A program made the translations under genes and the position numbers. DNA of 64,000 nucleotides from NCBI GenBank assembly GCA_029781975.1, contig JAKOVQ010000017.1, positions 318,074 through 382,073 on the forward strand, written 5' to 3'. This DNA is from Acidobacteriota bacterium. Lineage in GTDB: Bacteria; Acidobacteriota; Thermoanaerobaculia; UBA5066. Shown one piece after another: positions 1 through 64,000 of this stretch (the first letter of the stretch is position 1; each line of letters begins with the position of its first letter). The notes under the pieces are model-generated. The model saw nothing but the letters and a program-made list of their open reading frames with translations. It was not told the origin of the DNA and made no database searches.

Positions 1-83
1 GCGACTCCCGGGCTCCGGGACGACGCGAACCGGCGCGAACCGCCTCGTGCCGAAAGGCGACACGGGCGGAGAAGGAGACAGCC

Positions 84-719
84 ATGAGACAGATCCGTTT
101 CGGGAAGGCGATGCCGCTCCTCGCGGCGCTGCTCTTGTCGGGACCTCTCTCGGCCAGCCAGGGGCTGCAGCCCGACGCGGGCCTCGAGAGAGACGTGTCC
201 GCGGCGATCCGCAACACGCCCAGGTACGGGCCGTTCGACCTCATCACCTTCAAGGTGTCGGGGCACACCGTGACCCTCGGGGGCGACGTCTACCGCGGCG
301 TCCTGAAGCAGGATGCCGAATCGGCCGTCGAGGCCGTCCCCGGGGTCGACCGGGTGGTCGACGCCATCAAGGTCCTCCCGGTCTCCTTCAACGACGACAG
401 GCTCCGCCGCGAGGTCTTCGTCCGGATCTACCACGACGACTTCCTCTCGAAGTACGGGCCGCCGTACGCCCTGATGGGGCCGGGCGCCTGGGAGAGGTGG
501 CACGCTTCGTGGGCCCTCGGCCCCGACCTGGCCCTCGGCCTCGAGCCGGTCGGGAACTACGCCATCCACGTCGTCGTCGACCACGGACGGGTCACCCTCG
601 TCGGGAACGTCGACAACGCCGTCGACCGCGACAAGGCCGCCTTCGACGCCAGGTCGGTCCTCGGGGTGAGGGAGGTGGTCAACCGGATCCAGGTCCGCGG
701 CACGGGAGCCGCCGCGTAA
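84..719 (+). CDS. Secreted protein with two BON domains
   Basis: The 211-residue product has an N-terminal signal peptide (about residues 1-25, hydrophobic LLAALLLSGPLSASQ) followed by two BON-type domains. The first (about 33-95) carries the usual G-H-x-V-x-L-x-G-x-V core (GHTVTLGGDVYRG) and the second (about 135-205) repeats it as GRVTLVGNVDNAVDRDKA. BON domains generally bind lipid or phospholipid surfaces, as in OsmY and DolP, so a periplasmic envelope-associated role is likely. The ATG has a clear ribosome site (GAAGGAGA) a few bases upstream. It stands alone, before a molybdenum hydroxylase transcribed the same way about 140 bp later. The domain call is firm; the physiological role is inferred. 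Confidence 0.85.
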   Translation: MRQIRFGKAMPLLAALLLSGPLSASQGLQPDAGLERDVSAAIRNTPRYGPFDLITFKVSGHTVTLGGDVYRGVLKQDAESAVEAVPGVDRVVDAIKVLPVSFNDDRLRREVFVRIYHDDFLSKYGPPYALMGPGAWERWHASWALGPDLALGLEPVGNYAIHVVVDHGRVTLVGNVDNAVDRDKAAFDARSVLGVREVVNRIQVRGTGAAA

Positions 720-763
720 GCCGAGGGGCGCGCTTTTCGGGTCCCCCACCCCCGGTTCCTCGC

Positions 764-769
764 TAAGAT
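764..769 (+). promoter_or_regulatory. Candidate -10 element of the molybdenum hydroxylase operon
   Basis: TAAGAT lies in the gap between the BON gene and the hydroxylase small subunit and resembles the TAGACT/TAAACT hexamers found before other genes in this window. A perfect 9-bp hairpin (CGGCCGCGA, 782-790, with its complement at 794-802) follows in the presumed leader. No convincing -35 box is visible. Confidence 0.35.
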
Positions 770-858
770 CCCGGAACGGTACGGCCGCGAGCGTCGCGGC
801 CGCAGCCGTGCGTGCGGTCCTGGCGGCTCCGGCCGCCGCGAAAAGAGCGAGGCTTCCG

Positions 859-1323
859 ATGGGCGAGTCCATCTCGTTCCGGCTGAACGGGAAGCCCGTC
901 CAGCTCGACGTCGACGGCGACCGGACGCTCCTCTGGGTGCTCCGGACCGACCTCGGGCTGACGGGGACGAAGTACGGGTGCGGCGAGAGCTACTGCGGCG
1001 CCTGCACCGTCGTCGTGGGGAAAGAGGCCGTCCGGTCGTGCCAGCTGCCGGTCCGGGCCGTGCGCGGCAAGGACGTGACGACCATCGAAGGGCTGGAGCG
1101 GGACGGCAGGCTCCACCCGCTGCAGGAGGCCTTCGCGGACGCCGGCGGCCTGCAGTGCGGCTTCTGCACGCCCGGGATGATCATGGCCGCCTACGCCCTC
1201 CTCCTGAAGACGCCGAAGCCGAGCCGGGACCAGATCCTCGCGCGGATGGAAGGCAACCTCTGCCGCTGCGCCGCCCACCACCGGATCGTGACGGCCATCG
1301 AGCAGGCCTCGGCGAAGGCGTGA
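859..1323 (+). CDS. Molybdenum hydroxylase small subunit, two [2Fe-2S] clusters (IorA-like)
   Basis: The 154-residue product is the electron-transfer subunit of a xanthine dehydrogenase family enzyme. The N-terminal plant-ferredoxin-like cluster motif is visible as CGESYCGACTVVV with a later Cys, and the second all-helical cluster domain has CGFCTPGMIMA and CRCAAH. The ATG at 859 is preferred over an in-frame start at 808 because the protein then begins directly at the beta-grasp fold (ISFRLNGKPVQL). The catalytic subunit starts 8 nt after its stop, so the two form an operon. There is no FAD subunit, as in isoquinoline 1-oxidoreductase and related periplasmic aldehyde oxidoreductases. The substrate is unknown. 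Confidence 0.9.
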   Translation: MGESISFRLNGKPVQLDVDGDRTLLWVLRTDLGLTGTKYGCGESYCGACTVVVGKEAVRSCQLPVRAVRGKDVTTIEGLERDGRLHPLQEAFADAGGLQCGFCTPGMIMAAYALLLKTPKPSRDQILARMEGNLCRCAAHHRIVTAIEQASAKA

Positions 1324-1331
1324 GGCGGGTC

Positions 1332-3512
1332 ATGTCGGACGAACGGGTCCCGATCGCCGCCCCCCCCGCCGCCGCGCCGCTCCCGTCCGGGGGCCGCGCC
1401 CTCCGCCGCCGCGACTTCATCAAGCTCCTCGGCGGCGGGATCATCGTCCTCTTCAACGTCGACCTCCTCGACCTCGCGGCCCAGGAGGTGAGGACCAACG
1501 GCTATCCCGCCGACTTCAACGCCTACCTGAGGATCGGCAACAACGGCCGCGTGACGGTCTACTCCGGGAAGATCGAGATGGGCCAGGGCGTGGTCACGTC
1601 GCTGGCGCAGATGGCGGCCGACGAGCTCGACGTCTCGGTCGAGTCGATCGACATGGTCATGGGCGACACCGACCTCTGCCCGTTCGACCGCGGCACGTAC
1701 GGCTCGATGTCGACCCGCTTCTTCGGGCCCGCCCTGCGGGCCGCCGCGGCCGAGGCGAGGGCCGTCCTCGTCGCGCTCGCCGCGGAGCAGCTGAAGCGGC
1801 CGAAGGAGGCGCTCGCCGTCGAGGCCGGCGTCGTCTTCGTCGCGTCGGATCCGAAGGTGCGCGTGACGTACGGCCAGCTCGCGCAGGGGCAGAAGCTGGT
1901 CCGGACCCTCGACGGCAAGGCGGTCGCCAAGCCGCTCTCCCGGTTCAAGGTGATGGGGAAGCCCCACCGGCGCCTCGACGCGCGGGCGAAGGTGACGGGC
2001 AAGGCCCTCTACGCCGGGGACGTCCGCCTGCCGGGGATGCTCTACGCGAGGCTCCTCCGCCCGCCCGCGCACGGCGCCACGCTGAAGGGCGTCGACACGT
2101 CGGCCGCGGCGAAGGCCCCGGGCGTCGTCGTGGTCAGCCAGGACGGGATGGTCGCCGTCCTCCACGCCGATCCCGAGGCCGCCGAGAGCGCCCTCCGCCT
2201 CGTCAAGGCCGACTGGGAGGTCCCCCCTCCGGCGTTCGACGACGAGACGGTCTTCGCCCACCTCCTCGAGGCGGGAGGCGAGGGGGAGGAGGGCGAGAAG
2301 AGGGGGGACCTCGCGGCCGGCGAGAAGGCCGCGTCCTCGCTCTTCGACGGGACGTACGAGGACGGGTACGGAGCGCACGCCGCCATGGAGACCCACACGG
2401 CCCTCGCGCACCTCGCGAACGGGAAGATGACGGTCTGGTCGTCGACGCAGACGCCGTTCCCCGACCAGCAGGCGATCGCCGCGGCGGTCGGCCTCCCGAA
2501 GGAGCAGGTCCGCGTCGTCACCCCCTTCGTCGGCGGCGGCTTCGGCGGCAAGAGCGGCGCCCGCCACCAGGCGCTCGAGGCGGCCAGGCTCGCGAAGGCG
2601 ACCGGGAGGCCGGTGCAGGTCTGCTTCACCCGCGAGGAGGAGTTCTTCCTCGACACCTTCAGGCCCGCGGCGGTCGTGAAGATCCGGTCGGGCGTCGACG
2701 GGTCCGGGAAGATCTGCCTCTGGGACTACCACGTCTGGGCGGCGGGGTCGCGCAGCGCCGAGCAGTTCTACGACGTCCCGAACAGCGTCATCCGGACCTA
2801 CGGACGCTGGGGAGGCGGCACCCCGAAGATGCACCTCTTCGCCACGGGCCCCTGGCGCGCGCCGGGAGCCAACGTCAACGTCTTCGCCCGCGAGTCGCAG
2901 GTCGACGTCATGGCCGCGAAGCTGAAGGCCGACCCCCTCGAGTTCCGCCTCGCGAACACGTCGGACAAGAGGATGCGGAGCGTCCTCGAGGCGGCCGCGA
3001 AGCGGTTCGGATGGAAGAAGGCCGCCGCCCCCAGCGGGCGCGGCGTCGGGGTGGCGTGCGGCATCGACGCCGGGACCTACGTGGCGCTGATGGCCGAGGT
3101 GAAGGTCGACGCCGCCACCGGGAAGCTCCGGGTGACCCGGATCGTCTGCGCCCAGGAGATGGGGATCGTCATCAACCCCGACGGCGCGACGATGCAGATG
3201 GAAGGCTGCCTGATGATGGGCCTCGGGTACACGCTGTCGGAGGAGGTCCGGTTCCAGGGAGGGAAGATCCTCACGCGGAACTTCGACACGTACGAGATCC
3301 CGCGCTTCTCCGCCATGCCCGCGGTCGAGACCGTCCTCGTGAAGAACGACGAGCTGAGCCCGCAGGGGGGCGGCGAGCCGGCAATCGTCCCGGTCGGGGC
3401 CGTCGTGGCGAACGCCCTCTTCGACCTCACCGGCGCCCGCCTCCACCGGATGCCCTTCACGCCCGCGCGCGTCAGGGAGGCGCTCGCGGCCCTCCGGAAG
3501 GCGTCCTCCTGA
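1332..3512 (+). CDS. Molybdenum hydroxylase large (molybdopterin-binding) subunit, Tat-exported (IorB-like)
   Basis: This 726-residue catalytic subunit belongs to the aldehyde oxidase/xanthine dehydrogenase family. Residues about 25-45 form a twin-arginine signal (RRRDFIKLLGGG then a hydrophobic run), so the folded complex probably works in the periplasm, with the cofactor-loaded small subunit carried along. Molybdopterin motifs include FVGGGFGGKSG, GPWRAPGANVNVF and the C-terminal GGGEPAIVPVG segment that holds the catalytic glutamate. The ATG at 1332 directly follows the small-subunit stop; the open frame upstream of it overlaps the small subunit and is not coding. Electrons probably go to a cytochrome or other periplasmic acceptor because no FAD subunit is present. 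The substrate (aldehyde or N-heterocycle) cannot be read from the sequence. Confidence 0.9.
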   Translation: MSDERVPIAAPPAAAPLPSGGRALRRRDFIKLLGGGIIVLFNVDLLDLAAQEVRTNGYPADFNAYLRIGNNGRVTVYSGKIEMGQGVVTSLAQMAADELDVSVESIDMVMGDTDLCPFDRGTYGSMSTRFFGPALRAAAAEARAVLVALAAEQLKRPKEALAVEAGVVFVASDPKVRVTYGQLAQGQKLVRTLDGKAVAKPLSRFKVMGKPHRRLDARAKVTGKALYAGDVRLPGMLYARLLRPPAHGATLKGVDTSAAAKAPGVVVVSQDGMVAVLHADPEAAESALRLVKADWEVPPPAFDDETVFAHLLEAGGEGEEGEKRGDLAAGEKAASSLFDGTYEDGYGAHAAMETHTALAHLANGKMTVWSSTQTPFPDQQAIAAAVGLPKEQVRVVTPFVGGGFGGKSGARHQALEAARLAKATGRPVQVCFTREEEFFLDTFRPAAVVKIRSGVDGSGKICLWDYHVWAAGSRSAEQFYDVPNSVIRTYGRWGGGTPKMHLFATGPWRAPGANVNVFARESQVDVMAAKLKADPLEFRLANTSDKRMRSVLEAAAKRFGWKKAAAPSGRGVGVACGIDAGTYVALMAEVKVDAATGKLRVTRIVCAQEMGIVINPDGATMQMEGCLMMGLGYTLSEEVRFQGGKILTRNFDTYEIPRFSAMPAVETVLVKNDELSPQGGGEPAIVPVGAVVANALFDLTGARLHRMPFTPARVREALAALRKASS

Positions 3513-3581
3513 CGGCACGACCCCGCGGCCAGCGCGGCCCTCCGCCCCTCCTCGTCCCGGCCTCCACCACGGGCGAGCTCG

Positions 3582-4895
3582 ATGGCTGACCGTCCTCGCC
3601 TCCTCCTCGTCTATCCGTCCACTCACGGCCTGGGGTGGGTCCGGCGGTTCCAGCTCCCCCCCCTCTCCCTCAAGCAGGTGGCCGCCTCGACGCCGGACGA
3701 GTGGGACGTCGTCCTGGCCGACGAGCTCCACGACGAGGTCCCCTTCGACGGTGACTTCGACGTCGTGGGGATCACCTCCATGACCCACCAGGCGGTCCGT
3801 GCGTACGAGGTCGCCGACCGCTTCCGCTCGCGCGGCGTCCCCGTCGTGCTCGGAGGGATGCATCCCACCGTCCTGCCCGACGAGGCGCTCGAGCACGCCG
3901 ATGCGGTCGTCGTCGGCGAGGCCGAACCGGTGTGGGCCCGGCTCCTCGGCGACCTGCGGGAGGGACGGCTCGAACGGGTCTATCGCTCGGTTCCCGAAGG
4001 CCACCGGCTGACGATTCCCTGGTCGCGCCGCGACTTCCTGGCCGGGCGGCGCTACCTCACGACGCAGACGCTCCAGGTCAGCCGCGGCTGTCCCTACGAC
4101 TGCCCGTTCTGCACGGTCACGCCCTACTTCGGCCGCTCGTTCCGGTACCGCGACCCCGAGGACGTCCTGGCCGAGCTCCGCACCTTCGACCGGAAGCTGA
4201 CGGTGATCCTCGACGACAACATCCTGGGCGACCCGGCGCGGGCCAGGCCGATCCTGGAAGGGATGGCGGGGCTCGGCCTCCGCTGGGGCGGCCAGGCGAG
4301 CCTCCGCTTCGCCGAGGACCCCGGGCTCGTCCGCCTGCTCGCCCGGTCCGGATGCATCGGCATCTTCGTCGGTCTCGAGTCCGCGGTCGGCGAGCACGCC
4401 CACCACCCGAAGACCGGGAGCCACACGTCACAGGCCGACCTGATCAAGCGTGTCCGGGACGCCGGCATCGTCGTCGAGGCCTCGATGATCTTCGGCTTCG
4501 ACGACCACGACGAGAGCGTCTTCGAGACGACCGTCCGCTTCCTGGAGAGCTGCGCGCCCAGCCTGCCGACCTTTCACGTCCTCACCCCGTATCCCGGAAC
4601 GGCGCTCTTCCGGCAGTTCCAGGAGGAGGGCCGCCTCCTCCACACGGACTGGAGCCGCTACGACCACGGACACGTCGTCTTCCGGCCCCGGCAGATGACG
4701 CCGGATCGGCTCTACCGAGGCTGGGTCGAGGCGCGGAGGGAGGCGTACCGGTGGCCGTCGATTCTCTCCCGGGTGATGAAGGGACCGGCCCGGCTCGTCA
4801 CCTTCGCTTACAACGCCCTTCGCCGCGGCGGCATCTACGGCTCGGACGGCCACGACCGATCGGACCAGCCCGTCTCCGCGGGGGACGTGCGATAG
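3582..4895 (+). CDS. B12-binding-domain radical SAM protein
   Basis: The 437-residue product has an N-terminal Rossmann-like cobalamin-binding type domain (about 1-140, VVGITSMTHQAVRAYEVADRF and VVLGGMHPTVLPDEAL) followed by a radical SAM core. The [4Fe-4S] motif CxxxCxxC is seen as CPYDCPFC at about residue 170. The usual DxHxxG cobalamin His motif is not obvious, so the N-terminal domain may not bind B12. Such proteins act in methylation, tailoring or hopanoid/lipid modification, but nothing here identifies a substrate. The C-terminal 60 residues (about 375-437) are Arg-rich and resemble the extension of HpnJ/HpnP-like members. It is monocistronic or read through from the upstream hydroxylase. 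Confidence 0.85.
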   Translation: MADRPRLLLVYPSTHGLGWVRRFQLPPLSLKQVAASTPDEWDVVLADELHDEVPFDGDFDVVGITSMTHQAVRAYEVADRFRSRGVPVVLGGMHPTVLPDEALEHADAVVVGEAEPVWARLLGDLREGRLERVYRSVPEGHRLTIPWSRRDFLAGRRYLTTQTLQVSRGCPYDCPFCTVTPYFGRSFRYRDPEDVLAELRTFDRKLTVILDDNILGDPARARPILEGMAGLGLRWGGQASLRFAEDPGLVRLLARSGCIGIFVGLESAVGEHAHHPKTGSHTSQADLIKRVRDAGIVVEASMIFGFDDHDESVFETTVRFLESCAPSLPTFHVLTPYPGTALFRQFQEEGRLLHTDWSRYDHGHVVFRPRQMTPDRLYRGWVEARREAYRWPSILSRVMKGPARLVTFAYNALRRGGIYGSDGHDRSDQPVSAGDVR

Positions 4896-4986
4896 CGGTT
4901 GCGCGGCGGCGCCTCCGACGCGATCCTCGGAGCGTGAAGCCCGCTCCAGCGACAGCCCTCCGCGGACCGTCCGGCCGTCGACCCCG

Positions 4987-6171
4987 ATGAGCCGGCCGCC
5001 TGCGACCCCCGCGCCCTCCAACGACCTCGCCCCCCAGGACGTCGTCCTCCGCTTCCTCGAGAGCACGGGGAAGCCTTCCGAGGCGCGCCTGTACCTCGAC
5101 CTCTTCCGGACCCGGCCCCGGGAGCAGTTCGCCGTCATCGCGATCGACGCCCACGTCATGGCCGACGCGGCCGAGGCCGTCGTTCAGGACCTCCGCTTCC
5201 TCGCGGCGCTCGACCTCTTCCCCACCGTCGTCCTCGGGACGTTCCGGCCCCTCAACGCCGCGCTCCACGCCAGCTACCTCCGCGGGCACCTCGAGGCCGA
5301 CGGCGTCCGGGTCGAGGAGCTGCCGGCGGCGTCGCCCTCCCTGGCCGGCCGCGTCACCGCGTGCGCGGCCGGCGGCCGGATCCCGATCGTCGCCTTCGAG
5401 CCGGCTTCGAACGAGGAGGCAGCCGACAGGCTCGGACGGCTGGGCGGGCTCCTCGAGGAGCTGAAGGCGCGCAAGCTCCTCTTCCTTCACCGGCCCGGCG
5501 GGCTGCGCCAGGGGGGCGCCCTCGTCCCCATCGTCAACCTCACGACCGACCTGCCCGCCCTCCTCGGGAGCCCCGAGCTGTCGCGCAAGGAGGCGCTCAT
5601 CCTCGAGCACGCCCGGAGGATCTGCGACGAGGCCCCTGTCCCCGTCACGGTCGCCGTCACCTCGCCGCTCAACCTCCTCCGCGAGCTCTTCACCGTGAAG
5701 GGGGCCGGGACGCTCCTGCGGCGCGGCGCGCGGATCGTCCGGCACGACGGGTGGGAGGGCGTGGACCTCCCTCGCCTTCGGGAGCTCCTCGACTCCAGCT
5801 TCGGCCGCGCCCCGGCCGACGCCTTCTTCGAGAGGACGCCCGGCCGCGTCTACCTCGAGGAGGGCTACCGCGGCTGCGCGGTCCTCGTGGAGTCGCCCCT
5901 CGGCGCCTACCTGACGAAGTTCGCCGTCTCGGCCGAGGCGCAGGGCGAGGGGATCGCCCGCGACCTCTGGGACGCGCTCTCCGTCGACACGCCCGCCGTC
6001 TTCTGGCGGGCGCGCCGCGCGAACCCGATCAGCGAGTGGTACGCGAAGCTCTGCGACGGCCTGGCGCGCCTGCCGGACTGGACGGTCTACTGGAAGGGCG
6101 TTCCGACCTCGTCGATCCCCTCGGTCGTCGAGTGGTCCGTCTCCCAGCCCGTCGACATCCCGCGGGACTGA
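4987..6171 (+). CDS. N-acetylglutamate synthase-like protein (degenerate amino-acid kinase domain + NAT domain)
   Basis: The 394-residue product matches the layout of the bifunctional N-acetylglutamate synthase/kinase family: an amino-acid kinase fold (about 20-245) followed by a GNAT-type NAT domain (about 255-394). The NAT part is convincing, with LTKFAVSAEAQGEGIARDLW (acetyl-CoA binding QGEG) and FWRARRANPISEWY. In the kinase part the usual Lys-Gly-Gly nucleotide motif near the N-terminus is replaced by VIAIDAHVM, so kinase activity is doubtful, as in animal and fungal synthases. The likely reaction is glutamate plus acetyl-CoA to N-acetylglutamate, the first step of arginine synthesis. 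No other arginine gene is nearby. Confidence 0.75.
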   Translation: MSRPPATPAPSNDLAPQDVVLRFLESTGKPSEARLYLDLFRTRPREQFAVIAIDAHVMADAAEAVVQDLRFLAALDLFPTVVLGTFRPLNAALHASYLRGHLEADGVRVEELPAASPSLAGRVTACAAGGRIPIVAFEPASNEEAADRLGRLGGLLEELKARKLLFLHRPGGLRQGGALVPIVNLTTDLPALLGSPELSRKEALILEHARRICDEAPVPVTVAVTSPLNLLRELFTVKGAGTLLRRGARIVRHDGWEGVDLPRLRELLDSSFGRAPADAFFERTPGRVYLEEGYRGCAVLVESPLGAYLTKFAVSAEAQGEGIARDLWDALSVDTPAVFWRARRANPISEWYAKLCDGLARLPDWTVYWKGVPTSSIPSVVEWSVSQPVDIPRD

Positions 6172-6202
6172 CCCTGGCCCGACGGGGAGGCGGATCGGGA
6201 AA

Positions 6203-6220
6203 CCGCGCTCCTTCGCGCGG
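6203..6220. terminator. Hairpin after the acetylglutamate-synthase-like gene
   Basis: A perfect 6-bp stem (CCGCGC / GCGCGG) with a 6-nt loop lies 31 bp after the stop codon. It has no T-run, so termination is only a possibility. Confidence 0.3.
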
Positions 6221-6262
6221 AGACTCCCCTGCCCGGCGCCGCCCGCGACCTTCCTCACCCCG

Positions 6263-6278
6263 TGGCATGTCTCTTGCG
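6263..6278 (+). promoter_or_regulatory. Sigma-54 (-24/-12) promoter for dodecin
   Basis: TGGCATGTCTCTTGCG matches the sigma-54 consensus TGGCAC-N5-TTGCA with correct GG-to-GC spacing; only the final C of the -24 box and the last base differ. The predicted start site is near 6289, just before an AGGAGG ribosome site and the dodecin ATG at 6306, so position, leader length and gene start agree. Confidence 0.65.
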
Positions 6279-6305
6279 GGACAATCCTTCGTCAGGAGGC
6301 TCGAA

Positions 6306-6539
6306 ATGGCCAAGAACGTCGGGAGCGACTCGGGAAGCTCTGTCGCGAAGGTGTCGGAGATCAGCGCGCGGTCGACGAAGGGGTTCGAGGACGCGATCGA
6401 GACCGGGATCGCGCGCGCCTCGAAGACCCTGCGGAACGTCAGGAGCGCCTGGGTGAAGGAGCAGCACGTCGAGGTGAAGGACGGCAAGGTGGCCAGCTAC
6501 CAGGTCAACATGATGGTGACCTTCACGCTCGACGACTGA
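6306..6539 (+). CDS. Dodecin family flavin-binding protein
   Basis: This 77-residue protein aligns over its whole length with dodecins: KVSEISARSTKGFEDAIETG, then ASKTLRNVRSAWVKEQHVEV, then a VASYQVNMMVTFTLDD strand. Dodecins form hollow dodecamers that store or buffer riboflavin, FMN or FAD, and the conserved Trp (SAWVKE) normally stacks on the isoalloxazine ring. The ATG at 6306 follows AGGAGG (6294-6299) at good spacing; the long open frame running in from upstream is not coding. The N-terminus is about 8 residues longer and Gly/Ser-rich compared with typical dodecins. A sigma-54-type promoter precedes it. Confidence 0.92.
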   Translation: MAKNVGSDSGSSVAKVSEISARSTKGFEDAIETGIARASKTLRNVRSAWVKEQHVEVKDGKVASYQVNMMVTFTLDD

Positions 6540-6569
6540 CGTCCGCCACGCCCCCGGGGGCGGATGCCC

Positions 6570-7481
6570 CTACTTCAGCCGCTCCCTCAGGAACCGGACG
6601 GTGGCCGCCCAGGCCTTCTCCGAGGCCTTCCTGTTGGCGCCGTCCCGGAGCGCCTGCTGACGCAGGAACCCGTGGCCGGCGCCTTCGTAGACGGTCGCGG
6701 TGAAGCTCTTCCCCAGCTTCTTCATCTCCGCCTCGGCCGCCGGGATCGTCGCGTTCACCCGCGCATCGTCACCGCCGTAGAAGCCGGCGACCGGCGCGGC
6801 GATCCGCGCGTAGGCCGCCGGGTCGGCCGGGGCCGAACCGTAGTAGACGACGGCTGCGTCCAGCTTCGGCTGGGCCGCGGCCCACGCGAAGCTCATCGAG
6901 CCGCCCCAGCAGAAGCCGACCCCGGCCACCTTCCCGTTCGCGGCGGGGAGCCCGAGGGCGTACGCTCGGACGGCGTCGAGGCGCGTCGCGACGGCCTCCG
7001 GGGTCAGGTTCCGGATCGTCTTCGTCACCTGGTCGCCGAGCGACTCGGTGCCGCCCCCGTTCGGGCCGAGGCCCGAAAGGAGGTCGGGAGCGAGGGCGAT
7101 GAAGCCGTCCTCGGCCAGCTGGTCCGCGACGGCGCGCGCCCAGTCGGTCAGGCCGAAGATCTCGTGGATGACCACGACCGCCCCGGCCTTGGCGCTCCTC
7201 TCCGGGTAGACCACCCAGGTGACGAGCTTCCCCCCGTCCGGGAGCTTCAGGTCGACCCACTCCCCGTGTCGCGGCGACCGCGCGAGGGCCGCCTTCGCGC
7301 CCTCCGCGTCGGGCGGGATCGCCTCGTTCGGCGCGAGCGGAGGAGCGGACGCGGCCGTGGCCGGCGTCGCGGTAGCCGCCTCCGCCGCGTGCGCCGCGTG
7401 AGGGTCGGCCTGGGCGAGGGCGATCGGGGCCGCGAGGAAAGCGATCGACAGGAGAGACGTCGCGAGGGCTCTCGGGCGCAT
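6570..7481 (-). CDS. Secreted dienelactone hydrolase family protein
   Basis: The 303-residue alpha/beta hydrolase has a signal peptide (residues 1-24, ending ALAQA), a low-complexity Ala/Pro linker (about 25-55) and then the dienelactone hydrolase fold. The nucleophile elbow GFCWGG supplies the catalytic Cys, YGGDDARV probably the Asp, and GAGHGFL the His. VVVIHEIFGL is the oxyanion region typical of the family. The internal Met start at 7481 is chosen because it opens the signal peptide and follows AAGGAGG; the frame further upstream is not coding. Family members hydrolyse dienelactone or unrelated esters, so the substrate is open. The -10 hexamer TAGACT lies at 7513-7508. Confidence 0.88.
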   Translation of the reverse strand: MRPRALATSLLSIAFLAAPIALAQADPHAAHAAEAATATPATAASAPPLAPNEAIPPDAEGAKAALARSPRHGEWVDLKLPDGGKLVTWVVYPERSAKAGAVVVIHEIFGLTDWARAVADQLAEDGFIALAPDLLSGLGPNGGGTESLGDQVTKTIRNLTPEAVATRLDAVRAYALGLPAANGKVAGVGFCWGGSMSFAWAAAQPKLDAAVVYYGSAPADPAAYARIAAPVAGFYGGDDARVNATIPAAEAEMKKLGKSFTATVYEGAGHGFLRQQALRDGANRKASEKAWAATVRFLRERLK

Positions 7482-7507
7482 GGCAGCTTCCTCCTTCGGA
7501 CGGAGGG

Positions 7508-7513
7508 AGTCTA
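7508..7513 (-). promoter_or_regulatory. -10 element TAGACT for the dienelactone hydrolase gene
   Basis: TAGACT on the minus strand ends 26 nt before the start codon. This predicts a leader of about 20 nt that contains the ribosome site. The same hexamer is found at matching positions before three other genes in the window. Confidence 0.5.
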
Positions 7514-7560
7514 GAGCGGGGGCCTCGTGACCTCGCCTCCGGAGAGGACGCCGCCCGAGA

Positions 7561-7593
7561 AAAAAGGAGGCGGCGCGTTTCCGCACCGCCTCT
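7561..7593 (-). terminator. Rho-independent terminator after the DUF2383 gene
   Basis: Read on the minus strand, an 11-bp stem (GAGGCGGTGCG / CGCGCCGCCTC, one G-T pair) closed by a GAAA tetraloop is followed by CTTTTTTC. It lies about 125 nt after the DUF2383 stop and upstream of the dienelactone hydrolase promoter, so it separates the two transcripts. Confidence 0.85.
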
Positions 7594-7717
7594 CGTGGGG
7601 GGTAAAAGGGGGAACGGCCTCAGGCGTCCTTGCCGGTCGTCGGACCCCGACTCCGGGTTCGCGGGCGAGATCCTGTGCACGCCGGTCGGCTCGAGGGCTC
7701 GTGCTGGGTTTGAGCCG

Positions 7718-8326
7718 TCACCGAGGCCGTTCCCCGCTGTCGTCTTCCTCTTCCGTTCCCCGCCTCCTCTCGGCGTTCGTCCCGGCGGCTGTCGGCCGCC
7801 TCGACTCCTTGGGTGCAATCCGGTTGCCATCCCGGCCGAAACGTCCCGGGCCGCCGTTCGTGGCCGAGTGCGCGGCCAGCGCGGCGATGAGGTTCAGGTT
7901 CGCGACGAGGCCCGGGAGGACCCGCTTCCTCACGACCTCCGCCTCGGGCCCATCCAGGTAGCGAAGGGCGGAGAGCGCGCGTTCGACCGAAGAGCGCTCG
8001 CCTTCCCCCAGGGGGCCGAGGGTCTGGGGGCCGTCCTCGATGGCCGCGATCCGCTCGTGGACGCTCGGCCAGGCGCCCGGGTCGCCCGAGAACTCCGAGG
8101 GACGGCCCCCGAGCTGCCGGACCGTCTCGCTCAGCTCGTCCGCGTGCTTGCGGTGGCTCCGGTAGAGGCACCGAAGGGAGAGGGCCGGAGACTCCGAGCC
8201 GTGCTCGACCCGGTGGACGGCCGTCCGGTAGGTCTCGCACGCGGCGAGCTCCGATCGGAGAAGGTTCGAGAGGGCGCTCGCCTCGACGGCCCGGTGGGTG
8301 TTCTGCAGGACTTCGTTCGCTCGCAT
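7718..8326 (-). CDS. DUF2383 / PA2169-like ferritin-fold protein
   Basis: The 202-residue product is mostly helical over residues 1-145, with the pattern of the PA2169/DUF2383 four-helix bundle (LRSELAACETYRTAV, HRKHADELSETVRQLGG, then GEGERSSVERALSAL). The family is ferritin-like and often associated with stress, but its function is not established. Residues 150-202 are a charged, Arg/Glu-rich tail that looks disordered. The start has a strong ribosome site (CCAGGAGGTG). It is transcribed away from the hybrid histidine kinase, with a 236-bp divergent region between them, and ends in a good intrinsic terminator. Confidence 0.7.
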   Translation of the reverse strand: MRANEVLQNTHRAVEASALSNLLRSELAACETYRTAVHRVEHGSESPALSLRCLYRSHRKHADELSETVRQLGGRPSEFSGDPGAWPSVHERIAAIEDGPQTLGPLGEGERSSVERALSALRYLDGPEAEVVRKRVLPGLVANLNLIAALAAHSATNGGPGRFGRDGNRIAPKESRRPTAAGTNAERRRGTEEEDDSGERPR

Positions 8327-8562
8327 CGGACACCTCCTGGCTCTGGGTACCGTGGGCCCTCGGGCCCCGGGCCGGTGGCGCCGTGCCGTCGCCGGGTCTC
8401 CCCGGGGCGGTCCGACCGGCCTGCTCCGGGAGGTAGCAAGGGGCCAGCCAGCTCCCGGAGCTGGTTCGGGCGCAAGGGACTTCGCCCCCCGCCGGCCGGA
8501 ATCGCGAGGCCCCCGCCGGGGCCCGCTGATGAAAAAGCTACGAAGTGGGAGAAGATCTTTCC

Positions 8563-10380
8563 ATGGCCCTCAGGCTTCGCAAGGAGCCGCTCGTCCTCGC
8601 CCTGGCCGTGGTCGCCGTCCTGGCGAACGCGGCCTTGTCGTTCTGGAACCTGCACCGCCTCGTCGCCGTCCAGCGCGAGGTGAACCGGTCTCACGACCTC
8701 CTCGCCGAGCTCTCCCGTCTCGACGCGACGCTCCGGGACGCGGAGTCGGCGCAGCTGAGGTACCTGACGACCGGCGGGCGGAGCTCGCTCGCGCCGTTCG
8801 AGGCCGCTTCGACCGTGCTGTCGATCCGCCTCGACAGGCTCGTCGACCTCATCGACGGAGAATCCGCCCAGACGACGCGCGTGGGCGACCTGGCACGAGC
8901 CGCCCGGCGGCAGCTGGACGACCTCGCCGACGGGATCCGCCTCTTCCGGGACGGTCGCCGCGACGAGGCCGTGGCCCGAGCGACCGGGACCTCCCCCGGG
9001 GCCGAGGGGAGCCCGGTCCGGTCCGCGGTCGAGAGGGTGGAGGACGCGGAGCGACAGGCCCTCGCCGCACGGGACGCCGAAGCGCGCCGACGCCGGTTCG
9101 TGGCCAGCTTCTCGGGCGTCGTCTCGACCCTGCTCGGCCTCGGCCTCCTCGCCGGGGCGTTCCTCCTCCTGCGGGCGGAGCGCGAGGCCCAGGACCGCGC
9201 TGCCGAGGCGCTGGAGCGCGCGAACATCTGGCTCCGCGACGCGGACCGGCGGAAGGACGAGTTCCTCGTCTCGCTGGCGCACGAGCTCCGCAACCCCCTC
9301 GGGGCGATGAGGACGGCCGTGGAGCTCCTCGCCTCGGCCGAGGAGCCGGGGGACGGCCGCGCGGCCGGGCGCCGCGCCCTGGCGCGGACCGTCCTCTCGC
9401 GCCAGCTCGCCAACCTGACCCGCCTCGTCGACGACCTGCTCGACCTTTCGCGCGTCACGAGCCGGAAGATCGTCCTGAGCAAGGAGCCTCTCCCTCTGAC
9501 CGAGGTGGTCGACGCCGCGCTCGAGACGACGCGGACCGCCCTGGACGCGCGGGGGCTCGAGCTGCGCCGGAGACTTCCCGAAGAGAGCGTCTTCGTCGAG
9601 GGGGACGCCGTTCGGCTGGCGCAGGTGGTCTCGAACCTCCTCTCGAACGCGGCCCGCTACTGCCCCGAGGGGGGGCACGTCGACCTCGAGATCGCCGCCG
9701 ACGAGGTGGAGGCGGTCCTGAGGGTCACGGACGACGGGATCGGGCTCGCGCCCGAGGACCTGGAGCGCGTCTTCGGCCTCTTCGAGCAGGTCCCGTCCAC
9801 GACGAAGGCGCAGGCGGGAGGCGGCCTCGGGGTCGGCCTGGCGCTCGCGCGCCGGATCGCCCAGCTGCACGGAGGGAGCCTCACCGCCTCGAGCCCGGGT
9901 CCGGGCCGGGGAAGCACGTTCACGCTCCGGCTGCCGCGCGCGGCGGCGCCGCCGGCAGCGGCGCCCGCCCCTCACCTCCCGGTCCCGCGCCGGCCGGCCG
10001 CCGAGCCGCGACGGGTCCTCGTCGTCGACGACGACGTCGACGGGGCCCGCGCGCTCGCCGAGCTCCTGACGATGTCGGGACACGACGTGGAGGTCGCCTC
10101 CGACGGCCCGTCGGCGCTCGAGGCGGCTCGACGCACCCGCCCCGACGCGGTCGTCCTCGACCTCGGGCTCCCGGGCCTCGACGGCTACGAGGTGGCGAAC
10201 GGGATCCGGGCCGAGGAGTCCCTCGCCGGGACCCTCGTCGTGGCGCTCTCCGGGTGGGCCGGGCTCGCCGACCGCCTCCGGTCGGCCGAGGCGGGGATCG
10301 ACCACCACCTCGTCAAGCCGGTCGGCCCCGGCGTCCTGGAAGAGCTCCTCGCGACGGCTACCCGGCGTCCCAGGACCTGA
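8563..10380 (+). CDS. Hybrid histidine kinase with CHASE3-like sensor and receiver domain
   Basis: The 605-residue product has a first membrane segment (about 8-26), a periplasmic helical sensor of CHASE3 type (about 27-170), a second membrane segment (about 180-200), and a HisKA domain with phospho-acceptor His in SLAHELRNPLGAM. A HATPase domain follows (NLLSNAARY, DDGIGL, GGGLGVGLALA), then a C-terminal receiver (about 485-600) with VVDDDVDG, phospho-acceptor Asp in VVLDLGLPG, and Lys in HHLVKP. ATG 8563 is preferred over GTG 8545 because GGGAGAAG precedes it. Its last 23 bp overlap tail to tail with the sigma-54 regulator on the other strand. The two could be one signalling system, but that is inference. 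Confidence 0.9.
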   Translation: MALRLRKEPLVLALAVVAVLANAALSFWNLHRLVAVQREVNRSHDLLAELSRLDATLRDAESAQLRYLTTGGRSSLAPFEAASTVLSIRLDRLVDLIDGESAQTTRVGDLARAARRQLDDLADGIRLFRDGRRDEAVARATGTSPGAEGSPVRSAVERVEDAERQALAARDAEARRRRFVASFSGVVSTLLGLGLLAGAFLLLRAEREAQDRAAEALERANIWLRDADRRKDEFLVSLAHELRNPLGAMRTAVELLASAEEPGDGRAAGRRALARTVLSRQLANLTRLVDDLLDLSRVTSRKIVLSKEPLPLTEVVDAALETTRTALDARGLELRRRLPEESVFVEGDAVRLAQVVSNLLSNAARYCPEGGHVDLEIAADEVEAVLRVTDDGIGLAPEDLERVFGLFEQVPSTTKAQAGGGLGVGLALARRIAQLHGGSLTASSPGPGRGSTFTLRLPRAAAPPAAAPAPHLPVPRRPAAEPRRVLVVDDDVDGARALAELLTMSGHDVEVASDGPSALEAARRTRPDAVVLDLGLPGLDGYEVANGIRAEESLAGTLVVALSGWAGLADRLRSAEAGIDHHLVKPVGPGVLEELLATATRRPRT

Positions 10381-11710
10381 TCTTGTTGTAGATCGTCTTC
10401 AGGGAGATCCCGAGGACCTCGGCCGCGGCACGCTTGTCTCCCCCCACGGCGGCGATCGTCGCCTCGATCAGCTTTCGCTCGGCGGCCCGGACGGTGTCCC
10501 CGACCCGCACGGGGACGGCGAGCGCGCCGTCGCCCCCGGCGGCCCCGCCGGGAGGGATCGGGGCCGGCGCCGAGAGGACCGCCTCGGCAGCCTCGAGGGA
10601 GACCGCGGGCGGGTCGGAGAGGACGTAGGCCCGGTGGACCGCGTTCCGGAGCTCGCGGACGTTGCCGGGCCAGACGTGCCGGGAGAAGGCCTCCAGGGCC
10701 TCGGCCTCGAACCCCGCGATCCCGCGCCCCTCGTCGGCCTCGATCCGCGCCAGGAACGCCCGCGACAGCACCGGGACGTCGCCGAGCCTCTCGCGCAGCG
10801 GGGGGAGCCGGAGGGGAAAGACGGCGAGCCGGTAGTAGAGGTCCTCGCGCAGCGCGCCGCCGGCGACCGCCTCGAGGAGGTCGCGGTTCGAGCTCGCCAC
10901 GACCCTCACGTCCACGTCCCTCTCCTCGGCGCCGCCCACGCGGCGGAAGGTCCGGGTCTCGAGCACCCGAAGGAGCTTCACCTGCATCTCGAGGGGCATC
11001 TCGGTGACCTCGTCGAGGAAGAGCGTCCCGCGGCGGGCCAGCTCGAAGGTCCCCTCCCGGCGGCGCTCGGCCCCGGTGAACGCCCCCTTCTCGTGCCCGA
11101 AGAGCTCGCTCTCGACGAGGCTCGGGCTGAGAGCGCCGCAGTTGACGCCGACGAAGGGGCCGGCGGCACGGCGAGAGAGGGAGTGGAGGGTCCGCGCCGC
11201 GACCTCCTTCCCGGTGCCGCTCTCGCCGTAGAGGAAGACGGGGGCGTCGGACGCCGCGACCCTCGCCAGGAGCCGCGTCACGTTCTGGATCGCCTCCGAG
11301 CTCCCCAGGATCTCCCCCAGCGCCTCGGCCTCAGCGCGGTCCGGCGCGGCCGCGGGGCGCGCCGGCCTCTCGCCCAGGTGCTCGAGCGCGGCCAGGAGCT
11401 GCTGGGGGCGGAGGGGCTTGACGAGGAAGTCGTGGGCGCCCGCCTTCATCGCGTCGACCGCCGTCCGGACGGAGCCTTGCCCCGTCAGGACCAGGACGGC
11501 GGTCCCGCCGGGCGCGCTCCTGACGACGTCGAGGCCGTCGCCATCGGGAAGGCCGAGGTCGACCAGGGCCACGTCGGGGGGCGCCCTGCGATACGCGGCC
11601 GTCGCCTCCGCGACGCTCCCCGCCCCCTCCGTCTCGTGCCCGAGCCCGGCGAGGAGCTCCATCAGCGCCTCGCGCGTCCCCGGGTCGTCCTCGACGACGA
11701 GGGCCTTCAT
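10358..11710 (-). CDS. NtrC-family sigma-54-dependent response regulator
   Basis: The 450-residue product has a receiver domain (1-120; VEDDPGTRE, phospho-acceptor in ALVDLGLPD, Lys in FLVKPLRP), a sigma-54 AAA+ domain (about 140-370; Walker A GESGTGKE, the sigma-54-contacting GAFTGA loop, Walker B GTLFLDE) and a Fis-type HTH (about 405-445; KRAAAEVLGISLKTIYNKI). It should activate sigma-54 promoters when phosphorylated. The start is the ATG at 11710, which overlaps the stop of the upstream kinase-like gene as ATGA, so the two are translationally coupled. Candidate targets with -24/-12 promoters occur within this window (dodecin, both TonB receptors), but no direct link is visible. Confidence 0.93.
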   Translation of the reverse strand: MKALVVEDDPGTREALMELLAGLGHETEGAGSVAEATAAYRRAPPDVALVDLGLPDGDGLDVVRSAPGGTAVLVLTGQGSVRTAVDAMKAGAHDFLVKPLRPQQLLAALEHLGERPARPAAAPDRAEAEALGEILGSSEAIQNVTRLLARVAASDAPVFLYGESGTGKEVAARTLHSLSRRAAGPFVGVNCGALSPSLVESELFGHEKGAFTGAERRREGTFELARRGTLFLDEVTEMPLEMQVKLLRVLETRTFRRVGGAEERDVDVRVVASSNRDLLEAVAGGALREDLYYRLAVFPLRLPPLRERLGDVPVLSRAFLARIEADEGRGIAGFEAEALEAFSRHVWPGNVRELRNAVHRAYVLSDPPAVSLEAAEAVLSAPAPIPPGGAAGGDGALAVPVRVGDTVRAAERKLIEATIAAVGGDKRAAAEVLGISLKTIYNKIRSWDAG

Positions 11711-12318
11711 CGCCTTCCCCCTGCGTGCGGCCACGACAGGGTGGCCTCCAGGCCATCGCTCCCGGCGGAGAGGCCGAGCGATCCGCCGTCGGCGGCCAGG
11801 GCGGCCCGCGCGAGGAAGAGCTCCTCGGCGCCCCGCTCGGCGGGCGGCAGGAGGAGGAGCCTCTCCACCGGTCCCTCGGGGACGGGGCCGAGACGGGAGA
11901 CGAGGATCCGCGCGGCCCCGGCCGCCCGCGGGACGCTCGCCCGGGGGGAGCCCCCCCTGGCGCGCCCGAACGCCATCACCCTCCGGACGGCATCTGCAGC
12001 GGCTGCCGGGCGGGCCTGGACGACGACCGCCCCGTCGCCGCCGCCCTCCGGAAGGAGGCCGTCCAGCCGGACGGGCTGCGGAGCCTCCTCGTCGAGCGCC
12101 GCGAGGGTCACCAGGAGGTCGAGAAGGCGGCCGGCCTCGGCCAGGTCGCCCGCGATCTCCGCGGTCCGCGTCGAGAGGCCCGGGGCCTCCCGGGCGACGT
12201 GCGCGCGGAGGACCTCGACCCTCACGGCCGCAGCCGAAAGCGGGCGCGCCAGCGCGTGCCGGAGGACCGAGAGGACCGGAGGGGCGGAGGCCATGCGATG
12301 AAGGTACCAGCGTTCCAC
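11707..12318 (-). CDS. Short histidine-kinase-like protein coupled to the sigma-54 regulator
   Basis: This 203-residue soluble protein looks like the core of a histidine kinase reduced to essentials. Near the N-terminus RHALARPLSAAAVRVEVL resembles an H-box (His at about 21), and GSLGLSAGSDGLEATLSWP resembles the closing strand of HATPase domains. The N, G1 and G2 boxes that hold ATP are not recognisable, so it may be a phosphotransfer or anti-kinase partner rather than an active kinase. It starts at GTG 12318 or ATG 12294; neither has a strong ribosome site. The stop overlaps the regulator start by 4 nt, implying a fixed functional pairing. The gene is certain; the biochemical role is not. 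Confidence 0.6.
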   Translation of the reverse strand: MERWYLHRMASAPPVLSVLRHALARPLSAAAVRVEVLRAHVAREAPGLSTRTAEIAGDLAEAGRLLDLLVTLAALDEEAPQPVRLDGLLPEGGGDGAVVVQARPAAAADAVRRVMAFGRARGGSPRASVPRAAGAARILVSRLGPVPEGPVERLLLLPPAERGAEELFLARAALAADGGSLGLSAGSDGLEATLSWPHAGGRR

Positions 12319-12537
12319 GTGCCGGAGGGAGCCGTCGCGCGGGACGGCGAGGTCCGCGCAGACCCCATTTCTTCACGAACGAGGTAGGAGTTTCAACGAC
12401 CCGAGCGGAGGCCCCGCGGCCCCGCGGGCGTCCCGGACCGGACGGAACCGGATCGGCGCCAGCGAGATACGGCGCCGGGCGGAGGCCTCCCCGTCCCTGG
12501 CCCGAGGCTTGATAGAGGGGCCGCCAGGAGGTGCCCC

Positions 12538-13494
12538 ATGCGGCTCGTCCCGTTCCCGTTCGACCGGCGTTTCCTCCTTCGCCCGCGCGCCGCCCTGCTG
12601 GCCGCGGGTCTCGCCCTCACCGGCTGCCAGGGCAACACCCAGAGCGCGAAGCTCGACGAGCAGGGCCGGCAGCTGACCGAGCAGAACCAGCTCCTGACGG
12701 CCGACAAGGAGCGGCTCGCCCGACAGCTCGAGGAGGTCACGGCGGCGCAGAACGAGGCCGACGCGACGCTCACCGAGGTGCAGAACGGGCTCGCCGAGAT
12801 CCGCGCCAAGGAGCTCAAGGTCCTCAAGAAGACCCTCGACGTGAGTCGCGAGGGGAAGTCGCCCGCGACGGCGCGCGAGGCCCTCGCGAGCGAGATCGCG
12901 ACGATCCGGACGGCGATCCACCAGAACCTCCAGAAGCTGGCCCGGCTCGAGAAGGATCGGCACGCGACGGGCGTGAAGATGGCGTCGCTCGAGAAGCTCG
13001 CCGACGAGCTCAAGCAGTCGCTCGAGGCGAAGGACGCCACGATCGCCGAGCTTGGCGCCAAGGTTCGGGACCTCAGCTCCCAGGTCGAGATGCAGGCCGG
13101 CGTCATCAGCTCCAAGGACGGTCAGCTGAAGGAGAAGGACGAGACGATCCAGGCGAAGACGAAGGCGCTCAACACGGCCTACGTCGCGGTCGCCGGCAAG
13201 AGCGTCCTCAAGAAGAAGGGCGTCATCGACAAGCGGGGCTCGATCCTCGGGCTGGGCGGCGCCTGGCAGGAGACGGGCCGTTACGACCCGCAGCTCTTCC
13301 GCGAGGTCGACACGACCCAGGAGGACGAGCTGGCGATCCCGGCTCCCGTCGCGAAGGTCCGCGTCCTCCCGGGCCACCCGGCCTCGAGCTACCAGATCGT
13401 CGCCGGAGGGCCGGCCACCTCGAAGCTCAAGGTCACCGACCCCGACGCCTTCTGGCGTGAGAGCCGCTACCTGGTCGTCATGATCCCGGATTGA
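12538..13494 (+). CDS. Coiled-coil lipoprotein
   Basis: The 318-residue product begins with a lipoprotein signal (lipobox LTGC, Cys at about residue 30). A long heptad-patterned coiled coil follows (about 38-225), rich in Glu, Lys, Gln and Leu (LTEQNQLLTADKERLARQLE). The C-terminal 90 residues form a small globular domain (SILGLGGAWQETGRYDP to FWRESRYLVVMIPD). From memory this C-terminal layout resembles coiled-coil lipoproteins annotated as Cbp1-type adhesins in Bacteroidota, but I cannot verify that. It would be membrane-anchored and extend into the periplasm or outside the cell. The ribosome site CAGGAGG is well placed. It is divergent from the kinase-like/sigma-54 regulator pair. Confidence 0.75.
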   Translation: MRLVPFPFDRRFLLRPRAALLAAGLALTGCQGNTQSAKLDEQGRQLTEQNQLLTADKERLARQLEEVTAAQNEADATLTEVQNGLAEIRAKELKVLKKTLDVSREGKSPATAREALASEIATIRTAIHQNLQKLARLEKDRHATGVKMASLEKLADELKQSLEAKDATIAELGAKVRDLSSQVEMQAGVISSKDGQLKEKDETIQAKTKALNTAYVAVAGKSVLKKKGVIDKRGSILGLGGAWQETGRYDPQLFREVDTTQEDELAIPAPVAKVRVLPGHPASSYQIVAGGPATSKLKVTDPDAFWRESRYLVVMIPD

Positions 13495-13506
13495 GACGAG
13501 AGTGGG

Positions 13507-13565
13507 GCCGCTCTTCCCGGGCCACGGCGCGGGCCCCCCCGATCGGCGTCCCCGGGAAGAGCGGC
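13507..13565. terminator. 15-bp inverted repeat between convergent genes
   Basis: GCCGCTCTTCCCGGG (13507-13521) is repeated as its exact complement at 13551-13565 with a 29-nt loop. It sits between the stops of the coiled-coil lipoprotein and the convergent propeller protein. There is no T-run, so it may act as a factor-dependent, bidirectional transcription barrier. Confidence 0.55.
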
Positions 13566-13581
13566 GCCCGCGCCGCGCCGG

Positions 13582-16500
13582 TCAGTCCGTCGCCCCCGCG
13601 GGCGGCGGACCCGGCGGGCCGAGGAGGAAGATCTCGGGGTTCCTGGAGACGTTGTCGTTGACGGTGACGAACGAGACGACCCGGCCCGAGCCCGAATGGA
13701 CGTCGACCGACAAGGTGGCGTCGACGAAGGGCCCGTCCCCCGCGCCGATCCCGGCGTACCCGAAGACGTCGTTGACCTGGCGGTACTCCCAGGGGTCGAG
13801 GCCGTACAGCGAGGTGCCGAGGAGCCGGCCCGTCTTGTCGAGGACGCGGACGCGGACCGACACCGGCTGGCCCGACGTCTCGACGAGGATCAGGTTCGTC
13901 CTCTTGCGCGAGCTCTTCTCCGCCCCGGCGAACGACCGCGGGAGGTTGAGCCCCGCCGCGATCTCGCGAGAGCCTGCCGGGAGCCCTTCCACCTGCGCCG
14001 TCTTCTCCCCCTTCGAAGGGTCGTTCGGGTCGACCAGGGCCGACACGGCCGCGACGGCGACGACCTGGCCGACGTCTCCAGAGACGTCGATCCACCCGTA
14101 GCTCTGCTCCCCGACGCCGAAGAAGGTCCCGACGACGTCCTCGCCCCTCGCGGGGTCGAGCGACCCTCGCGCCGGCAACGTGGTCGTCCGGGTGGAGACC
14201 CGCCGCTCGCCCGAGGCGACGTCGACGTAGCGGTACGTCAGCTCGAGGCGGGCGGGGAGGTCCCCTCCGTTCGACAGCGAGAGCCGGGTCGTGAAGAGCG
14301 TGTCGAACGCGCCTCGAACCCGCGCCACCGACGGGACGACGAGCTGCGTCGGCAAGGCGGCGGGAGGCTTCGCCGCGAGGGCCGCCGGAACCCGCCCGCG
14401 GGCGGCGCTGAAGCTGTTGGAGGCGTTGTCGATCACCGTCGTCACCGCCGCCACCTTGCCGTCGCCCGCGGTCACGCGAACCGCGAGGCTCCCGCCGGTC
14501 AGCGGGGTCCCGCCCGTCATCGTCCGGACCACCTGGTTGAGCTGCACGCGGCCGAAGGCGGGGACCTGGACCGGTCCCGGGAGCGACCCGGCTTCCGTTC
14601 CGTCCGGGGCGAAGAGCCGGACCGAGGCCGTCGCGGGGGCGCCCGCGGTCTCGGCCAGGATCAGGTTGACGCGGCGGGAGGAGTCGTCGGAGACGCCGGG
14701 AATGACGAGCTCGCCGTCGCCCGCCCCGACCCCGCCGCCCGACGCCACCACCGGGATCTCGCTCCCGAACTGCAGCGCCGGGTCGCCGCCGGTGATCGCC
14801 TCGGCCGTCGTCCTCAGGGAGAGGCTGGCCGCCGCGTCCGACGTCACCCGCACCTGCCCCGCTCCCGCCGTGTCGAGGAACGTCCCGAGGAGGTCGTAGA
14901 GCCTCATCGTGGCTCCCGCCGGAATCGTCACCGTCGTCCTCCGGACGGCCGGGTCGGCGGTCCCGTCGTGGCCGTCGGGGGTGAAGGCCAGGGTGACCTG
15001 GGCGTCGTTCAGCGGGTCCTCGTTCCGGAGCCAGCCGTCCGAGAGGTAGGAGACGTCGTACCCGGGGTTCCCCGCCTTGACGGCGGCGGGCACCACGAAC
15101 GAGAGCCCCGGCGCAGAGGCGAGGCTTCGGACTTCCTCGGCCGAGAGCTGCGGTCCGGTCTGGACGACGGGGGGAAGGGTGTCCCACACCGCAACCTCGG
15201 CGCCGGTCGCCGGGTCGCCGGCGTCGACCAGGAGCCGCGAGAGCCACGGTCCGGGCCCGTCGAGGTCGGAACGGGACGACCGGTCGACGCGGAGCTGGAG
15301 CGGGAAGGAGCCGGCGCCGAGGAGCGCCGGGAGCCCGGACGTCCGAAGCCACGCGCCCGGACCCTGCCTCGACGCGAAGAGCCAGGCGGGAAGGGCGCCG
15401 GGGCCGCCCGCGGAGACCGAGACCGTCGTGGGGGGCGGATCCTGTCCGGCCGGAGCCCGCAGCACCAATGGCGAGCCCGTGACGCGGACCGGCGGCGGGC
15501 TCGACGAGTAGGAGCCGTAGACGTCCAGCGTCACCGGGACGCGGAAGCTCCGGCGCCCGCCGTACGAGACGACGAGGGCCCCCTCGTGGCGCCCCGCCTC
15601 CTGGAGCGCCGAGGCGGTCGGGGCGACGGTGACGTAAGTGAGCGCACCGGGGTCGAGGAGGAGCTGGTTCGGCGACGCCGTGAAGAAGTCCCCGTCGGTC
15701 TGCAGGAGGACGGTTCCCAGCGTGGTGCCGATGTTCCGGACGGCCGCCGTGGTCCCGATGACGGAGGCCCCCTTCGGCCGCCGCATCGCGATGCCCGCGG
15801 GGTCGAAGGCCACCTCCACCTCGCCGCGCGCCCCCTCGAGGACGAGGGTGTCGGTGGGACGGCTCCGCGAGCAGCTTCGCCTCGCCCAGCCGCGGACGTA
15901 GAGGGGCGTGCAGGGTGCCGACGCGGTCGGCAGGAGGAAGTCCCGCGACGTGGCCGCCTTCCCCGTCCCGGCGGTCCCGGGTCCCTCGTCGCGCGCGGCG
16001 AGGACCGAGAAGTCCGGCAGGCAGGACGCCTCGACGACGAGGCTCACGTCGTTCTCGAGGCTGTCGAGCGTGAGCCTGAGGTCGCGCAGCGAAGGAAGCA
16101 CCGTGGGGGCGTCGCGGAACGTGGGGACGCGCGGGACGGAGCCGGGGCACCCCGGCGCCACCAGGAGCCGGACGACGCGCCAGCTCCCCCCGTCGAGGAC
16201 GGTCAGGAGGAGATCGGCGCGAATCGGCCCGTCGGCGGAAGCGAACGGCGAACGGACGACGCTGGCCGGAGCGCCTCCGCCAGGGATGGCCGACTCGAGG
16301 ACCGCGAGCGACTGAGCGTCGAGCCGCCCGACCTGCCCCACGCCCCCTTCGGCCAGGTAGACCAGGCCGTCCTGCCCCACGGCGAGACCGGCGGGCGCCG
16401 CGACCTTCGTCGGGAGCGCGGCCAGCGACATGCTCCCCACCGACGTCACCCGCCCCACCTTGTTCTGCCCCGGGTCGGTGAAGACGAGCGAGCCGTCGGG

Positions 16501-17196
16501 CGCGCCCGCGATCCCCTCCGGCCTCGACGGGATGGCGGAGGTGTCGGGGACCTCGAATTCCCGGAGCTCCCCCGAGGGGTCGATCCGGCCGATCTTTCCG
16601 CTCGCCTCGGTGAACCAGATCGCGCCGTCGCGGCCCGAGGTGATCTGGCGCGGACCCGCCGACGACGACGACAGGCGGAACTCGGAGATCGACCCGCCCG
16701 GCGTGATCCGCCCCACCCGCCCGGAGGCCGGCTCGGTGAACCAGACGGTCCCGCCCGGCCCGCCCGCGATCCCGGCCGACGTCTGGTTCGCGAAGGCCGC
16801 TGCCGACGGCACGGGGAACGCCGTCTGCGTCCCCTGCGGGGTCATCCTCCCGATCGCGGAGCCGTCGGGCGTTCCGTCGGCCTTCCGGAGGGCCACGGAG
16901 AACCAGAGGTTGCCGTCCGGTCCGGTCGTCAGCCCCAGGATCAGGGGGTTGGCGCCGAACGCGGTCAGGTTGAACCAGGTCAGCTCCCCGCTCGACCGGT
17001 ACCGGCCGATCCGCGCCGCCGGCCCACCGTCCACAAGCCAGAGCGCCCCGTCGGGGCCCGGCGCCAGGAGGCGCGCCGCCGCGCCCCCCGGGAGGGGGAA
17101 GGGCGTGAACGTGGCCGCGGGGATCGGGCCTGCGAGGGCCGCTCCCGCCAGGGCGAGAGCGAACGCGCAGACGGCGAGTCGGAGCGAAAGGCGCAT
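13582..17196 (-). CDS. Secreted Vgb-like beta-propeller protein with repeated C-terminal modules
   Basis: The 1204-residue exported protein has a signal peptide (1-22, ending AGAALA). A beta-propeller of the virginiamycin B lyase/streptogramin lyase type covers about 30-330, with repeated GPDGxLWF blades (PDGNLWFSVAL, PGGTVWFTEPA, RDGAIWFTEAS). A middle beta-rich region (about 330-650) is unassigned. The C-terminal half has two copies of a module with an RRVNLILAE or KRTNLILVE strand and a VTxxDNxSxxxEIF-like end, separated by an SxxFTTRLSLSNGG-type module. The same modules end the 1587-residue protein at 42573. Start 17196 is chosen for its signal peptide and GGAGGA site. Enzyme activity is unproven; adhesion or polymer binding is equally possible. 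Confidence 0.8.
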   Translation of the reverse strand: MRLSLRLAVCAFALALAGAALAGPIPAATFTPFPLPGGAAARLLAPGPDGALWLVDGGPAARIGRYRSSGELTWFNLTAFGANPLILGLTTGPDGNLWFSVALRKADGTPDGSAIGRMTPQGTQTAFPVPSAAAFANQTSAGIAGGPGGTVWFTEPASGRVGRITPGGSISEFRLSSSSAGPRQITSGRDGAIWFTEASGKIGRIDPSGELREFEVPDTSAIPSRPEGIAGAPDGSLVFTDPGQNKVGRVTSVGSMSLAALPTKVAAPAGLAVGQDGLVYLAEGGVGQVGRLDAQSLAVLESAIPGGGAPASVVRSPFASADGPIRADLLLTVLDGGSWRVVRLLVAPGCPGSVPRVPTFRDAPTVLPSLRDLRLTLDSLENDVSLVVEASCLPDFSVLAARDEGPGTAGTGKAATSRDFLLPTASAPCTPLYVRGWARRSCSRSRPTDTLVLEGARGEVEVAFDPAGIAMRRPKGASVIGTTAAVRNIGTTLGTVLLQTDGDFFTASPNQLLLDPGALTYVTVAPTASALQEAGRHEGALVVSYGGRRSFRVPVTLDVYGSYSSSPPPVRVTGSPLVLRAPAGQDPPPTTVSVSAGGPGALPAWLFASRQGPGAWLRTSGLPALLGAGSFPLQLRVDRSSRSDLDGPGPWLSRLLVDAGDPATGAEVAVWDTLPPVVQTGPQLSAEEVRSLASAPGLSFVVPAAVKAGNPGYDVSYLSDGWLRNEDPLNDAQVTLAFTPDGHDGTADPAVRRTTVTIPAGATMRLYDLLGTFLDTAGAGQVRVTSDAAASLSLRTTAEAITGGDPALQFGSEIPVVASGGGVGAGDGELVIPGVSDDSSRRVNLILAETAGAPATASVRLFAPDGTEAGSLPGPVQVPAFGRVQLNQVVRTMTGGTPLTGGSLAVRVTAGDGKVAAVTTVIDNASNSFSAARGRVPAALAAKPPAALPTQLVVPSVARVRGAFDTLFTTRLSLSNGGDLPARLELTYRYVDVASGERRVSTRTTTLPARGSLDPARGEDVVGTFFGVGEQSYGWIDVSGDVGQVVAVAAVSALVDPNDPSKGEKTAQVEGLPAGSREIAAGLNLPRSFAGAEKSSRKRTNLILVETSGQPVSVRVRVLDKTGRLLGTSLYGLDPWEYRQVNDVFGYAGIGAGDGPFVDATLSVDVHSGSGRVVSFVTVNDNVSRNPEIFLLGPPGPPPAGATD

Positions 17197-17224
17197 GGTG
17201 TCCTCCGGACGCACTCTTCGCGGC

Positions 17225-17230
17225 AGTCTA
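17225..17230 (-). promoter_or_regulatory. -10 element TAGACT for the propeller protein
   Basis: TAGACT on the minus strand lies 28 nt before the start codon, predicting a leader of about 20 nt with the GGAGGA ribosome site inside it. No good -35 box is seen. Confidence 0.5.
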
Positions 17231-17302
17231 CGCTGCAGGCGCGACCCGTCGGTGACGACCGTCACCCCGGAGGCCTCGGCGGGCGGCCGTCCGCCGGTCC
17301 CA

Positions 17303-17310
17303 TGCTAAAT
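17303..17310 (+). promoter_or_regulatory. Extended -10 element for tRNA-Glu
   Basis: TGCTAAAT (extended -10 TG plus TAAAT) lies about 65 nt before the mature tRNA 5' end, leaving a short 5' leader for RNase P to remove. The context is otherwise very GC-rich. Confidence 0.45.
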
Positions 17311-17375
17311 TCGCGCGGTCCGAGCGATGCGGCGCCACGGAGTGGCCGCGCCCCTCGGGCCCGCGTCGCCTCCGT

Positions 17376-17452
17376 GCCCCCATCGTCTAGCGGCCCAGGA
17401 CGCCACCCTTTCAAGGTGGAGATCGCGGGTTCGAATCCCGCTGGGGGTACCA
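17376..17452 (+). tRNA. tRNA-Glu (anticodon UUC), CCA encoded
   Basis: A full cloverleaf can be drawn. The acceptor stem is GCCCCCA / TGGGGGT (first pair G-U), the anticodon stem CCACC / GGTGG holds loop CTTTCAA with anticodon TTC, and the T stem GCGGG / CCCGC holds TTCGAAT. Discriminator A is followed by an encoded CCA. The D-arm (CGTCTAGCGGCCCAGGAC) is typical of bacterial tRNA-Glu. It stands alone between the propeller protein and the mechanosensitive channel gene. Confidence 0.97.
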
Positions 17453-17570
17453 CGCGGCGGCCTCGCGGAGCGATTGCCGTACCTCCACCCGACCTCGAGG
17501 TACCGCTCCATGTAGGCCGCCGCCCCGGACATGAGGGCTCTCCCTTCTCGCCGCCCCGGGGCCTGTACCG

Positions 17571-19178
17571 ATGTCGATCGTTCAGAAGCTGGTCTCTCCG
17601 CGGCCCGCCGTGAAGGGTCGACCGGTGCCGCTGCCGCCCGTTCCGCCGGCACCCCCGCGTCCGACCGGTTATCGTTGCCCCGTGCCCGCCCCCCTCGCCC
17701 CCGCACTCGAGGTCGCCGGCCTCGCCCTCCTCGTCCTGGCCGTCTTCCGGCTGTCCCGCGGCTCGTCGCTGATCCGGAGGATCCGGTTCGCGCTCGCGGG
17801 GGCCGCGCTCCTCGCAGGCGTCCTCGCGGCGGAGAGACACCTCTCCCACCCCGGACGGGAGGCGGTCACCACGGCCTCCCTCGCCGTCCTCCTCCTCGTC
17901 GCCGTCTACGTCTTCCTCCAGCTCGCCGACCACGTCGTCTGGGAGAAGCTCCTGAAGCCGAAGGGGGTCCACGTCCCGCGGCTCCTCTTCGACGTCCTCA
18001 ACTTCATCGTCCTCGGCGGGGTCGGCCTGGCGCTCCTCAAGGCGCTCTACTCCGTCGACCTCACGGGGTTCCTCGTCACCTCCACCGTCCTGTCGGCAAT
18101 CCTCGGCCTGTCGCTGCAGGACGTCCTGGCGAGCTTCATGTCCGGGATCGCCCTTCAGATCGAGCGCCCCTTCGCCGTGACGGACTGGATCCGGGTCGGC
18201 GACGAGGAGGGGCAGGTCGTCCAGATGAACTGGCGGACGATCACCCTGAGGAGCCGGGACGGGCACAACGTCGTCCTCCCGAACTCCCGGATCGCCAAGG
18301 AGAACCTCGCGATCCTCTCCCGGCCGAGCGGCGCCTCGCTCTTCCACGCGACCGTCGGCGTCGGCTACGCCCATCCCCCAGGGGACGTCCGGGCGGTCCT
18401 CGCCGCGGCGATCGAGGGCGCCGAGGGGATTTGCGAGGCTCCGGCGCCCGAGGTCTTCGTTAAGGGGTTCGCCGACTCGGCGATCGAGTACGACCTCCGC
18501 TTCTGGGTCCGCGACTTCGCCCGCGCCGCGCGGGCCCGCGACGCCGTCCTCTCGCGCGCCTGGTACGGGCTTCACCGGGCGGGGATGGCGATCCCGTTCC
18601 CGCAGCGGGAGGTCGCCGTCCGCCAGGTCGTCGAGGGGGACGAGGCACGACGCGCCGACCGGCTTCGGCGGGAGTGCGCGGCGGTCCTCCGGAGCGTCGA
18701 GACGTTCAACCCCCTGAGCGACGAGCAGGTCGAGGTGCTCGCCAGGGACGCCCGGCCCGAGCGCTTCACGGACGGGGAGCGCCTGGTCCGCCAGGGGGAC
18801 GAGGGGCGGTCGCTCTTCGTCGTCAAGGCGGGCCGGGTCCGCGTCGAGCAGGCGGCCGACGACGGCGTCCCGGTGGTCGTCGCGCGGATGGGCCCCGGGA
18901 GCTTCTTCGGCGAGATGAGCCTCCTGACCGGAGAGCCGCGAAACGCCTCGGTCTACGCCGAGGGCGAGCTCGAGGTGACGGTGGTCGACAAGGAGTCGTT
19001 CGCGACCGTGCTCCAGGCGGACCATCGGCTGGCGGAGGCGCTCTCCGAGGAGCTGGAGAGGCGGTCCCGGCTGGCGCCGGCCGGCGGCGCGGATCGCCCC
19101 GGCGCCGCCTCGCCGCCCGAGGGAGATTCCGGGACCTTTTTCGCCCGGATCCAGCGCTTTTTCCGCCTCGAGCCCTGA
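17571..19178 (+). CDS. MscS-family channel with C-terminal cyclic-nucleotide-binding domain
   Basis: Several hydrophobic segments (about 42-65, 75-90, 97-120, 140-165) lead to the MscS pore helix and beta domain (LSAILGLSLQDVLASFMSGIALQIERPF, then DWIRVGDEEGQVVQMNWRTI and VVLPNSRIAKEN). A cyclic-nucleotide-binding domain (about 385-500) has GDEGRSLFVVKAGRV and the phosphate-binding cassette FFGEMSLLTGEPRNAS with the conserved Arg. This fits the bacterial cyclic-nucleotide-gated MscS group, which link cAMP or cGMP to ion flow. The first 37 residues from ATG 17571 are Pro-rich and unlike a channel N-terminus. GTG 17682, six bases after a TATCGT -10-like hexamer, is the better start (498 residues). 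Confidence 0.9.
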   Translation: MSIVQKLVSPRPAVKGRPVPLPPVPPAPPRPTGYRCPVPAPLAPALEVAGLALLVLAVFRLSRGSSLIRRIRFALAGAALLAGVLAAERHLSHPGREAVTTASLAVLLLVAVYVFLQLADHVVWEKLLKPKGVHVPRLLFDVLNFIVLGGVGLALLKALYSVDLTGFLVTSTVLSAILGLSLQDVLASFMSGIALQIERPFAVTDWIRVGDEEGQVVQMNWRTITLRSRDGHNVVLPNSRIAKENLAILSRPSGASLFHATVGVGYAHPPGDVRAVLAAAIEGAEGICEAPAPEVFVKGFADSAIEYDLRFWVRDFARAARARDAVLSRAWYGLHRAGMAIPFPQREVAVRQVVEGDEARRADRLRRECAAVLRSVETFNPLSDEQVEVLARDARPERFTDGERLVRQGDEGRSLFVVKAGRVRVEQAADDGVPVVVARMGPGSFFGEMSLLTGEPRNASVYAEGELEVTVVDKESFATVLQADHRLAEALSEELERRSRLAPAGGADRPGAASPPEGDSGTFFARIQRFFRLEP

Positions 19179-19251
19179 CGGCCTTCATTGAGAGTGGCAA
19201 GCGGCCGCTCGTCGGCAGGAGGGTCGTGATGTCGCCTGAAAGTACAAGATA

Positions 19252-19284
19252 ATCCAACATTTCGAAGCGATATCCAACGTTTCG
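19252..19284. promoter_or_regulatory. Tandem 13-mer repeat upstream of TonB receptor 1 (candidate activator site)
   Basis: ATCCAACATTTCG (19252-19264) and ATCCAACGTTTCG (19272-19284) are direct repeats 20 bp apart, about two helical turns. The second copy starts 87 bp upstream of the -24 box. A related sequence, ATCCAAACTTTTTCGG, starts 88 bp upstream of the -24 box of the paralogous receptor. Position and repetition suggest an enhancer site for a sigma-54 activator. Confidence 0.5.
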
Positions 19285-19341
19285 GCGCCCATCGATCCGC
19301 GAACCTCTCGGGTAGCTCGTAAGTGCTTGTCCTGGGCCAAC

Positions 19342-19364
19342 GTGCCATCACGAGCTCATGGCAC
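19342..19364. promoter_or_regulatory. Inverted repeat overlapping the -24 box of TonB receptor 1
   Basis: GTGCCAT (19342-19348) and ATGGCAC (19358-19364) form a 7-bp inverted repeat with 9 bp between the arms. The right arm contains the -24 element, so a protein bound here could block the promoter. Confidence 0.4.
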
Positions 19365-19374
19365 AACGCGTGCT
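19359..19374 (+). promoter_or_regulatory. Sigma-54-type promoter of TonB receptor 1
   Basis: TGGCACAACGCGTGCT has a perfect -24 box and a -12 box (GTGCT) with the invariant GC at correct spacing. It lies 84 bp before the ATG, and the paralogous receptor has the same element 86 bp before its ATG. A TAAAGT hexamer at 19373-19378 could instead serve as a sigma-70 -10; only the -24/-12 reading is conserved between paralogs. Confidence 0.6.
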
Positions 19375-19457
19375 AAAGTCCCTGCGATTCTTTTCTTTTT
19401 CTAAGGGCTGGATTCGGGTTTCCTTAACGTCAACCAGAAGCACATGGAGGAGACCGC

Positions 19458-22418
19458 ATGGTGCGCATCGGTATCCGGATACTCGCGCTCGTCGTCGTCG
19501 TGGCGACGAGCCTCACCGCCCTCTCCCAGGGCATCACGAACTCGGCGCTCCGCGGACGCGTCACGAACGAGGGCGCCGGCCTCCCCGGGGTCACGGTCGA
19601 GGTCTCCTCGCCGATCCTCCAGGGGACCCGGACGGCCTTCACCTCGTCGAACGGCGACTACGTCTTCGCCGCCCTCCCCCCCGGCCCCTACAAGGTCACC
19701 TTCAAGCTCCAGGGGTTCGAGACCGTCACCAAGAACGCGAACCTCGCCACAGCCCAGCAGGCCACGGTCGACGCCGCGATGAACCTCGCCGGCGTGGCGG
19801 CCGCCGCCACGGTCGTCGCGACCGCCGAGACGGTCTCCACGACGACGCAGTCGTCGACGACCATCACCTCCGACGTCACGCAGAAGCTCCCGGTCGCCCG
19901 GACGATCATCTCGGCCGTCGACCTCTCCTCCGGCATCAGCCGGACCGGTCCGAGCGGCAACGTGACGATCTCCGGTGCGGTCTCCTTCGACAACGTCTTC
20001 ACCGTCGACGGCGCCGTCATCCAGGACAACCTCCGCGCGACGCCGTACAACCTCTTCATCGAGGACGCCGTCCAGGAGACGACCACCTCCGTCTCGGCGG
20101 TCTCCGCCGAGTTCGGGCGGTTCACGGGCGGGGTCGTCAACACCGTGACGAAGTCGGGCGGGAACACCTTCTCGGGCTCCTTCCGGACGACGCTCACGAA
20201 CGACGCCTGGTCCGCCATCACTCCCAGCAATGAGATCCGGACCCAGAAGGTCAACCCGACCTACGAGGCGACCCTCGGCGGCTTCATCCTCAAGGACCAC
20301 ATCTGGTTCTTCGGGTCGGGCCGGTTCCAGAAGACCACGGGGTCGGGCCAGCTCGCCTATACCAAGATCCCGGTCCCGACGGGCAACGACGAGAAGCGCT
20401 ACCAGGGCAAGCTGACGATCTCGCCGTTCCAGAACCACTCCATCACCGGGAACTACCTCAAGGTGACCCAGGAGCAGTCGGGGTACGTCTTCCCGGCCTT
20501 CTCGAGCGTCCTCGACCTCGACAGCGTCATCACGAGGCAGCTCCCGCAGGACATCCTCACCCTCAACTACAACGGCGTCGTCACCTCGAGCTTCTTCGTG
20601 GAGGCCCTCTACTCCAACCGGCACTTCACGTTCGAGAACTCGGGCTCCCGCTACACCGACCTGATCAAGGGGACGATCATCCGCGACCGATCGAGGGGGA
20701 ACGCCCGTTACAACTCCCCCACTTTCTGCGGCGTCTGCGACCCGGAGGAGCGGAACAACCGCGACTACCTGATCAAGGGAACCTACTTCCTCTCCACCGG
20801 CAGCCTCGGCTCGCACAACATCGTCTTCGGCTACGACAACTACGCGGGAACGCGGAAGGCGAACAACTACCAGTCGGGAAGCAACTACCGCCTCTTCGCG
20901 AGCTCCACCATCATCCAGGGTACCGATCTCTTCCCGGTGGTGGACAACAGATCCTACATCTACTACACGCCGATCAGCACCCTCAGCCAGGGGAGCGACG
21001 CCCTCACGCACTCGGTCTTCGTCAACGACGCGTGGCGAGTCAACGACCGGCTCTCTGTCAACCTCGGCGTCCGCTGGGACAAGAACGCGGCCAAGGACAG
21101 CCGGGGCGTCACGACCGCAGACGACAGCGCGTTCAGCCCCCGCCTGGCCGCCTCCTACGACGTGACGGGCAAGGGGAACCTCAAGGTCGCCGCCAGCTAT
21201 GCCAAGTACATCGGCGGCATCCAGGAAAGCCAGCTCGACTCCACTTCCAACGCCGGCCAGCCCGGCCTCCTCTACTGGTTCTACGCGGGCGACCCCCTCA
21301 ACGTGAACGTCCCCGCCGGCCAGCCGCTCCTCACCCGGGCAGAGGTCCTGACGAGAGTCTTCGACTGGTTCTTCGCCCAGGGCTGCCCGAACCTTACGAC
21401 GTGCAAGCTCCCCCTGGCGTACGGATACGTTCCCGGCCTCAGCGCCACGATCAAGGACACGCTGAAGTCTCCCTACGCTGACGAGTTCACGGTCGGAGTC
21501 AGCGGAAACGTCGCCAACAAGCTCGCGTATCGCGTCGACTTCGTCCGCCGGAAGTTCGGTGACTTCTACAACGTCGTGCGCAACACCACGACGGGTCAGA
21601 CCACCGACGGACTCGGCACTTACTTCGACCTCGGAATCGTCAACAACACGAACAGCGTCGAGCGGAACTACACCGCCATGCAGACGCAGCTCTCCTACCG
21701 GATGCCAGGCCTCAACGTAGGCGCCAACTGGACCTGGTCGCACACCCTCGGCAACTTCGACGGCGAGAACGCCACGAGCGGTCCGATCCAGAACTCGACC
21801 GAGAGCTACCCCGAGTACAAGGCCTTCGCGAACAACAACCCGTACGGGTCGCTCGCCACCGACCAGCGGCACCGCGTCCGCCTCTGGGCGGTCTGGGACG
21901 TGCCGTTCCTCCCGAAGGCCGCGGGCGCGATGAGCCTCAGCGTCGTCCAGGCGCTCGAGACCGGGCTCGCTTACGGCGCCGTCGGCTCCGTCCGCTCACG
22001 GAACTACATCACAAACCCGGGCTACAGCACTCCTCCGTCGAGCGTCACCTACTACTTCACCGCACGCGACGCCTTCCGGACGTCGGACATCTCCCGGACC
22101 GATCTCGGCCTGAACTACTCGTTCCGGATCGCCGACACGGTCGAGATCTTCCTGCAACCTCAGGTGATCAACCTCTTCAACAACCAGGGCCTCGTCGGCG
22201 TCGACACGACGGTCCAGACCGCCGTCTCGCCCGGGGGGGCGCAGAACTCCTACCTCAACTTCAACCCGTTTACCGACACGCCCGTCCAGCGGCCGCACGG
22301 CGACACGTCGGTAAAGACCGCCAACTGGGACTACGGCCCGAACTTCGGCAGGGCCCGGAGCGCCGCGGACTTCCAGCAGCCCCGGACGTTCCTGATGTCC
22401 CTGGGCCTGCGCTTCTAG
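19458..22418 (+). CDS. Oar-like TonB-dependent outer membrane receptor 1
   Basis: The 986-residue product has a signal peptide (1-24). A carboxypeptidase-regulatory-like beta sandwich (about 28-110; ALRGRVTNEGAGLPGV, NGDYVFAALPPGPYKV) precedes a plug domain (about 120-240; VPARTIIS-like segment, FTVDGAVIQDN, EFGRFTGGVVNTVTKSGGN) and a large beta barrel ending MSLGLRF, the terminal aromatic expected for outer membrane insertion. It probably imports oligosaccharides, peptides or other large nutrients using TonB energy; the ligand is unknown. Two cysteine pairs (FCGVC, and GCPNLTTC) are conserved with the paralog at 24920. The ATG follows TGGAGGAGA. A strong intrinsic terminator follows. Confidence 0.93.
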   Translation: MVRIGIRILALVVVVATSLTALSQGITNSALRGRVTNEGAGLPGVTVEVSSPILQGTRTAFTSSNGDYVFAALPPGPYKVTFKLQGFETVTKNANLATAQQATVDAAMNLAGVAAAATVVATAETVSTTTQSSTTITSDVTQKLPVARTIISAVDLSSGISRTGPSGNVTISGAVSFDNVFTVDGAVIQDNLRATPYNLFIEDAVQETTTSVSAVSAEFGRFTGGVVNTVTKSGGNTFSGSFRTTLTNDAWSAITPSNEIRTQKVNPTYEATLGGFILKDHIWFFGSGRFQKTTGSGQLAYTKIPVPTGNDEKRYQGKLTISPFQNHSITGNYLKVTQEQSGYVFPAFSSVLDLDSVITRQLPQDILTLNYNGVVTSSFFVEALYSNRHFTFENSGSRYTDLIKGTIIRDRSRGNARYNSPTFCGVCDPEERNNRDYLIKGTYFLSTGSLGSHNIVFGYDNYAGTRKANNYQSGSNYRLFASSTIIQGTDLFPVVDNRSYIYYTPISTLSQGSDALTHSVFVNDAWRVNDRLSVNLGVRWDKNAAKDSRGVTTADDSAFSPRLAASYDVTGKGNLKVAASYAKYIGGIQESQLDSTSNAGQPGLLYWFYAGDPLNVNVPAGQPLLTRAEVLTRVFDWFFAQGCPNLTTCKLPLAYGYVPGLSATIKDTLKSPYADEFTVGVSGNVANKLAYRVDFVRRKFGDFYNVVRNTTTGQTTDGLGTYFDLGIVNNTNSVERNYTAMQTQLSYRMPGLNVGANWTWSHTLGNFDGENATSGPIQNSTESYPEYKAFANNNPYGSLATDQRHRVRLWAVWDVPFLPKAAGAMSLSVVQALETGLAYGAVGSVRSRNYITNPGYSTPPSSVTYYFTARDAFRTSDISRTDLGLNYSFRIADTVEIFLQPQVINLFNNQGLVGVDTTVQTAVSPGGAQNSYLNFNPFTDTPVQRPHGDTSVKTANWDYGPNFGRARSAADFQQPRTFLMSLGLRF

Positions 22419-22442
22419 GCACGTTTCCGATCCGATCCGAGA

Positions 22443-22477
22443 GGAGCCGGGGCTCGTCCCCGGCTCCTTTCCTTTTT
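22443..22477 (+). terminator. Intrinsic terminator of TonB receptor 1
   Basis: A perfect 10-bp stem (GGAGCCGGGG / CCCCGGCTCC) with loop CTCGT is followed by TTTCCTTTTT, 24 bp after the stop. The paralogous receptor ends with nearly the same hairpin, so the terminator was duplicated with the gene. Confidence 0.93.
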
Positions 22478-22489
22478 GGGTGGCTGAGG

Positions 22490-22495
22490 TACCCT
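22490..22495 (+). promoter_or_regulatory. -10-like hexamer, possible leaderless promoter of the sulfatase-fold gene
   Basis: TACCCT ends six bases before the GTG start, placing the predicted transcription start at or next to the start codon. There is no ribosome site between them. Confidence 0.35.
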
Positions 22496-22501
22496 CCGCG
22501 C

Positions 22502-24712
22502 GTGCCAACGCCCGGCCGCGCCACCCTCCGGCTCCCCCTCCCCCGTCCCGCAGCCGCGGCCGCCCTCCTCGCGGCCGCGCTGCTCCCTGCCGGCTGCGGC
22601 AAGGGCCGGACTTCGGCCGAGACGTTCCCGAAGGCGCCGGTGGTCCTGATCAGCGTCGACACGCTCCGGTCCGACCACCTTCCCGCCTACGGCTACACGA
22701 AGGTCGAGACACCCGCGATCGACGCCCTGCGGAAGGACTCCGTCCTGTTCCAGCGGGCCTACTCCCACGTCCCGCTCACCCTCCCGTCCCACGTCACCCT
22801 GATGACGGGGCGGATGCCCGGCGCGACCGGCGTCCACGACAACCTCGGCTACACGATCCGAAAGGACGTCCCGACGCTCGCGGAGCTCCTGAAAGCCGAT
22901 GGCTACGCGACCGGAGGGGCCGTCTCCTGCTACGTCCTCAAGGGCGACACCGGGATGGCGCGCGGCTTCGACCTCTACGACGACCACGTGGAGGCCGCCG
23001 AGGCGCAACAGGCCCTCGGCCGCGTCCAGCGTGCCGGCGACGCCACCGAGGCGCGCCTCGCGGCGTGGATCGAGGAGCGAAAGGCGGGCGAGCCCTTCTT
23101 CGCCTTCCTCCACCTCTACGAGCCCCACACGCCCTACGAGCCCCCCGAGCCCTGGAAGAGCCGTTTCGCCGACCCCTACGACGGCGAGATCGCCACGGCC
23201 GACGCGATCGTCGGCCGCTTCCTCGACCTCCTGAAGAGGAAGGGGCTCTACGACGGGTCGCTCGTCGTCTTCCTCTCCGACCACGGCGAGGGGCTCGGCG
23301 AGCACGGCGAGTCGGAGCACGGCATGTTCCTCTACCGCGAGGCGCTCCAGGTGCCGCTGCTGGTGAAGCTGCCGGGATCCCGCCGGGCCGGCTCCTCGGT
23401 CGCGGCGCCCGTGGGTCTCTCCGACGTCTTCACCACCGTCGCCCGCGCCGTGGCGCTCCCCCGCTTCGAGGCCCCCGAGGGGACGGCCTCCCTCCTCGAC
23501 GTCGCGGCCGACCCGGCTCCGGCCGACCGCCGCCTCCTCGCCGAGACCTTCTTCCCGAGGATCCACTTCGGGTGGAGCGAGCTGTCGTCCCTCCTCGAGG
23601 GGCGGTGGCACTACATCGAGGCGCCGAGGCCCGAGATCTACGACGTCGTCGCGGATCCGGCTGAGACCTCCAACCGGGTCGCCGAGAAGCCCGGACCGAT
23701 GCGCGCGCTCCGCGCGGAGCTCCTGAAGCGGCGTTCCCCCCTCGAGGTACCGACGGACGTCGACCCCGAAGCCCGGAAGAAGCTCGCCTCGCTCGGCTAC
23801 CTGAGCGCCGGCCCCTCGTCCGCCGACGGGACGCTCGAGGACCCGAAGGACCGGATCAAGACCTTCGAGATGCTCCGCGTCGGGATGGGCGACGCGAGCG
23901 GCGGTCGGATCGACCAGGCGCTCGCCGTCTTCAAGAAGCTCCTCGACGAGAACCCGCGAATGCTCGACGTCTGGGACACCTACTCCGAGACGCTGCTCAA
24001 GGCCGGCCGGGCCGACGAGGCGCTCGCGGCGCTCAAGAAGACGGTCGAGCTCGCCCCGGAGGCGGCCCGGGCTCCGTACCTCGTCCAGGTCGCCAACCTC
24101 TGCCTCCAGCTCGGGAAGTGGGACGAGGCGGAGAAGCACGCCGAGGCGGTCCGCGCCTACGGGGACCCGGCCGCCGACGACATCCTCGCCCGGGCCGCTC
24201 TCGGCAAGGGCGACGTCTCCGCCGCCGAGGCCGCCGCCCGCGCCTCGCTGGCGAGCGGAGAGGGGAACGCGCGGGTCCGCGCCACCCTGGTCCTCGGAAG
24301 GCTCGCCATCCGCCGCGGGGACGTCGCGGGGGCCCGCGCGTACGCCGACCAGGCCCTCCATCTCGCCGAGGGGGAGAAGTTCGTCCAGTCGGGACTCCAC
24401 ATGCTGCGCGGGGACGTCCTCGCGCGGCAGGGGCAGATCGCCGACGCGGAGAAGGAATTCCTCGAGGAGGTCCGCCTCTACCCGGGGCGCCTCGACGCGC
24501 AGGTCTCGCTGGCGACGCTCTACGCGTCGGCCGGACGGCGCGAGGACGCCCGGCGCGTCCTCGTCGCCCTCGTCTCCCGCGAGCCGACGCCCGACGCGTT
24601 CCTCCTCGCGATACGGACCGCGCGCGTCACGGAGGACGTGCAGGGTGAGCGCGAGCTCGTGAAGGAGGCCCGGCGGCTCTTCCCGCGCGACAAGCGATTC
24701 GCCGGCGGCTGA
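22502..24712 (+). CDS. Sulfatase/alkaline-phosphatase-fold lipoprotein with TPR tail
   Basis: The 736-residue product starts with a lipoprotein signal (PAGC, Cys at about 34). A sulfatase-like domain follows (about 46-400) with metal ligands in ISVDTLRSDH and FLSDHGEGLGEHGE. The nucleophile position reads LTLPSHVTLMTG, so the CxPSR formylglycine signature is absent and Thr is the likely nucleophile, as in related phosphoesterases. Residues about 435-735 are TPR-like helical repeats (IDQALAVFKKLLDENPRM, ADEALAALKKTVELAP, VRATLVLGRLAIRRGDV). The start is GTG. It lies between two TonB receptors, which suggests processing of the same extracellular substrate. True sulfatase activity is doubtful. 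Confidence 0.82.
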   Translation: MPTPGRATLRLPLPRPAAAAALLAAALLPAGCGKGRTSAETFPKAPVVLISVDTLRSDHLPAYGYTKVETPAIDALRKDSVLFQRAYSHVPLTLPSHVTLMTGRMPGATGVHDNLGYTIRKDVPTLAELLKADGYATGGAVSCYVLKGDTGMARGFDLYDDHVEAAEAQQALGRVQRAGDATEARLAAWIEERKAGEPFFAFLHLYEPHTPYEPPEPWKSRFADPYDGEIATADAIVGRFLDLLKRKGLYDGSLVVFLSDHGEGLGEHGESEHGMFLYREALQVPLLVKLPGSRRAGSSVAAPVGLSDVFTTVARAVALPRFEAPEGTASLLDVAADPAPADRRLLAETFFPRIHFGWSELSSLLEGRWHYIEAPRPEIYDVVADPAETSNRVAEKPGPMRALRAELLKRRSPLEVPTDVDPEARKKLASLGYLSAGPSSADGTLEDPKDRIKTFEMLRVGMGDASGGRIDQALAVFKKLLDENPRMLDVWDTYSETLLKAGRADEALAALKKTVELAPEAARAPYLVQVANLCLQLGKWDEAEKHAEAVRAYGDPAADDILARAALGKGDVSAAEAAARASLASGEGNARVRATLVLGRLAIRRGDVAGARAYADQALHLAEGEKFVQSGLHMLRGDVLARQGQIADAEKEFLEEVRLYPGRLDAQVSLATLYASAGRREDARRVLVALVSREPTPDAFLLAIRTARVTEDVQGERELVKEARRLFPRDKRFAGG

Positions 24713-24730
24713 TCCGGAAAACCGCACCCG

Positions 24731-24746
24731 ATCCAAACTTTTTCGG
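24731..24746. promoter_or_regulatory. ATCCAA-type element upstream of TonB receptor 2
   Basis: ATCCAAACTTTTTCGG resembles the tandem element before receptor 1 and starts 88 bp upstream of this promoter's -24 box (87 bp in receptor 1). Only one copy is present here, and it is two bases longer in the middle. Confidence 0.4.
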
Positions 24747-24818
24747 ACCCCCTCCGGACGAACGCCGCGCTCCTGAGGACGAGGGACCCGCCTTCGCGGA
24801 CGACGCTTCTCGCACGCG

Positions 24819-24834
24819 TGGCACGAGCCCTGCT
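24819..24834 (+). promoter_or_regulatory. Sigma-54-type promoter of TonB receptor 2
   Basis: TGGCACGAGCCCTGCT has a perfect -24 box and CTGCT as -12 box with correct spacing, 86 bp before the ATG. The match in sequence and distance with receptor 1 supports a real promoter. No competing -10 hexamer is seen here. Confidence 0.62.
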
Positions 24835-24919
24835 CGATGGGAGGTCCATGACTTCCCTCCACGCGGCCTTACGGCCCAGACGTCCGACCGATTCCGAACA
24901 GACAGGAGAAGGAGAACAT

Positions 24920-27841
24920 ATGGTGCGCATCGTTCTTCGCGCGCTGGCACTCGCCGTCCTCGTGACGACCGGGGCCACCGCCCTCTGCCAGTCGATCACG
25001 ACCTCGGCCCTCCGCGGGCGGGTGACCAACGACGGACAGGGACTCCCCGGCGTCTCCGTCGAGGTCGCGTCGCCCGCCCTGCAGGGGACCCGGACGGCGT
25101 TCACGTCGACCAACGGCGACTACGTCTTCGCGGCCCTCCCTCCCGGCGGCTACACGGTCACCTTCAAGCTTCAGGGGTTCGAGACGCTCACCCGCCAGGC
25201 GAACCTCTCGACGGCCCAGCAGGCCACGGTGGACGCCGTGATGAACGTCGCTGGCGTCGCCGCGGCCGCAACGGTCGTGGCAACCGCAGAGACGGTCTCC
25301 ACGACGACGCAGGCGTCGACGACCATCACCTCCGACGTCACGCAGAAGCTGCCGGTGGCGCGGACGATCATCTCGGCGGTCGACCTCTCCTCCGGCATCA
25401 GCCGGACGGGTCCGGCCGGGAACGTGACGATCTCCGGGGCGCAGTCGTTCGACAACGTCTTCACGGTCGACGGGGCGGTCATCCAGGACAACCTCCGCTC
25501 CACGCCGTACAACCTCTTCATCGAGGACGCCGTTCAGGAGACGACCACCTCCGTCTCGGCGGTCTCGGCCGAGTTCGGTCGCTTCACGGGCGGCGTCGTG
25601 AATACGGTGACGAAATCGGGCGGGAACGTCTTCTCCGGGTCCTTCCGGTCCACCCTGACGAACGACGCGTGGTCGGCAATCACCCCCGGGAACGAGAAGC
25701 GCGTCCAGAAGGTCAACCCGCGCTACGAGGCGACACTCGGCGGGTTCGTCCTGAAGGACCACATCTGGTTCTTCGGCTCCGGCCGGTTCGAGAAGACCAC
25801 CGGCTCGGCCCAGACGGGCTTCACGAACGTCTCGTTCGAGACCGGCAACGACGAGAAGCGGTACCAGGGGAAGCTGACCGTCACGCCCTTCCAGAACCAC
25901 TCCGTCACCGGGACCTACATGAAGGTCGACACGACGCAGTCGGGATACGTCTTCCCCGACGCCGCTCACGTCATGGACCTCGACAGCGTCGTCACGAGGG
26001 ACCTCCCCCAGGACATCCTCACCGTCAACTACAACGGCGTCCTCTCGTCGAGCTTCTTCGTGGAGGCCCTCTACTCCAGCCGGCACTTCACCTTCGAGAA
26101 CGCGGGCTCCCTCTACACGGACCTGATCAAGGGGACCCTCATGCGCGACGAGTCGCGCGGCAACGCACGCTACAACTCCCCCACCTTCTGCGGTGTCTGC
26201 GACCCGGAGAAGCGGGACAACCGCGACTACCTGGTCAAGGGGACCTGGTTCCTCTCCACCGGGAGCCTCGGCTCGCACAACGTCGTCTTCGGCTACGACA
26301 ACTTCGCCGGCCAGCGGAAGGCGAACAACTACCAGTCGGGGAGCAACTACCGGCTCTTCACGACGTCGGCCATCCTCCAGGGGGGCGACATCTTCCCCGT
26401 GATCGACTCGAGCTCCTACGTCTACTACACGCCGATCGAGAGGCTCAGCCAGGGGACCGACACGCTGACCCACTCGCTCTTCGTCAACGACGCGTGGCGC
26501 GTGAACGACCGGCTGTCCGTGAACCTCGGCCTGAGGTGGGACAAGAACGACGCCAAGGACAGCCGCGGGGTCACCACCGCCGACGACAGCGCGTTCAGCC
26601 CCCGCCTGGCGGCCTCCTACGACGTGACCGGCAAGGGGAACCTCAAGGTCGCCGCGAGCTACGCTCGCTACATCGGCGGAATCCAGGACAACCTCGTCGA
26701 CTCCGCCTCGAACGCCGGGTCGCCGGGAGTCCTCTACTGGTTCTACGGGGGGCCCGAGATCAACGTGAACCCGGCCGCCGGCCAGCCGCTCACGACCCGC
26801 GCGGAGGCCCTGCAGACCGTCTTCGACTGGTTCTTCGCCCAGGGGTGCCCGAACCTGACGACCTGCAAGCTGCCGCTCGCCTACGCGTTCGTCCCCGGGC
26901 TCAGCTCGCAGATACGGGACACCATCAAGTCGCCCTATGCCGACGAGCTCACGTTCGGGGTGAGCGGGAACGTCGGGAACAGCCTCGCCTACCGCGTCGA
27001 CCTCGTCCGCCGGAAATTCGGCGACTTCTACAACACCGTCCGGAACACCTCGACGGGGCAGGTGGACGACGGATTCGGGAATTACTTCGACGTCGGGATC
27101 GTCGGCAACACGAACGGCCTCGAGCGGAACTACACCGCCCTTCAGGCTCAGCTCTCGTACCGGATGCCCGGCCTGAACGTCGGCGCCAACTGGACCTGGT
27201 CGCACACCCTCGGCAACTTCGACGGCGAGACCTCGAACAGCGGCCCGGTCTCGGCGGCCGTCGACAGCTACCCCGAGTACAAGGCCTTCGCCCAGTACAA
27301 CCCGTCCGGCTCGCTGGCAACCGACCAGCGGCACCGCGTCCGCATCTGGGCGGCCTGGGACGTGCCGTTCCTGCCGCGGTCGGCCGGCGCGCTGAGCCTC
27401 AGCCTCGTCCAGGGCTTCGAGACGGGAACCCCCTACGGCGCCGTCGGAGCCGTCCGATCGAAGGCCTACGTCCCCGACCTCGGCTACGCCACGCCCCCGT
27501 CCAGCGTCACCTACTACTACACCGCCCGCGACGCCTACCGGACCGACGACATCTCCCGGACCGACCTCGGCCTGAACTACTCCTTCCGGATCGCCGACAC
27601 CGTCGAGCTCTTCCTCCAGCCCCAGGTCGTCAACGCATTCAACAACCAGGGGGTCGTGACCGTCGACACCACCGTCCGCTCCCGGGCGACCTCGGCCGCC
27701 TACAAGGACTTCAATCCCTTCACGGAGGCTCCGGTCCAGGGAGTCAACTGGGACTACGGCCCGAGCTTCGGGAAGGCCCGGAGCGCGAACGACTACCAGC
27801 AGCCCCGGACGTTCCTGATGTCGCTGGGTCTGCGCTTCTGA
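24920..27841 (+). CDS. Oar-like TonB-dependent outer membrane receptor 2
   Basis: The 973-residue paralog of the receptor at 19458 has the same order: signal peptide, carboxypeptidase-regulatory-like domain, plug and beta barrel ending MSLGLRF. Long stretches of the plug are nearly identical (TSDVTQKLPVARTIISAVDL); extracellular loops and the region after VYTPIERLSQ differ more. Both cysteine pairs (FCGVC, GCPNLTTC) are kept. The ATG at 24920 has a strong GAAGGAGA site and gives the same MVRI start as receptor 1; the frame upstream to 24818 runs through the promoter and is not coding. Duplication with loop divergence suggests related but distinct ligands. Confidence 0.93.
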   Translation: MVRIVLRALALAVLVTTGATALCQSITTSALRGRVTNDGQGLPGVSVEVASPALQGTRTAFTSTNGDYVFAALPPGGYTVTFKLQGFETLTRQANLSTAQQATVDAVMNVAGVAAAATVVATAETVSTTTQASTTITSDVTQKLPVARTIISAVDLSSGISRTGPAGNVTISGAQSFDNVFTVDGAVIQDNLRSTPYNLFIEDAVQETTTSVSAVSAEFGRFTGGVVNTVTKSGGNVFSGSFRSTLTNDAWSAITPGNEKRVQKVNPRYEATLGGFVLKDHIWFFGSGRFEKTTGSAQTGFTNVSFETGNDEKRYQGKLTVTPFQNHSVTGTYMKVDTTQSGYVFPDAAHVMDLDSVVTRDLPQDILTVNYNGVLSSSFFVEALYSSRHFTFENAGSLYTDLIKGTLMRDESRGNARYNSPTFCGVCDPEKRDNRDYLVKGTWFLSTGSLGSHNVVFGYDNFAGQRKANNYQSGSNYRLFTTSAILQGGDIFPVIDSSSYVYYTPIERLSQGTDTLTHSLFVNDAWRVNDRLSVNLGLRWDKNDAKDSRGVTTADDSAFSPRLAASYDVTGKGNLKVAASYARYIGGIQDNLVDSASNAGSPGVLYWFYGGPEINVNPAAGQPLTTRAEALQTVFDWFFAQGCPNLTTCKLPLAYAFVPGLSSQIRDTIKSPYADELTFGVSGNVGNSLAYRVDLVRRKFGDFYNTVRNTSTGQVDDGFGNYFDVGIVGNTNGLERNYTALQAQLSYRMPGLNVGANWTWSHTLGNFDGETSNSGPVSAAVDSYPEYKAFAQYNPSGSLATDQRHRVRIWAAWDVPFLPRSAGALSLSLVQGFETGTPYGAVGAVRSKAYVPDLGYATPPSSVTYYYTARDAYRTDDISRTDLGLNYSFRIADTVELFLQPQVVNAFNNQGVVTVDTTVRSRATSAAYKDFNPFTEAPVQGVNWDYGPSFGKARSANDYQQPRTFLMSLGLRF

Positions 27842-27864
27842 TTCGCCCGTAGGCCGACCTGAAA

Positions 27865-27898
27865 GGAGCCGGGCCCGTCCCGGCTCCTTCGCTTTTCG
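27865..27898 (+). terminator. Intrinsic terminator of TonB receptor 2
   Basis: A 9-bp stem (GGAGCCGGG / CCCGGCTCC) with loop CCCGT is followed by TTCGCTTTTC. It is almost the same hairpin as after receptor 1, and it also lies in front of the convergent aminotransferase end. Confidence 0.85.
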
Positions 27899-27911
27899 GT
27901 GATGCCGGACC

Positions 27912-29102
27912 TCAGTGTCGGCCGAGCGCCTCCATGAGCAGCGTTGCGAGCCGCTCGTACTGTCCCGGGTCGTTGTAGAGCTGCGCCGAGAGCCGGACCA
28001 CCTTCCCCGCCGGGCCGGGCCACGGGAAGAAGACCGTCTCGACGCCGCGCTCGCGGAACCATCGCGACAAGCCGTCGGGCGGAAGGCCCGCGGCCGGGGA
28101 CCCGGGCTCTGGTGCGGGGAGCGGGATCGAGGCGAGGGCCCCCAGCATCTCGGGCGGGGCCGGAGCCTCGACTCCGAGAGCTGCGAGCACGACCTCCCGC
28201 GCCCCGAGGAGAAGCTCGCGGTTCCGGCGCATCACCTCCGGCCAGCCACCCTGCGCGAGCGAGGCGAGGTGCCGGATCGAAGCCGGGATCGCCAGCCACG
28301 CCGTCGGGTCGAGCGTCCCGGTCCAGTCGAACTCGGCGCGGAACCGGTCTCCCTCCTCGTCGGGCTCGTACCCGTGGCTGATGACGACGGGGTGGACGAG
28401 GCGCCGGCGGTCCCGCCGGGCGTGGAGGAACGCCGCCCCCTTCGGCGCGCAGAGCCACTTGTGGGCATTCGCGGCGTAGTACGCCGCCCCGAGGCTCCGG
28501 AGGTCGAGGGGGACCATCCCGGGGGCGTGCGCCCCGTCGACGAGCGCGTCGACGCCCCGCACCGCAAGCTCGCGCACGAGCCTCTCCACCGGGAAGACGA
28601 GGCCGGTCGAGCTCGTGACGTGGTCGAGGAGCGCGAGACGCGTCCGGGGCGAGACGGAAGCGAGGACGGGGGCGACGACCTCCTCCTCGTTCCGGATCGG
28701 GAACGGGACGCTCGCGACCACGGCCTTCGCACCGGTCCGCGCCGCGACCCACTCGATCGCCTTCCGGCAGGCCGGGTAGACGTGGTCGGTGGTGAGGATC
28801 TCGTCGCCCGGCTCGAGCCGCAGCGACCTCAGGACGGCGTTCACCCCCGTCGTGGCGTTCGGGACGAACGCGAGGTCGTCCGGGTCGGCGCCGGCGAGGC
28901 TCCCCAGCTCCGCGCGCGCCGCGGCCAGGAGCCCCGGCAGGTCGCGCCAGAGGAAGTCGCACGGCTCCCTCTCCAGGCGCTCCCGCAGGCTCGTCTGCAC
29001 CTCGAGGACCGCGCGCGGGCAGGCGCCGAAGGAGCCGTGGTTGAGGTAGGCGACCGACGGGTCGAGCGTCCAGTGCGAGGCGAATCGGTTCGTCGGGCTC
29101 AT
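27912..29102 (-). CDS. Class V PLP-dependent aminotransferase (isopenicillin-N-epimerase-like)
   Basis: The 396-residue product is a fold-type I PLP enzyme of class V. It begins with YLNHGSFGACP, typical of isopenicillin N epimerase-like members. PLP contacts include FVPNATTGVNAVL, VDGAHAPGM (Asp to the pyridine nitrogen) and the Schiff-base Lys in ANAHKWLCAPKG. Relatives include epimerases, cysteine desulfurase-like lyases and the ergothioneine enzyme EgtE, so the reaction cannot be fixed by sequence alone. The ATG at 29102 is preferred: a TAGACT hexamer ends 7 nt before it, suggesting a leaderless mRNA, and the frame upstream lacks the fold. It is divergent from another class V aminotransferase. 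Confidence 0.85.
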   Translation of the reverse strand: MSPTNRFASHWTLDPSVAYLNHGSFGACPRAVLEVQTSLRERLEREPCDFLWRDLPGLLAAARAELGSLAGADPDDLAFVPNATTGVNAVLRSLRLEPGDEILTTDHVYPACRKAIEWVAARTGAKAVVASVPFPIRNEEEVVAPVLASVSPRTRLALLDHVTSSTGLVFPVERLVRELAVRGVDALVDGAHAPGMVPLDLRSLGAAYYAANAHKWLCAPKGAAFLHARRDRRRLVHPVVISHGYEPDEEGDRFRAEFDWTGTLDPTAWLAIPASIRHLASLAQGGWPEVMRRNRELLLGAREVVLAALGVEAPAPPEMLGALASIPLPAPEPGSPAAGLPPDGLSRWFRERGVETVFFPWPGPAGKVVRLSAQLYNDPGQYERLATLLMEALGRH

Positions 29103-29109
29103 CGCGCCG

Positions 29110-29115
29110 AGTCTA
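29110..29115 (-). promoter_or_regulatory. -10 element TAGACT of the minus-strand aminotransferase
   Basis: TAGACT on the minus strand ends 7 nt before the ATG, so transcription should begin at the start codon or one base before. It is separated by exactly 17 bp from the plus-strand -10 hexamer at 29133. Confidence 0.5.
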
Positions 29116-29132
29116 GCGGCGGCGCGCGACGT

Positions 29133-29138
29133 TAAACT
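29133..29138 (+). promoter_or_regulatory. -10 element TAAACT of the plus-strand aminotransferase
   Basis: TAAACT lies 56 nt before the GTG start, giving a leader of about 50 nt that contains GAGGAG. Each -10 hexamer of this divergent pair occupies the -35 position of the other promoter. Confidence 0.45.
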
Positions 29139-29194
29139 CGAGGACCGGGCCATCCGCGCCCGCGGGCCGCACCAAGCCGCCCCGAGGAGCTGCC

Positions 29195-30346
29195 GTGATC
29201 GACGAAACGCTGACGATGATCCCCGGACCCACCCCCGTCCACCCCCGGATCCTCGACGCCCTCGCCCGGCCCACCGTCTCCCACGTCGCGCCGTCGTTCG
29301 TCGAGGCGTTCCGCGAGGCGCTGGCAGGCTTCCGCACCCTCTGCAGGAGCGAGTCGGGGCAGCCCTTCGTCGTCGCCGGCGGAGGGACGCTCGCGATGGA
29401 GATCGCCCTCGTCAACGTCGTCGCCCCGGGGGAGCGGCTCCTCGTCGTCTCGCAGGGCTACTTCGGCGACCGCTACGCCGAGCTGGCGCAGGCGTTCGGG
29501 ATCCCGTGCGACGTCCTCCGGTCGGAGTGGGGGAAGGCCGTCGCCCCGGACGAGCTGAAGGCGCGGCTCGCCTCGGGCTCGTACGCGGCGGTGACGATCA
29601 CACACGTCGACACCTCGACCGGGACGAAGTCCCCCGCCGCGGCCTACTGCGAGCTCCTGAAGGGACGCGACGAGCTCGTGATCCTCGACGGCGTCTGCGC
29701 GACCGGCGGCATCGACGAGCCCTTCGACGCCTGGGGCGTCGACGTCCTCCTCACCGGGCCCCAGAAGGCGATCGGCGCCCCTCCGGGTCTGGCGCTCGCG
29801 CTCTTCTCCGAGAAGGCGCTCGCGCGCCGAAGGTCGCGCGCCGCTGTCCCCGCCTACTACGCCGACGTCCTCCGCTGGCTCCCCGTCATGCAGGACCCGT
29901 CGCGCTACTTCTCGACCCCCTGCGTGAACGAGATCACCGCGCTCGCCGAGGCGCTCCGGATCCTCCACACCGAGGGGCTGGAGGCGCGCTTCGCGCGGCA
30001 CGCCCGCCAGGCGCGCGCGTTCCGCGCGGGGATCGAGGCGTGCGGCCTCTCGCTCTTCACCGAAGCGCCGTCGCGCGCCGAGACGCTCTCCGTCGTCCTC
30101 TACCCGGAGGGGATCGCCGACGCCGCGTTCCGGAAGGAGATGGCGGCCCGCGGCGTCGTCGTCTCGGGGTCGCTCGGCTCGCTCGCCGGGAGGGCGTTCC
30201 GCCTCGGCCACATGGGGAACATCGGCCCGGCGGAGGTGGCGGCGACGCTCGGGGCGATCGAGGAGAGCCTCGCCGCGCTCGGCGTCGCCGTCCCGCGCGG
30301 GGCGGCGCTCGCCGCGGCGGCTCCGTTCCTCGCGCCTGGAGCGTGA
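29195..30346 (+). CDS. Class V aminotransferase, alanine-glyoxylate/serine-pyruvate type
   Basis: The 383-residue product opens with MIPGPTPVHPRIL, the hallmark of the serine-pyruvate and alanine-glyoxylate aminotransferase group. PLP-binding features are VAGGGTLAMEIAL, ILDGVCATGG (Asp) and the Schiff-base Lys in LLTGPQKAIGAPPGL. Typical reactions move the amino group of Ser, Ala or aspartate-like donors to glyoxylate or pyruvate, linking it to photorespiratory-type or serine metabolism. The start is GTG with GAGGAG seven bases upstream. The C-terminus ends with a low-complexity Ala-rich stretch. It is followed by the E1 operon but separated by a regulatory region, so it is probably a single transcript. 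Confidence 0.88.
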   Translation: MIDETLTMIPGPTPVHPRILDALARPTVSHVAPSFVEAFREALAGFRTLCRSESGQPFVVAGGGTLAMEIALVNVVAPGERLLVVSQGYFGDRYAELAQAFGIPCDVLRSEWGKAVAPDELKARLASGSYAAVTITHVDTSTGTKSPAAAYCELLKGRDELVILDGVCATGGIDEPFDAWGVDVLLTGPQKAIGAPPGLALALFSEKALARRRSRAAVPAYYADVLRWLPVMQDPSRYFSTPCVNEITALAEALRILHTEGLEARFARHARQARAFRAGIEACGLSLFTEAPSRAETLSVVLYPEGIADAAFRKEMAARGVVVSGSLGSLAGRAFRLGHMGNIGPAEVAATLGAIEESLAALGVAVPRGAALAAAAPFLAPGA

Positions 30347-30388
30347 CCGGGCGCACGGATCTGCTCCCGCGGGAGCGCCCGGGACCGC

Positions 30389-30432
30389 GGCTAGGGTCTT
30401 CTTAGGATCCGGTTAGGCTGTTCTTAGGTGGC
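30389..30432. promoter_or_regulatory. Four 11-bp TAGG repeats upstream of the E1 dehydrogenase operon
   Basis: Four consecutive 11-bp units carry TAGG at 30392, 30403, 30414 and 30425, exactly 11 bp apart (consensus NNYTAGGNNNN, with TTAGG in the last three). An 11-bp period of direct half-sites is the arrangement bound by OmpR/PhoB-type winged-helix regulators. The array starts about 145 bp before the E1 alpha start. A regulator of this type is encoded at 39291. Confidence 0.6.
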
Positions 30433-30450
30433 GGAGCCTCCTCCGCCACC
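30427..30450. promoter_or_regulatory. Perfect hairpin after the TAGG array
   Basis: GGTGGCGGAG and its exact complement CTCCGCCACC form a 10-bp stem with loop CCTC, overlapping the last TAGG unit. It has no T-run. It could be a leader hairpin or terminate read-through from the aminotransferase. Confidence 0.4.
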
Positions 30451-30532
30451 CCATCTTCATCCGCGTACCGGGCGGGCCCCCGATGGCCCCCCGGACCCGG
30501 CGGGCACGACGCGCCCGCCCACGAGGTGAACG

Positions 30533-31495
30533 ATGGGGACCACCCCGGCCGAGATCCGACCTGAAGCCCTGCTCGAGGAGATGATCCTCATCCGCCGGTT
30601 CGAGGAGCGGACCTCGGCCACGCTGACCTCCGGCGGCTTCATGGGCACCTGCACCTGCGTCGGACAGGAGGCCTCCGCCGTCGGCGTCGTCTCCGCCCTC
30701 GGCCCGAACGACCTGATCCTGACGAACCACCGGAGCGCCGGTCACCTCCTGGCCCGCGGCGCCGACCCGGGCCGGATCCTCGCCGAAGTGATGGGGCGGA
30801 GCACCGGCTACTGCAAGGGGAAGAGCGGCACGCTCCACGTCTCCGTCAAGGAGCTGGGGGTGATCCTCACCTCGACGATCGTCGGCGGCGAGCTGTCGCT
30901 CGCGCCCGGGGTCGGCCTCTCGGTCTCGATGAAGGGCGAGGACGCCGTCGTCGCCTGCTTCTTCGGCGACGGCGCGGCCTGCGAGGGGGTCTTCCACGAG
31001 TCGATGAACCTCGCCGCCGTCTGGAACCTCCCCGTCCTCTTCGTCTGCGAGAACAACCAGTGGCAGGCCTTCGTCCACCGGAAGGAGACGATGCTGGGCG
31101 ACCACATCGCCCCGCGCGCCGCCGGCTACGGCGTGGAGTGGGAGGTGGTCGACGGGAACGACGTCGAGGCCGTCCGCGACGCCGCCGCCCGGGCCGTGGC
31201 CCGGATCCGGGAGACCGGCAAGCCGTTCCTCCTCGAGACCTTCACCTACCGCCAGCGGGGTCACTTCGAGCCCGACGACCAGTCGTACGTCGACCCTTCG
31301 GAGCTGGCCTCGTGGAAGGCTCGCGACCCGATCGCCCTTTTGACGGCGGCGCTCGTCGAGCGCGGGACCCTCACCGCCGAGGGAGTCGCCGCGATCGAGG
31401 CCCGCGTCTCCGAGAGGCTCGACGCCGCGTTCGCGTTCGCCTCCTCCTCCCCCTACCCCGACGTCGCCGAGCTGACGACCGACGTCTACGCCTGA
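30533..31495 (+). CDS. 2-oxoacid dehydrogenase E1 component, alpha subunit
   Basis: The 320-residue product belongs to the thiamine-diphosphate E1 alpha family (pyruvate, acetoin or branched-chain 2-oxoacid dehydrogenase). The ThDP/Mg motif is clear: FFGDGAACEGVFHE followed by VCENNQW. The active-site loop is TNHRSAGHLLARG and the phosphorylation-type loop GHFEPDDQSY. At 320 residues it matches the short bacterial type such as acetoin dehydrogenase or PdhA of Gram-positives. The ribosome site GAGGTGA is good. The beta subunit starts 13 nt after the stop. No E2 or E3 gene is within the window, so the substrate cannot be deduced from context. Confidence 0.92.
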   Translation: MGTTPAEIRPEALLEEMILIRRFEERTSATLTSGGFMGTCTCVGQEASAVGVVSALGPNDLILTNHRSAGHLLARGADPGRILAEVMGRSTGYCKGKSGTLHVSVKELGVILTSTIVGGELSLAPGVGLSVSMKGEDAVVACFFGDGAACEGVFHESMNLAAVWNLPVLFVCENNQWQAFVHRKETMLGDHIAPRAAGYGVEWEVVDGNDVEAVRDAAARAVARIRETGKPFLLETFTYRQRGHFEPDDQSYVDPSELASWKARDPIALLTAALVERGTLTAEGVAAIEARVSERLDAAFAFASSSPYPDVAELTTDVYA

Positions 31496-31508
31496 GAGGA
31501 CGACGACC

Positions 31509-32516
31509 ATGAAGACGATCAACGCCCACGACGCCATCGGCGAGGCGCTCGCCGAGGAGATGCGCCGCGACTCCACCGTCCTCGCCTTCGGGGAAGGGAT
31601 CGCCACGAAGCGGAAGGCCCTCGTCGACGAGTTCGGCAGGAGGCGCGTCCGCAACACGCCCCTCGCCGAGGGGATCATCGCCGGCACCGCGGCCGGCGCC
31701 GCCGCCACGGGCCTCAGGCCGGTCGTCGACCTCCTCTTCGCGCCGTTCATGGCCTTCTCGATGGAGGAGATCGTCAACAGCGCCGGCAAGCTCCGGTTCA
31801 TCTCGGGCGGGCAGTTCTCCTTCCCGCTCGTCGCGATGGCGATGACCGGCGCCGGCTGGAGCGTCGGGGCGCAGCACAACCACAACCTCGAGGCGTGGTT
31901 CGTCCACAGCCCCGGGCTCAAGGTCGTCATGCCCTCGACCCCGGCCGACTTCAAGGGGCTCCTGAAGGCCGCGATCCGCGACGACAACCCGGTCGTCTTC
32001 TTCAGCGACATCGGCCTCCTCTACGTCCCGGGCGAGGTCCCCGACGGGGACCACGTCGTCCCGATCGGCAAGGCCGCCACGCGCCGCGCCGGCACCGACG
32101 TGACGCTCGTCTCCTACGGCAAGACGGTTCCCAGCTGCCTGAAGGCCGCCGACGCCCTCGCCTCGGACGGGATCTCGGCCGAGGTGATCGACCTGAGGTC
32201 GCTCAAGCCCTGGGACGAGGAGGCCGTGCTCGCCTCGGTGCGGAAGACCGGCCGCCTCGTCGTCGTCCACGAGGCGAGCCGGACGGCCGGCTTCGGCGCC
32301 GAGGTGGCGGCCACCGTGGCCGAGAAGGCGTTCGACGCCCTGCGGGCGCCGGTCGTCCGCCTCGCCGGGCCGGATGCCCCGCCCGCCGCCAGCTATCCGC
32401 TGGAGCAGGCGTTCGTCCCGCAGCCCGACCTGATCGCCCTCTCGGCGCGGCAGCTCGTCGGCCGGGCGGCGCGCGTCTCCTCCCCCGCTCCCGTTCTCGT
32501 CGCGGCCGGCGCGTAG
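31509..32516 (+). CDS. 2-oxoacid dehydrogenase E1 component, beta subunit
   Basis: The 335-residue product is the E1 beta partner of the preceding gene, with TINAHDAIGEALAEEM at the start, FGEGIA, NTPLAEGIIAGTAAGAAATGLRP, and the C-terminal transketolase-like half (VTLVSYGKTVPSCLKAADAL, VIDLRSLKPWDEEAV). Together the subunits form an alpha2beta2 heterotetramer that decarboxylates a 2-oxoacid and transfers the acyl group to lipoyl-E2. It ends in an Ala/Val-rich tail and then meets the RND efflux gene convergently. Confidence 0.92.
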   Translation: MKTINAHDAIGEALAEEMRRDSTVLAFGEGIATKRKALVDEFGRRRVRNTPLAEGIIAGTAAGAAATGLRPVVDLLFAPFMAFSMEEIVNSAGKLRFISGGQFSFPLVAMAMTGAGWSVGAQHNHNLEAWFVHSPGLKVVMPSTPADFKGLLKAAIRDDNPVVFFSDIGLLYVPGEVPDGDHVVPIGKAATRRAGTDVTLVSYGKTVPSCLKAADALASDGISAEVIDLRSLKPWDEEAVLASVRKTGRLVVVHEASRTAGFGAEVAATVAEKAFDALRAPVVRLAGPDAPPAASYPLEQAFVPQPDLIALSARQLVGRAARVSSPAPVLVAAGA

Positions 32517-32529
32517 GCAGCCGTCCCGA

Positions 32530-32556
32530 GGCCCGGTCCGCCCCGCGGGCCGGGCC
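32530..32556. terminator. Hairpin between convergent E1 beta and RND pump genes
   Basis: GGCCCGG (32530-32536) pairs with CCGGGCC (32550-32556) across a 13-nt loop in the 46-bp gap between the two stop codons. There is no T-run; it probably serves both strands. Confidence 0.45.
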
Positions 32557-32562
32557 CTTCGA

Positions 32563-35500
32563 TCAGCTTCCCTTCGCGGCGGGCGCGATGGCCCGCCCCG
32601 CCGCGAAGGCGGGGAGGACGAAGAGGGTGGCGGCGGTGGAGACCAGGAGGCCTCCGACGACCGCGAGGGCGAGGGGCCGCTGCATCTCTCCCGCCGCGCC
32701 GAGCCCGAGGGCGAGCGGGAGGAGGCCGACGAGGGTGCAGAGCGTCGTCATGACGATGGGACGCATCCGCCGCCTGGCCGCCTCCAGCGCGGCGAGGCGC
32801 GGCGGCATCCCGGCCCGGGCGTTCCTCTGCGCGCGCTCCACCAGGAGGATCCCGTTCTTCACGACGAGCCCGGCGAGGAGGACGAGCCCGATCAGCGACG
32901 ACGCGTTCAGCGGCGTCCCGGTCAGCCAGAGGAGGACGAAGGCGCCCGCGAGGGCCGGCGGGACCGTCGCGAGGATCAGGAGCGACGGGAGGACGGCCCG
33001 GAACTGGCCGATCAGGACCGCGAGGATCGCCAGGAGACCGAGGGCGAAGACTCCCGCGAGGTCCATCTGCGTCTGTCGCGCGCTCGCCGCCCGCCCGCCC
33101 ACCTCGATCGCTCCCCCCGAAGGCGGCGTCACCCCCTTCAGCCGGGCCGAGACCTCCGAGGCCACCGTCCCGAGGTCCGTCCCCTCGACTGCGCCGCTCG
33201 CCAGGAGGACGGGGCGGAGGTTCTCGCGGAAGAGGACGCTCGGGCGCGGAGGCGCGCTGATCGACGCGACCTGCGAGAGCGGGAGCGCGTCCCGGCCGGG
33301 GGAGACGACGGGGAGCGACGAGATCCCCTCCGGGGAGAAGCGGACGGAGTCGGGATACCGGAGGCGGACGTCGATCAGCCGGTCGAGCCAGGGGACCCGG
33401 CCGACCGGGCGGCCCCGGAGCGCCACGTCGAGGTCCTCGGCCAGGTCGCGCGGCGTCAGCCCGAGCCGCAGGAGGCGGTGCGGGTCCGGGACGACCTCGA
33501 GCGTCGGGACGCGCCCCTCGATGCCGGAGTAGTAGTCGACGAGCCCCTTCACCCCGGCGGTCCGGGCCGCCACCTCCCGCGCCGCCCTCTCGAGGTCGTC
33601 GGGCTCGTCACCGACGATCCGGATCTCGATCGGGTGGGGGGCGCCCGAGAGGTCCGAGAGGACGTCCTCGATCATCTGGACGAACTCCACGCGCGCCTCC
33701 GGCACCTCGGCCGCGAGGCGCCGCCTGAGGCCGGAGAGCATCTCGTCGTAGTCCGCCCGCTCGCTGCGGGGCTTCAGGAGGACGGTGACGTCACCCCGGT
33801 TGAACTGCGTCGCGGTGATCGGGCCGAGCTCGGCGCCCGTCCTCCGCGACCACGTCGCGACCCCCGGAGTCGACGAGAGGACCTTCCCGATCTTCCGGGC
33901 GACGACGTCGGTGTCGTGGAGCGAGGTGCCTGCCGGCAGGAAGTAGTCGAGGACGAACGCTCCCTCGTCGAACTCGGGGAGGAACCCGGTCCCCGTCCGC
34001 GACAGCGCGAGACCTCCGGCCGCGAGGAGGGCGAGCCCGGCCGCGACGGCCGTCATCCGGTGGTGGACGATTCCCCGGAGGAACCAGCCGTACCGGGTCC
34101 GGAGCCGTTCCCCGAACGTCCGCCTCCGCCGGTGCCGCCTCCCGGCCCGCGAGACGGCCACGCGCCCGGAATCGGCCGGCGCGTCGGAGAGGAAGCGCGT
34201 GCCGAGGACGGGCAGGAGGAGGAGGGCGAAGAGGAGCGAGAGGAGGACGGCCGCCGAGAGGGTGACGGCGAGGGCCGCGAAGAACCGCCCCACGATCCCC
34301 TGGAGGAAGGCGAGCGGGATGAAGACGACGACCGTCGTCAGGGTCGTCCCGACGACGGGGCTGCCCACGTCGTCGAGGGCCGCCGCGATTGCCCCGCGCG
34401 GCGAGTCCCCCCGCTCCCGGTGCGCGGCGAAGGCCTCGACGACGACGATCGCGTCGTCGATCACGAGGCCGATGGCGACGGCGAGGCCGCCGAGCGACAT
34501 CAGGTTGAGCGACTCCCCCGCCAGCTTCATGACGCCGAAGGTGGCGGCCAGCGTCAGCGGAACCGACAGCGCGGCGAGGAGGCCGGCCCGGTGGTCCTTC
34601 AGGAAGAGCGCGAGGACCGAGGCGGTCAGGAGGATGCCCAGGAGGATCGCGTCGCGGACCCCGCCGACCGCCTCGTGGACGAGGTCTCCCTGGTCGTAGA
34701 CCTTCACGAGCCGCATCCCCGGCGGGAGGCGGACGTCCCGGACGGCGGCGAGGACGCCGTCGACGACGTCGGGCGTCGAGGCTCCGGGGAGCCGCGAGAC
34801 GGCGATCTGGACGGCGTCCCCCTCGGGCGCCGAGACGAGGACGGTGCGGTCCGCGGTCCCGGGGCCGACCGACGCCACCGCGTCGAGCGCGACGGCGCCG
34901 TTCGCGCCGGAGGCGATCGGGAGCGCCGCGATTCCGGAGGCGTCCGCGCCGGGGGGCTCGACGACGACGGAGGAGGTCTGCCGCTCGGCGTCCGCGCGCC
35001 CCACCGCCTCCCTCGGAAGGAGGTCCGCCACGCGGCTCGCGAGGACCGACGGGCGGAGCCCGACGGAGGCCAGGCGCCGAGGGTCGACGACCGCCTCGAC
35101 CTCCCGGACGTCGCCGCCGAGGACCGCCACCCGGGCGACGCCCTCGACGCGCGAGACCGCGGGACGGACGACCCGTTCCGCCGCCTCGCGCCGGTCCGCA
35201 CCGCCGGCTCCCCCGACGAGGTTGAAGGCGACCACGGGGAACTCGGCCGGGGTCAGTCGCTCCGCCTCGAGGCTCGCGTCGGGCGGCAGGTCGGCGCGCA
35301 CCTCCGCGAGGCGGGCGTTGACGAACTGGAGAGCCTGGATCATGTCGCTCCCCGGCGCGAAGAGGAGCGAGATCTCCGCCGCGCCCCGGATGACGCGGGT
35401 CCGCACGCGGCGGACGCCGAGGACCGTCGAGAGCGCCTCCTCCACGGGGCGGACGGCCGTCGCCTGGAGGACCTCGGGCGGCTCGTCGCCCAGGCGGACG

Positions 35501-35637
35501 ACGACCGAGATCCGGGGGAACTCCACCTCGGGGTAGACGCCGGAGCCGAGCTGCTGGAGCGCGAGGAGCCCCGCGACGACGACGACGACGCTTACCGCCA
35601 GGATGACCGTCCGGTTCCGGTCGAGGAACGCGAACAT
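32563..35637 (-). CDS. RND family efflux transporter, inner membrane pump
   Basis: The 1024-residue protein is a full-length AcrB/CusA-superfamily pump: N-terminal segment (about 10-28), large periplasmic domain, six-helix bundle including VAIGLVIDDAIVVVEAF (proton-relay helix, with the usual Asp residues), a second periplasmic domain and the final helices ending before residue 1015. It uses proton motive force to export drugs, lipids or metals through the partner subunits. The metal-type signature of CusA is not evident, so a hydrophobe/amphiphile exporter is more likely. Its ATG overlaps the stop of the fusion protein gene by one base (TGATG), so the genes are coupled. The open frame extending upstream is a shadow of that gene. 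Confidence 0.93.
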   Translation of the reverse strand: MFAFLDRNRTVILAVSVVVVVAGLLALQQLGSGVYPEVEFPRISVVVRLGDEPPEVLQATAVRPVEEALSTVLGVRRVRTRVIRGAAEISLLFAPGSDMIQALQFVNARLAEVRADLPPDASLEAERLTPAEFPVVAFNLVGGAGGADRREAAERVVRPAVSRVEGVARVAVLGGDVREVEAVVDPRRLASVGLRPSVLASRVADLLPREAVGRADAERQTSSVVVEPPGADASGIAALPIASGANGAVALDAVASVGPGTADRTVLVSAPEGDAVQIAVSRLPGASTPDVVDGVLAAVRDVRLPPGMRLVKVYDQGDLVHEAVGGVRDAILLGILLTASVLALFLKDHRAGLLAALSVPLTLAATFGVMKLAGESLNLMSLGGLAVAIGLVIDDAIVVVEAFAAHRERGDSPRGAIAAALDDVGSPVVGTTLTTVVVFIPLAFLQGIVGRFFAALAVTLSAAVLLSLLFALLLLPVLGTRFLSDAPADSGRVAVSRAGRRHRRRRTFGERLRTRYGWFLRGIVHHRMTAVAAGLALLAAGGLALSRTGTGFLPEFDEGAFVLDYFLPAGTSLHDTDVVARKIGKVLSSTPGVATWSRRTGAELGPITATQFNRGDVTVLLKPRSERADYDEMLSGLRRRLAAEVPEARVEFVQMIEDVLSDLSGAPHPIEIRIVGDEPDDLERAAREVAARTAGVKGLVDYYSGIEGRVPTLEVVPDPHRLLRLGLTPRDLAEDLDVALRGRPVGRVPWLDRLIDVRLRYPDSVRFSPEGISSLPVVSPGRDALPLSQVASISAPPRPSVLFRENLRPVLLASGAVEGTDLGTVASEVSARLKGVTPPSGGAIEVGGRAASARQTQMDLAGVFALGLLAILAVLIGQFRAVLPSLLILATVPPALAGAFVLLWLTGTPLNASSLIGLVLLAGLVVKNGILLVERAQRNARAGMPPRLAALEAARRRMRPIVMTTLCTLVGLLPLALGLGAAGEMQRPLALAVVGGLLVSTAATLFVLPAFAAGRAIAPAAKGS

Positions 35638-36740
35638 CAGCGCCCCGTTCCCGGACGGACCTTCACCGGCTGGCCGTCCTCGAGCCCGAGCGGGCTGTCC
35701 ACGACGACCGCCTCCCCCCCGGAGAGCCCCGCCGTGACCTCGACGAGGTCGGTGGACGCGAGCCCCGTCGTCACGGGGACGACGCGCGCGGCCCCCTTCT
35801 CGACGGCGACCACCTCCTCCCTTCCCGCTTCCGACCTGCGGAGCGCAGCGACCGGGACCGCGACGACCCCCCGGTGGACGTCGAGGACGATCGAGACGGT
35901 GACCGCAGAGAGGAGCGGCGCGGACGAGCGAACCCCGAGCCTCACCCGGACCTCGCCCACGCCGGTGGCCGGGTCGACCGACCGGGACACGCGCACCACG
36001 CGTCCGTCCGCCGGCGTCTCCTCTCCCGGCACGGCGACGCGGGCCCCGTCTCCCGTCCTCGTCCGCGAGAGCCCGTCCGCCGTGGCATCGGCCGTCACCT
36101 CCTGCGCGGAGGTGCCGAGGAGCCTCACGACTGGCGTCGCGGGCGTCCCGTCGACGGCTTCTCCGGGGTGGCGGAAGACCTTCGCCACGACGCCGTCGAA
36201 GGGCGCGCGCACCTGTGCCCAGCCGAGCGTGCGGCGCGCCTGCATGAGGCGTCCCCGGGCCTCGACGCGCGCGGCCCGCGCCGCCTCCAGCGCGGCGCGG
36301 TCGCCGTCCCGCTCCTCCGCCGACGCGATCCCCTTCGCGAAGAGGCTGTCGGTCAGCGCCGACGCCCGCTCCTTGACGGACTCGTCCTCGCGCGCCTTCG
36401 CGAGCGCGGCCTCGGCCGTCGCCACCCCCTCCTCGAGGGGGCGCGGCTCCACGCGGGCGAGGAGCGCGCCCCGGCGGACGGCGTCGCCCTCGCGGACCGG
36501 GAGGGCGACGAGGCGCCCCGCCACCTGCGGCGCGAGGGTCGCGTCCTCGTCGACCGGAGGGACGAGGCGGCCGCGCAGCGTCAGGACGTCCGCGACGTCG
36601 GCGCGGCCCACCGTCGCCACCGTCACGGCGACCGGCGCCGGCGGCTCCTCGGACGCGGATCGTCCGCATCCCGCCGCCGAGGAGAGCGCGGCTGCCGCCA
36701 GGGCGGCGACGACGCCGTCGATGAATCGGGCTCGGCTCAC
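35637..36740 (-). CDS. RND efflux periplasmic adaptor (membrane fusion protein)
   Basis: The 367-residue product has a lipoprotein signal (lipobox SSAAGC, Cys at about 25), a biotinyl-lipoyl hairpin domain (APQVAGRLVALPVREGDAV and GWAQVRAPFDGVVAKVF), a coiled-coil hairpin between them (about 100-165), and beta-barrel and membrane-proximal domains (VVAVPVAALRR, TGLASTDLVEVTAGLSGGEAVV). It bridges the RND pump to the outer membrane channel. The GTG at 36740 lies within the stop of the upstream gene (GTGA) and follows GAGAGGAGG, which supports it over a longer start. Confidence 0.92.
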   Translation of the reverse strand: MSRARFIDGVVAALAAAALSSAAGCGRSASEEPPAPVAVTVATVGRADVADVLTLRGRLVPPVDEDATLAPQVAGRLVALPVREGDAVRRGALLARVEPRPLEEGVATAEAALAKAREDESVKERASALTDSLFAKGIASAEERDGDRAALEAARAARVEARGRLMQARRTLGWAQVRAPFDGVVAKVFRHPGEAVDGTPATPVVRLLGTSAQEVTADATADGLSRTRTGDGARVAVPGEETPADGRVVRVSRSVDPATGVGEVRVRLGVRSSAPLLSAVTVSIVLDVHRGVVAVPVAALRRSEAGREEVVAVEKGAARVVPVTTGLASTDLVEVTAGLSGGEAVVVDSPLGLEDGQPVKVRPGTGR

Positions 36741-37963
36741 TTCGCCTCCTCTCCAGCCGCCGCGAGGAGGTCGGCCTCCGCCGCCTTCTCCTCGGCCCAC
36801 GCCGACAGCCGGCCGCCCTTCGCCTCGAGGAGCGCGCGCTCGGCGTCGATCACCCGGAGGACGTCCCCCCGTCCCGCCGCGTAGGCCTCGCGCGTCAGGG
36901 CGGCCGACTCGACGGCGGCGGGGACCGCCTTCGACTCGAGGACCTCCAGCCGGGCGCGAGCCGCGCGGACGCGTCTCTCGGAGACGGCGAGCGCCTCGGC
37001 CACGTCCCGCCGGGCGGCGGCGAGCCGCGCCTCCTGCAGCCGCACCTCGGCTTCGGCGAGCCGGACCGCCGACGGGCCGCGGGCGCCGAACGGGAGCGTC
37101 AGGGCGACCGTCTCCTGATAGTCCGGGCCCGCGAGACCGGGATCGTCCGCGTTCACCCCGACCGAGAACGAGAGGCCGGGAAGGCGCCGCCTGCGGCTCG
37201 CCTCGCGGGTCGCCTCCGCAGAGGCCACGGTCTTCTCCTCGGCGACGACCGCGGGGTTCGCGGCCGGGTCGGCCGCGCGGACCCGCGCGGCGAGCTCCGC
37301 GTCATCGAGCGGCGTCGGGCGGCTTCCGTCCGTCGCCCCCTCCGAGGCGGGATCGAGCCCGAGGAGGGTCGCCAGCCGGGACCACGCCGCCCGCCGGCTC
37401 TCGCCGAGCGCCTGCGCGGCCGCCGCGATCCGCGCCGCCTCCGCCTCGGTCCGCACCAGCTCCATCCGCGGGGCCCGCCCGCCGTCCACCCTCTCGCGGA
37501 CGACGTCGAGGAGCTCGTCCGCACGGGCCGCGCTCTCCTTCCCGAGCGCCTCGGCGTCCTCGGACGCGGCGAGGCCGATCCACGCCTGCCTCACGAGGCG
37601 TCGCGCCTCGCGGAGGGTGGCCGCGGCGTTCGCGTCGGCCGCCCCCGCGAGCTCCTCGGCCGCCTTCACCGTGTACGACCGCTCCCCGCCCCACCGGACG
37701 TCCTGGCTGACGGCGACCTCCTCCCGTGCCGAGTAGCGCGTCGTGCCGAGGGAGAGGACGGGGCTCGAGGGGACGCGAGCCGCGTCGACCTGCCGCCGCC
37801 GCACGTCGGCCTCCGCGCGGGCGACGAGGACCGCGGCGCCCCGGCCGGCTTCTCCGAGGGCCTCGTCCAGCGAGACGACGCGTGGCGCGGGTGACCGGGA
37901 GGCGGGGGGGACGGTCGCGGGGACGGCCAGGACGGCCGAGAGGAGGAGCGTGGGCCCGATCAC
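36737..37963 (-). CDS. Outer membrane efflux protein (TolC/CusC-like)
   Basis: The 408-residue product has a signal peptide (about 1-20) and two similar halves rich in Ala, Arg and Glu that form the long helical tunnel and strands of an OEP-family channel. Typical elements are SLDEALGEAGRG, SPVLSLGTTRYS, TRTEAEAARIAAA-type helices and a final EAYAAGRGDVLRVIDAERALLEA. It completes the tripartite pump with the next two genes. The start is GTG, 35 nt after the kinase stop. There is no sign of a separate promoter, so it is likely transcribed with the two-component genes upstream. Confidence 0.87.
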   Translation of the reverse strand: MIGPTLLLSAVLAVPATVPPASRSPAPRVVSLDEALGEAGRGAAVLVARAEADVRRRQVDAARVPSSPVLSLGTTRYSAREEVAVSQDVRWGGERSYTVKAAEELAGAADANAAATLREARRLVRQAWIGLAASEDAEALGKESAARADELLDVVRERVDGGRAPRMELVRTEAEAARIAAAAQALGESRRAAWSRLATLLGLDPASEGATDGSRPTPLDDAELAARVRAADPAANPAVVAEEKTVASAEATREASRRRRLPGLSFSVGVNADDPGLAGPDYQETVALTLPFGARGPSAVRLAEAEVRLQEARLAAARRDVAEALAVSERRVRAARARLEVLESKAVPAAVESAALTREAYAAGRGDVLRVIDAERALLEAKGGRLSAWAEEKAAEADLLAAAGEEAK

Positions 37964-37998
37964 GCCTCCAAGGATGGGGGGCTCGCCTGAACGGGAGC

Positions 37999-39357
37999 CT
38001 AACGGGGCTTCCAGGCGGGGAGGACGATCTCGAAGCGGGTCCCGGTCCCGGCCGGGACGGCGCGCGCCGAGCCTCCGTGCCCCTGCGCGATCCGGGAGAC
38101 GAGCGCGAGACCCAGCCCGCTCCCCTCGCCGGAAGCTCCCGCCGAGCCGCGGACGAAGGGCTCGAAGACCCGCGACGCCTCGCCCTCGGCCAGCCCCGGC
38201 CCCTCGTCGGCGACCGCGAGGGTGACGGAGGCGGCGTCCCCCTCCGCCGTCACCGTTACCGCGGTCCGCTCCGGCGCGTAGCGACAGGCGTTGTCGACCA
38301 GGTGCTCCACGGCCGCAAGGAGAAGCTCTTCGTCCCCTCTCACGAGGACCTCGTCGGGGGCTCGCACCTCCACGCGGCGCGTCCCTCCTGCGTGCGCAGC
38401 CGCCACCTGCCTCACGACGTCCGCCGCGTTCACCGTCGTCCCGGTCTCGTCGAGCCGGGCGCCGGTCCTGACGAGGAGAAGGAGGCTGTCGACCAGCCGT
38501 TGCAGCGTGACCACCGCGCGGCGGATCCCGTCCGCGGAGCCGCCGGAGAGCGCGGCCAGCCGGGTCAGCGGGGTCCTCAGCGCGTGGGCGGCGTAGGCAG
38601 CCAGCTCGCGCTCGGCCGCGACGGCCGACGTCATCCGCGCCCCCGTCTCGTTCAGGGCGTTCGCCAGACGGGTGATCTCGACGTCCCTCGACGGCGCGTC
38701 GATCGGCTCCCAGCGCGCGCCGGGGCGGCGCTCCTCGACCTGGGCGGCGAGCTCCTCCAGCGGCCGGAGCCCGTGCCGGGCCAGCCGGAAGGCCACGACT
38801 GCCGCCAGCAGCGACAGGGGAACCACCCCGAGGAGGAAGCTGTACGCCATCTCGCGCCTCAGCGCCGGGGAGAACGAGATCGGCAGGGCGACGCTGACGA
38901 CGTAGCCCGCGGCCGTCGGCCTGCGGGCCACGATCCGGCTCCTCTCCCGGTGCGGGCTCGCGTCCGACGGCCCGTCTCCCGCGCCGAGGACGCGCCCCGG
39001 GCCCACGGCCGCGACGAGCCCGGCCGGCCCCCAGACCTCGATCCGCGCGTCCTCGAGCGCGGTCTCCTGGAGGACGTCCCTCGCGGCGCGCTCGAACGTC
39101 GGCTCCTCCCGCTCCTCGCGGCCGAGCCCCTCCTCGATCGACCGCGCGAGGCGCTCGACCGAACGGGCGTCGGACGAGGTCAGGCGGAGCCCGACCACGA
39201 CGAACGGGACGGCCGCGCTGACGAGCGCCGTCAGGGCGGCCACGACCGCCCCGGCGACGGCGATCCTCCGCGCGACGCTCCGCTCGCCCCTCAGACCTCC
39301 TCCTTCCACCTCAGGCCCCAGCCGCGGACGGTCTCGATGGCCTCCGGCAGGCCGCAC
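37999..39357 (-). CDS. Sensor histidine kinase of the efflux operon
   Basis: The product (up to 452 residues) has a membrane segment (about 33-55), a periplasmic sensor of about 110 residues, a second membrane segment (about 170-192), a HAMP-like region (LARHGLRPLEELAAQVEER), a HisKA domain with His in AYAAHALRTPLTRL, and a HATPase domain (LVDNACRYAP, VADEGPGLAEG, GSGLGLALVSRI). The start is uncertain: GTG 39357 overlaps the regulator gene by 67 bp. A CTG at 39294, next to the regulator stop and after AAGGAGGAGG, would give a more usual N-terminus. It should phosphorylate the adjacent OmpR-type regulator. Confidence 0.88.
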   Translation of the reverse strand: MRPAGGHRDRPRLGPEVEGGGLRGERSVARRIAVAGAVVAALTALVSAAVPFVVVGLRLTSSDARSVERLARSIEEGLGREEREEPTFERAARDVLQETALEDARIEVWGPAGLVAAVGPGRVLGAGDGPSDASPHRERSRIVARRPTAAGYVVSVALPISFSPALRREMAYSFLLGVVPLSLLAAVVAFRLARHGLRPLEELAAQVEERRPGARWEPIDAPSRDVEITRLANALNETGARMTSAVAAERELAAYAAHALRTPLTRLAALSGGSADGIRRAVVTLQRLVDSLLLLVRTGARLDETGTTVNAADVVRQVAAAHAGGTRRVEVRAPDEVLVRGDEELLLAAVEHLVDNACRYAPERTAVTVTAEGDAASVTLAVADEGPGLAEGEASRVFEPFVRGSAGASGEGSGLGLALVSRIAQGHGGSARAVPAGTGTRFEIVLPAWKPR

Positions 39358-40010
39358 GACGCCAGCTTCCGCCGCAAGCGGGAGAGGATGACGTCCAGGC
39401 TGGCCGCCGCCTCGACCGTCGCGTCCCCCCAGACCCTCTCCAGGAGGTCGTCGCGCCGGATTCCCCCGCTCGCGACGAGCTGCGTCAGGACGCGGAACTC
39501 CCGCTCCGTCAACGGAAGCTCCACCCCGTCGACGAACGCCTCGAGCCGCTCGCCGTCCAGCCGCACCCGACCGGAGCTGAGCTGGCGACGGCTGGGCCGG
39601 CCCCGCCGGAGGAGGGCCTTCGCGCGAGCCTTCAGCTCGAGCGGCGCGAAGGGCTTTCCCAGGTAGTCGTCGGCGCCGCTCTCGAGGCCCGCCACGCGCT
39701 CGGCCACGTCGCGGAGCGCCGTCAGGACGAGGACGGGGACGGCGTCTCCCGCGGCCCTCACCTCGCGGACCCAGTCGAGACCCGAGCCGTCCGGCAGCAT
39801 CCGGTCGACGACGAGGAGGTCCCAGGCGCGTGAGCCCAGCCGGCGCCGGGCCTCGGAGATCGACGCCACGGCGACCGTCTCGGCCCCTCCTTCCTCGAGG
39901 AGCCCGGTTACGAAGGCGCGCGTCTCGGCGTCGTCCTCGAGGACCAGGACCGCGGGTCGCAGCCCGAGGTCGCGTCCTGCTCCCCCCGCCTCGTCGAGCT
40001 TCCGGCTCAC
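39291..40010 (-). CDS. OmpR/PhoB-family response regulator
   Basis: The 239-residue product has a receiver (about 18-130; VLEDDAETR, phospho-acceptor Asp in LLVVDRMLPDGSG, Lys in YLGKPFAPLEL) and a winged-helix DNA-binding domain (about 145-238; LPLTEREFRVLTQLVASGG, SLDVILSRLRRKL, ETVRGWGLRW). It probably controls the downstream kinase and efflux genes, since all five are in one orientation with short gaps or overlaps. Regulators of this family bind direct repeats with an 11-bp period, an arrangement seen at 30389 upstream of the E1 operon. The start is GTG without a clear ribosome site. Confidence 0.92.
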   Translation of the reverse strand: MSRKLDEAGGAGRDLGLRPAVLVLEDDAETRAFVTGLLEEGGAETVAVASISEARRRLGSRAWDLLVVDRMLPDGSGLDWVREVRAAGDAVPVLVLTALRDVAERVAGLESGADDYLGKPFAPLELKARAKALLRRGRPSRRQLSSGRVRLDGERLEAFVDGVELPLTEREFRVLTQLVASGGIRRDDLLERVWGDATVEAAASLDVILSRLRRKLASCGLPEAIETVRGWGLRWKEEV

Positions 40011-40105
40011 CGGGTCATTCTGCCTCCAAGCATGCCCGGCGCTACCATCCGGCCCGGACGCCGGCGGGCGGCGGCTCGATCGCGCGCCCTGAATCGAGGC
40101 ACCTC

Positions 40106-41269
40106 ATGAGCTTCTCCCCCGTTCGGACCCTCACGGCCTCCCTGGCGTTCGCGGTGGTCTCCTCGTCCGCCCTCGCCGCGACTTCCGCGACCTCCGCAAC
40201 CTCCGCAACTGTCGCAGCTTCCGCAACTTCGGCGACTCCTGAGACGCCGCCTATTCCAACGGCCGCCGCAGCAGCCCGAGGCACGACGGCCGCGGCGGCC
40301 GCGACGGGCTACGCCGTCCGGTCCCGCTTCGCGGCCGGCGGCGAGGGGGGCTGGGACTACCTGACCGTGGACGCCTCCGGCCACCGCCTCTTCGTGTCGC
40401 GCTCCTCCCACGTCCAGGTGCTCGACCTGGCGACGGGCTCCCCCGTCGGCGACATCCCCGACACCGCGGGGGTTCACGGCATCGCGCTCGTTCCCGCCCT
40501 CCAGCGGGGCTTCACGAGCAACGGCCGGGCGGGCACGGTGACGGTCTTCGACCTCGCGACGCTGAAGCCGATCGAGACCGTGAAGACCACGGGCGGGATC
40601 CCCGACTTCATCCTCTACGAGCCGGCGACGAAGCGGATCCTGACGTTCAACGGCCGGGGTGCGAACGTCACGGCGATCGACGCGGGCTCTGCGAAGGTGG
40701 TGGGCACGCTGGCGGTCGGGGGGAAGCCGGAGGCCGCCGTCGCCGACGGCACCGGCCGCGTCTTCGTCAACGTCGAGGACAGGGCCGAGGTCGTCGCCTT
40801 CGACGCGCGGACGATGAAGGAGGAGAGGCGCTGGTCGCTCGCGCCGTGCGAGGAGCCGACCGGCCTCGCCCTCGACGCGGCCCGTGGCCGGCTCTTCTCC
40901 GGCTGCGGCAACCGGATGCTCGCCGTGGTGAACGTGGCGGACGGCGCGCTCCTCGCCACCGTGCCGACCGGGCAGGGGACGGACGGCGTCGCCTTCGACC
41001 CCGGGACCGGGACGGTCTTCGTCTCGAACGGCGAAGGGACCCTCAGCCTCGTCCGCGAGGAGAGGCCGGGTTCGTTCGTCCTCGTCGGGAACGTCCCGAC
41101 GGAGCGGGGCGCCCGGACCGTCGCCCTCGACCCGGCGACCCATCGGCTCTATCTCCCCACGGCCCGGTTCGGACCGCCCCCCGCTCCGACCGCCGATCGG
41201 CCCCGGCCGCGCCCCTCGATCGTGCCGGGCTCGTTCGAGATCCTCGTCGTGGGACCGGAGAAGGGGTAG
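40106..41269 (+). CDS. Secreted YncE-like seven-bladed beta-propeller protein
   Basis: The 387-residue product has a signal peptide (1-25, ending SSALAA), a low-complexity Ala-Thr-Ser linker encoded by a 9-nt minisatellite, and a beta-propeller of the YncE/lactonase type (about 75-385). Repeats such as LFVSRSSHVQVLDLATG, GTVTVFDLATLKPIETV and TAIDAGSAKVVGTL are visible. Such proteins sit in the periplasm or outside and often bind ligands or DNA rather than act as enzymes. The start at 40106 is the first Met giving a signal peptide. It ends 10 bp from the convergent baeRF gene. Confidence 0.85.
   Translation: MSFSPVRTLTASLAFAVVSSSALAATSATSATSATVAASATSATPETPPIPTAAAAARGTTAAAAATGYAVRSRFAAGGEGGWDYLTVDASGHRLFVSRSSHVQVLDLATGSPVGDIPDTAGVHGIALVPALQRGFTSNGRAGTVTVFDLATLKPIETVKTTGGIPDFILYEPATKRILTFNGRGANVTAIDAGSAKVVGTLAVGGKPEAAVADGTGRVFVNVEDRAEVVAFDARTMKEERRWSLAPCEEPTGLALDAARGRLFSGCGNRMLAVVNVADGALLATVPTGQGTDGVAFDPGTGTVFVSNGEGTLSLVREERPGSFVLVGNVPTERGARTVALDPATHRLYLPTARFGPPPAPTADRPRPRPSIVPGSFEILVVGPEKG
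40178..40240 (+). repeat. 9-nt minisatellite coding for Ala-Thr-Ser repeats
   Basis: Seven imperfect 9-nt units (type GCAACTTCC) run without gaps through the linker after the signal peptide. Loss or gain of a unit would keep the frame, so the linker could vary in length between strains. Confidence 0.8.
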
Positions 41270-41279
41270 GGCCGCCCCC

Positions 41280-42404
41280 CTACCAGCGGAGGATCGCGGC
41301 TGCGGCGGCCCCCATCGGCATCCGCGCGACCGGGATCTCGAAGACGTCCCCGCCCCGGGCCAGGACGGCCTCGGTCAGGTCGTCCAGGACGTCGTCGTCG
41401 AACGCCCCGACCTGCTGGCCGTGCAGGAGCACGTCGCCCGTCCGGTCGTCCATCCTGCCGAAGAGGAGCTTCCCCTCCTGGACCAGGAGCTTCCGGACCC
41501 GCCCGTGGACGGCCGCGGCCGAGACGCGCGTCAGGACGTCGGTCGCGAGTCCCGACTTCGCCGCCCGCTCGTACTCGCCCAGGACGGCGTCCTCCTCCGC
41601 CTTGAAGTGCTCCCGCGCGACGGGCCACGCTTTGGCGTGCAGCTCCTCCAGGCTCCCGCCGTCGAAGCTCCCCTCGACGCCGGAGGCCGCCAGGTCGGGG
41701 TGCCGCGAAACCTCGCGGTAGATCGGGAAGTAGTAGGCCGGGCCTGCCAGGACGAGCGGGATCCGATCCTCGCGCACCCTCTCGCAGAGGGCGCGGTCGA
41801 GGGCGCGGAAGAAGCGGAGGAGCTCGTCCTTGCGGTCCTCCGTCGGGGCGCCCCGACCGTGAAAGACGAGCCCGCCTCCCGCGCTGTGCGCCTGGAGGCC
41901 GCTGTCGCGCTCCTCGAGCCCCAGCGCCTCGCGGAGCGACCTCGGGACGCGGCGCAGGTCGACGGGCCCCAGACCCCACGGCGTCCCCGAGCAGAGGGTC
42001 ACGTTCTTCTGGCTGAGGGAGAGGAGGTGGTACCGCCTGTTGGCCTTGAGGAAGCCGAGGAGCGGCCGGACGTGGAAGCTGTCGGCGACGACGGCCAGCT
42101 CCGGGAGCGGCATCGGGAGCCTGTGCACCGCCGAGAAACCGGGGGCGGCGAAGACCGCCAGCCCGTCCAGCTGGTCCCGCCAGAAGGCGGCGTCGGAGAG
42201 GGCCTCCACCGGGCGGAGGACCTCGTCCGCCGTGGCCTTCGAATGCGATTCCGAGAGGAGCCCGCGGGCCGTCCTCAGGAGGTTCTTGAAGCGGATCGCG
42301 TCCTGGAGGTTGTCGGGGCCGTGGCGGTGCGTCGGGAGAAGGATCGTGACGCGCGGCTTCGGATGCGGGCCGAGCAGCTGGAGGAAGTCGTCGCGGGTGA
42401 GCAT
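41280..42404 (-). CDS. Bacterial archaeo-eukaryotic release factor family (baeRF) protein
   Basis: The 374-residue product matches the baeRF group of eRF1-like proteins. It starts with LLGPHPKPRVTILLPTHRHGPDNLQDAIRF, a middle domain contains LAVVADSFHVRPLLGFL and YHLLSLSQKNVTL, and it ends with the eRF1 domain 3-like RGGDVFEIPVARMPMGAAAAAILRW. Family members have recently been linked to ribosome hibernation or rescue rather than normal termination; this is known for relatives and not shown here. The GGQ loop of true release factors is not visible. A good ribosome site (GAGGAGGGGAC) precedes the ATG. Confidence 0.8.
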   Translation of the reverse strand: MLTRDDFLQLLGPHPKPRVTILLPTHRHGPDNLQDAIRFKNLLRTARGLLSESHSKATADEVLRPVEALSDAAFWRDQLDGLAVFAAPGFSAVHRLPMPLPELAVVADSFHVRPLLGFLKANRRYHLLSLSQKNVTLCSGTPWGLGPVDLRRVPRSLREALGLEERDSGLQAHSAGGGLVFHGRGAPTEDRKDELLRFFRALDRALCERVREDRIPLVLAGPAYYFPIYREVSRHPDLAASGVEGSFDGGSLEELHAKAWPVAREHFKAEEDAVLGEYERAAKSGLATDVLTRVSAAAVHGRVRKLLVQEGKLLFGRMDDRTGDVLLHGQQVGAFDDDVLDDLTEAVLARGGDVFEIPVARMPMGAAAAAILRW

Positions 42405-42572
42405 GTCCCCTCCTCGGTCCGGGACACGCCCTCCGCCCCGTGTCGGGCGAAGAGCCGACGGGGGTCCCGGAAGGACAGCCTACCACCGGCCCCTCGGGCG
42501 AGGGAGGACCTTCCTCTTCCGACCGCGATCGCTCGGAGGGCGCCGCGGTCCCCGGCCTGCTGCCTGCCGCGC

Positions 42573-45500
42573 TCAGCGCGTCATCGGCACGTAGCTCCCG
42601 TCCGAGGAGGCGTTGTCGTTGAGGACGCCGTAGGCGACGAAGCGCGAGGCGCCGGAGATCCGCTCGACCTTCGCGTACCCGGCCGACGCTCCGAGCGGGT
42701 CGAGCGGCCGCCCGAGCTGGCGCCACGCGCCGGGGGCGAGGGTCAGGTCGACGGGCGATCCGAGCGCCGCCCCGGCCGGCGAGAAGAAGGTGACGCGCAC
42801 GACGATCGCGTCCGACGCGTCTCCCCTGTTCACCACGGCGAGGTTCGACCGCTGCGCGGCCCCCTCCTGGAGGCCGTGGACGAAGACGGTCCCGTCGGCG
42901 GAATCGCCGGCCGTCAGCCCCGGGTAGTAGAGGCCGTAGCTCCCGGCGGGAGAGAGCGGGACGAAGGTCCGCGCGCCGACCGCCAGGCTCGACGCCGGCG
43001 TCCCGGAGGGCGGCCGGACGAGGAGCGACCCGGCGACGTCCCTCCCGTCGCTCTCGATCGGGAGGGTCGCCCGGAGGAACCCGATCGCGTCGGGGACGAT
43101 CCGCTGCTCCCCCGGGGCGAGCGTGAGCGCGACGCTCCCCGAGCCGCTCCCGAAGCCGGGCCCCGCGGTGTAGACGAGCGAGAGAGGAAGCGGCGAGGAG
43201 GTCAGGTTCGCCAGCGTCAGCTCGGTCCGGAAACGGGCGCCGAGCCCCTTCACGTCGAGGACGACGGGGACGAGCCGCTCGCCTCCCGTCGGGTCGCCGC
43301 CGAGGAGGGGCGGGACAAAGGAGCCGTCGGAGGTGACGGCGTCGTTGAGGACCGCGTAGGCCGTGAAGGGAGACGTCCCGGAGACCCGCGTCACCACGGC
43401 GCGCCCCGACGAGGCCTTCCCGGCGAGCGGCTGGTCGACCTGCGCCCAGCCCCACGCGGGGAGAGAGACGTCGGGCAGGATGCCGAGGTCCTCGCCGGCG
43501 GGACCCTGGAGGGCGATCCGGAGGACGACCGGGTCCGCTCCGGCGTTGACCACCGCGACGTTGGAGCGCTGCGATTCGTTCTGCTGGAGGCCGACGAGGG
43601 TCGCCTCGCCTTCGGTCGTCCCCGCCGCCGCGTAGAAGAGCCCGAACGTCCCCGCGCCGCCGGCCGGGTCGGCCGTGTAGGTCCGCGCCCCCGCGAAGGC
43701 ACCGGAGGTGACGCCGCCGAACGTGACGAGAAGGGTCCCCACCTGGGGCGTTCCGTCCGACGGGATCGCGAGCCCCTGGCCGCGGAGCCAGTCGAGGACG
43801 TGCGGGACGATCCGCTGCTCGCCGGGCGCCAGGGTGAGCCGCGCGAATCCGCTCCCGCTGCCGCGCGAGGCGGTGTAGGCGAGGAGGACGTCGGTCGGCG
43901 AGGCGGCACGCGAGGCCAGGGTCACCTCGGAGGTGTAGTGGCTCCCGCCGACACCGGCCGTGTCGAGGACAACCGGGAGGAGGAGGCTCGTTCCGGTCAG
44001 CGTCGGCGCGGTCACGGTGACCGCGACCGCTGTGCTGGCCGAGGCGCCGAGCGGGTCGGCGGCGGTCAGCGTCGCCGTGTAGGTGCCGGGCCGCGCGTAG
44101 GCGTGCGGCGCGGGGCTGGCGCCCGTTCCCGTCGTCCCGTCGCCGAAGTCCCAGGTCAGCGTGACCGTCCCCCCCTCGGGGTCGGTCCCCGTCCCCGCGA
44201 AGGGGATCGCCACGCCCGCCTCGACCGACGCGCCCGCCGCCGGAGCCGTGATCGAGGCCGTCGGGGGCTGGTTCGCCAGCGCCGCCGGCGTGACCGCGGC
44301 GAAGAGGACGTCCGGGTTCGCCGGGCTGTCGTCGAGCCACGAGAAGAGGAGCCGCCCGTCCGGGGCGACGCTCACCCCCGACCGCCCGGAGCCCCCGACC
44401 CCCTCGACGGGGTTCGCGGCGCTCCCGCAGAGGCCCAGGTCGGCGGAGAGGTTGACCGGGGCCGTCCAGGTCGCGCCGCCGTCCGTGGACCGGACGGCGA
44501 AGACGTCGGTCTGCGCGTTGCCGGTGTCGTCCTCCCAGACGACCGTCGCGGCGCCGTCCGGTCCGACGCCGACCGACGGGAAGTACGACTGTCCGTCGTT
44601 CACGGAGACGTCGATGGTCGGCTGGAAGGTCGCGCCGCCGTCGGTGGAGCGCGACACGACCACCTCGCGGTCGTAGGTCAGGTCCGCGTTGACGTAGCGG
44701 TAATAGAGCGCGATCCAGAGCGAGTCGTCGGGTCCGATCGCCAGGTCGGGAGCGAAGGCGTTGATGGTCGACGGGTTGGTCAGCGAGACGGGGTCCGCGA
44801 ACTTACGTCCGTCCCGGGCGACGGCGAATCCGATCGCCGAGGCGATCCCGCCCACGTACGAGGCCTGCTGCGTGTAGGCGAGGTAGGCCACGCCCTTCGA
44901 GTCGAAGACGACGCTCGGCCGGGTGATCCCGCCGGTCGTCTGCTCGTTCAGCGTCTGGGGAGCGTCGAACGTGGCCCCGCCGTCCGTGGAGCGGACCGAC
45001 TCGATGTTCGGGACGCCGGGGGCGCCGTCGAGGTAGACCACGAGGACGTTCCCGGACTTGTCGATCGCCACGGCCGGGAAGAAGGCCGACTGGTCCGTCG
45101 GCGAGGCGGCGACCGCGGGCGAGAAGGTCGCGCCCCCGTCGGTGGAGCGGGCGACGAAGAGGCGGTCGGTGGTGTCGCCGGTCGCCCGCCCCGTCCAGGC
45201 CGCCACGACCCGCCCGGCGGAATCCGCCGCGACGACGGTATCGGTTCCGGTCGCTCCGGCCGCGGTCAGCCGCAGGGGGGCGGAGAAGGTGACGCCTCCG
45301 TCGGTCGAGCGCCGGTAGAAGACCTCGTTGCCCAGGACCGCCGCCGAGTCGTCCTCGTAGACGAGGTGGAGCCGCCCGGCGGCGTCGGCCTTCACTCCGG
45401 CCGAGCCGGTGAGGCCGCGCGTCGAGGTAAGGTTCACGGAAAGGGGGATCGCCCGGCCGGGGTCGACCACGCCGAGCCAGACGGTCGTGGAGCGGCTCGT

Positions 45501-47336
45501 GCCGTCGGCGGCGCGGGCCGTCACAGTCAGGTGGTAGTCGCCCGGCGCGGTCCGGGGAGAGACGCCGACCGTGAGGCGGGCGGTGCCGCCCGCCGCGACG
45601 GTCCCCGTGTCGAACGACGCGGAGATGCCCTCGACGGCCGGGGCGACCGACAGGGAGAGCTCGCCGGCGAACCCGTTCACCGCGAACGTCCGGAGGTCGA
45701 CCGAGGCCGAGGCGCCCGCGCGGACCGGGAGCCACGTCGAGAGAGAGGAGACCCCGAAGTCGGGAGCCCCCGGGTCGAGGCTGGCCGGGAACGGCGCGAA
45801 GTAGACGTCGGGGTCGCTCCCCCGCTCGTCGCTCCAGCTGACGTAGAACGTCCCCGCGTCGTACGCGAGGCCGTCGTAGTCCCCGTGGTAGCCGGTCGAG
45901 TAGGCCCGGTCGACGGGGCCGTAGACCCAGCTCGTGTCGGTGACGCGGACGTTCGGGCCCCACGTCCGGCCCCCGTCGCGGGAGAGGGCGGCGTAGACGT
46001 CGGTCAGCGCGTCGTTCGCCGGGTCGTTCCTCCGGTCCGTCCACCTCAGGGCGACCGTCCCGTCGGGTGACGCGGCGATCGCCGGAAAGGCCTGGGAGGT
46101 GTCCGTCGCGTCGTCGTTGACCTTCACCGGCGCGGAGAACGTCGCCCCCGAGTCGGACGACCGGGCGTACCAGACGTCGGAGCGGTCGGCCGTCGACGAG
46201 GCGGCCGGGGCCGCCCAGGCGACGTGGACCCCGCCGGTACCGTCCGCGGCGAGCGTCGGGTAGCTGGTGGCGCGGACGCCGCCCCCGCCGGTGAGGAGCG
46301 AGAGCGGGGGAAAGGTGGCGACGGCCACCGCCTTCGCGAACGTGGCGCCGCCGTCGGTCGAGCGCCGGACGAAGATGCCGTCGGGCGAGAGGTGGCCGTC
46401 CTCCCAGGCGACGTAGACGTCGCCGTTCGGCGCCACGGCGATGGTGGAGTTCTGCACCCCCACCTTGTCGACGGGCGTCAGGGCGCCGGGCGACGACCAG
46501 GTCGCCCCCCCGTCCGTCGACCGCGAGAAGAGGATGAACGTCTCGCCCGTCTGCGCGAAGTAGGTCCAGGAGAGGTAGACGTTCCCCTTGAACTTCGAGG
46601 TCCCCGCGTCGACGGCGAGCCACGGCTTGTCCTGGACCTGGTTGTAGTCCGCCACGCTCGCCGCGGCGTTGACGGGCGCGCCGAAGGTGGCGCCGCCGTC
46701 GGTCGACTTCGAGACGCCGATCGACGACACCTGCCCGCCGGCGACGACCGTCAGCGTGGAGTAGTAGACCTCCCCGTTCGGGCCGAAGGCGACGACGGGA
46801 TCGCCCGCCGTGAAGCCGTCCCCCGGGTCGGGGATCCGACGGTGGATGAACGAGGCCCCGGCGTCGGTCGAGAAAGCGTAGCCCGAATAGCTCGAGCTGG
46901 CGTCGTTGAACCCGACGACGATGCGCGGGCCCCGGACCGCGATCGACGACTCGCTGTTCGTGTGTCCCACCTCGTCCTGGGTCGGGTCGTTGACCCGGAC
47001 GTTCTGCCTCGGCAGCGGAGGCCCGGAGGAGAAGGCCTCCGGAGCCGGCGCGGGCCGGGCGGCCGGAGGCACGGAAGCGGGCGGAGCGGGAGCGAGGCCG
47101 TTCAGGGCGCGGGCGACGCGCTGGCCGCCGCCGGAGAGCCGCCGGTAGGTGCCGGGGGAGAGGAGCCAGGACCTGTCGGGCGCGCCGTTCGCCCGGAGGG
47201 CGGGACGGGCGGCTCCAGGGACGAGCCCCCCCTCGTGGCTCGGGGGCGCGGGGCGCTCCGGGCTGGCCGCCGGGGCCGGCTGGGCGAGGAGGAACGCGAG
47301 AGGCGCGAGGACGAGCGAGACGGTCGATCGAATCAT
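42573..47336 (-). CDS. Giant secreted BNR/sialidase-like propeller protein with PKD domain and repeated C-terminal modules
   Basis: The 1587-residue exported protein has a signal peptide (1-23). About eleven Asp-box motifs of the form RSTDGGATF/W (for example KSTDGGATF, RSSDSGATF, LSRDGGRTW) mark two sialidase-fold propellers (about 110-500 and 620-1000). A beta sandwich lies between them, and a PKD domain follows (about 1020-1110; TWDFGDGTTG, ARPGTYTATLTAAD). The last 470 residues are two copies of a unit of about 235 residues (PVVLDxxGxGxxxxxELTLAN, then QRSNxAVVN ending VLNDxxxSDGSFVP). Catalytic residues of true sialidases are not apparent. It probably binds or degrades extracellular glycans. 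Confidence 0.82.
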   Translation of the reverse strand: MIRSTVSLVLAPLAFLLAQPAPAASPERPAPPSHEGGLVPGAARPALRANGAPDRSWLLSPGTYRRLSGGGQRVARALNGLAPAPPASVPPAARPAPAPEAFSSGPPLPRQNVRVNDPTQDEVGHTNSESSIAVRGPRIVVGFNDASSSYSGYAFSTDAGASFIHRRIPDPGDGFTAGDPVVAFGPNGEVYYSTLTVVAGGQVSSIGVSKSTDGGATFGAPVNAAASVADYNQVQDKPWLAVDAGTSKFKGNVYLSWTYFAQTGETFILFSRSTDGGATWSSPGALTPVDKVGVQNSTIAVAPNGDVYVAWEDGHLSPDGIFVRRSTDGGATFAKAVAVATFPPLSLLTGGGGVRATSYPTLAADGTGGVHVAWAAPAASSTADRSDVWYARSSDSGATFSAPVKVNDDATDTSQAFPAIAASPDGTVALRWTDRRNDPANDALTDVYAALSRDGGRTWGPNVRVTDTSWVYGPVDRAYSTGYHGDYDGLAYDAGTFYVSWSDERGSDPDVYFAPFPASLDPGAPDFGVSSLSTWLPVRAGASASVDLRTFAVNGFAGELSLSVAPAVEGISASFDTGTVAAGGTARLTVGVSPRTAPGDYHLTVTARAADGTSRSTTVWLGVVDPGRAIPLSVNLTSTRGLTGSAGVKADAAGRLHLVYEDDSAAVLGNEVFYRRSTDGGVTFSAPLRLTAAGATGTDTVVAADSAGRVVAAWTGRATGDTTDRLFVARSTDGGATFSPAVAASPTDQSAFFPAVAIDKSGNVLVVYLDGAPGVPNIESVRSTDGGATFDAPQTLNEQTTGGITRPSVVFDSKGVAYLAYTQQASYVGGIASAIGFAVARDGRKFADPVSLTNPSTINAFAPDLAIGPDDSLWIALYYRYVNADLTYDREVVVSRSTDGGATFQPTIDVSVNDGQSYFPSVGVGPDGAATVVWEDDTGNAQTDVFAVRSTDGGATWTAPVNLSADLGLCGSAANPVEGVGGSGRSGVSVAPDGRLLFSWLDDSPANPDVLFAAVTPAALANQPPTASITAPAAGASVEAGVAIPFAGTGTDPEGGTVTLTWDFGDGTTGTGASPAPHAYARPGTYTATLTAADPLGASASTAVAVTVTAPTLTGTSLLLPVVLDTAGVGGSHYTSEVTLASRAASPTDVLLAYTASRGSGSGFARLTLAPGEQRIVPHVLDWLRGQGLAIPSDGTPQVGTLLVTFGGVTSGAFAGARTYTADPAGGAGTFGLFYAAAGTTEGEATLVGLQQNESQRSNVAVVNAGADPVVLRIALQGPAGEDLGILPDVSLPAWGWAQVDQPLAGKASSGRAVVTRVSGTSPFTAYAVLNDAVTSDGSFVPPLLGGDPTGGERLVPVVLDVKGLGARFRTELTLANLTSSPLPLSLVYTAGPGFGSGSGSVALTLAPGEQRIVPDAIGFLRATLPIESDGRDVAGSLLVRPPSGTPASSLAVGARTFVPLSPAGSYGLYYPGLTAGDSADGTVFVHGLQEGAAQRSNLAVVNRGDASDAIVVRVTFFSPAGAALGSPVDLTLAPGAWRQLGRPLDPLGASAGYAKVERISGASRFVAYGVLNDNASSDGSYVPMTR

Positions 47337-47447
47337 CGGATCTCCATGCGGACGGCGGACCGGCACCCCGGCCCGCCCGGCGGGCTACGGTACACGGACG
47401 CGGGACCGGGCGGGAGGGTTGGCGTCGGGCGGGGGCCCCGGCTCCCC

Positions 47448-47453
47448 TACACT
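47448..47453 (+). promoter_or_regulatory. -10-like hexamer, possible leaderless promoter of the iminopeptidase-like gene
   Basis: TACACT ends six bases before the ATG at 47460, placing the transcription start at the start codon. No ribosome site is present between them. Confidence 0.4.
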
Positions 47454-47459
47454 TGGGCC

Positions 47460-48539
47460 ATGCGACCTGCCGTCCTCCTCCCGCTCGTCTTCGCCGCTGC
47501 CTCGGCCGCTGCCTCGGCCGCCGCCTCGACCTCCGGCTCGCTCTCGGCGTCGCCCGCTGCCACCCCGGCCGCCCCGGCCGCGCCCGCGAAGCCGGCCTCG
47601 GCCGTGCTGAAGGTCGAGGAGGGGTACGTGGATGCCGGCAAGGGGGTCCTGATCTACTGGAAGGCGTTCGGCGAGGGGACGCCCCTCCTGATCCTCCACG
47701 GGGGCCCCGGGGCCTCGCACGACTACCTCCTCCCCGGCCTCGCCCCTCTGGCCCGGCACCACCGCCTCGTCTTCATCGACGAGAGGGGGTCGGGCCGCTC
47801 GCCGCGGCTCGACGACCCGAAGCTCTACACCCTCGCGAGCATGGCCGACGACGTCGAGGCGGTCCGCCTCGCGCTCCGCCTCGGGAAGGTCCACCTCATG
47901 GGGCACTCCTGCGGGGGGAACATCGCGCTGGCGTACGCGCTGAAGTACCCGGGGAGCCTCCTGTCCCTCCACCTCGCCTCGACGTTCGCCTCGACGCGCA
48001 AGATGAACGAGGCGCTGGCGCGGATCAAGGCGGCGATGCCGGCGGAGTCGAGGAAGCGCCTCGACGAGCTGGAGGCCGCGGGCCTCTTCGGCAAGGGGAA
48101 GCCGTGGGAGCGGGGCCCCTATCCCGCCGAGTACATGACCCTCGCGTGGGGCGACGGCTACTTCCCCTACCTCTATGGCGAGAGGCCGGACCCGAACTGG
48201 GACCCGCAGGCGAACGGAGCGGGATTCTCGTGGGAGCTCTACCGCGAGATGTGGGGCGAGAAGGGGGAGTTCGTCATCTCCGGAAACCTCGCCTCCTTCG
48301 AGGTCGAGGACCGCCTCGGCGAGATCAGGGTACCGACCCTCGTCACGGTCGGAGACCACGACGAGTGCGACCCCTCGATGTCGCGCACCATGCACGAGCG
48401 GATTCCCGGCTCCCGGCTCGTCGTCTTGGCGAACGCGGGGCACATGACGTTCGTCGACCAGCCGGCGCTCTTCCTCTCCGCCGTCGACTCGTTCCTCGCG
48501 GGCGTCGACGGGAAGGCCGAGGCCCGGCAGGCGCGGTAG
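47460..48539 (+). CDS. Secreted proline iminopeptidase-like alpha/beta hydrolase (peptidase S33)
   Basis: The 359-residue product has a signal peptide (1-18) with a three-unit Ala-Ala-Ala-Ser repeat after it. The alpha/beta hydrolase domain has the family motif LHGGPGASHDY, FIDERGSGRSP, the nucleophile Ser in MGHSCGGNIALAYAL, a probable Asp in VGDHDECDP and His in NAGHMTFVD. S33 enzymes release N-terminal proline or other residues from peptides, but close relatives are esterases or epoxide hydrolases. Export suggests action on external peptides or small molecules. The start at 47460 is chosen because it opens the signal peptide; the longer upstream frame is antisense to the 1587-residue gene. 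Confidence 0.82.
   Translation: MRPAVLLPLVFAAASAAASAAASTSGSLSASPAATPAAPAAPAKPASAVLKVEEGYVDAGKGVLIYWKAFGEGTPLLILHGGPGASHDYLLPGLAPLARHHRLVFIDERGSGRSPRLDDPKLYTLASMADDVEAVRLALRLGKVHLMGHSCGGNIALAYALKYPGSLLSLHLASTFASTRKMNEALARIKAAMPAESRKRLDELEAAGLFGKGKPWERGPYPAEYMTLAWGDGYFPYLYGERPDPNWDPQANGAGFSWELYREMWGEKGEFVISGNLASFEVEDRLGEIRVPTLVTVGDHDECDPSMSRTMHERIPGSRLVVLANAGHMTFVDQPALFLSAVDSFLAGVDGKAEARQAR
47493..47528 (+). repeat. 12-nt minisatellite in the signal-peptide region
   Basis: Three 12-nt units (GCCGCTGCCTCG twice, then GCCGCCGCCTCG) encode Ala-Ala-Ala-Ser near the cleavage region. Unit changes would be in frame. Confidence 0.7.
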
Positions 48540-48567
48540 GCGGGCCCGGCCGGCGGACGCGCGCGGC

Positions 48568-50166
48568 TCAGCGCCCCAGGCCAAGGCGCCGGGCGAGGTG
48601 GTGGAGGTTCCCCCGGTGCATCCCCAGCTCGCGGGCGGCGGCGGCCCAGTTGCCGCCGTTGCGCTCCACCGCCTCGCGGATCGCCCGGCGCTGGAAGGCA
48701 TCGACCCTCTCGCGCAGCGGAAGAGGCGCGGGTCCCTCCTCCGTCCCGGAGGGCGACGGCGCTCCCTCGGGTGCCCCGCGTTCGGCGGCGCCTGCGGGAA
48801 CGACGTCGAGATGCGTGGCTTCGACGGTGAGGGGCGCTCCCGCGGCCCGCCGTGCGGACGCCCGGAGGACGGCCCGGCTGACGACGTTCGCCAGCTCGCG
48901 GACGTTCCCCGGCCAGTCGGCCGAGGCCAGGCGCTCCCGTGCCTCGTCCGTCAGGCGGAGGGGGCCGAGCCCGAGCCGGCGCCGCGCCTCGTCGGCGAAG
49001 TGCGCGGCGAGGAGGGGAATGTCCTCGCGCCGCTCGCGAAGGGGCGGGACGCGTATCGGGTAGACCGCGAGGCGGTGATAGAGGTCGGCCCGGAAGCGGC
49101 CCCGCTCCACCTCCGCGGGGAGGTCCCGGTTCGTCGCCGCGATGATCCTCACGTCCACCCGGTGGAGGCGGTCGGAGCCGACGCGCTGGACCTCCCCCTG
49201 CTGGAGGGCGCGGAGGAGCTTCGGCTGGAGCGCCAGGGGGAGCTCCCCCACCTCGTCGAGGAAGAGCGACCCGCCGTCGGCCACCTCGAACTTCCCCGCC
49301 CTGTCGCGGATCGCCCCGGTGAAAGCGCCCGCCACGTGGCCGAAGAGCTCGCTCTCGGCGACCGACTCTGGAAGCGCGGCGCAGTTGACGTGGATGAGCG
49401 CCTCCTCGCGGCGGGGGGAGCCGGAGTGGAGCTGGCGGGCGACGAGCTCCTTTCCGACGCCGGTCTCGCCCGTGATCAGGACCGAGAGGTCCGAGGCGGC
49501 CACGACCGAGATCTCGGCGAGGAGGCGACCCACGGCCGGGCTCGTCCCGACGATCACCGCGCCGCTCGTCTCGTCGGCGGCCCTCTGGAGCTCGCGGGCG
49601 ACGCGGGCTCCCCGCTCGGCCCGCCTCTCGAGGCTCTCGATCAGCGACGCGGTCCTCACCGCCGCGCCGGCGAGGGCGCCGATGTTTGCGAGGAGGCGCG
49701 GATCGAGGTCGTCGAAGGCATGCGGCTCGAGAGCGTCCGCCGTCAGGGCTCCGACCACCTCGCTCCCCACCGTCAGGACGCATCCGAGGCAGGCGTGGAT
49801 CCGCTCGAGGGCGTGCGGGTCGGCCGTGAGGAGGCCGTCGAAGGGATCGGCGAGCGTCGAGTCGGGGGGGAAGAGGACCGGCTCCGGGGACCGGAGGATC
49901 GCGTCGAGGCGGGGGTGGAGCCTCCGCGGGTAGCGGCGCTCCATCGCCTCCGGGACGAGGCCTTGCGCGGCGAGCGGGACGAGCTCGTCGCCCGAGAGGC
50001 GGAGGAGGCACGCCGCGTCGAACGGGATCACCCTCCGGACCGCCGCGAGGAGGCGTCCGTAGCGATCGTGGGCGGCGAGGGAGGCCGTCAGGTCGCGGCC
50101 GATGTCGAGGAGGACCTCGAGGGCGTCGGTGAGTTGCGATCCGGATAACCCCGTTGTCTCTTTCAC
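48568..50166 (-). CDS. norR: NorR-type sigma-54 activator of nitric oxide detoxification
   Basis: The 532-residue product has a GAF domain (about 15-175) as in NorR, where it holds the iron that senses NO, then a sigma-54 AAA+ domain (about 200-430; GETGVGKELVARQLH, GAFTGA loop, GGSLFLDEVGELP, NVRELANVVSRAVL) and a Fis-type HTH (NWAAAARELGMHRGNLHHLARRL). The order and the divergent ric-norZ genes support NorR rather than a general activator. The GTG at 50166 follows AGGGGGCG; the ORF could extend to 50238, but that would run into the divergent promoter. NO binding should release AAA+ activity and switch on the -24/-12 promoter at 50233. Confidence 0.9.
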   Translation of the reverse strand: MKETTGLSGSQLTDALEVLLDIGRDLTASLAAHDRYGRLLAAVRRVIPFDAACLLRLSGDELVPLAAQGLVPEAMERRYPRRLHPRLDAILRSPEPVLFPPDSTLADPFDGLLTADPHALERIHACLGCVLTVGSEVVGALTADALEPHAFDDLDPRLLANIGALAGAAVRTASLIESLERRAERGARVARELQRAADETSGAVIVGTSPAVGRLLAEISVVAASDLSVLITGETGVGKELVARQLHSGSPRREEALIHVNCAALPESVAESELFGHVAGAFTGAIRDRAGKFEVADGGSLFLDEVGELPLALQPKLLRALQQGEVQRVGSDRLHRVDVRIIAATNRDLPAEVERGRFRADLYHRLAVYPIRVPPLRERREDIPLLAAHFADEARRRLGLGPLRLTDEARERLASADWPGNVRELANVVSRAVLRASARRAAGAPLTVEATHLDVVPAGAAERGAPEGAPSPSGTEEGPAPLPLRERVDAFQRRAIREAVERNGGNWAAAARELGMHRGNLHHLARRLGLGR

Positions 50167-50185
50167 GACGCCCCCTGTCGTCGCG

Positions 50186-50195
50186 GTGATAACAC
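50186..50195. promoter_or_regulatory. Palindrome-like site between norR and ric, possible NorR site
   Basis: GTGATAACAC has GTG/CAC arms about 40 bp upstream of the -24 box. The published NorR core is GT-N7-AC; here the gap is one base shorter, so the assignment is tentative. Confidence 0.25.
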
Positions 50196-50232
50196 GGCCC
50201 CTCAAGTATCTGCATTTCCAAGTGTTGTCTCC

Positions 50233-50248
50233 TGGCACCCCATTGGCA
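50233..50248 (+). promoter_or_regulatory. Sigma-54 promoter of ric-norZ
   Basis: TGGCACCCCATTGGCA has a perfect -24 box and a -12 box (TGGCA) with the invariant GC at proper spacing; one -12 base differs from TTGCA. The predicted start is near 50259, leaving a 12-nt leader with GGAGG before the ric ATG at 50271. It lies opposite norR, as expected for a NorR target. Confidence 0.75.
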
Positions 50249-50270
50249 AGGCATGGGGCGGAGGCCGAAA

Positions 50271-50942
50271 ATGCCCACTTCCCTCAACGCCACCTCTTCC
50301 CTCGCCGACCTGGCCGTGGAGTTCCCGGCCGCCTCCCGCGTCTTCCGCCGCCACGGCCTCGACTACTGCTGCCACGGCGGCCGTCCCGTCGCCGCGGCCT
50401 GCGCGGAACGGGGCCTCGACGCGGAGAGCGTCCTCGCCGAGATCACGGTGGAGGAGCGCAATTCGGCCGCGGCCGACCGCTGGTCCGACCGTCCGCTTCC
50501 GGACGTGGTCGGAAGGATCGTCGACTGGTACCACGCGCGGCTCAGGACCGAGCTCCCGCTCCTCGTCGAGATGGCGCGCAAGGTCGAGCGCCGCCATGCC
50601 GAGAAGGCGACGTGCCCCCGGGGGATCGGCGCGCACCTCGCCGACCTGACCCGGGTCCTCGTCGAGCACCTCGACAAGGAGGAGTCGACCCTCTTCCCCG
50701 TCCTCCTCGCCGGCCGCGGCGCAACCGCAGGCGCCACCGTCCACGACCTCGAGCGGGAGCACGAAGACGTGGCCCTCGCCCTCGAGCGGACCCGCCGCCT
50801 CACCGCGGACCTCACGCCGCCGGACGAGGCGTGCCCCACCTGGCGCGCCCTCTACCTCCGCCTCGACGAGCTCGAGGCCGAGCTGATGGAGCACGTCCAC
50901 CTCGAGAACAACGTCCTCTTCCGCCGCGCGCTCTGCGCGTGA
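50271..50942 (+). CDS. ric: Iron-sulfur cluster repair protein (RIC/YtfE/ScdA family)
   Basis: The 223-residue product has an ScdA N-terminal domain (about 1-65; AVEFPAASRVFRRHGLDYCCHGG with the conserved Cys pair) and a hemerythrin-like di-iron domain (about 75-220) with His and Glu ligands in DWYHARLRTELP, RRHAEKA, LVEHLDKEESTLFP, LEREHEDV and LMEHVHLENNVLFRR. Family members repair iron-sulfur clusters damaged by nitric oxide or oxidants. ATG 50271 with GGAGG is chosen since an earlier ATG at 50253 would precede the predicted transcription start. It is followed 20 nt later by the quinol NO reductase and controlled by norR across the divergent region. Confidence 0.9.
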   Translation: MPTSLNATSSLADLAVEFPAASRVFRRHGLDYCCHGGRPVAAACAERGLDAESVLAEITVEERNSAAADRWSDRPLPDVVGRIVDWYHARLRTELPLLVEMARKVERRHAEKATCPRGIGAHLADLTRVLVEHLDKEESTLFPVLLAGRGATAGATVHDLEREHEDVALALERTRRLTADLTPPDEACPTWRALYLRLDELEAELMEHVHLENNVLFRRALCA

Positions 50943-50962
50943 GCCGATCCGAAAGGATGGAG

Positions 50963-53275
50963 ATGAGCATCGACCCCACCTCACCCTCCGACGCGCGCCG
51001 CTGGGCCTTCCTCGGCGCGTCGCTCCTCGTGGCGTTCGTCCTCCTCGGCTTCTTCGGCCGCGAGGTCTACAGGAAGGCCCCCCCGATCCCCGAGCGCGTC
51101 GTCACCCCGGACGGGACCGTGGTCGCGACGAAGGACGACATCCTGACGGGCCAGCAGGTCTGGCAGTCCGCGGGAGGCCAGCAGCTCGGCTCGGTCTGGG
51201 GACACGGCGCCTACCAGGCGCCCGACTGGACCGCCGACTGGCTCCACCGCGAGGCGACCGCCCTCCTCGGCGTCTGGGCCGCCCGGGAGGGGGCCCCGGC
51301 CTTCGCCGCGCTCTCCGAGGACCGGCAGGCCGTGCTGAAAGCCCGGCTCGTCCGCGAGATGAGGACGAACAGCTACGACCCGGCCACCGGGACGGTGACG
51401 ATCTCGGCCGACCGGGCGGCGGCCGTCCGCCGCGTGGCGGAGCACGTCGACGGCCTCTACGGCGGCGCGCCGGGGCTCGAGGCGCTCCGAAAGGCCTACG
51501 CCATGGCGGAGACGACGGTCCCCGACGCGGGGCGCCGCCGCGAGCTGACGGCCTTCTTCTTCTGGACGAGCTGGGCCGCCACGACGGAGCGCCCCGGCCT
51601 CTCCATCACCTACACGAACAACTGGCCGCACGAGCCCCTCGTCGCCAACCACCCGTCGGGAGCGAACGTCCTCTGGTCGGTCGTCAGCGTCGTCCTCCTC
51701 CTCGCCGGGATCGGCGGGATCGTCTGGTGGAACGCGTTCCGCGCCCCCGAGGAGCCCCGCGTCGTCCCCCCCGCCTCCGACCCGTTCACCGGCATCACGC
51801 TGACGCCCTCGATGCGGGCGACCGGCAAGTACCTCGGGGCCGTCATCGCCCTCTTCGTCGTCCAGGTGGCGCTCGGGGCCCTCACGGCGCACTACACGGT
51901 GGAAGGCCAGGCGCTCTTCGGGCTCCCGCTCGCGAAGTGGCTCCCCTACTCCCTCACGCGGACCTGGCACGTCCAGACGGGGGTCTTCTGGATCGCCACG
52001 GCGTTCCTCGCGGCCGGGCTCTTCGTCGCCCCGATCGTGGGAGGCCGCGAGCCGCGGCTCCAGCGCCTCGGCGTGAACGTCCTGTTCGGCGCCCTCCTCG
52101 TGGTCGTGGCCGGGTCGCTCGCCGGAGAGTGGCTGGCGATCCACCAGAGCCTCCCGCTCGGCCTCAGCTTCTGGCTCGGCCATCAGGGGTACGAGTACGT
52201 CGACCTGGGCCGCGCCTGGCAGATCGCGCTCTTCACCGGCCTCGTCCTCTGGCTCGTCCTGATGCTCCGGGCGCTCGCGCCGGCCCTGAAGCGGCGGGAC
52301 GACTCGCGCTCGCTCGTCCTGATGTTCACCGGCGCGACGACCGCGATCGGCCTCCTCTACGCCGCCGGGTTCCTCTTCACGGCACGGACCCACCTCTCCG
52401 TCATGGAGTACTGGCGCTGGTGGGTCGTCCACCTCTGGGTCGAGGGGTTCTTCGAGGTCTTCGCCACCGCGGCCCTCGCCCTCCTCTTCGCCAGGCTCGG
52501 CCTGGTGGAGAAGAGGCACGCCGGGGCGGCCGTGATCGCCTCCTCGGCCCTCTTCCTCTTCGCCGGGATCCCCGGCACGTTCCACCACCTCTACTTCAGC
52601 GGCACCCCCACCTCGATCCTCGCCGTCGGCGCGAGCTTCAGCGCCCTCGAGGTCGTCCCCCTGGCGCTCATCGGGCTCGAGGCGTACCGGACGAGCCGCC
52701 TCCAGGTGGCCGCGCCCTGGATGGCGCGCTACCGCTGGCCGGTCCGCTTCTTCGTCGGCGTGGCCTTCTGGAACCTCGTCGGCGCCGGGCTCTTCGGCTT
52801 CCTGATCAACCCGCCCCTCGCCCTCTACTACATGCAGGGGCTCAACACGACGCCGGTCCACGCCCACACGGCCCTCTTCGGCGTCTACGGCCTCCTCTCC
52901 CTCGGCCTCGTCCTCGTCGTCGCGCGGAGGCTCTCCGGCGAGCGCCCCTGGAAGGAGGCGCCCCTCCAGTTCGCCTTCTGGGCGATGAACGTCGGCCTCG
53001 CGCTGATGGTCGTCCTCAGCCTCCTCCCGATCGGCCTCGCCCAGACCTGGGCGAGCGTCGAGCACGGCCTCTGGTACGCGAGGAGCGCCGACTTCCTCCA
53101 GCTCCCCGTGATCCAGACGCTCCGGTGGCTGCGGATCGTCGGCGACACGGTCTTCCTCGCCGGCGTCGGCGCCCTGGCCTGGTTCTTCGCCGGGCTCCTC
53201 GGCGGGTGGAGCTACGAGCCCGCGGCCGAGGCGGCCGCTCCCCCGTCGTTCGCTCTCCCGGAGGCGTCGAGCTAG
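50963..53275 (+). CDS. norZ: Quinol-dependent nitric oxide reductase (qNOR, NorZ-type)
   Basis: The 770-residue membrane protein reduces NO to N2O with quinol. It has the qNOR N-terminal extension (membrane segment about 13-32, then a soluble cytochrome c-like fold without haem about 35-225, including LTGQQVWQSAGGQQLG) and a 12-14 helix NorB core. Haem and non-haem iron ligands are seen as WWVVHLWVEGFFEVF, GIPGTFHHLYF and TTPVHAHTALFGVYG. ATG 50963 has AAAGGATGGAG upstream; ATG 50957 is an alternative two codons earlier. Together with ric and norR it forms an NO detoxification unit, not evidence of full denitrification. A GC-rich terminator follows. Confidence 0.95.
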   Translation: MSIDPTSPSDARRWAFLGASLLVAFVLLGFFGREVYRKAPPIPERVVTPDGTVVATKDDILTGQQVWQSAGGQQLGSVWGHGAYQAPDWTADWLHREATALLGVWAAREGAPAFAALSEDRQAVLKARLVREMRTNSYDPATGTVTISADRAAAVRRVAEHVDGLYGGAPGLEALRKAYAMAETTVPDAGRRRELTAFFFWTSWAATTERPGLSITYTNNWPHEPLVANHPSGANVLWSVVSVVLLLAGIGGIVWWNAFRAPEEPRVVPPASDPFTGITLTPSMRATGKYLGAVIALFVVQVALGALTAHYTVEGQALFGLPLAKWLPYSLTRTWHVQTGVFWIATAFLAAGLFVAPIVGGREPRLQRLGVNVLFGALLVVVAGSLAGEWLAIHQSLPLGLSFWLGHQGYEYVDLGRAWQIALFTGLVLWLVLMLRALAPALKRRDDSRSLVLMFTGATTAIGLLYAAGFLFTARTHLSVMEYWRWWVVHLWVEGFFEVFATAALALLFARLGLVEKRHAGAAVIASSALFLFAGIPGTFHHLYFSGTPTSILAVGASFSALEVVPLALIGLEAYRTSRLQVAAPWMARYRWPVRFFVGVAFWNLVGAGLFGFLINPPLALYYMQGLNTTPVHAHTALFGVYGLLSLGLVLVVARRLSGERPWKEAPLQFAFWAMNVGLALMVVLSLLPIGLAQTWASVEHGLWYARSADFLQLPVIQTLRWLRIVGDTVFLAGVGALAWFFAGLLGGWSYEPAAEAAAPPSFALPEASS

Positions 53276-53308
53276 ACGGCTCGACCCCGACTCTTCCCGA
53301 CCCTCGCG

Positions 53309-53343
53309 CGGCCGGCCCCCTCGCGGGCCGGCCGTCGCGTTTC
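53309..53343 (+). terminator. Terminator after norZ
   Basis: A 10-bp stem (CGGCCGGCCC / GGGCCGGCCG) with a 6-nt loop is followed by a short TCGCGTTT stretch, 33 bp after the norZ stop. The T-run is weak, but the stem is strong. Confidence 0.6.
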
Positions 53344-53386
53344 CACCGGCACCGGAGGAGGCCTCCGCCGCGCGGCCCGGAGACGG

Positions 53387-53392
53387 TAAGCT
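53387..53392 (+). promoter_or_regulatory. -10-like hexamer before the lipid operon
   Basis: TAAGCT ends seven bases before the ATG at 53400, which would make this mRNA leaderless. It is the only promoter-like element at the head of the operon running to about 59768. Confidence 0.45.
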
Positions 53393-53399
53393 GCCGGGG

Positions 53400-54467
53400 A
53401 TGCTCCGCCGCGTCCTCCTCCTCGCCGTCGCGGCCCTGGCGGCATACCTCCTCGCCTGGCCGGTCCCGATCCACCCGGTCGCCTGGGACCCCGGCCCGGC
53501 GCCGCCGCTCACCGGCGCCTTCGCGCCGAACGAAAGGCTCGCCGGGGTCGAGAGGCTGGGGGAAGGGATCCTCCACGGCCCCGAGGCGACCGCGATCGAC
53601 GCGGAGGGCCGCGTCTACACCGGGACGCGCGACGGGAAGGTCTTCCGGATCGACCCGGCGACGGGGACGATCTCCGAGGCGGCCCGCACGGGCGGACGCC
53701 CCCTCGGCATGGCGTTCGACGGGGCGGGGACGCTCTACGTCTGCGACGGGGTGAAGGGCCTCCTCTCGCTCGGACCGTCCGGCGAGCTGAAGACCCTCGC
53801 CACGGCGCAGGGCGGGCTTCCGTTCGGCTTCACGGACGACGTGGACGTCGGTCCCGACGGCACGGTCTACTTCACCGACGCCTCGTCCGGCTTCGGCCCG
53901 TCCGGCTACCGGGAGGACATCCTGGAGCACGGGGGGCGCGGCAGGCTCCTCGCGTTCCACCCCGGCACCGGGACGACCGAGCTCCTCCTCGCCGGCCTCA
54001 ACTTCGCCAACGGCGTGGCGGTCGGCGGCGACGGCTCGTTCCTGGTCGTGAACGAGACCGGCTCGTACCGGATGATCCGGTACTTCATCTCGGGCCCGCG
54101 GAAGGGGACCTGGGAGCCGTTCGTCGAGGACCTCCCCGGCTTCCCCGACAACGTGACCTGGTCCGCCGAGCGCCGCGTCTTCTGGGTCGCCCTCTTCTCG
54201 CCCCGCGTCGCCTCGCTCGACGCCCTGGCGCCTCACCCGTTCCTCCGGAAGGTCGTCCTCCGGCTCCCCCTCTGGGTCCAGCCGCAGCCGAAGCCCGTCG
54301 GCTGGGCGGTGGCGATCGACGCGGGCGGAAGGGCCGTCGAGAGCCTGCGGGACGCCGGGCCCCGAGCCTTCGCCCCCGTGACGAGCGTCCGCGAGCGAGA
54401 GGGGACCCTCTGGCTCGGGAGCCTCGAGAGCGACGCCCTCGGCCGGCTCGCGGCGGGGCGCCCGTGA
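53400..54467 (+). CDS. SMP-30/strictosidine-synthase-like propeller (APMAP type)
   Basis: The 355-residue product has an N-terminal membrane anchor or signal (about 4-22) and a six-bladed propeller of the APMAP/strictosidine synthase-like group. Visible motifs are GPEATAIDAEGRVYTGTRDG, TDDVDVGPDGTVYFTDASS, NFANGVAVGGDG, LPGFPDNV and WVALFSPRV. The conserved SS and the N-x-x-NG blade motifs place it near calcium-dependent lactonases or arylesterases. Its stop overlaps the next gene (GTGA), so it heads a coupled operon with lipid-related genes, where a lactonase could open hydroxy-acid lactones. That role is inferred. Confidence 0.85.
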   Translation: MLRRVLLLAVAALAAYLLAWPVPIHPVAWDPGPAPPLTGAFAPNERLAGVERLGEGILHGPEATAIDAEGRVYTGTRDGKVFRIDPATGTISEAARTGGRPLGMAFDGAGTLYVCDGVKGLLSLGPSGELKTLATAQGGLPFGFTDDVDVGPDGTVYFTDASSGFGPSGYREDILEHGGRGRLLAFHPGTGTTELLLAGLNFANGVAVGGDGSFLVVNETGSYRMIRYFISGPRKGTWEPFVEDLPGFPDNVTWSAERRVFWVALFSPRVASLDALAPHPFLRKVVLRLPLWVQPQPKPVGWAVAIDAGGRAVESLRDAGPRAFAPVTSVREREGTLWLGSLESDALGRLAAGRP

Positions 54468-55156
54468 ACGCCACGCTCCTCCTCCTGCGCCACGGGCAGG
54501 CGTCCTTCGGCGCGGACGACTACGACGTCCTCTCCCCCGCCGGGCTCCGTCAGGCCGAGGTCCTCGGCGAGGCGCTCCGCCCCCTCGCCCCGGAGGTCCG
54601 CCGCATCGTCTGCGGGACGATGCGCCGCCACCGGCAGACCGCGGAGGCGTGCCTCGCCGCGATGGGCCTCGCGGTGGGCTGGGAGGACGACCCGGCCTGG
54701 AACGAGTTCGACCACGAGGCCGTCCTCCTGGCTCACGACCCGTCCTTCCGCCAGACCCTCGCGGACCAGGGTTGTGCAGGACCCGCCGACGTTCCCGGCC
54801 ACGCCTTTCGAAGTCTCTTCCTCGCGGCGGTCGAGCGCTGGGTCGGCGGCGAGCACGACGGCGACTACGCGGAGAGCTGGCCCGCCTTCCTCGCGCGGGT
54901 CGACGCCGCGGTGGAGCGCCTGGCCGCGAGCCCTGGCCCCGGACCGGTCCTCGTCTTCACGTCGGGCGGGCCGATCGCGGCGGCCTGCCGGCGGCCCCTC
55001 GGAGTCCCCGACGCGCGGACGCTCGAGCTCGTCTGGCGCCTGGTGAACGCGGGGACGACGGAGCTGGTCACGGGGAGGGACGGGACGGCCGTCCGGACGT
55101 TCAACGACCACGCCCACCTTTCCGCCGCCTCGCCGCACCTCGTGACGTTCCGGTAG
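54464..55156 (+). CDS. Histidine phosphatase family protein (PGAM/SixA-like) lacking the usual second His
   Basis: The 230-residue product starts with LLLLRHGQASFGADDYDVLS, giving the phospho-acceptor His in RHG, and has GTMRRHRQTAEAC (phosphate-binding Arg). The second catalytic His usually found in a THG or SHG turn is replaced: the segment reads VLVFTSGGPIAA. This RHGQASFGADDYD subgroup is recurrent in bacteria from memory, so the change may be natural to the subfamily. It may dephosphorylate a small substrate made by the kinase at 58707. The start is GTG, overlapping the previous stop by 4 nt. Confidence 0.8.
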   Translation: MNATLLLLRHGQASFGADDYDVLSPAGLRQAEVLGEALRPLAPEVRRIVCGTMRRHRQTAEACLAAMGLAVGWEDDPAWNEFDHEAVLLAHDPSFRQTLADQGCAGPADVPGHAFRSLFLAAVERWVGGEHDGDYAESWPAFLARVDAAVERLAASPGPGPVLVFTSGGPIAAACRRPLGVPDARTLELVWRLVNAGTTELVTGRDGTAVRTFNDHAHLSAASPHLVTFR

Positions 55157-55182
55157 GGGCGGGCGGAGCAGGAGAGCGGCGC

Positions 55183-56610
55183 GTGACGTGGCACGAGAGG
55201 CTCAGCGCGCTCGACGCGGGCTTCCTCGACCTCGAGGACGACGCGACGCCGATGCACGTCGGCGCCGTGGCCGTCTTCGGCGGACGGCCTCCCTCGCGAG
55301 AGGAGCTGGAGGCCCTCGTCGCGTCGCGTCTCGACCGGGTGCCGCGGTACCGGCAGCGCCTCGCCGCCGTCCCCTTCGGCCTCGGCCGCCCCGTCTGGGT
55401 CGACGAGCCTCAGCTCGACCTGGGCCGCCACGTCCACCGGACCTCGCTTCCGCCGGGCGGCGGCGCGGAGGCGCTCGCGAGCCTCGCGGCAGAGCTCCTC
55501 TTCCGCCGCCTCGACCGCGCGCGTCCGCTCTGGGAGCTCTGGCTCGTGGAGGGGCTCGGCCGCGGGCGCTTCGCCCTCGTCTCCAAGACGCACCACTGCA
55601 TGATCGACGGCGTCTCCGGCGTCGACCTGGCGTCGGTCCTCCTCGACTCCGGCCCGGCGGCGGGACGGGAGGCGGCTCGAGGCCCGCGCCCCGTTCCTGC
55701 GTGGACGCCGCGCCCCTCTCCCGGCGCCATCGCCCGCGCCGTCGACGCGGTGAGGGACGTCGTGGGCCACCCGCTCGCGCTCGTCCGCGGGGCCCTGTCG
55801 CCGAGGACCGAGGAGCGGCGCGTCGTCCTCGAGCTGGCCGCCGGCCTGAAGCCGCTCCTCGACCTGAGCCGGCTCGGACCGGCCCCTCCCTGCTCGCTCA
55901 ACCGCCCGGTCGGCCCGGGCCGGCGCTGGGAGGCGCTCTCGCTCGACCTCGCCACCGTCAAGCACGCCCGCGGCGCGACGGGCGGCACCGTGAACGACGT
56001 CCTCCTCGCCGTCGTCGCGGGGGCGCTGAGGACGCTCCTCCTCTCGCGGGGCGAGGAGCCGCCGGAATCCCTCCGCGTCCTCGTTCCCGTCAGCGTCCGG
56101 ACCGCGGCCGAGAGAGCCACGCACGGCAACCAGGTCGCGGCCGTCTTCTGCCCGCTCCCGGTGGGCGAGCCCGACCCCCTCGCGCGGCTCACGCGCGTCT
56201 CCCGTGCGATGAAGGCCCTGAAGGAGAGCGGACAGGCCGTCGGGGCGCGCGCCCTGACGCTCCTCGGGGACTTCGCCCCGCCGACCCTCGCGGCCCGCGC
56301 CGCGCGGCTGCAGGCGACGGCCCGCTTCTACAACCTCGTCGTCACGAACGTCCCGGGTCCGCAGGCGCCGCTCCACCTCCTCGGCCGGACGCTCCTCGCC
56401 TGCCACCCGGCCGTCCCCCTCGCGCCGGGGACGACGGTCGGCGTCGCCCTCCTCTCCTACAACGGATCGGTCGACGTCGGCCTCCTCGGCGACGCCGCGA
56501 AGACCCCGGACCTCGCCCTCCTCGCCGCCGCGCTCCCCCGGGAGCTCGAGCTCCTCGCTTCGCTCGTCCCGGGCCGTCCCGTCCCCGCGGGCAGGTCCCG
56601 GAGGAGGTGA
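55183..56610 (+). CDS. Wax ester synthase/diacylglycerol acyltransferase (WS/DGAT)
   Basis: The 475-residue product carries the acyltransferase active-site motif HHCMIDG (about residue 138) within SKTHHCMIDGVSGVDLASVL, the N-terminal RLSALDAGFLDLEDDATPMH, and the C-terminal NVPGPQAPLHLLG and VALLSYNGSVDVGLLGD segments of the bacterial WS/DGAT family. It transfers acyl groups from acyl-CoA to fatty alcohols or diacylglycerol to form storage lipid. The GTG start at 55183 matches the family N-terminus; the longer frame upstream overlaps the phosphatase gene. An alpha/beta hydrolase follows after 3 nt, so turnover of the same lipids is plausible. Confidence 0.9.
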   Translation: MTWHERLSALDAGFLDLEDDATPMHVGAVAVFGGRPPSREELEALVASRLDRVPRYRQRLAAVPFGLGRPVWVDEPQLDLGRHVHRTSLPPGGGAEALASLAAELLFRRLDRARPLWELWLVEGLGRGRFALVSKTHHCMIDGVSGVDLASVLLDSGPAAGREAARGPRPVPAWTPRPSPGAIARAVDAVRDVVGHPLALVRGALSPRTEERRVVLELAAGLKPLLDLSRLGPAPPCSLNRPVGPGRRWEALSLDLATVKHARGATGGTVNDVLLAVVAGALRTLLLSRGEEPPESLRVLVPVSVRTAAERATHGNQVAAVFCPLPVGEPDPLARLTRVSRAMKALKESGQAVGARALTLLGDFAPPTLAARAARLQATARFYNLVVTNVPGPQAPLHLLGRTLLACHPAVPLAPGTTVGVALLSYNGSVDVGLLGDAAKTPDLALLAAALPRELELLASLVPGRPVPAGRSRRR

Positions 56611-56613
56611 CTC

Positions 56614-57453
56614 GTGCCCTTCGTCGACCGTGGCAGCCACAAGATCTACTTCGAGGTCGCGGGCCCGGGCGACGCTCCCCCGCTCCTCCTGATCATGGGG
56701 ATGGGCTTCTCCTCCCGGGGATGGGACACCCTCCCGTCGCGCCTCGCCCCGGAGTTCCGCGTCGTCTGGTTCGACAACCGCGGGACCGGCCGGTCGACGA
56801 TCCCGCGGCATCCGTTCACGATGCGGCAGATGGCGGCCGACGCCGCCGCCGTCCTCGACGCGGCGTGGATCGAGAGCGCCGCGGTCTTCGGGATCTCGAT
56901 GGGCGGGATGATCGCCCTCGAGCTGGCCCTCCGGTACCCGGCGCGCGTCCGCGCGCTCGTCCTCGGCGCCACGGCCGCGGGGTGGCTTCGGAGCGCCAAG
57001 CCGTCGGCAGCGACCCTGGGGACCCTCGTCCTCGGGAGCCTCCTCGCCGGCCTCGGCCCGCCGTCGCGCCTCGCGAAGGTCCTCGTCTCGGAGGAGCACC
57101 TGGCCCGCGACCGGGAGGGGTTCGAGAGATGGCTCTCGCGGAGCGAGCACGTCTCCCGGTGGATCGCCGCCCACCAGGCGGCCGCCATCGCGACGCACGC
57201 CACCGAGGCGCGGCTCGCGACGCTCCACGTCCCCACCCTCGTCCTGACCGGGACGGCCGACCGGCTGGTCCCGGCCGAGAACTCTCGCCGCCTCGCCTCG
57301 ATGATCCCCGGCGCCCGGCTGGTCGAGCTCCCGGGGGCCGGTCACTGCTTCCCCCTCGAGAGAATCGACGACACGGTCCGCGAGCTGACCGCGTTCCTCC
57401 GCGAGGTCGTGCCGGGCGGCGCCGCGGGGGCCGGCTCCCGGAGGGCGGGTTGA
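56614..57453 (+). CDS. Alpha/beta hydrolase
   Basis: The 279-residue product has the alpha/beta hydrolase core: oxyanion region LLLIMGMGFSSRGWD, FDNRGTGRST, nucleophile Ser in VFGISMGGMIALELAL, Asp in LTGTADRLVP and His in PGAGHCFPLE. No signal peptide is present, so it acts in the cytoplasm. Relatives include lipases, haloperoxidase-like and aldehyde-ester hydrolases. Within a WS/DGAT operon a lipase or thioesterase role is reasonable but not shown. GTG start with GGAGGAGG; the gene begins 3 nt after the WS/DGAT stop. Confidence 0.85.
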   Translation: MPFVDRGSHKIYFEVAGPGDAPPLLLIMGMGFSSRGWDTLPSRLAPEFRVVWFDNRGTGRSTIPRHPFTMRQMAADAAAVLDAAWIESAAVFGISMGGMIALELALRYPARVRALVLGATAAGWLRSAKPSAATLGTLVLGSLLAGLGPPSRLAKVLVSEEHLARDREGFERWLSRSEHVSRWIAAHQAAAIATHATEARLATLHVPTLVLTGTADRLVPAENSRRLASMIPGARLVELPGAGHCFPLERIDDTVRELTAFLREVVPGGAAGAGSRRAG

Positions 57454-57504
57454 CGCCGTCTCCGGCGCGTTCGGCCGCTCCGACACACCACGCAGGAGGC
57501 CCGC

Positions 57505-58710
57505 ATGGACTTCTCCGAATCCCCGAAGGTCCTCGAGATCCGCGCCCTGATCCGCGACTTCGTCGAGCGGGAGGCGATCCCGCTCGAGCAGCCGCTCGCC
57601 CGCGACGGGTTCGTCGCGCTCCTCCCCGTCCTTCGCGAGAAGCGCGAGAAGGCGCGCCAGACCGGCCTCTGGGCCGCGCACGTCCCCGAGCGGTTCGGCG
57701 GCGCGGGGCTCTCCCTCGTCGAGTTCGCCTGCATGAGCGAGGAGCTGGGCCGGAGCCCGATCGGCCACTACCTCTTCAACGTCCAGGCGCCCGACGTCGG
57801 GAACATGGAGCTCCTGATGGAGCACGGGACCCCCGCGCAGCAGGAGCGGTTCCTCCTCCCGCTCGTCGCGGGCGAGATCCGCTCCTGCTTCACCATGACG
57901 GAGCCTGAGTTCGCCGGCTCGAATCCCGTCTGGCTCGGGACGACGGCGCGAAAGGACGGGGACTCGTGGGTCCTCCGGGGCCACAAGTGGTTCGCGACGG
58001 GCGCGGACGGTGCCGCCTTCGCCGTCTGCATGGCGGTCACGTCGCCGGAGGCGCCCGACCCCTATCGCCGCGCCAGCATGATCCTCGTCCCGACCGACAC
58101 CCCGGGCTTCGAGCTCCTCGGGAACATCTCCGTCATGGGACACCGCGGCGGCGACTGGGCGAGCCACGGCGAGGTGAGCTACCAGGACGCGCGGGTTCCG
58201 CTGGCGAACCTCCTCGGACCGGAAGGCGCGGGGTTCGTCCTGGCCCAGGAGCGGCTCGGCCCCGGCAGGATCCACCACTGCATGCGTTGGATCGGCGTCG
58301 CGAGCCGGGCGTACGAGATCCTCTGCCGCCACGCCGCCACGCGCGAGCTCGCGCCGGGCAAGCCGCTCGGGACGCGCCAGATGGTCCAGCAGTCGATCGG
58401 CGAGAGCCGGGCCGAGATCCACGCCGCGCGGCTGATGGTCCTCCACGCGGCCTGGAAGATCGAGCACGAGGGACCCCGCGCCGCGCGGGAGGAGATCTCG
58501 CTCATCAAGTTCACGGTCGCCCGGATGCTCCAGCGGGTCCTCGACCGCGCGATCCAGGCCCTCGGCGGCCTCGGCATGACCGACGACACGCCGCTCGCCT
58601 TCTGGTGGGCGCACGAGCGGGCGGCCCGCATCTACGACGGCGCCGACGAGGTCCACATCGAGTCGGTCGCCCGGCGCGCGCTCCGCCAGCACGGGATGGC
58701 GGTCCGGTGA
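57505..58710 (+). CDS. Acyl-CoA dehydrogenase of ACAD10/11 (LvaC) type
   Basis: The 401-residue flavoenzyme has the acyl-CoA dehydrogenase fold with PDVGNMELLMEHG, IRSCFTMTEPEFAGSNP, GHKWFATGADG and QALGGLGMTDDTPL. The segment LGPGRIHHCMRWIG is characteristic of the ACAD10/11 branch, and the C-terminus keeps RIYDGADEVHIESVARR. In Pseudomonas putida LvaC and mammalian ACAD11, members work with a kinase to turn 4-hydroxyacyl-CoA into enoyl-type products by way of a 4-phosphoacyl intermediate. The kinase partner lies directly downstream with a GTGA overlap. AGGAGG precedes the ATG. Confidence 0.88.
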   Translation: MDFSESPKVLEIRALIRDFVEREAIPLEQPLARDGFVALLPVLREKREKARQTGLWAAHVPERFGGAGLSLVEFACMSEELGRSPIGHYLFNVQAPDVGNMELLMEHGTPAQQERFLLPLVAGEIRSCFTMTEPEFAGSNPVWLGTTARKDGDSWVLRGHKWFATGADGAAFAVCMAVTSPEAPDPYRRASMILVPTDTPGFELLGNISVMGHRGGDWASHGEVSYQDARVPLANLLGPEGAGFVLAQERLGPGRIHHCMRWIGVASRAYEILCRHAATRELAPGKPLGTRQMVQQSIGESRAEIHAARLMVLHAAWKIEHEGPRAAREEISLIKFTVARMLQRVLDRAIQALGGLGMTDDTPLAFWWAHERAARIYDGADEVHIESVARRALRQHGMAVR

Positions 58711-59768
58711 CCGACGGCGCTTCGGGAGCGTCCCCGATGCGGCCCGGCGAGGAGCTCCCCGTCGCGCCGGTCGACGCCTGGCTCAAGGGGCGGATCGCCG
58801 GCCTGTCCGGGTCGCCGCGGGTCACGCAGTACGCCGGCGGCGCGTCGAACTGGACCTACCGCCTCGAGTACGAGGGCCACGACCTCGTCCTGAGGCGCCC
58901 GCCCGCCGGGACGAAGGCGAAGTCGGCGCACGACATGGGGCGCGAGTACCGGGTGCAGAAGGCGCTGGGGCCGGTCTTCCCCTGGGTCCCCGAGATGCTC
59001 GCCTTCTGCGACGACCCGGCCGTCCTCGGCTGCGACTTCTACGTCATGCGGCGCATCCCGGGGCTGATCCCGCGCGGACGCCTCCCCCGCGGCCTCTCCC
59101 TCGACCCGTCGACGGCGCGGAGGCTCTGCCTCTCGTTCGTCGAGCGGCTCGTCGACCTCCACCGGGTCGACCCGGCCGCCGCGGGCCTCGACGCCCTCGG
59201 GAAGGGCGCGGGGTACGCCCGGAGGCAGGTCGAGGGGTGGAGCGCGCGCTACGAGAAGGCCCGCACCTGGAACGTCCCCTCCTTCCGCGACGTCGTCGCC
59301 TGGCTGAAGGCCAACGTCCCGGACGACTCGGCCACCTGCGTCATCCACAACGACTACCGCCTCGACAACGTCGTCCTCGACCCCGAAGACCCGACGCGGA
59401 TCGTCGGCGTCCTCGACTGGGAGATGGCGACGCTCGGCGACCCGCTCATGGACCTCGGGAACAGCCTCGCCTACTGGGTCGAGGCGGGCGACGACTTCGT
59501 CGCCCGCTCCACGCGCCGCCAGCCGACCCATCTCCCCGGGATGCTGACGCGGCGGGAGCTCGTCGCGCTCTACCTCGAGAGGAGCGGCCGCCGGCCCGCG
59601 AGCTGGACGTTCTACGAGGTCTACGGCCTCTTCCGCCTGGCGGTCATCGTCCAGCAGATCTACTACCGCTACCACCACCGCGAGACCCGGAACCCCGAGT
59701 TCCGCCGCTTCTGGCTCCTCGCCCCCTACTTCCAGTGGCGGTGCCGGAGGCTGATCCGCGGCCGGTGA
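58707..59768 (+). CDS. Aminoglycoside-phosphotransferase-fold kinase (LvaA / ACAD10-11 kinase-domain-like)
   Basis: The 353-residue kinase has a nucleotide-loop region QYAGGASNWTYRLEYEGHDLVLRRPP (Lys/Arg ligand), the catalytic loop CVIHNDYRLDNVVLD with HxDxxxxN geometry, and the metal-binding DWE in VLDWEMATLGDPLMDLG. It belongs to the phosphotransferase group fused to ACAD in mammals and separate in bacteria. Predicted substrate: hydroxyacyl-CoA such as 4-hydroxyvaleryl-CoA, phosphorylated before elimination by the preceding dehydrogenase. The GTG start overlaps the dehydrogenase stop by 4 nt. The small partner LvaB of Pseudomonas is not seen here. Confidence 0.85.
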   Translation: MTDGASGASPMRPGEELPVAPVDAWLKGRIAGLSGSPRVTQYAGGASNWTYRLEYEGHDLVLRRPPAGTKAKSAHDMGREYRVQKALGPVFPWVPEMLAFCDDPAVLGCDFYVMRRIPGLIPRGRLPRGLSLDPSTARRLCLSFVERLVDLHRVDPAAAGLDALGKGAGYARRQVEGWSARYEKARTWNVPSFRDVVAWLKANVPDDSATCVIHNDYRLDNVVLDPEDPTRIVGVLDWEMATLGDPLMDLGNSLAYWVEAGDDFVARSTRRQPTHLPGMLTRRELVALYLERSGRRPASWTFYEVYGLFRLAVIVQQIYYRYHHRETRNPEFRRFWLLAPYFQWRCRRLIRGR

Positions 59769-59796
59769 GCCGGCGGCGCCGGAAGCGGCGCCACCC

Positions 59797-62700
59797 GTGA
59801 CATCATTCCTCCCCGACATGCAGAGCCGGCCCGTCACGAGGCGCCCGCGCGCCGCGCTCGTTCTCCATCTGCTCGTTCTCGCCCGGCTGGCGATCCCCGG
59901 ATGGGCCGCGACCGCCGCCGCGCCGGCTGGCCCGGTGTTCGAGGGGAAGTCGGTCTTCCGCGCGTACGGCGAGGAGGACGGGCTCGGGAGCCCGACCGTC
60001 ACCGTCCTCTTCCAGGACCGCGCCGGGTTCCTCTGGGTCGGGACGTGGGAAGGGCTCTTCCGGTTCGACGGCCGGCGCTTCGCCCGGTTCGACCGCGACG
60101 ACGGGCTCCCGAGCGCGAGCGTCACGGCGATCGGGCAGCGGAAGGACGGGCGGCTCTACGTCGGGACGCGCCGTGGCCTCGCCCGGTGGAACGGCACGGG
60201 GTTCGTCGCGCTCGGGAAGAAGGAGGGGCTCCCCGAGGACGCAGCCGTCATGCCGGGCGGGATCGCGTCGGACGCCTCGGGGACGCTCCTCGTGGGAACG
60301 GCGCGCGGCCTCTACCAGAGCATCTCGGAGATCTTCGCCCTCGACGGGCGGCGGGACGGCCCGGAGGTCCCGGTCTCCTGGCTCGACGTCGCCGCCGACG
60401 GCACCCTCTCCTACGCCCGTGGCCACCTCCTCTACCGCCGCGAGAACGGGGCGACGCGCGAGGCGGGGAGCCGGCTCGGCCTTCCCCCGCTCGAGAGGAT
60501 CGACGCCCTGAGGAGCGGCGCCGACGGGGCGCTCTGGCTCAGGACGCCGGACCGCCTCTTCGTCCTCGCGAAGGGCTCGGCCCGATTCGACGACGTCACC
60601 GCGGGGCTCCCCCCCTCCTCGGGGATCGGCGGGCTCTCGTTCGACTCGGCCGGGCGGCTCCTCGTCCCGACCCTTCGGGGGCTCGCGATCCGGAGCGAGA
60701 CGGGCTGGACCGCCGTCGGGACCCGCGAGGGGCTGGAGATCGAGACGGTCTCCGCCGCCCTCGAGGACCGCGAGCAGGGGCTCTGGCTCGGCCTGCCGGG
60801 GATCGGGCTCGTCGTCCGGCTCGGCCGCGGGCGCGTCAGCGCCTGGGACCGGAGCGTCGGCCTTCCCGACGACACCGTCTGGGCGGTGACGCGGGAGCGC
60901 GCCGCGGCGCGGGAAGGGGCGGCCCCTGAAGGCATTGGGCCCGGAGGGGGCGGGGCGCTCTGGGTCGGGACGCAAGGGGGACTGGCGCGCCTTGCCCCGG
61001 ACGGGTCGGTCCGAACGGTCCTCCCGGGGGTCCCCGTCTTCGCCCTCGCGGCGGGCCCGGACGGATCCATCTGGGCGGGGGCCGCCCCGGGAGGGGTCCT
61101 CCGGATCGCGGGACCCGGCGCGCCCCGCGCCGTTCCCCTCGCAGGCGTCGCAGCCCGCGACGCCAGGGTCTGGGCGCTCCACGTCCGGGCGGACGGCGAA
61201 GTCTGGGCAGGCACGAGCGACGGCGTCTACCGCCTTCCGCCGCGGGCCGCCTCGTTCGAGAGGGTCGTCCTCCCGGAGAAGTTCGAGGGGGACGCCGTCT
61301 TCGGCCTTGCCGAGGACGGGAACGGGACCGTCTGGGGCGCCGGCCGGTTCGGCCTCATCCGCCTGACCGGCTCCGCGATCCAACGGTTCGGCAAGCGCCA
61401 GGGGCTCGCGTCCGACTTCCTCTCCTCCGTTCTCGCGTTGCCGGACGGCCGCCTCGCCGTGAGCTACCGGGAGGCCCCCGGCGCCGACCTCGTGAGGGTC
61501 GAGAGGGGGCGGCTCACCGTGACGGCCCTCGACCCGGCGACCTCCTCCGCGGCCCGGCGGATCGTCTTCCTCGGGCTGGACGCCTCCGGCGCGATCTGGA
61601 CCGGAGGCGCGGGGGTGGACGTCTTCCGCGAGGGAAAGGAGCCGATCCGGTTCGGCCACTCGGACGGCCTCGTCAGCCGGGACGTCACCCAGAACTCGTT
61701 CTACGCCGAAGGTGATGGGACCGTCTGGTTCGGAACGAACCGCGGCCTCGTGAGGATCCGCCCGTCCCCCGAACCGCCCCACCCGCCACTGACGACGGTG
61801 ATCCTCGGAGCGCGGGCCGGGTCGCGGGCGCTCCCGACGGACGGCTCGGCCAGCCTCCTTCCGGGAGAGCGCGACCTGTCGCTTTCGTGGGCGGGGCTCT
61901 CCTTCGCCCACGCGGAGCGGATGCGGTACCGCTACACGGTGACCGGGCTGTCCGGGGGCGCCGTCGAGACGACGGCCTCCGAGGCGACGCTGGCAGGCCT
62001 CCGGGCCGGCAGCTACAGGTTCGAGGTCGCGGCGATTCCCGCGCCAGGGACCCCTCCCGGTCCGCCCGCGGTCTTCTCGTTCACCGTCGAGCCCCTCCTC
62101 CTCGAGAGCTGGTGGACCCGAGGGCTCCTCCTCCTCCTCGCCGGTACCGGCGCCGTCCTCCTCTTCCGGGCGCGGACCCGCGCCGTGGCCGCCGAGCGCG
62201 ACGCGCTGAGAGCCGCCCTCGAGCGGAAGGAGGCCGAGCTCGTCCAGGCGGGACGCCGGCTGGAGGAGGCGGCCATCACCGACGCCCTCACCGGCATCAG
62301 GACCCGCCACTTCCTCTCCGCCGCCATCCAGCCCGAGGTGGAGCGGGCCCTTCGCGCCCACGCGACGTTCGCGACGGCGGGCGAGCGCTCCGGGGGCGGC
62401 CTCCTCTTCGTCCGGATCGACCTCGACGGCCTCGACGCCCTCGACGCCCGGCTGGGCGACCCTGCGGGCGACGCCGTCCTCGTCGAGACCGCCCGGCGGC
62501 TGAAGGCCGTCGTCCGCGCCTCCGACTTCCTGGTGAGGTGGGACCGCGCGGGCTTCCTCGTCGTGACCCGCCTCACCGACCGGTCCGGAGGGAGCGTCGT
62601 CGCACGGAAGCTCCTCGGCGCCGTCCGTGGGGAGCCGGTGCCGCTCCCGGAGGGCGGTCCTCACCGGCAGACGGCGTCGATCGGATGGACCCCCTTCCCG

Positions 62701-62925
62701 TGGTTCGTGGACGCCCCCTCGGCCATCCCGTTCGAGACTCTCCTCGCCGCGGCGGGGCTGGCGTCCGCCAAGGCGAAGACCCGAGGGGGGGACCGGGCGA
62801 TCGGCCTCGTCCCCGGCGGGGTCTCCGGGGCGGGTGCCCCCGAAGCGCGCGAGGCCCTTTCGGCTCCCTTCTCCGCTCCCGGCGCCGGGGCGGTCGAGGT
62901 CGTCGAGACCGGGCCGGCCGGGTGA
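59797..62925 (+). CDS. Propeller-sensor membrane protein with degenerate GGDEF domain
   Basis: The 1042-residue product (GTG 59797, or ATG 59818) has a signal segment (about 15-38), a periplasmic two-component-regulator propeller of repeats such as FLWVGTWEGLFRFDGRRF and ALWVGTQGGLARLAPDGS (about 50-660), a Y_Y_Y-type Ig-like domain (about 690-765; LSWAGLSFAHAERMRYRYTVTG), a membrane helix (about 771-790) and a short coiled coil. The GGDEF-like domain (about 825-1005) opens with ITDALTGIRTRHFL. The signature position reads RWDRAGFLVV instead of RxGGDEFLVL, so cyclase activity is probably lost, but the inhibitory RxxD (RASD) just before is kept. It may act as a c-di-GMP effector. Confidence 0.88.
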   Translation: MTSFLPDMQSRPVTRRPRAALVLHLLVLARLAIPGWAATAAAPAGPVFEGKSVFRAYGEEDGLGSPTVTVLFQDRAGFLWVGTWEGLFRFDGRRFARFDRDDGLPSASVTAIGQRKDGRLYVGTRRGLARWNGTGFVALGKKEGLPEDAAVMPGGIASDASGTLLVGTARGLYQSISEIFALDGRRDGPEVPVSWLDVAADGTLSYARGHLLYRRENGATREAGSRLGLPPLERIDALRSGADGALWLRTPDRLFVLAKGSARFDDVTAGLPPSSGIGGLSFDSAGRLLVPTLRGLAIRSETGWTAVGTREGLEIETVSAALEDREQGLWLGLPGIGLVVRLGRGRVSAWDRSVGLPDDTVWAVTRERAAAREGAAPEGIGPGGGGALWVGTQGGLARLAPDGSVRTVLPGVPVFALAAGPDGSIWAGAAPGGVLRIAGPGAPRAVPLAGVAARDARVWALHVRADGEVWAGTSDGVYRLPPRAASFERVVLPEKFEGDAVFGLAEDGNGTVWGAGRFGLIRLTGSAIQRFGKRQGLASDFLSSVLALPDGRLAVSYREAPGADLVRVERGRLTVTALDPATSSAARRIVFLGLDASGAIWTGGAGVDVFREGKEPIRFGHSDGLVSRDVTQNSFYAEGDGTVWFGTNRGLVRIRPSPEPPHPPLTTVILGARAGSRALPTDGSASLLPGERDLSLSWAGLSFAHAERMRYRYTVTGLSGGAVETTASEATLAGLRAGSYRFEVAAIPAPGTPPGPPAVFSFTVEPLLLESWWTRGLLLLLAGTGAVLLFRARTRAVAAERDALRAALERKEAELVQAGRRLEEAAITDALTGIRTRHFLSAAIQPEVERALRAHATFATAGERSGGGLLFVRIDLDGLDALDARLGDPAGDAVLVETARRLKAVVRASDFLVRWDRAGFLVVTRLTDRSGGSVVARKLLGAVRGEPVPLPEGGPHRQTASIGWTPFPWFVDAPSAIPFETLLAAAGLASAKAKTRGGDRAIGLVPGGVSGAGAPEAREALSAPFSAPGAGAVEVVETGPAG

Positions 62926-63058
62926 GGAGGAGTCACACCATTTCGTGTACCAAGCAACCCAGGTGGTCTATTCCCTCCCCGGCCCGGCCCGCCCCGGCGT
63001 CGGAGGAGCGCCGCGAGCGCCCCTTCCGGCGGACGGAGGACCTGGCACCCTTCTTGAG

Positions 63059-63064
63059 TAGACT
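63059..63064 (+). promoter_or_regulatory. -10 element TAGACT of the cytochrome gene
   Basis: TAGACT lies 46 nt before the ATG, predicting a leader of about 40 nt. A TGGCAC-N5-TTGAG sequence just upstream (63043-63058) resembles a -24/-12 element, but its -12 box lacks the invariant GC. Confidence 0.5.
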
Positions 63065-63110
63065 TTGCCGGTCCCGCACCGGGACCTGAGAGAGAAGGGG
63101 GAAGTTCCAG

Positions 63111-63368
63111 ATGAAGAAGACCACCGCCGCGGTCGCCGCCGTTCTCGCCACCCTCGCCTTCGGCAGCAGCTCCCTCGCCACGATGGAGTACTACAAGGAG
63201 TACAAGGCCAAGGACGCCAAGGCCACCTGCCAGTCGTGCCACGTCGAGAAGATGCCGAAGAAGGAGGCCCACGAGCTGAACGACTTCGGCAAGAAGGTCC
63301 AGGCCGCCAAGGGGAAGGACAACAAGATCGACTGGGCGAAGGTCCCCGCCGCCGAGAAGAAGGGCTGA
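63111..63368 (+). CDS. Small periplasmic mono-haem c-type cytochrome
   Basis: The 85-residue product has a signal peptide (1-23, hydrophobic VAAVLATLAFGSSSLA) and a single CxxCH haem motif in ATCQSCHVEKMPKK, leaving a mature protein of about 62 residues rich in Lys. A downstream Met (KMPKK) is a possible axial ligand. It may carry electrons between periplasmic enzymes such as the molybdenum hydroxylase, but no partner is adjacent. GAAGGGGGAAG precedes the ATG and a strong terminator follows, so it is a single-gene transcript. It does not match a well-named cytochrome family that I recognise. Confidence 0.82.
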   Translation: MKKTTAAVAAVLATLAFGSSSLATMEYYKEYKAKDAKATCQSCHVEKMPKKEAHELNDFGKKVQAAKGKDNKIDWAKVPAAEKKG

Positions 63369-63407
63369 GCCTCTCTCACCCCTGACGCCGGGCTCCCCCG
63401 GCGCTCC

Positions 63408-63446
63408 GCGCCCCCGGGGCCTCCCCCCGGGGGCGCTTCGTCTTTC
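63408..63446 (+). terminator. Terminator after the cytochrome gene
   Basis: A 12-bp GC stem (GCGCCCCCGGGG / CCCCGGGGGCGC) with loop CCTCC is followed by TTCGTCTTTC. It stands between the cytochrome and the convergent oxidoreductase, and can act on both strands. Confidence 0.8.
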
Positions 63447-63455
63447 GGGGGCGCG

Positions 63456-64000
63456 TCAGAGGACCATCGTCTCGTGGATGAGGTCCCCCCGGGCGAAGCG
63501 ATCGAGGGAGAGGGGCGAGACGTCGACGCTCGTGGCCCGGCCCTCGAGGACGAGCTCCGCGAGACAGCGGCCGGTCGCGGGAGCGTGCATGACGCCGTGC
63601 CCCGAGAAGCCGTTCGCGAGGTAGACGCCGGGAAGGCCCGGCGCCGCCCCGACGATCGCGTGGTGGTCCGGCGTCACCTCGTAGAGCCCCGACCAGCTCC
63701 TCCTGGTGTCGATTCCGGCCTCGGCGATCCCGGGGAAGCGCGCCTGGAGCGGATCGGCGAACCGCTCGACGAAGGCGGGGTCGAAGGCCGTGTTGTAGCC
63801 GGCCGGCTCGTCGGGGTTCGAGTACGCGACGAGGACCCGCTCCCCTTCGCGCCGGACGAGGACCCCGGAGTCGGCGTCGATCGTCATCGGGATCACCGGC
63901 GGGAGGCCGGCGACGGGCCCCGTCAGGAAGAGGTGCCGCCGCACCGGAGAGACCGGCAGGTCGAGCCCGAGGAGGGCCGCCACGGGGGCCGCCCAGGCAC
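63456..64000 (-). CDS. FAD-dependent oxidoreductase (DAO family), 5' end outside the window
   Basis: Only the C-terminal part (about 180 residues) is present; the frame stays open to the window edge. It shows the ending of D-amino-acid/sarcosine/glycine oxidase family proteins: VRRHLFLTGPV, VRREGERVLVAYSN, WSGLYEVTPDHHAIVG and LANGFSGHGVMHAPATGRCLAELVL, the last contacting the FAD. It probably oxidises an amine or amino acid. Substrate and N-terminal dinucleotide motif cannot be judged from this fragment. Confidence 0.85.
   Translation of the reverse strand, partial: AWAAPVAALLGLDLPVSPVRRHLFLTGPVAGLPPVIPMTIDADSGVLVRREGERVLVAYSNPDEPAGYNTAFDPAFVERFADPLQARFPGIAEAGIDTRRSWSGLYEVTPDHHAIVGAAPGLPGVYLANGFSGHGVMHAPATGRCLAELVLEGRATSVDVSPLSLDRFARGDLIHETMVL

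Follow-up and report, generated by a model that had tools for sequence, protein, structure and literature searches.

TonB receptors are the main route of large substrates across the outer membrane. Their synthesis is usually controlled by Fur, by ECF sigma/anti-sigma pairs or by hybrid two-component systems. The control proposed here would likewise answer to an environmental signal, but through an NtrC-type activator and sigma-54. The closest described systems in that respect are NtrB/NtrC, AtoS/AtoC and ZraS/ZraR, in which a regulator with receiver, AAA+ and Fis HTH domains (a bEBP) lies behind a sensor kinase, dyads occur tens of bp 5' of a -24/-12 promoter, and the system's own promoter carries a site. 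The two-component system considered below shares these features and differs in that its predicted targets are TonB receptors and its regulator falls under every named equivalog cut-off tried.

Oar of Myxococcus xanthus is a TonB-dependent transporter needed for secretion of the protease PopC (PMC6434023), and the two receptors studied here resemble it, by domains only, in having CarboxypepD_reg and a TonB-type barrel. A matrix-based prediction of sigma-54 regulons across phyla, published in 2025, included TonB itself (COG0810) in Flavobacteriia; the target there is TonB, unlike the TonB receptors found here, the passages dealing with it name no activator, and the main text of the article lacks the string "Acidobacteri" (PMC12316311). 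In the open-access literature, no account of sigma-54/RpoN-controlled TonB receptors in Acidobacteriota was found, and NtrC-type/sigma-54 control of TonB receptors is not described in the literature searched.

Two Oar-Like Receptors Behind -24/-12 Sites

The DNA analysed, called the window, is a stretch of 64 kb on contig C15 of a 5.37-Mb genome. It contains two Oar-like TonB-dependent receptor genes on the forward strand, R1 (19458..22418, 986 aa; Pfam CarboxypepD_reg, OMP_b-brl_4 and TonB_dep_Rec_b-barrel) and R2 (24920..27841, 973 aa; CarboxypepD_reg and OMP_b-brl_4/TonB-receptor barrel), whose proteins are 79% identical. Both exceed the Pfam cut-offs for PF13620, PF25183 and PF00593, corresponding to an N-terminal CarboxypepD_reg domain and a TonB-type barrel, and neither has a Pfam match to the Plug domain at E 0.001. 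A sulfatase-domain protein with TPR repeats (22502..24712, forward strand, 736 aa; Pfam) is encoded between them. Relatives with this receptor family are Acidobacteriota MAGs, many under the label Thermoanaerobaculia. The receptors presumably serve in uptake.

Before R1 lies the -24/-12 site TGGCACAACGCGTGCT (19359..19374, forward strand, matrix score 15.3) and before R2 the site TGGCACGAGCCCTGCT (24819..24834, forward strand, 16.3). Each has the GG and GC dinucleotides at standard spacing and a TGGCAC-type -24 box, and the window has no further perfect match to TGGCAC-N6-TGCT. The motif ends 83 bp 5' of the R1 ATG (19458) and 85 bp 5' of the R2 ATG (24920), where the original prediction had located it; its distances of 84 and 86 bp differ by one base of counting. 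An inverted repeat, GTGCCAT-N9-ATGGCAC, occupies window positions 19342-19365, and its right arm contains the R1 -24 box.

When one mismatch was allowed, three matches were found in the window against 1.11 expected from shuffles, which taken alone is weak proof of the two sites. The motif is rare across the genome, with 13 matches to TGGCAC-N6-TGCW against 53 for the reversed pattern, and 18 to TGGCA-N7-TGCW with a leading non-A base against 140 for the control. These genome-wide searches used patterns, and matrix scans covered the window, the loci and the homologue upstream regions; the sigma-54 matrix was built from general knowledge of the consensus instead of a published table and is approximate. 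The genome has one copy of rpoN (Sigma54_DBD, E 1.1e-64), adjoined by lptB- and hpf-like genes as in the usual lptB-rpoN-hpf-hprK order.

It is recurrence in relatives that argues against chance for the R1 and R2 sites. A first set comprised the 260 bp upstream of 63 homologues (R1, R2, a paralogue on contig C4 and 60 from relatives), where scores were bimodal and 17 regions reached at least 11 on the forward strand, compared with none on the reverse strand and 0.49 in shuffles. A second set (n = 43), drawn from another collection and freed of 31 duplicates, gave 20 forward and no reverse sites at that score, and 24 forward and two reverse at a score of at least 9. Gene starts were assigned by rule, being match-derived in the first set and moved to the nearest in-frame ATG in the second. 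The idea that the motif is enriched before paralogous receptors thus survived a check across relatives, although homologues share descent and these counts do not represent independent events. The two receptor sites are probably real sigma-54 promoters. For later work, 41 promoters scoring at least 9 in either set (17 + 24) were taken as positives.

In many homologues the 260 bp examined contain no strong site. Within the genome, the third close paralogue (50% identity, contig C4) lacks a strong site, as do most of the distant receptor paralogues, so sigma-54 control is not universal. No known leader RNA was recognised in 20 upstream loci, for which Rfam gave only three matches, all far under the gathering scores. 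Sigma-54-positive leaders such as L083, L089 and L090 have an additional ribosome-binding-like sequence, GGAAAGGAGG or one much like it, 74-123 nt before the start codon, with no obvious start codon after it; it occurs in 14 of 37 such leaders, compared with 0.7 in shuffles, and in 12 of 65 upstream regions lacking a sigma-54 site. At the corresponding place the R2 leader has only GGGAGG, near 24840.

A Shared Dyad Upstream of the Receptor Promoters

The words ATCCAA and ATGTCCGG were enriched 5' of the -24 box in the 41 positive promoters, and a 16-bp dyad, RTYCRR-N4-YYGRAY, is common to sigma-54-positive receptor promoters, usually as two copies about 20 bp apart. A first EM search, seeded with the motif as spotted by eye and scored on the promoters from which it was trained, gave a log-likelihood of 186 (29 ± 4 in shuffles). 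The dyad was present in 34 of the 41 promoters, against 4.85 in shuffles and none in 23 distal regions (300-700 bp upstream); the other seven promoters lack it. Because of that seeding and scoring, the search was repeated with seeds from 15 promoters, R1 and R2 excluded. The same motif was recovered; of 24 held-out promoters 18 had a match, of 20 distal regions none. Copies are very often paired and start near -75 and -54. To our knowledge, the dyad matches no published site.

For R1, the upstream copy ATCCAACATTTCGAAG (19252..19267, no strand assigned to any of these dyads) starts 107 bp before TGGCAC and is the best of the window with both matrices (16.3, and 15.1 with the matrix free of R1 and R2). 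A second, poorer copy, ATCCAACGTTTCGGCG (19272..19287, matrix 7.6), lies 20 bp downstream of the first and shows a direct repeat of that copy's left half. The upstream copy for R2, ATCCGGAAAACCGCAC (24712..24727), likewise starts 107 bp before TGGCAC and is second best in the window at 12.5; with the R1/R2-free matrix it scores 10.2, which is not outstanding, several unrelated places scoring equally. Its irregular companion ATCCAAACTTTTTCGG (24731..24746), under the matrix threshold, has an ATCCAA half-site at -88 and a displaced right half. The poorer copies of the two genes thus stand at -87/-88, and the dyads of R2 are imperfect where that of R1 is clear. The original prediction had considered the remaining upstream DNA of the receptors unlike; this was wrong, as both share the dyad at the same offset, -107. 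Its proposal that both are under sigma-54 control is well supported by the recurrence of the promoter before homologues in many genomes together with this shared, activator-type dyad.

Elsewhere in the same genome (G000), a receptor about 32% identical (contig C25:46123, locus L019) has a dyad scoring 17.2, placed 100 bp before the weaker -24/-12 site AGGCAAGGTTTTTGCG (9.4). It may belong to the regulon as a third receptor.

The Kinase/Regulator Operon Marked by the Dyad

The genome encodes about 36 activators of the NtrC type. Of 79 loci, only one had an activator gene beside the receptor, so gene position gives no clue to the activator. A pattern defined by DNA only (a dyad at -75 plus TGGC-N8-TGCW) gave, in 149 genomes of the class, ten sites against three for the reversed control, of which six precede Oar-like receptors (several already in the homologue sets) and four precede one kinase-gene family. 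All four stand before a gene for a long membrane protein; on the three contigs with enough DNA, this protein is a sensor kinase and the next gene encodes an NtrC-type regulator whose HTH is of the same kind. Over 396 genomes of the phylum, nine candidate matches lay outside the class against one for the reversed pattern there, counted by the DNA pattern alone. The activator L250 of the relative G042 was considered because the close relative G036 lacks it, and was rejected; its true orthologues occur in three other genomes only, a mismatch with the promoters.

The corresponding kinase/regulator pair of the genome itself is on contig C10, off the contig of the window. The kinase is a membrane sensor kinase with TM, GAF, PAS, HisKA and HATPase regions, and with a PDZ domain in a relative. 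The regulator (62277-63629) has receiver, sigma-54 AAA+ and Fis HTH domains, and its loop reads GSFTGA, against GAFTGA in three aligned relatives. Its scores against NCBIfam equivalogs were all under the cut-off (ntrC, 427 of 559; AtoC, 423 of 714; PEP-CTERM regulator, 356 of 503), and NCBIfam and Pfam gave no specific name for either protein.

For 40 orthologues of the regulator, 4.2 kb of upstream DNA was taken, 37 of these stretches extending beyond the kinase start. With a matrix trained on receptors only, 41 dyad matches scoring at least 12 fell within kinase-promoter segments (660 bp each, 24.4 kb), spread over 25 of the 37 genomes; the other 132.5 kb gave no match. The limits of the segments were chosen after the match positions had been viewed, and the zero is partly a product of that choice, but the clustering near the kinase start was plain before any limits were set. 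The R1/R2-free matrix, at a cut-off of 11, gave 37 matches inside and nine outside. Forward -24/-12 sites numbered 13 inside and five outside, with none on the reverse strand. At other activator loci the dyad was found nowhere in 104.6 kb of the own genome and once in 104.6 kb from two relatives.

The operon on contig C10 has a dyad (14.7) next to TGGCACCTGCTTTGCC. There, and in five relatives of the same family or order, a dyad lies directly against the kinase operon's -24 box (-19). Such a position is more typical of repression than of activation and would be consistent with the regulator repressing its own operon. In G042, two dyads precede the kinase and no clear -24/-12 site was seen there; on contig C50 of that genome (L318:2570-2615), the dyad ahead of the kinase gene and a sigma-70-like promoter, TTGCGG-N16-TACAAT, overlap, an arrangement compatible with operon repression.

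Of 61 genomes, 57 have a clear orthologue of the regulator (>600 bits, next best 534), and because it is nearly universal its phylogenetic profile has little discriminating power. Two relatives of one genus (G001 and G007) have receptors without strong -24/-12 sites and also lack a clear orthologue. The regulator is kept even in genomes without any receptor past the 1e-100 cut, and must therefore have other roles or more distant targets there.

Other sigma-54-like sites examined in the genome have no dyad, bar one weak distant match. On contig C15 (498808-516750; loci L230-L235 and L219), strong sigma-54-like sites cluster around an NtrC-type regulator and precede small genes, named from reading their translations as CsbD-like, a short membrane peptide and a lipoprotein. 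The receptor dyad is absent from this cluster apart from that one weak distant match, and the cluster appears to be a distinct sigma-54 regulon, perhaps related to stress. Within the window, strong -24/-12-like sites also occur at 6263-6278 (forward, 13.8) and 7814-7829 (reverse, 14.1), near an NtrC-type regulator gene at 10358..11716 (reverse strand; receiver, sigma-54 AAA+ and Fis HTH by Pfam; about 452 aa from a likely internal-Met start) whose recognition helix resembles that of L219.

Proposed Mechanism and Alternatives

What the DNA shows directly is the promoters, the dyad with its repeated occurrence, and the same dyad at the kinase operon. We infer from them dyad binding, activation and the direction of autoregulation. 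RNA polymerase with sigma-54 would transcribe R1 and R2 from the sites at 19359 and 24819. An NtrC-family response regulator would bind the tandem 16-bp dyads about 50-110 bp upstream, on one helical face, and its dimers, about two helical turns apart, would loop to the polymerase and open the promoter through ATP hydrolysis. This regulator is most likely the contig C10 gene, predicted to be co-transcribed with the membrane sensor kinase, and the system may control itself, because the promoter of this operon has both the dyad and a -24/-12 site. We put the probability that this type of two-component system activates sigma-54 transcription of the Oar-like receptors and of itself at roughly three in four.

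The regulator gene at 10358, which the original prediction had favoured as the activator, has the appropriate domains and lies 7.7 kb from R1. No dyad was found near it in the scan of the window, the dyad marking the different operon on contig C10 instead; activator genes elsewhere are almost never linked to receptors, and its recognition helix, SLKTIYNK, matches that of L219, which is set among unrelated sigma-54 promoters without the dyad. A role for this gene through closeness to R1 is thus highly improbable. A different doubt concerns the promoters themselves: R1 and R2 are close paralogues and could have inherited a shared but idle site from a recent duplication, or matched the consensus by chance, with transcription starting from a sigma-70 promoter such as TAAAGT before R1. 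The weak shuffle test of the window and the lack of a strong site before most homologues agree with this. Strand-specific enrichment in two homologue sets, with upstream DNA too diverged for alignment, and co-occurrence of the -24/-12 site with the dyad at fixed spacing make it very unlikely.

The promoters and the dyad could also be real and the dyad at the receptors bound by another NtrC-type regulator, the kinase operon being simply a further target. There are some 36 such regulators to choose from, and where the dyad stands at -19 before the kinase, as in this genome and several f1-family relatives, it need not be an activator site for the operon's own product. Against this, the dyad marks that operon in most of the genomes compared (25/37), the loci of other activators are almost free of it (one match in 209 kb), and the simplest explanation is that the regulator controls the operon that encodes it, so this alternative is considered unlikely. 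The preferred reading is activation by the C10-type regulator. Its extension to the class, in which an Oar-like TonB receptor family throughout the Thermoanaerobaculia is transcribed with sigma-54 under a two-component system that controls itself and has a dyad operator of its own, is held a little less firmly, as a reasonable expectation.

Implications

The Acidobacteriota have many TonB receptors, and there is almost no knowledge of when these are made. If the proposal is true, a switch would be named for a largely uncultured class, together with the DNA site and the type of promoter that belong to it. The signal would become testable, since the cue perceived by the kinase should reveal the substrate taken in by the receptors, and the dyad matrix could be used to read further targets from metagenomes.
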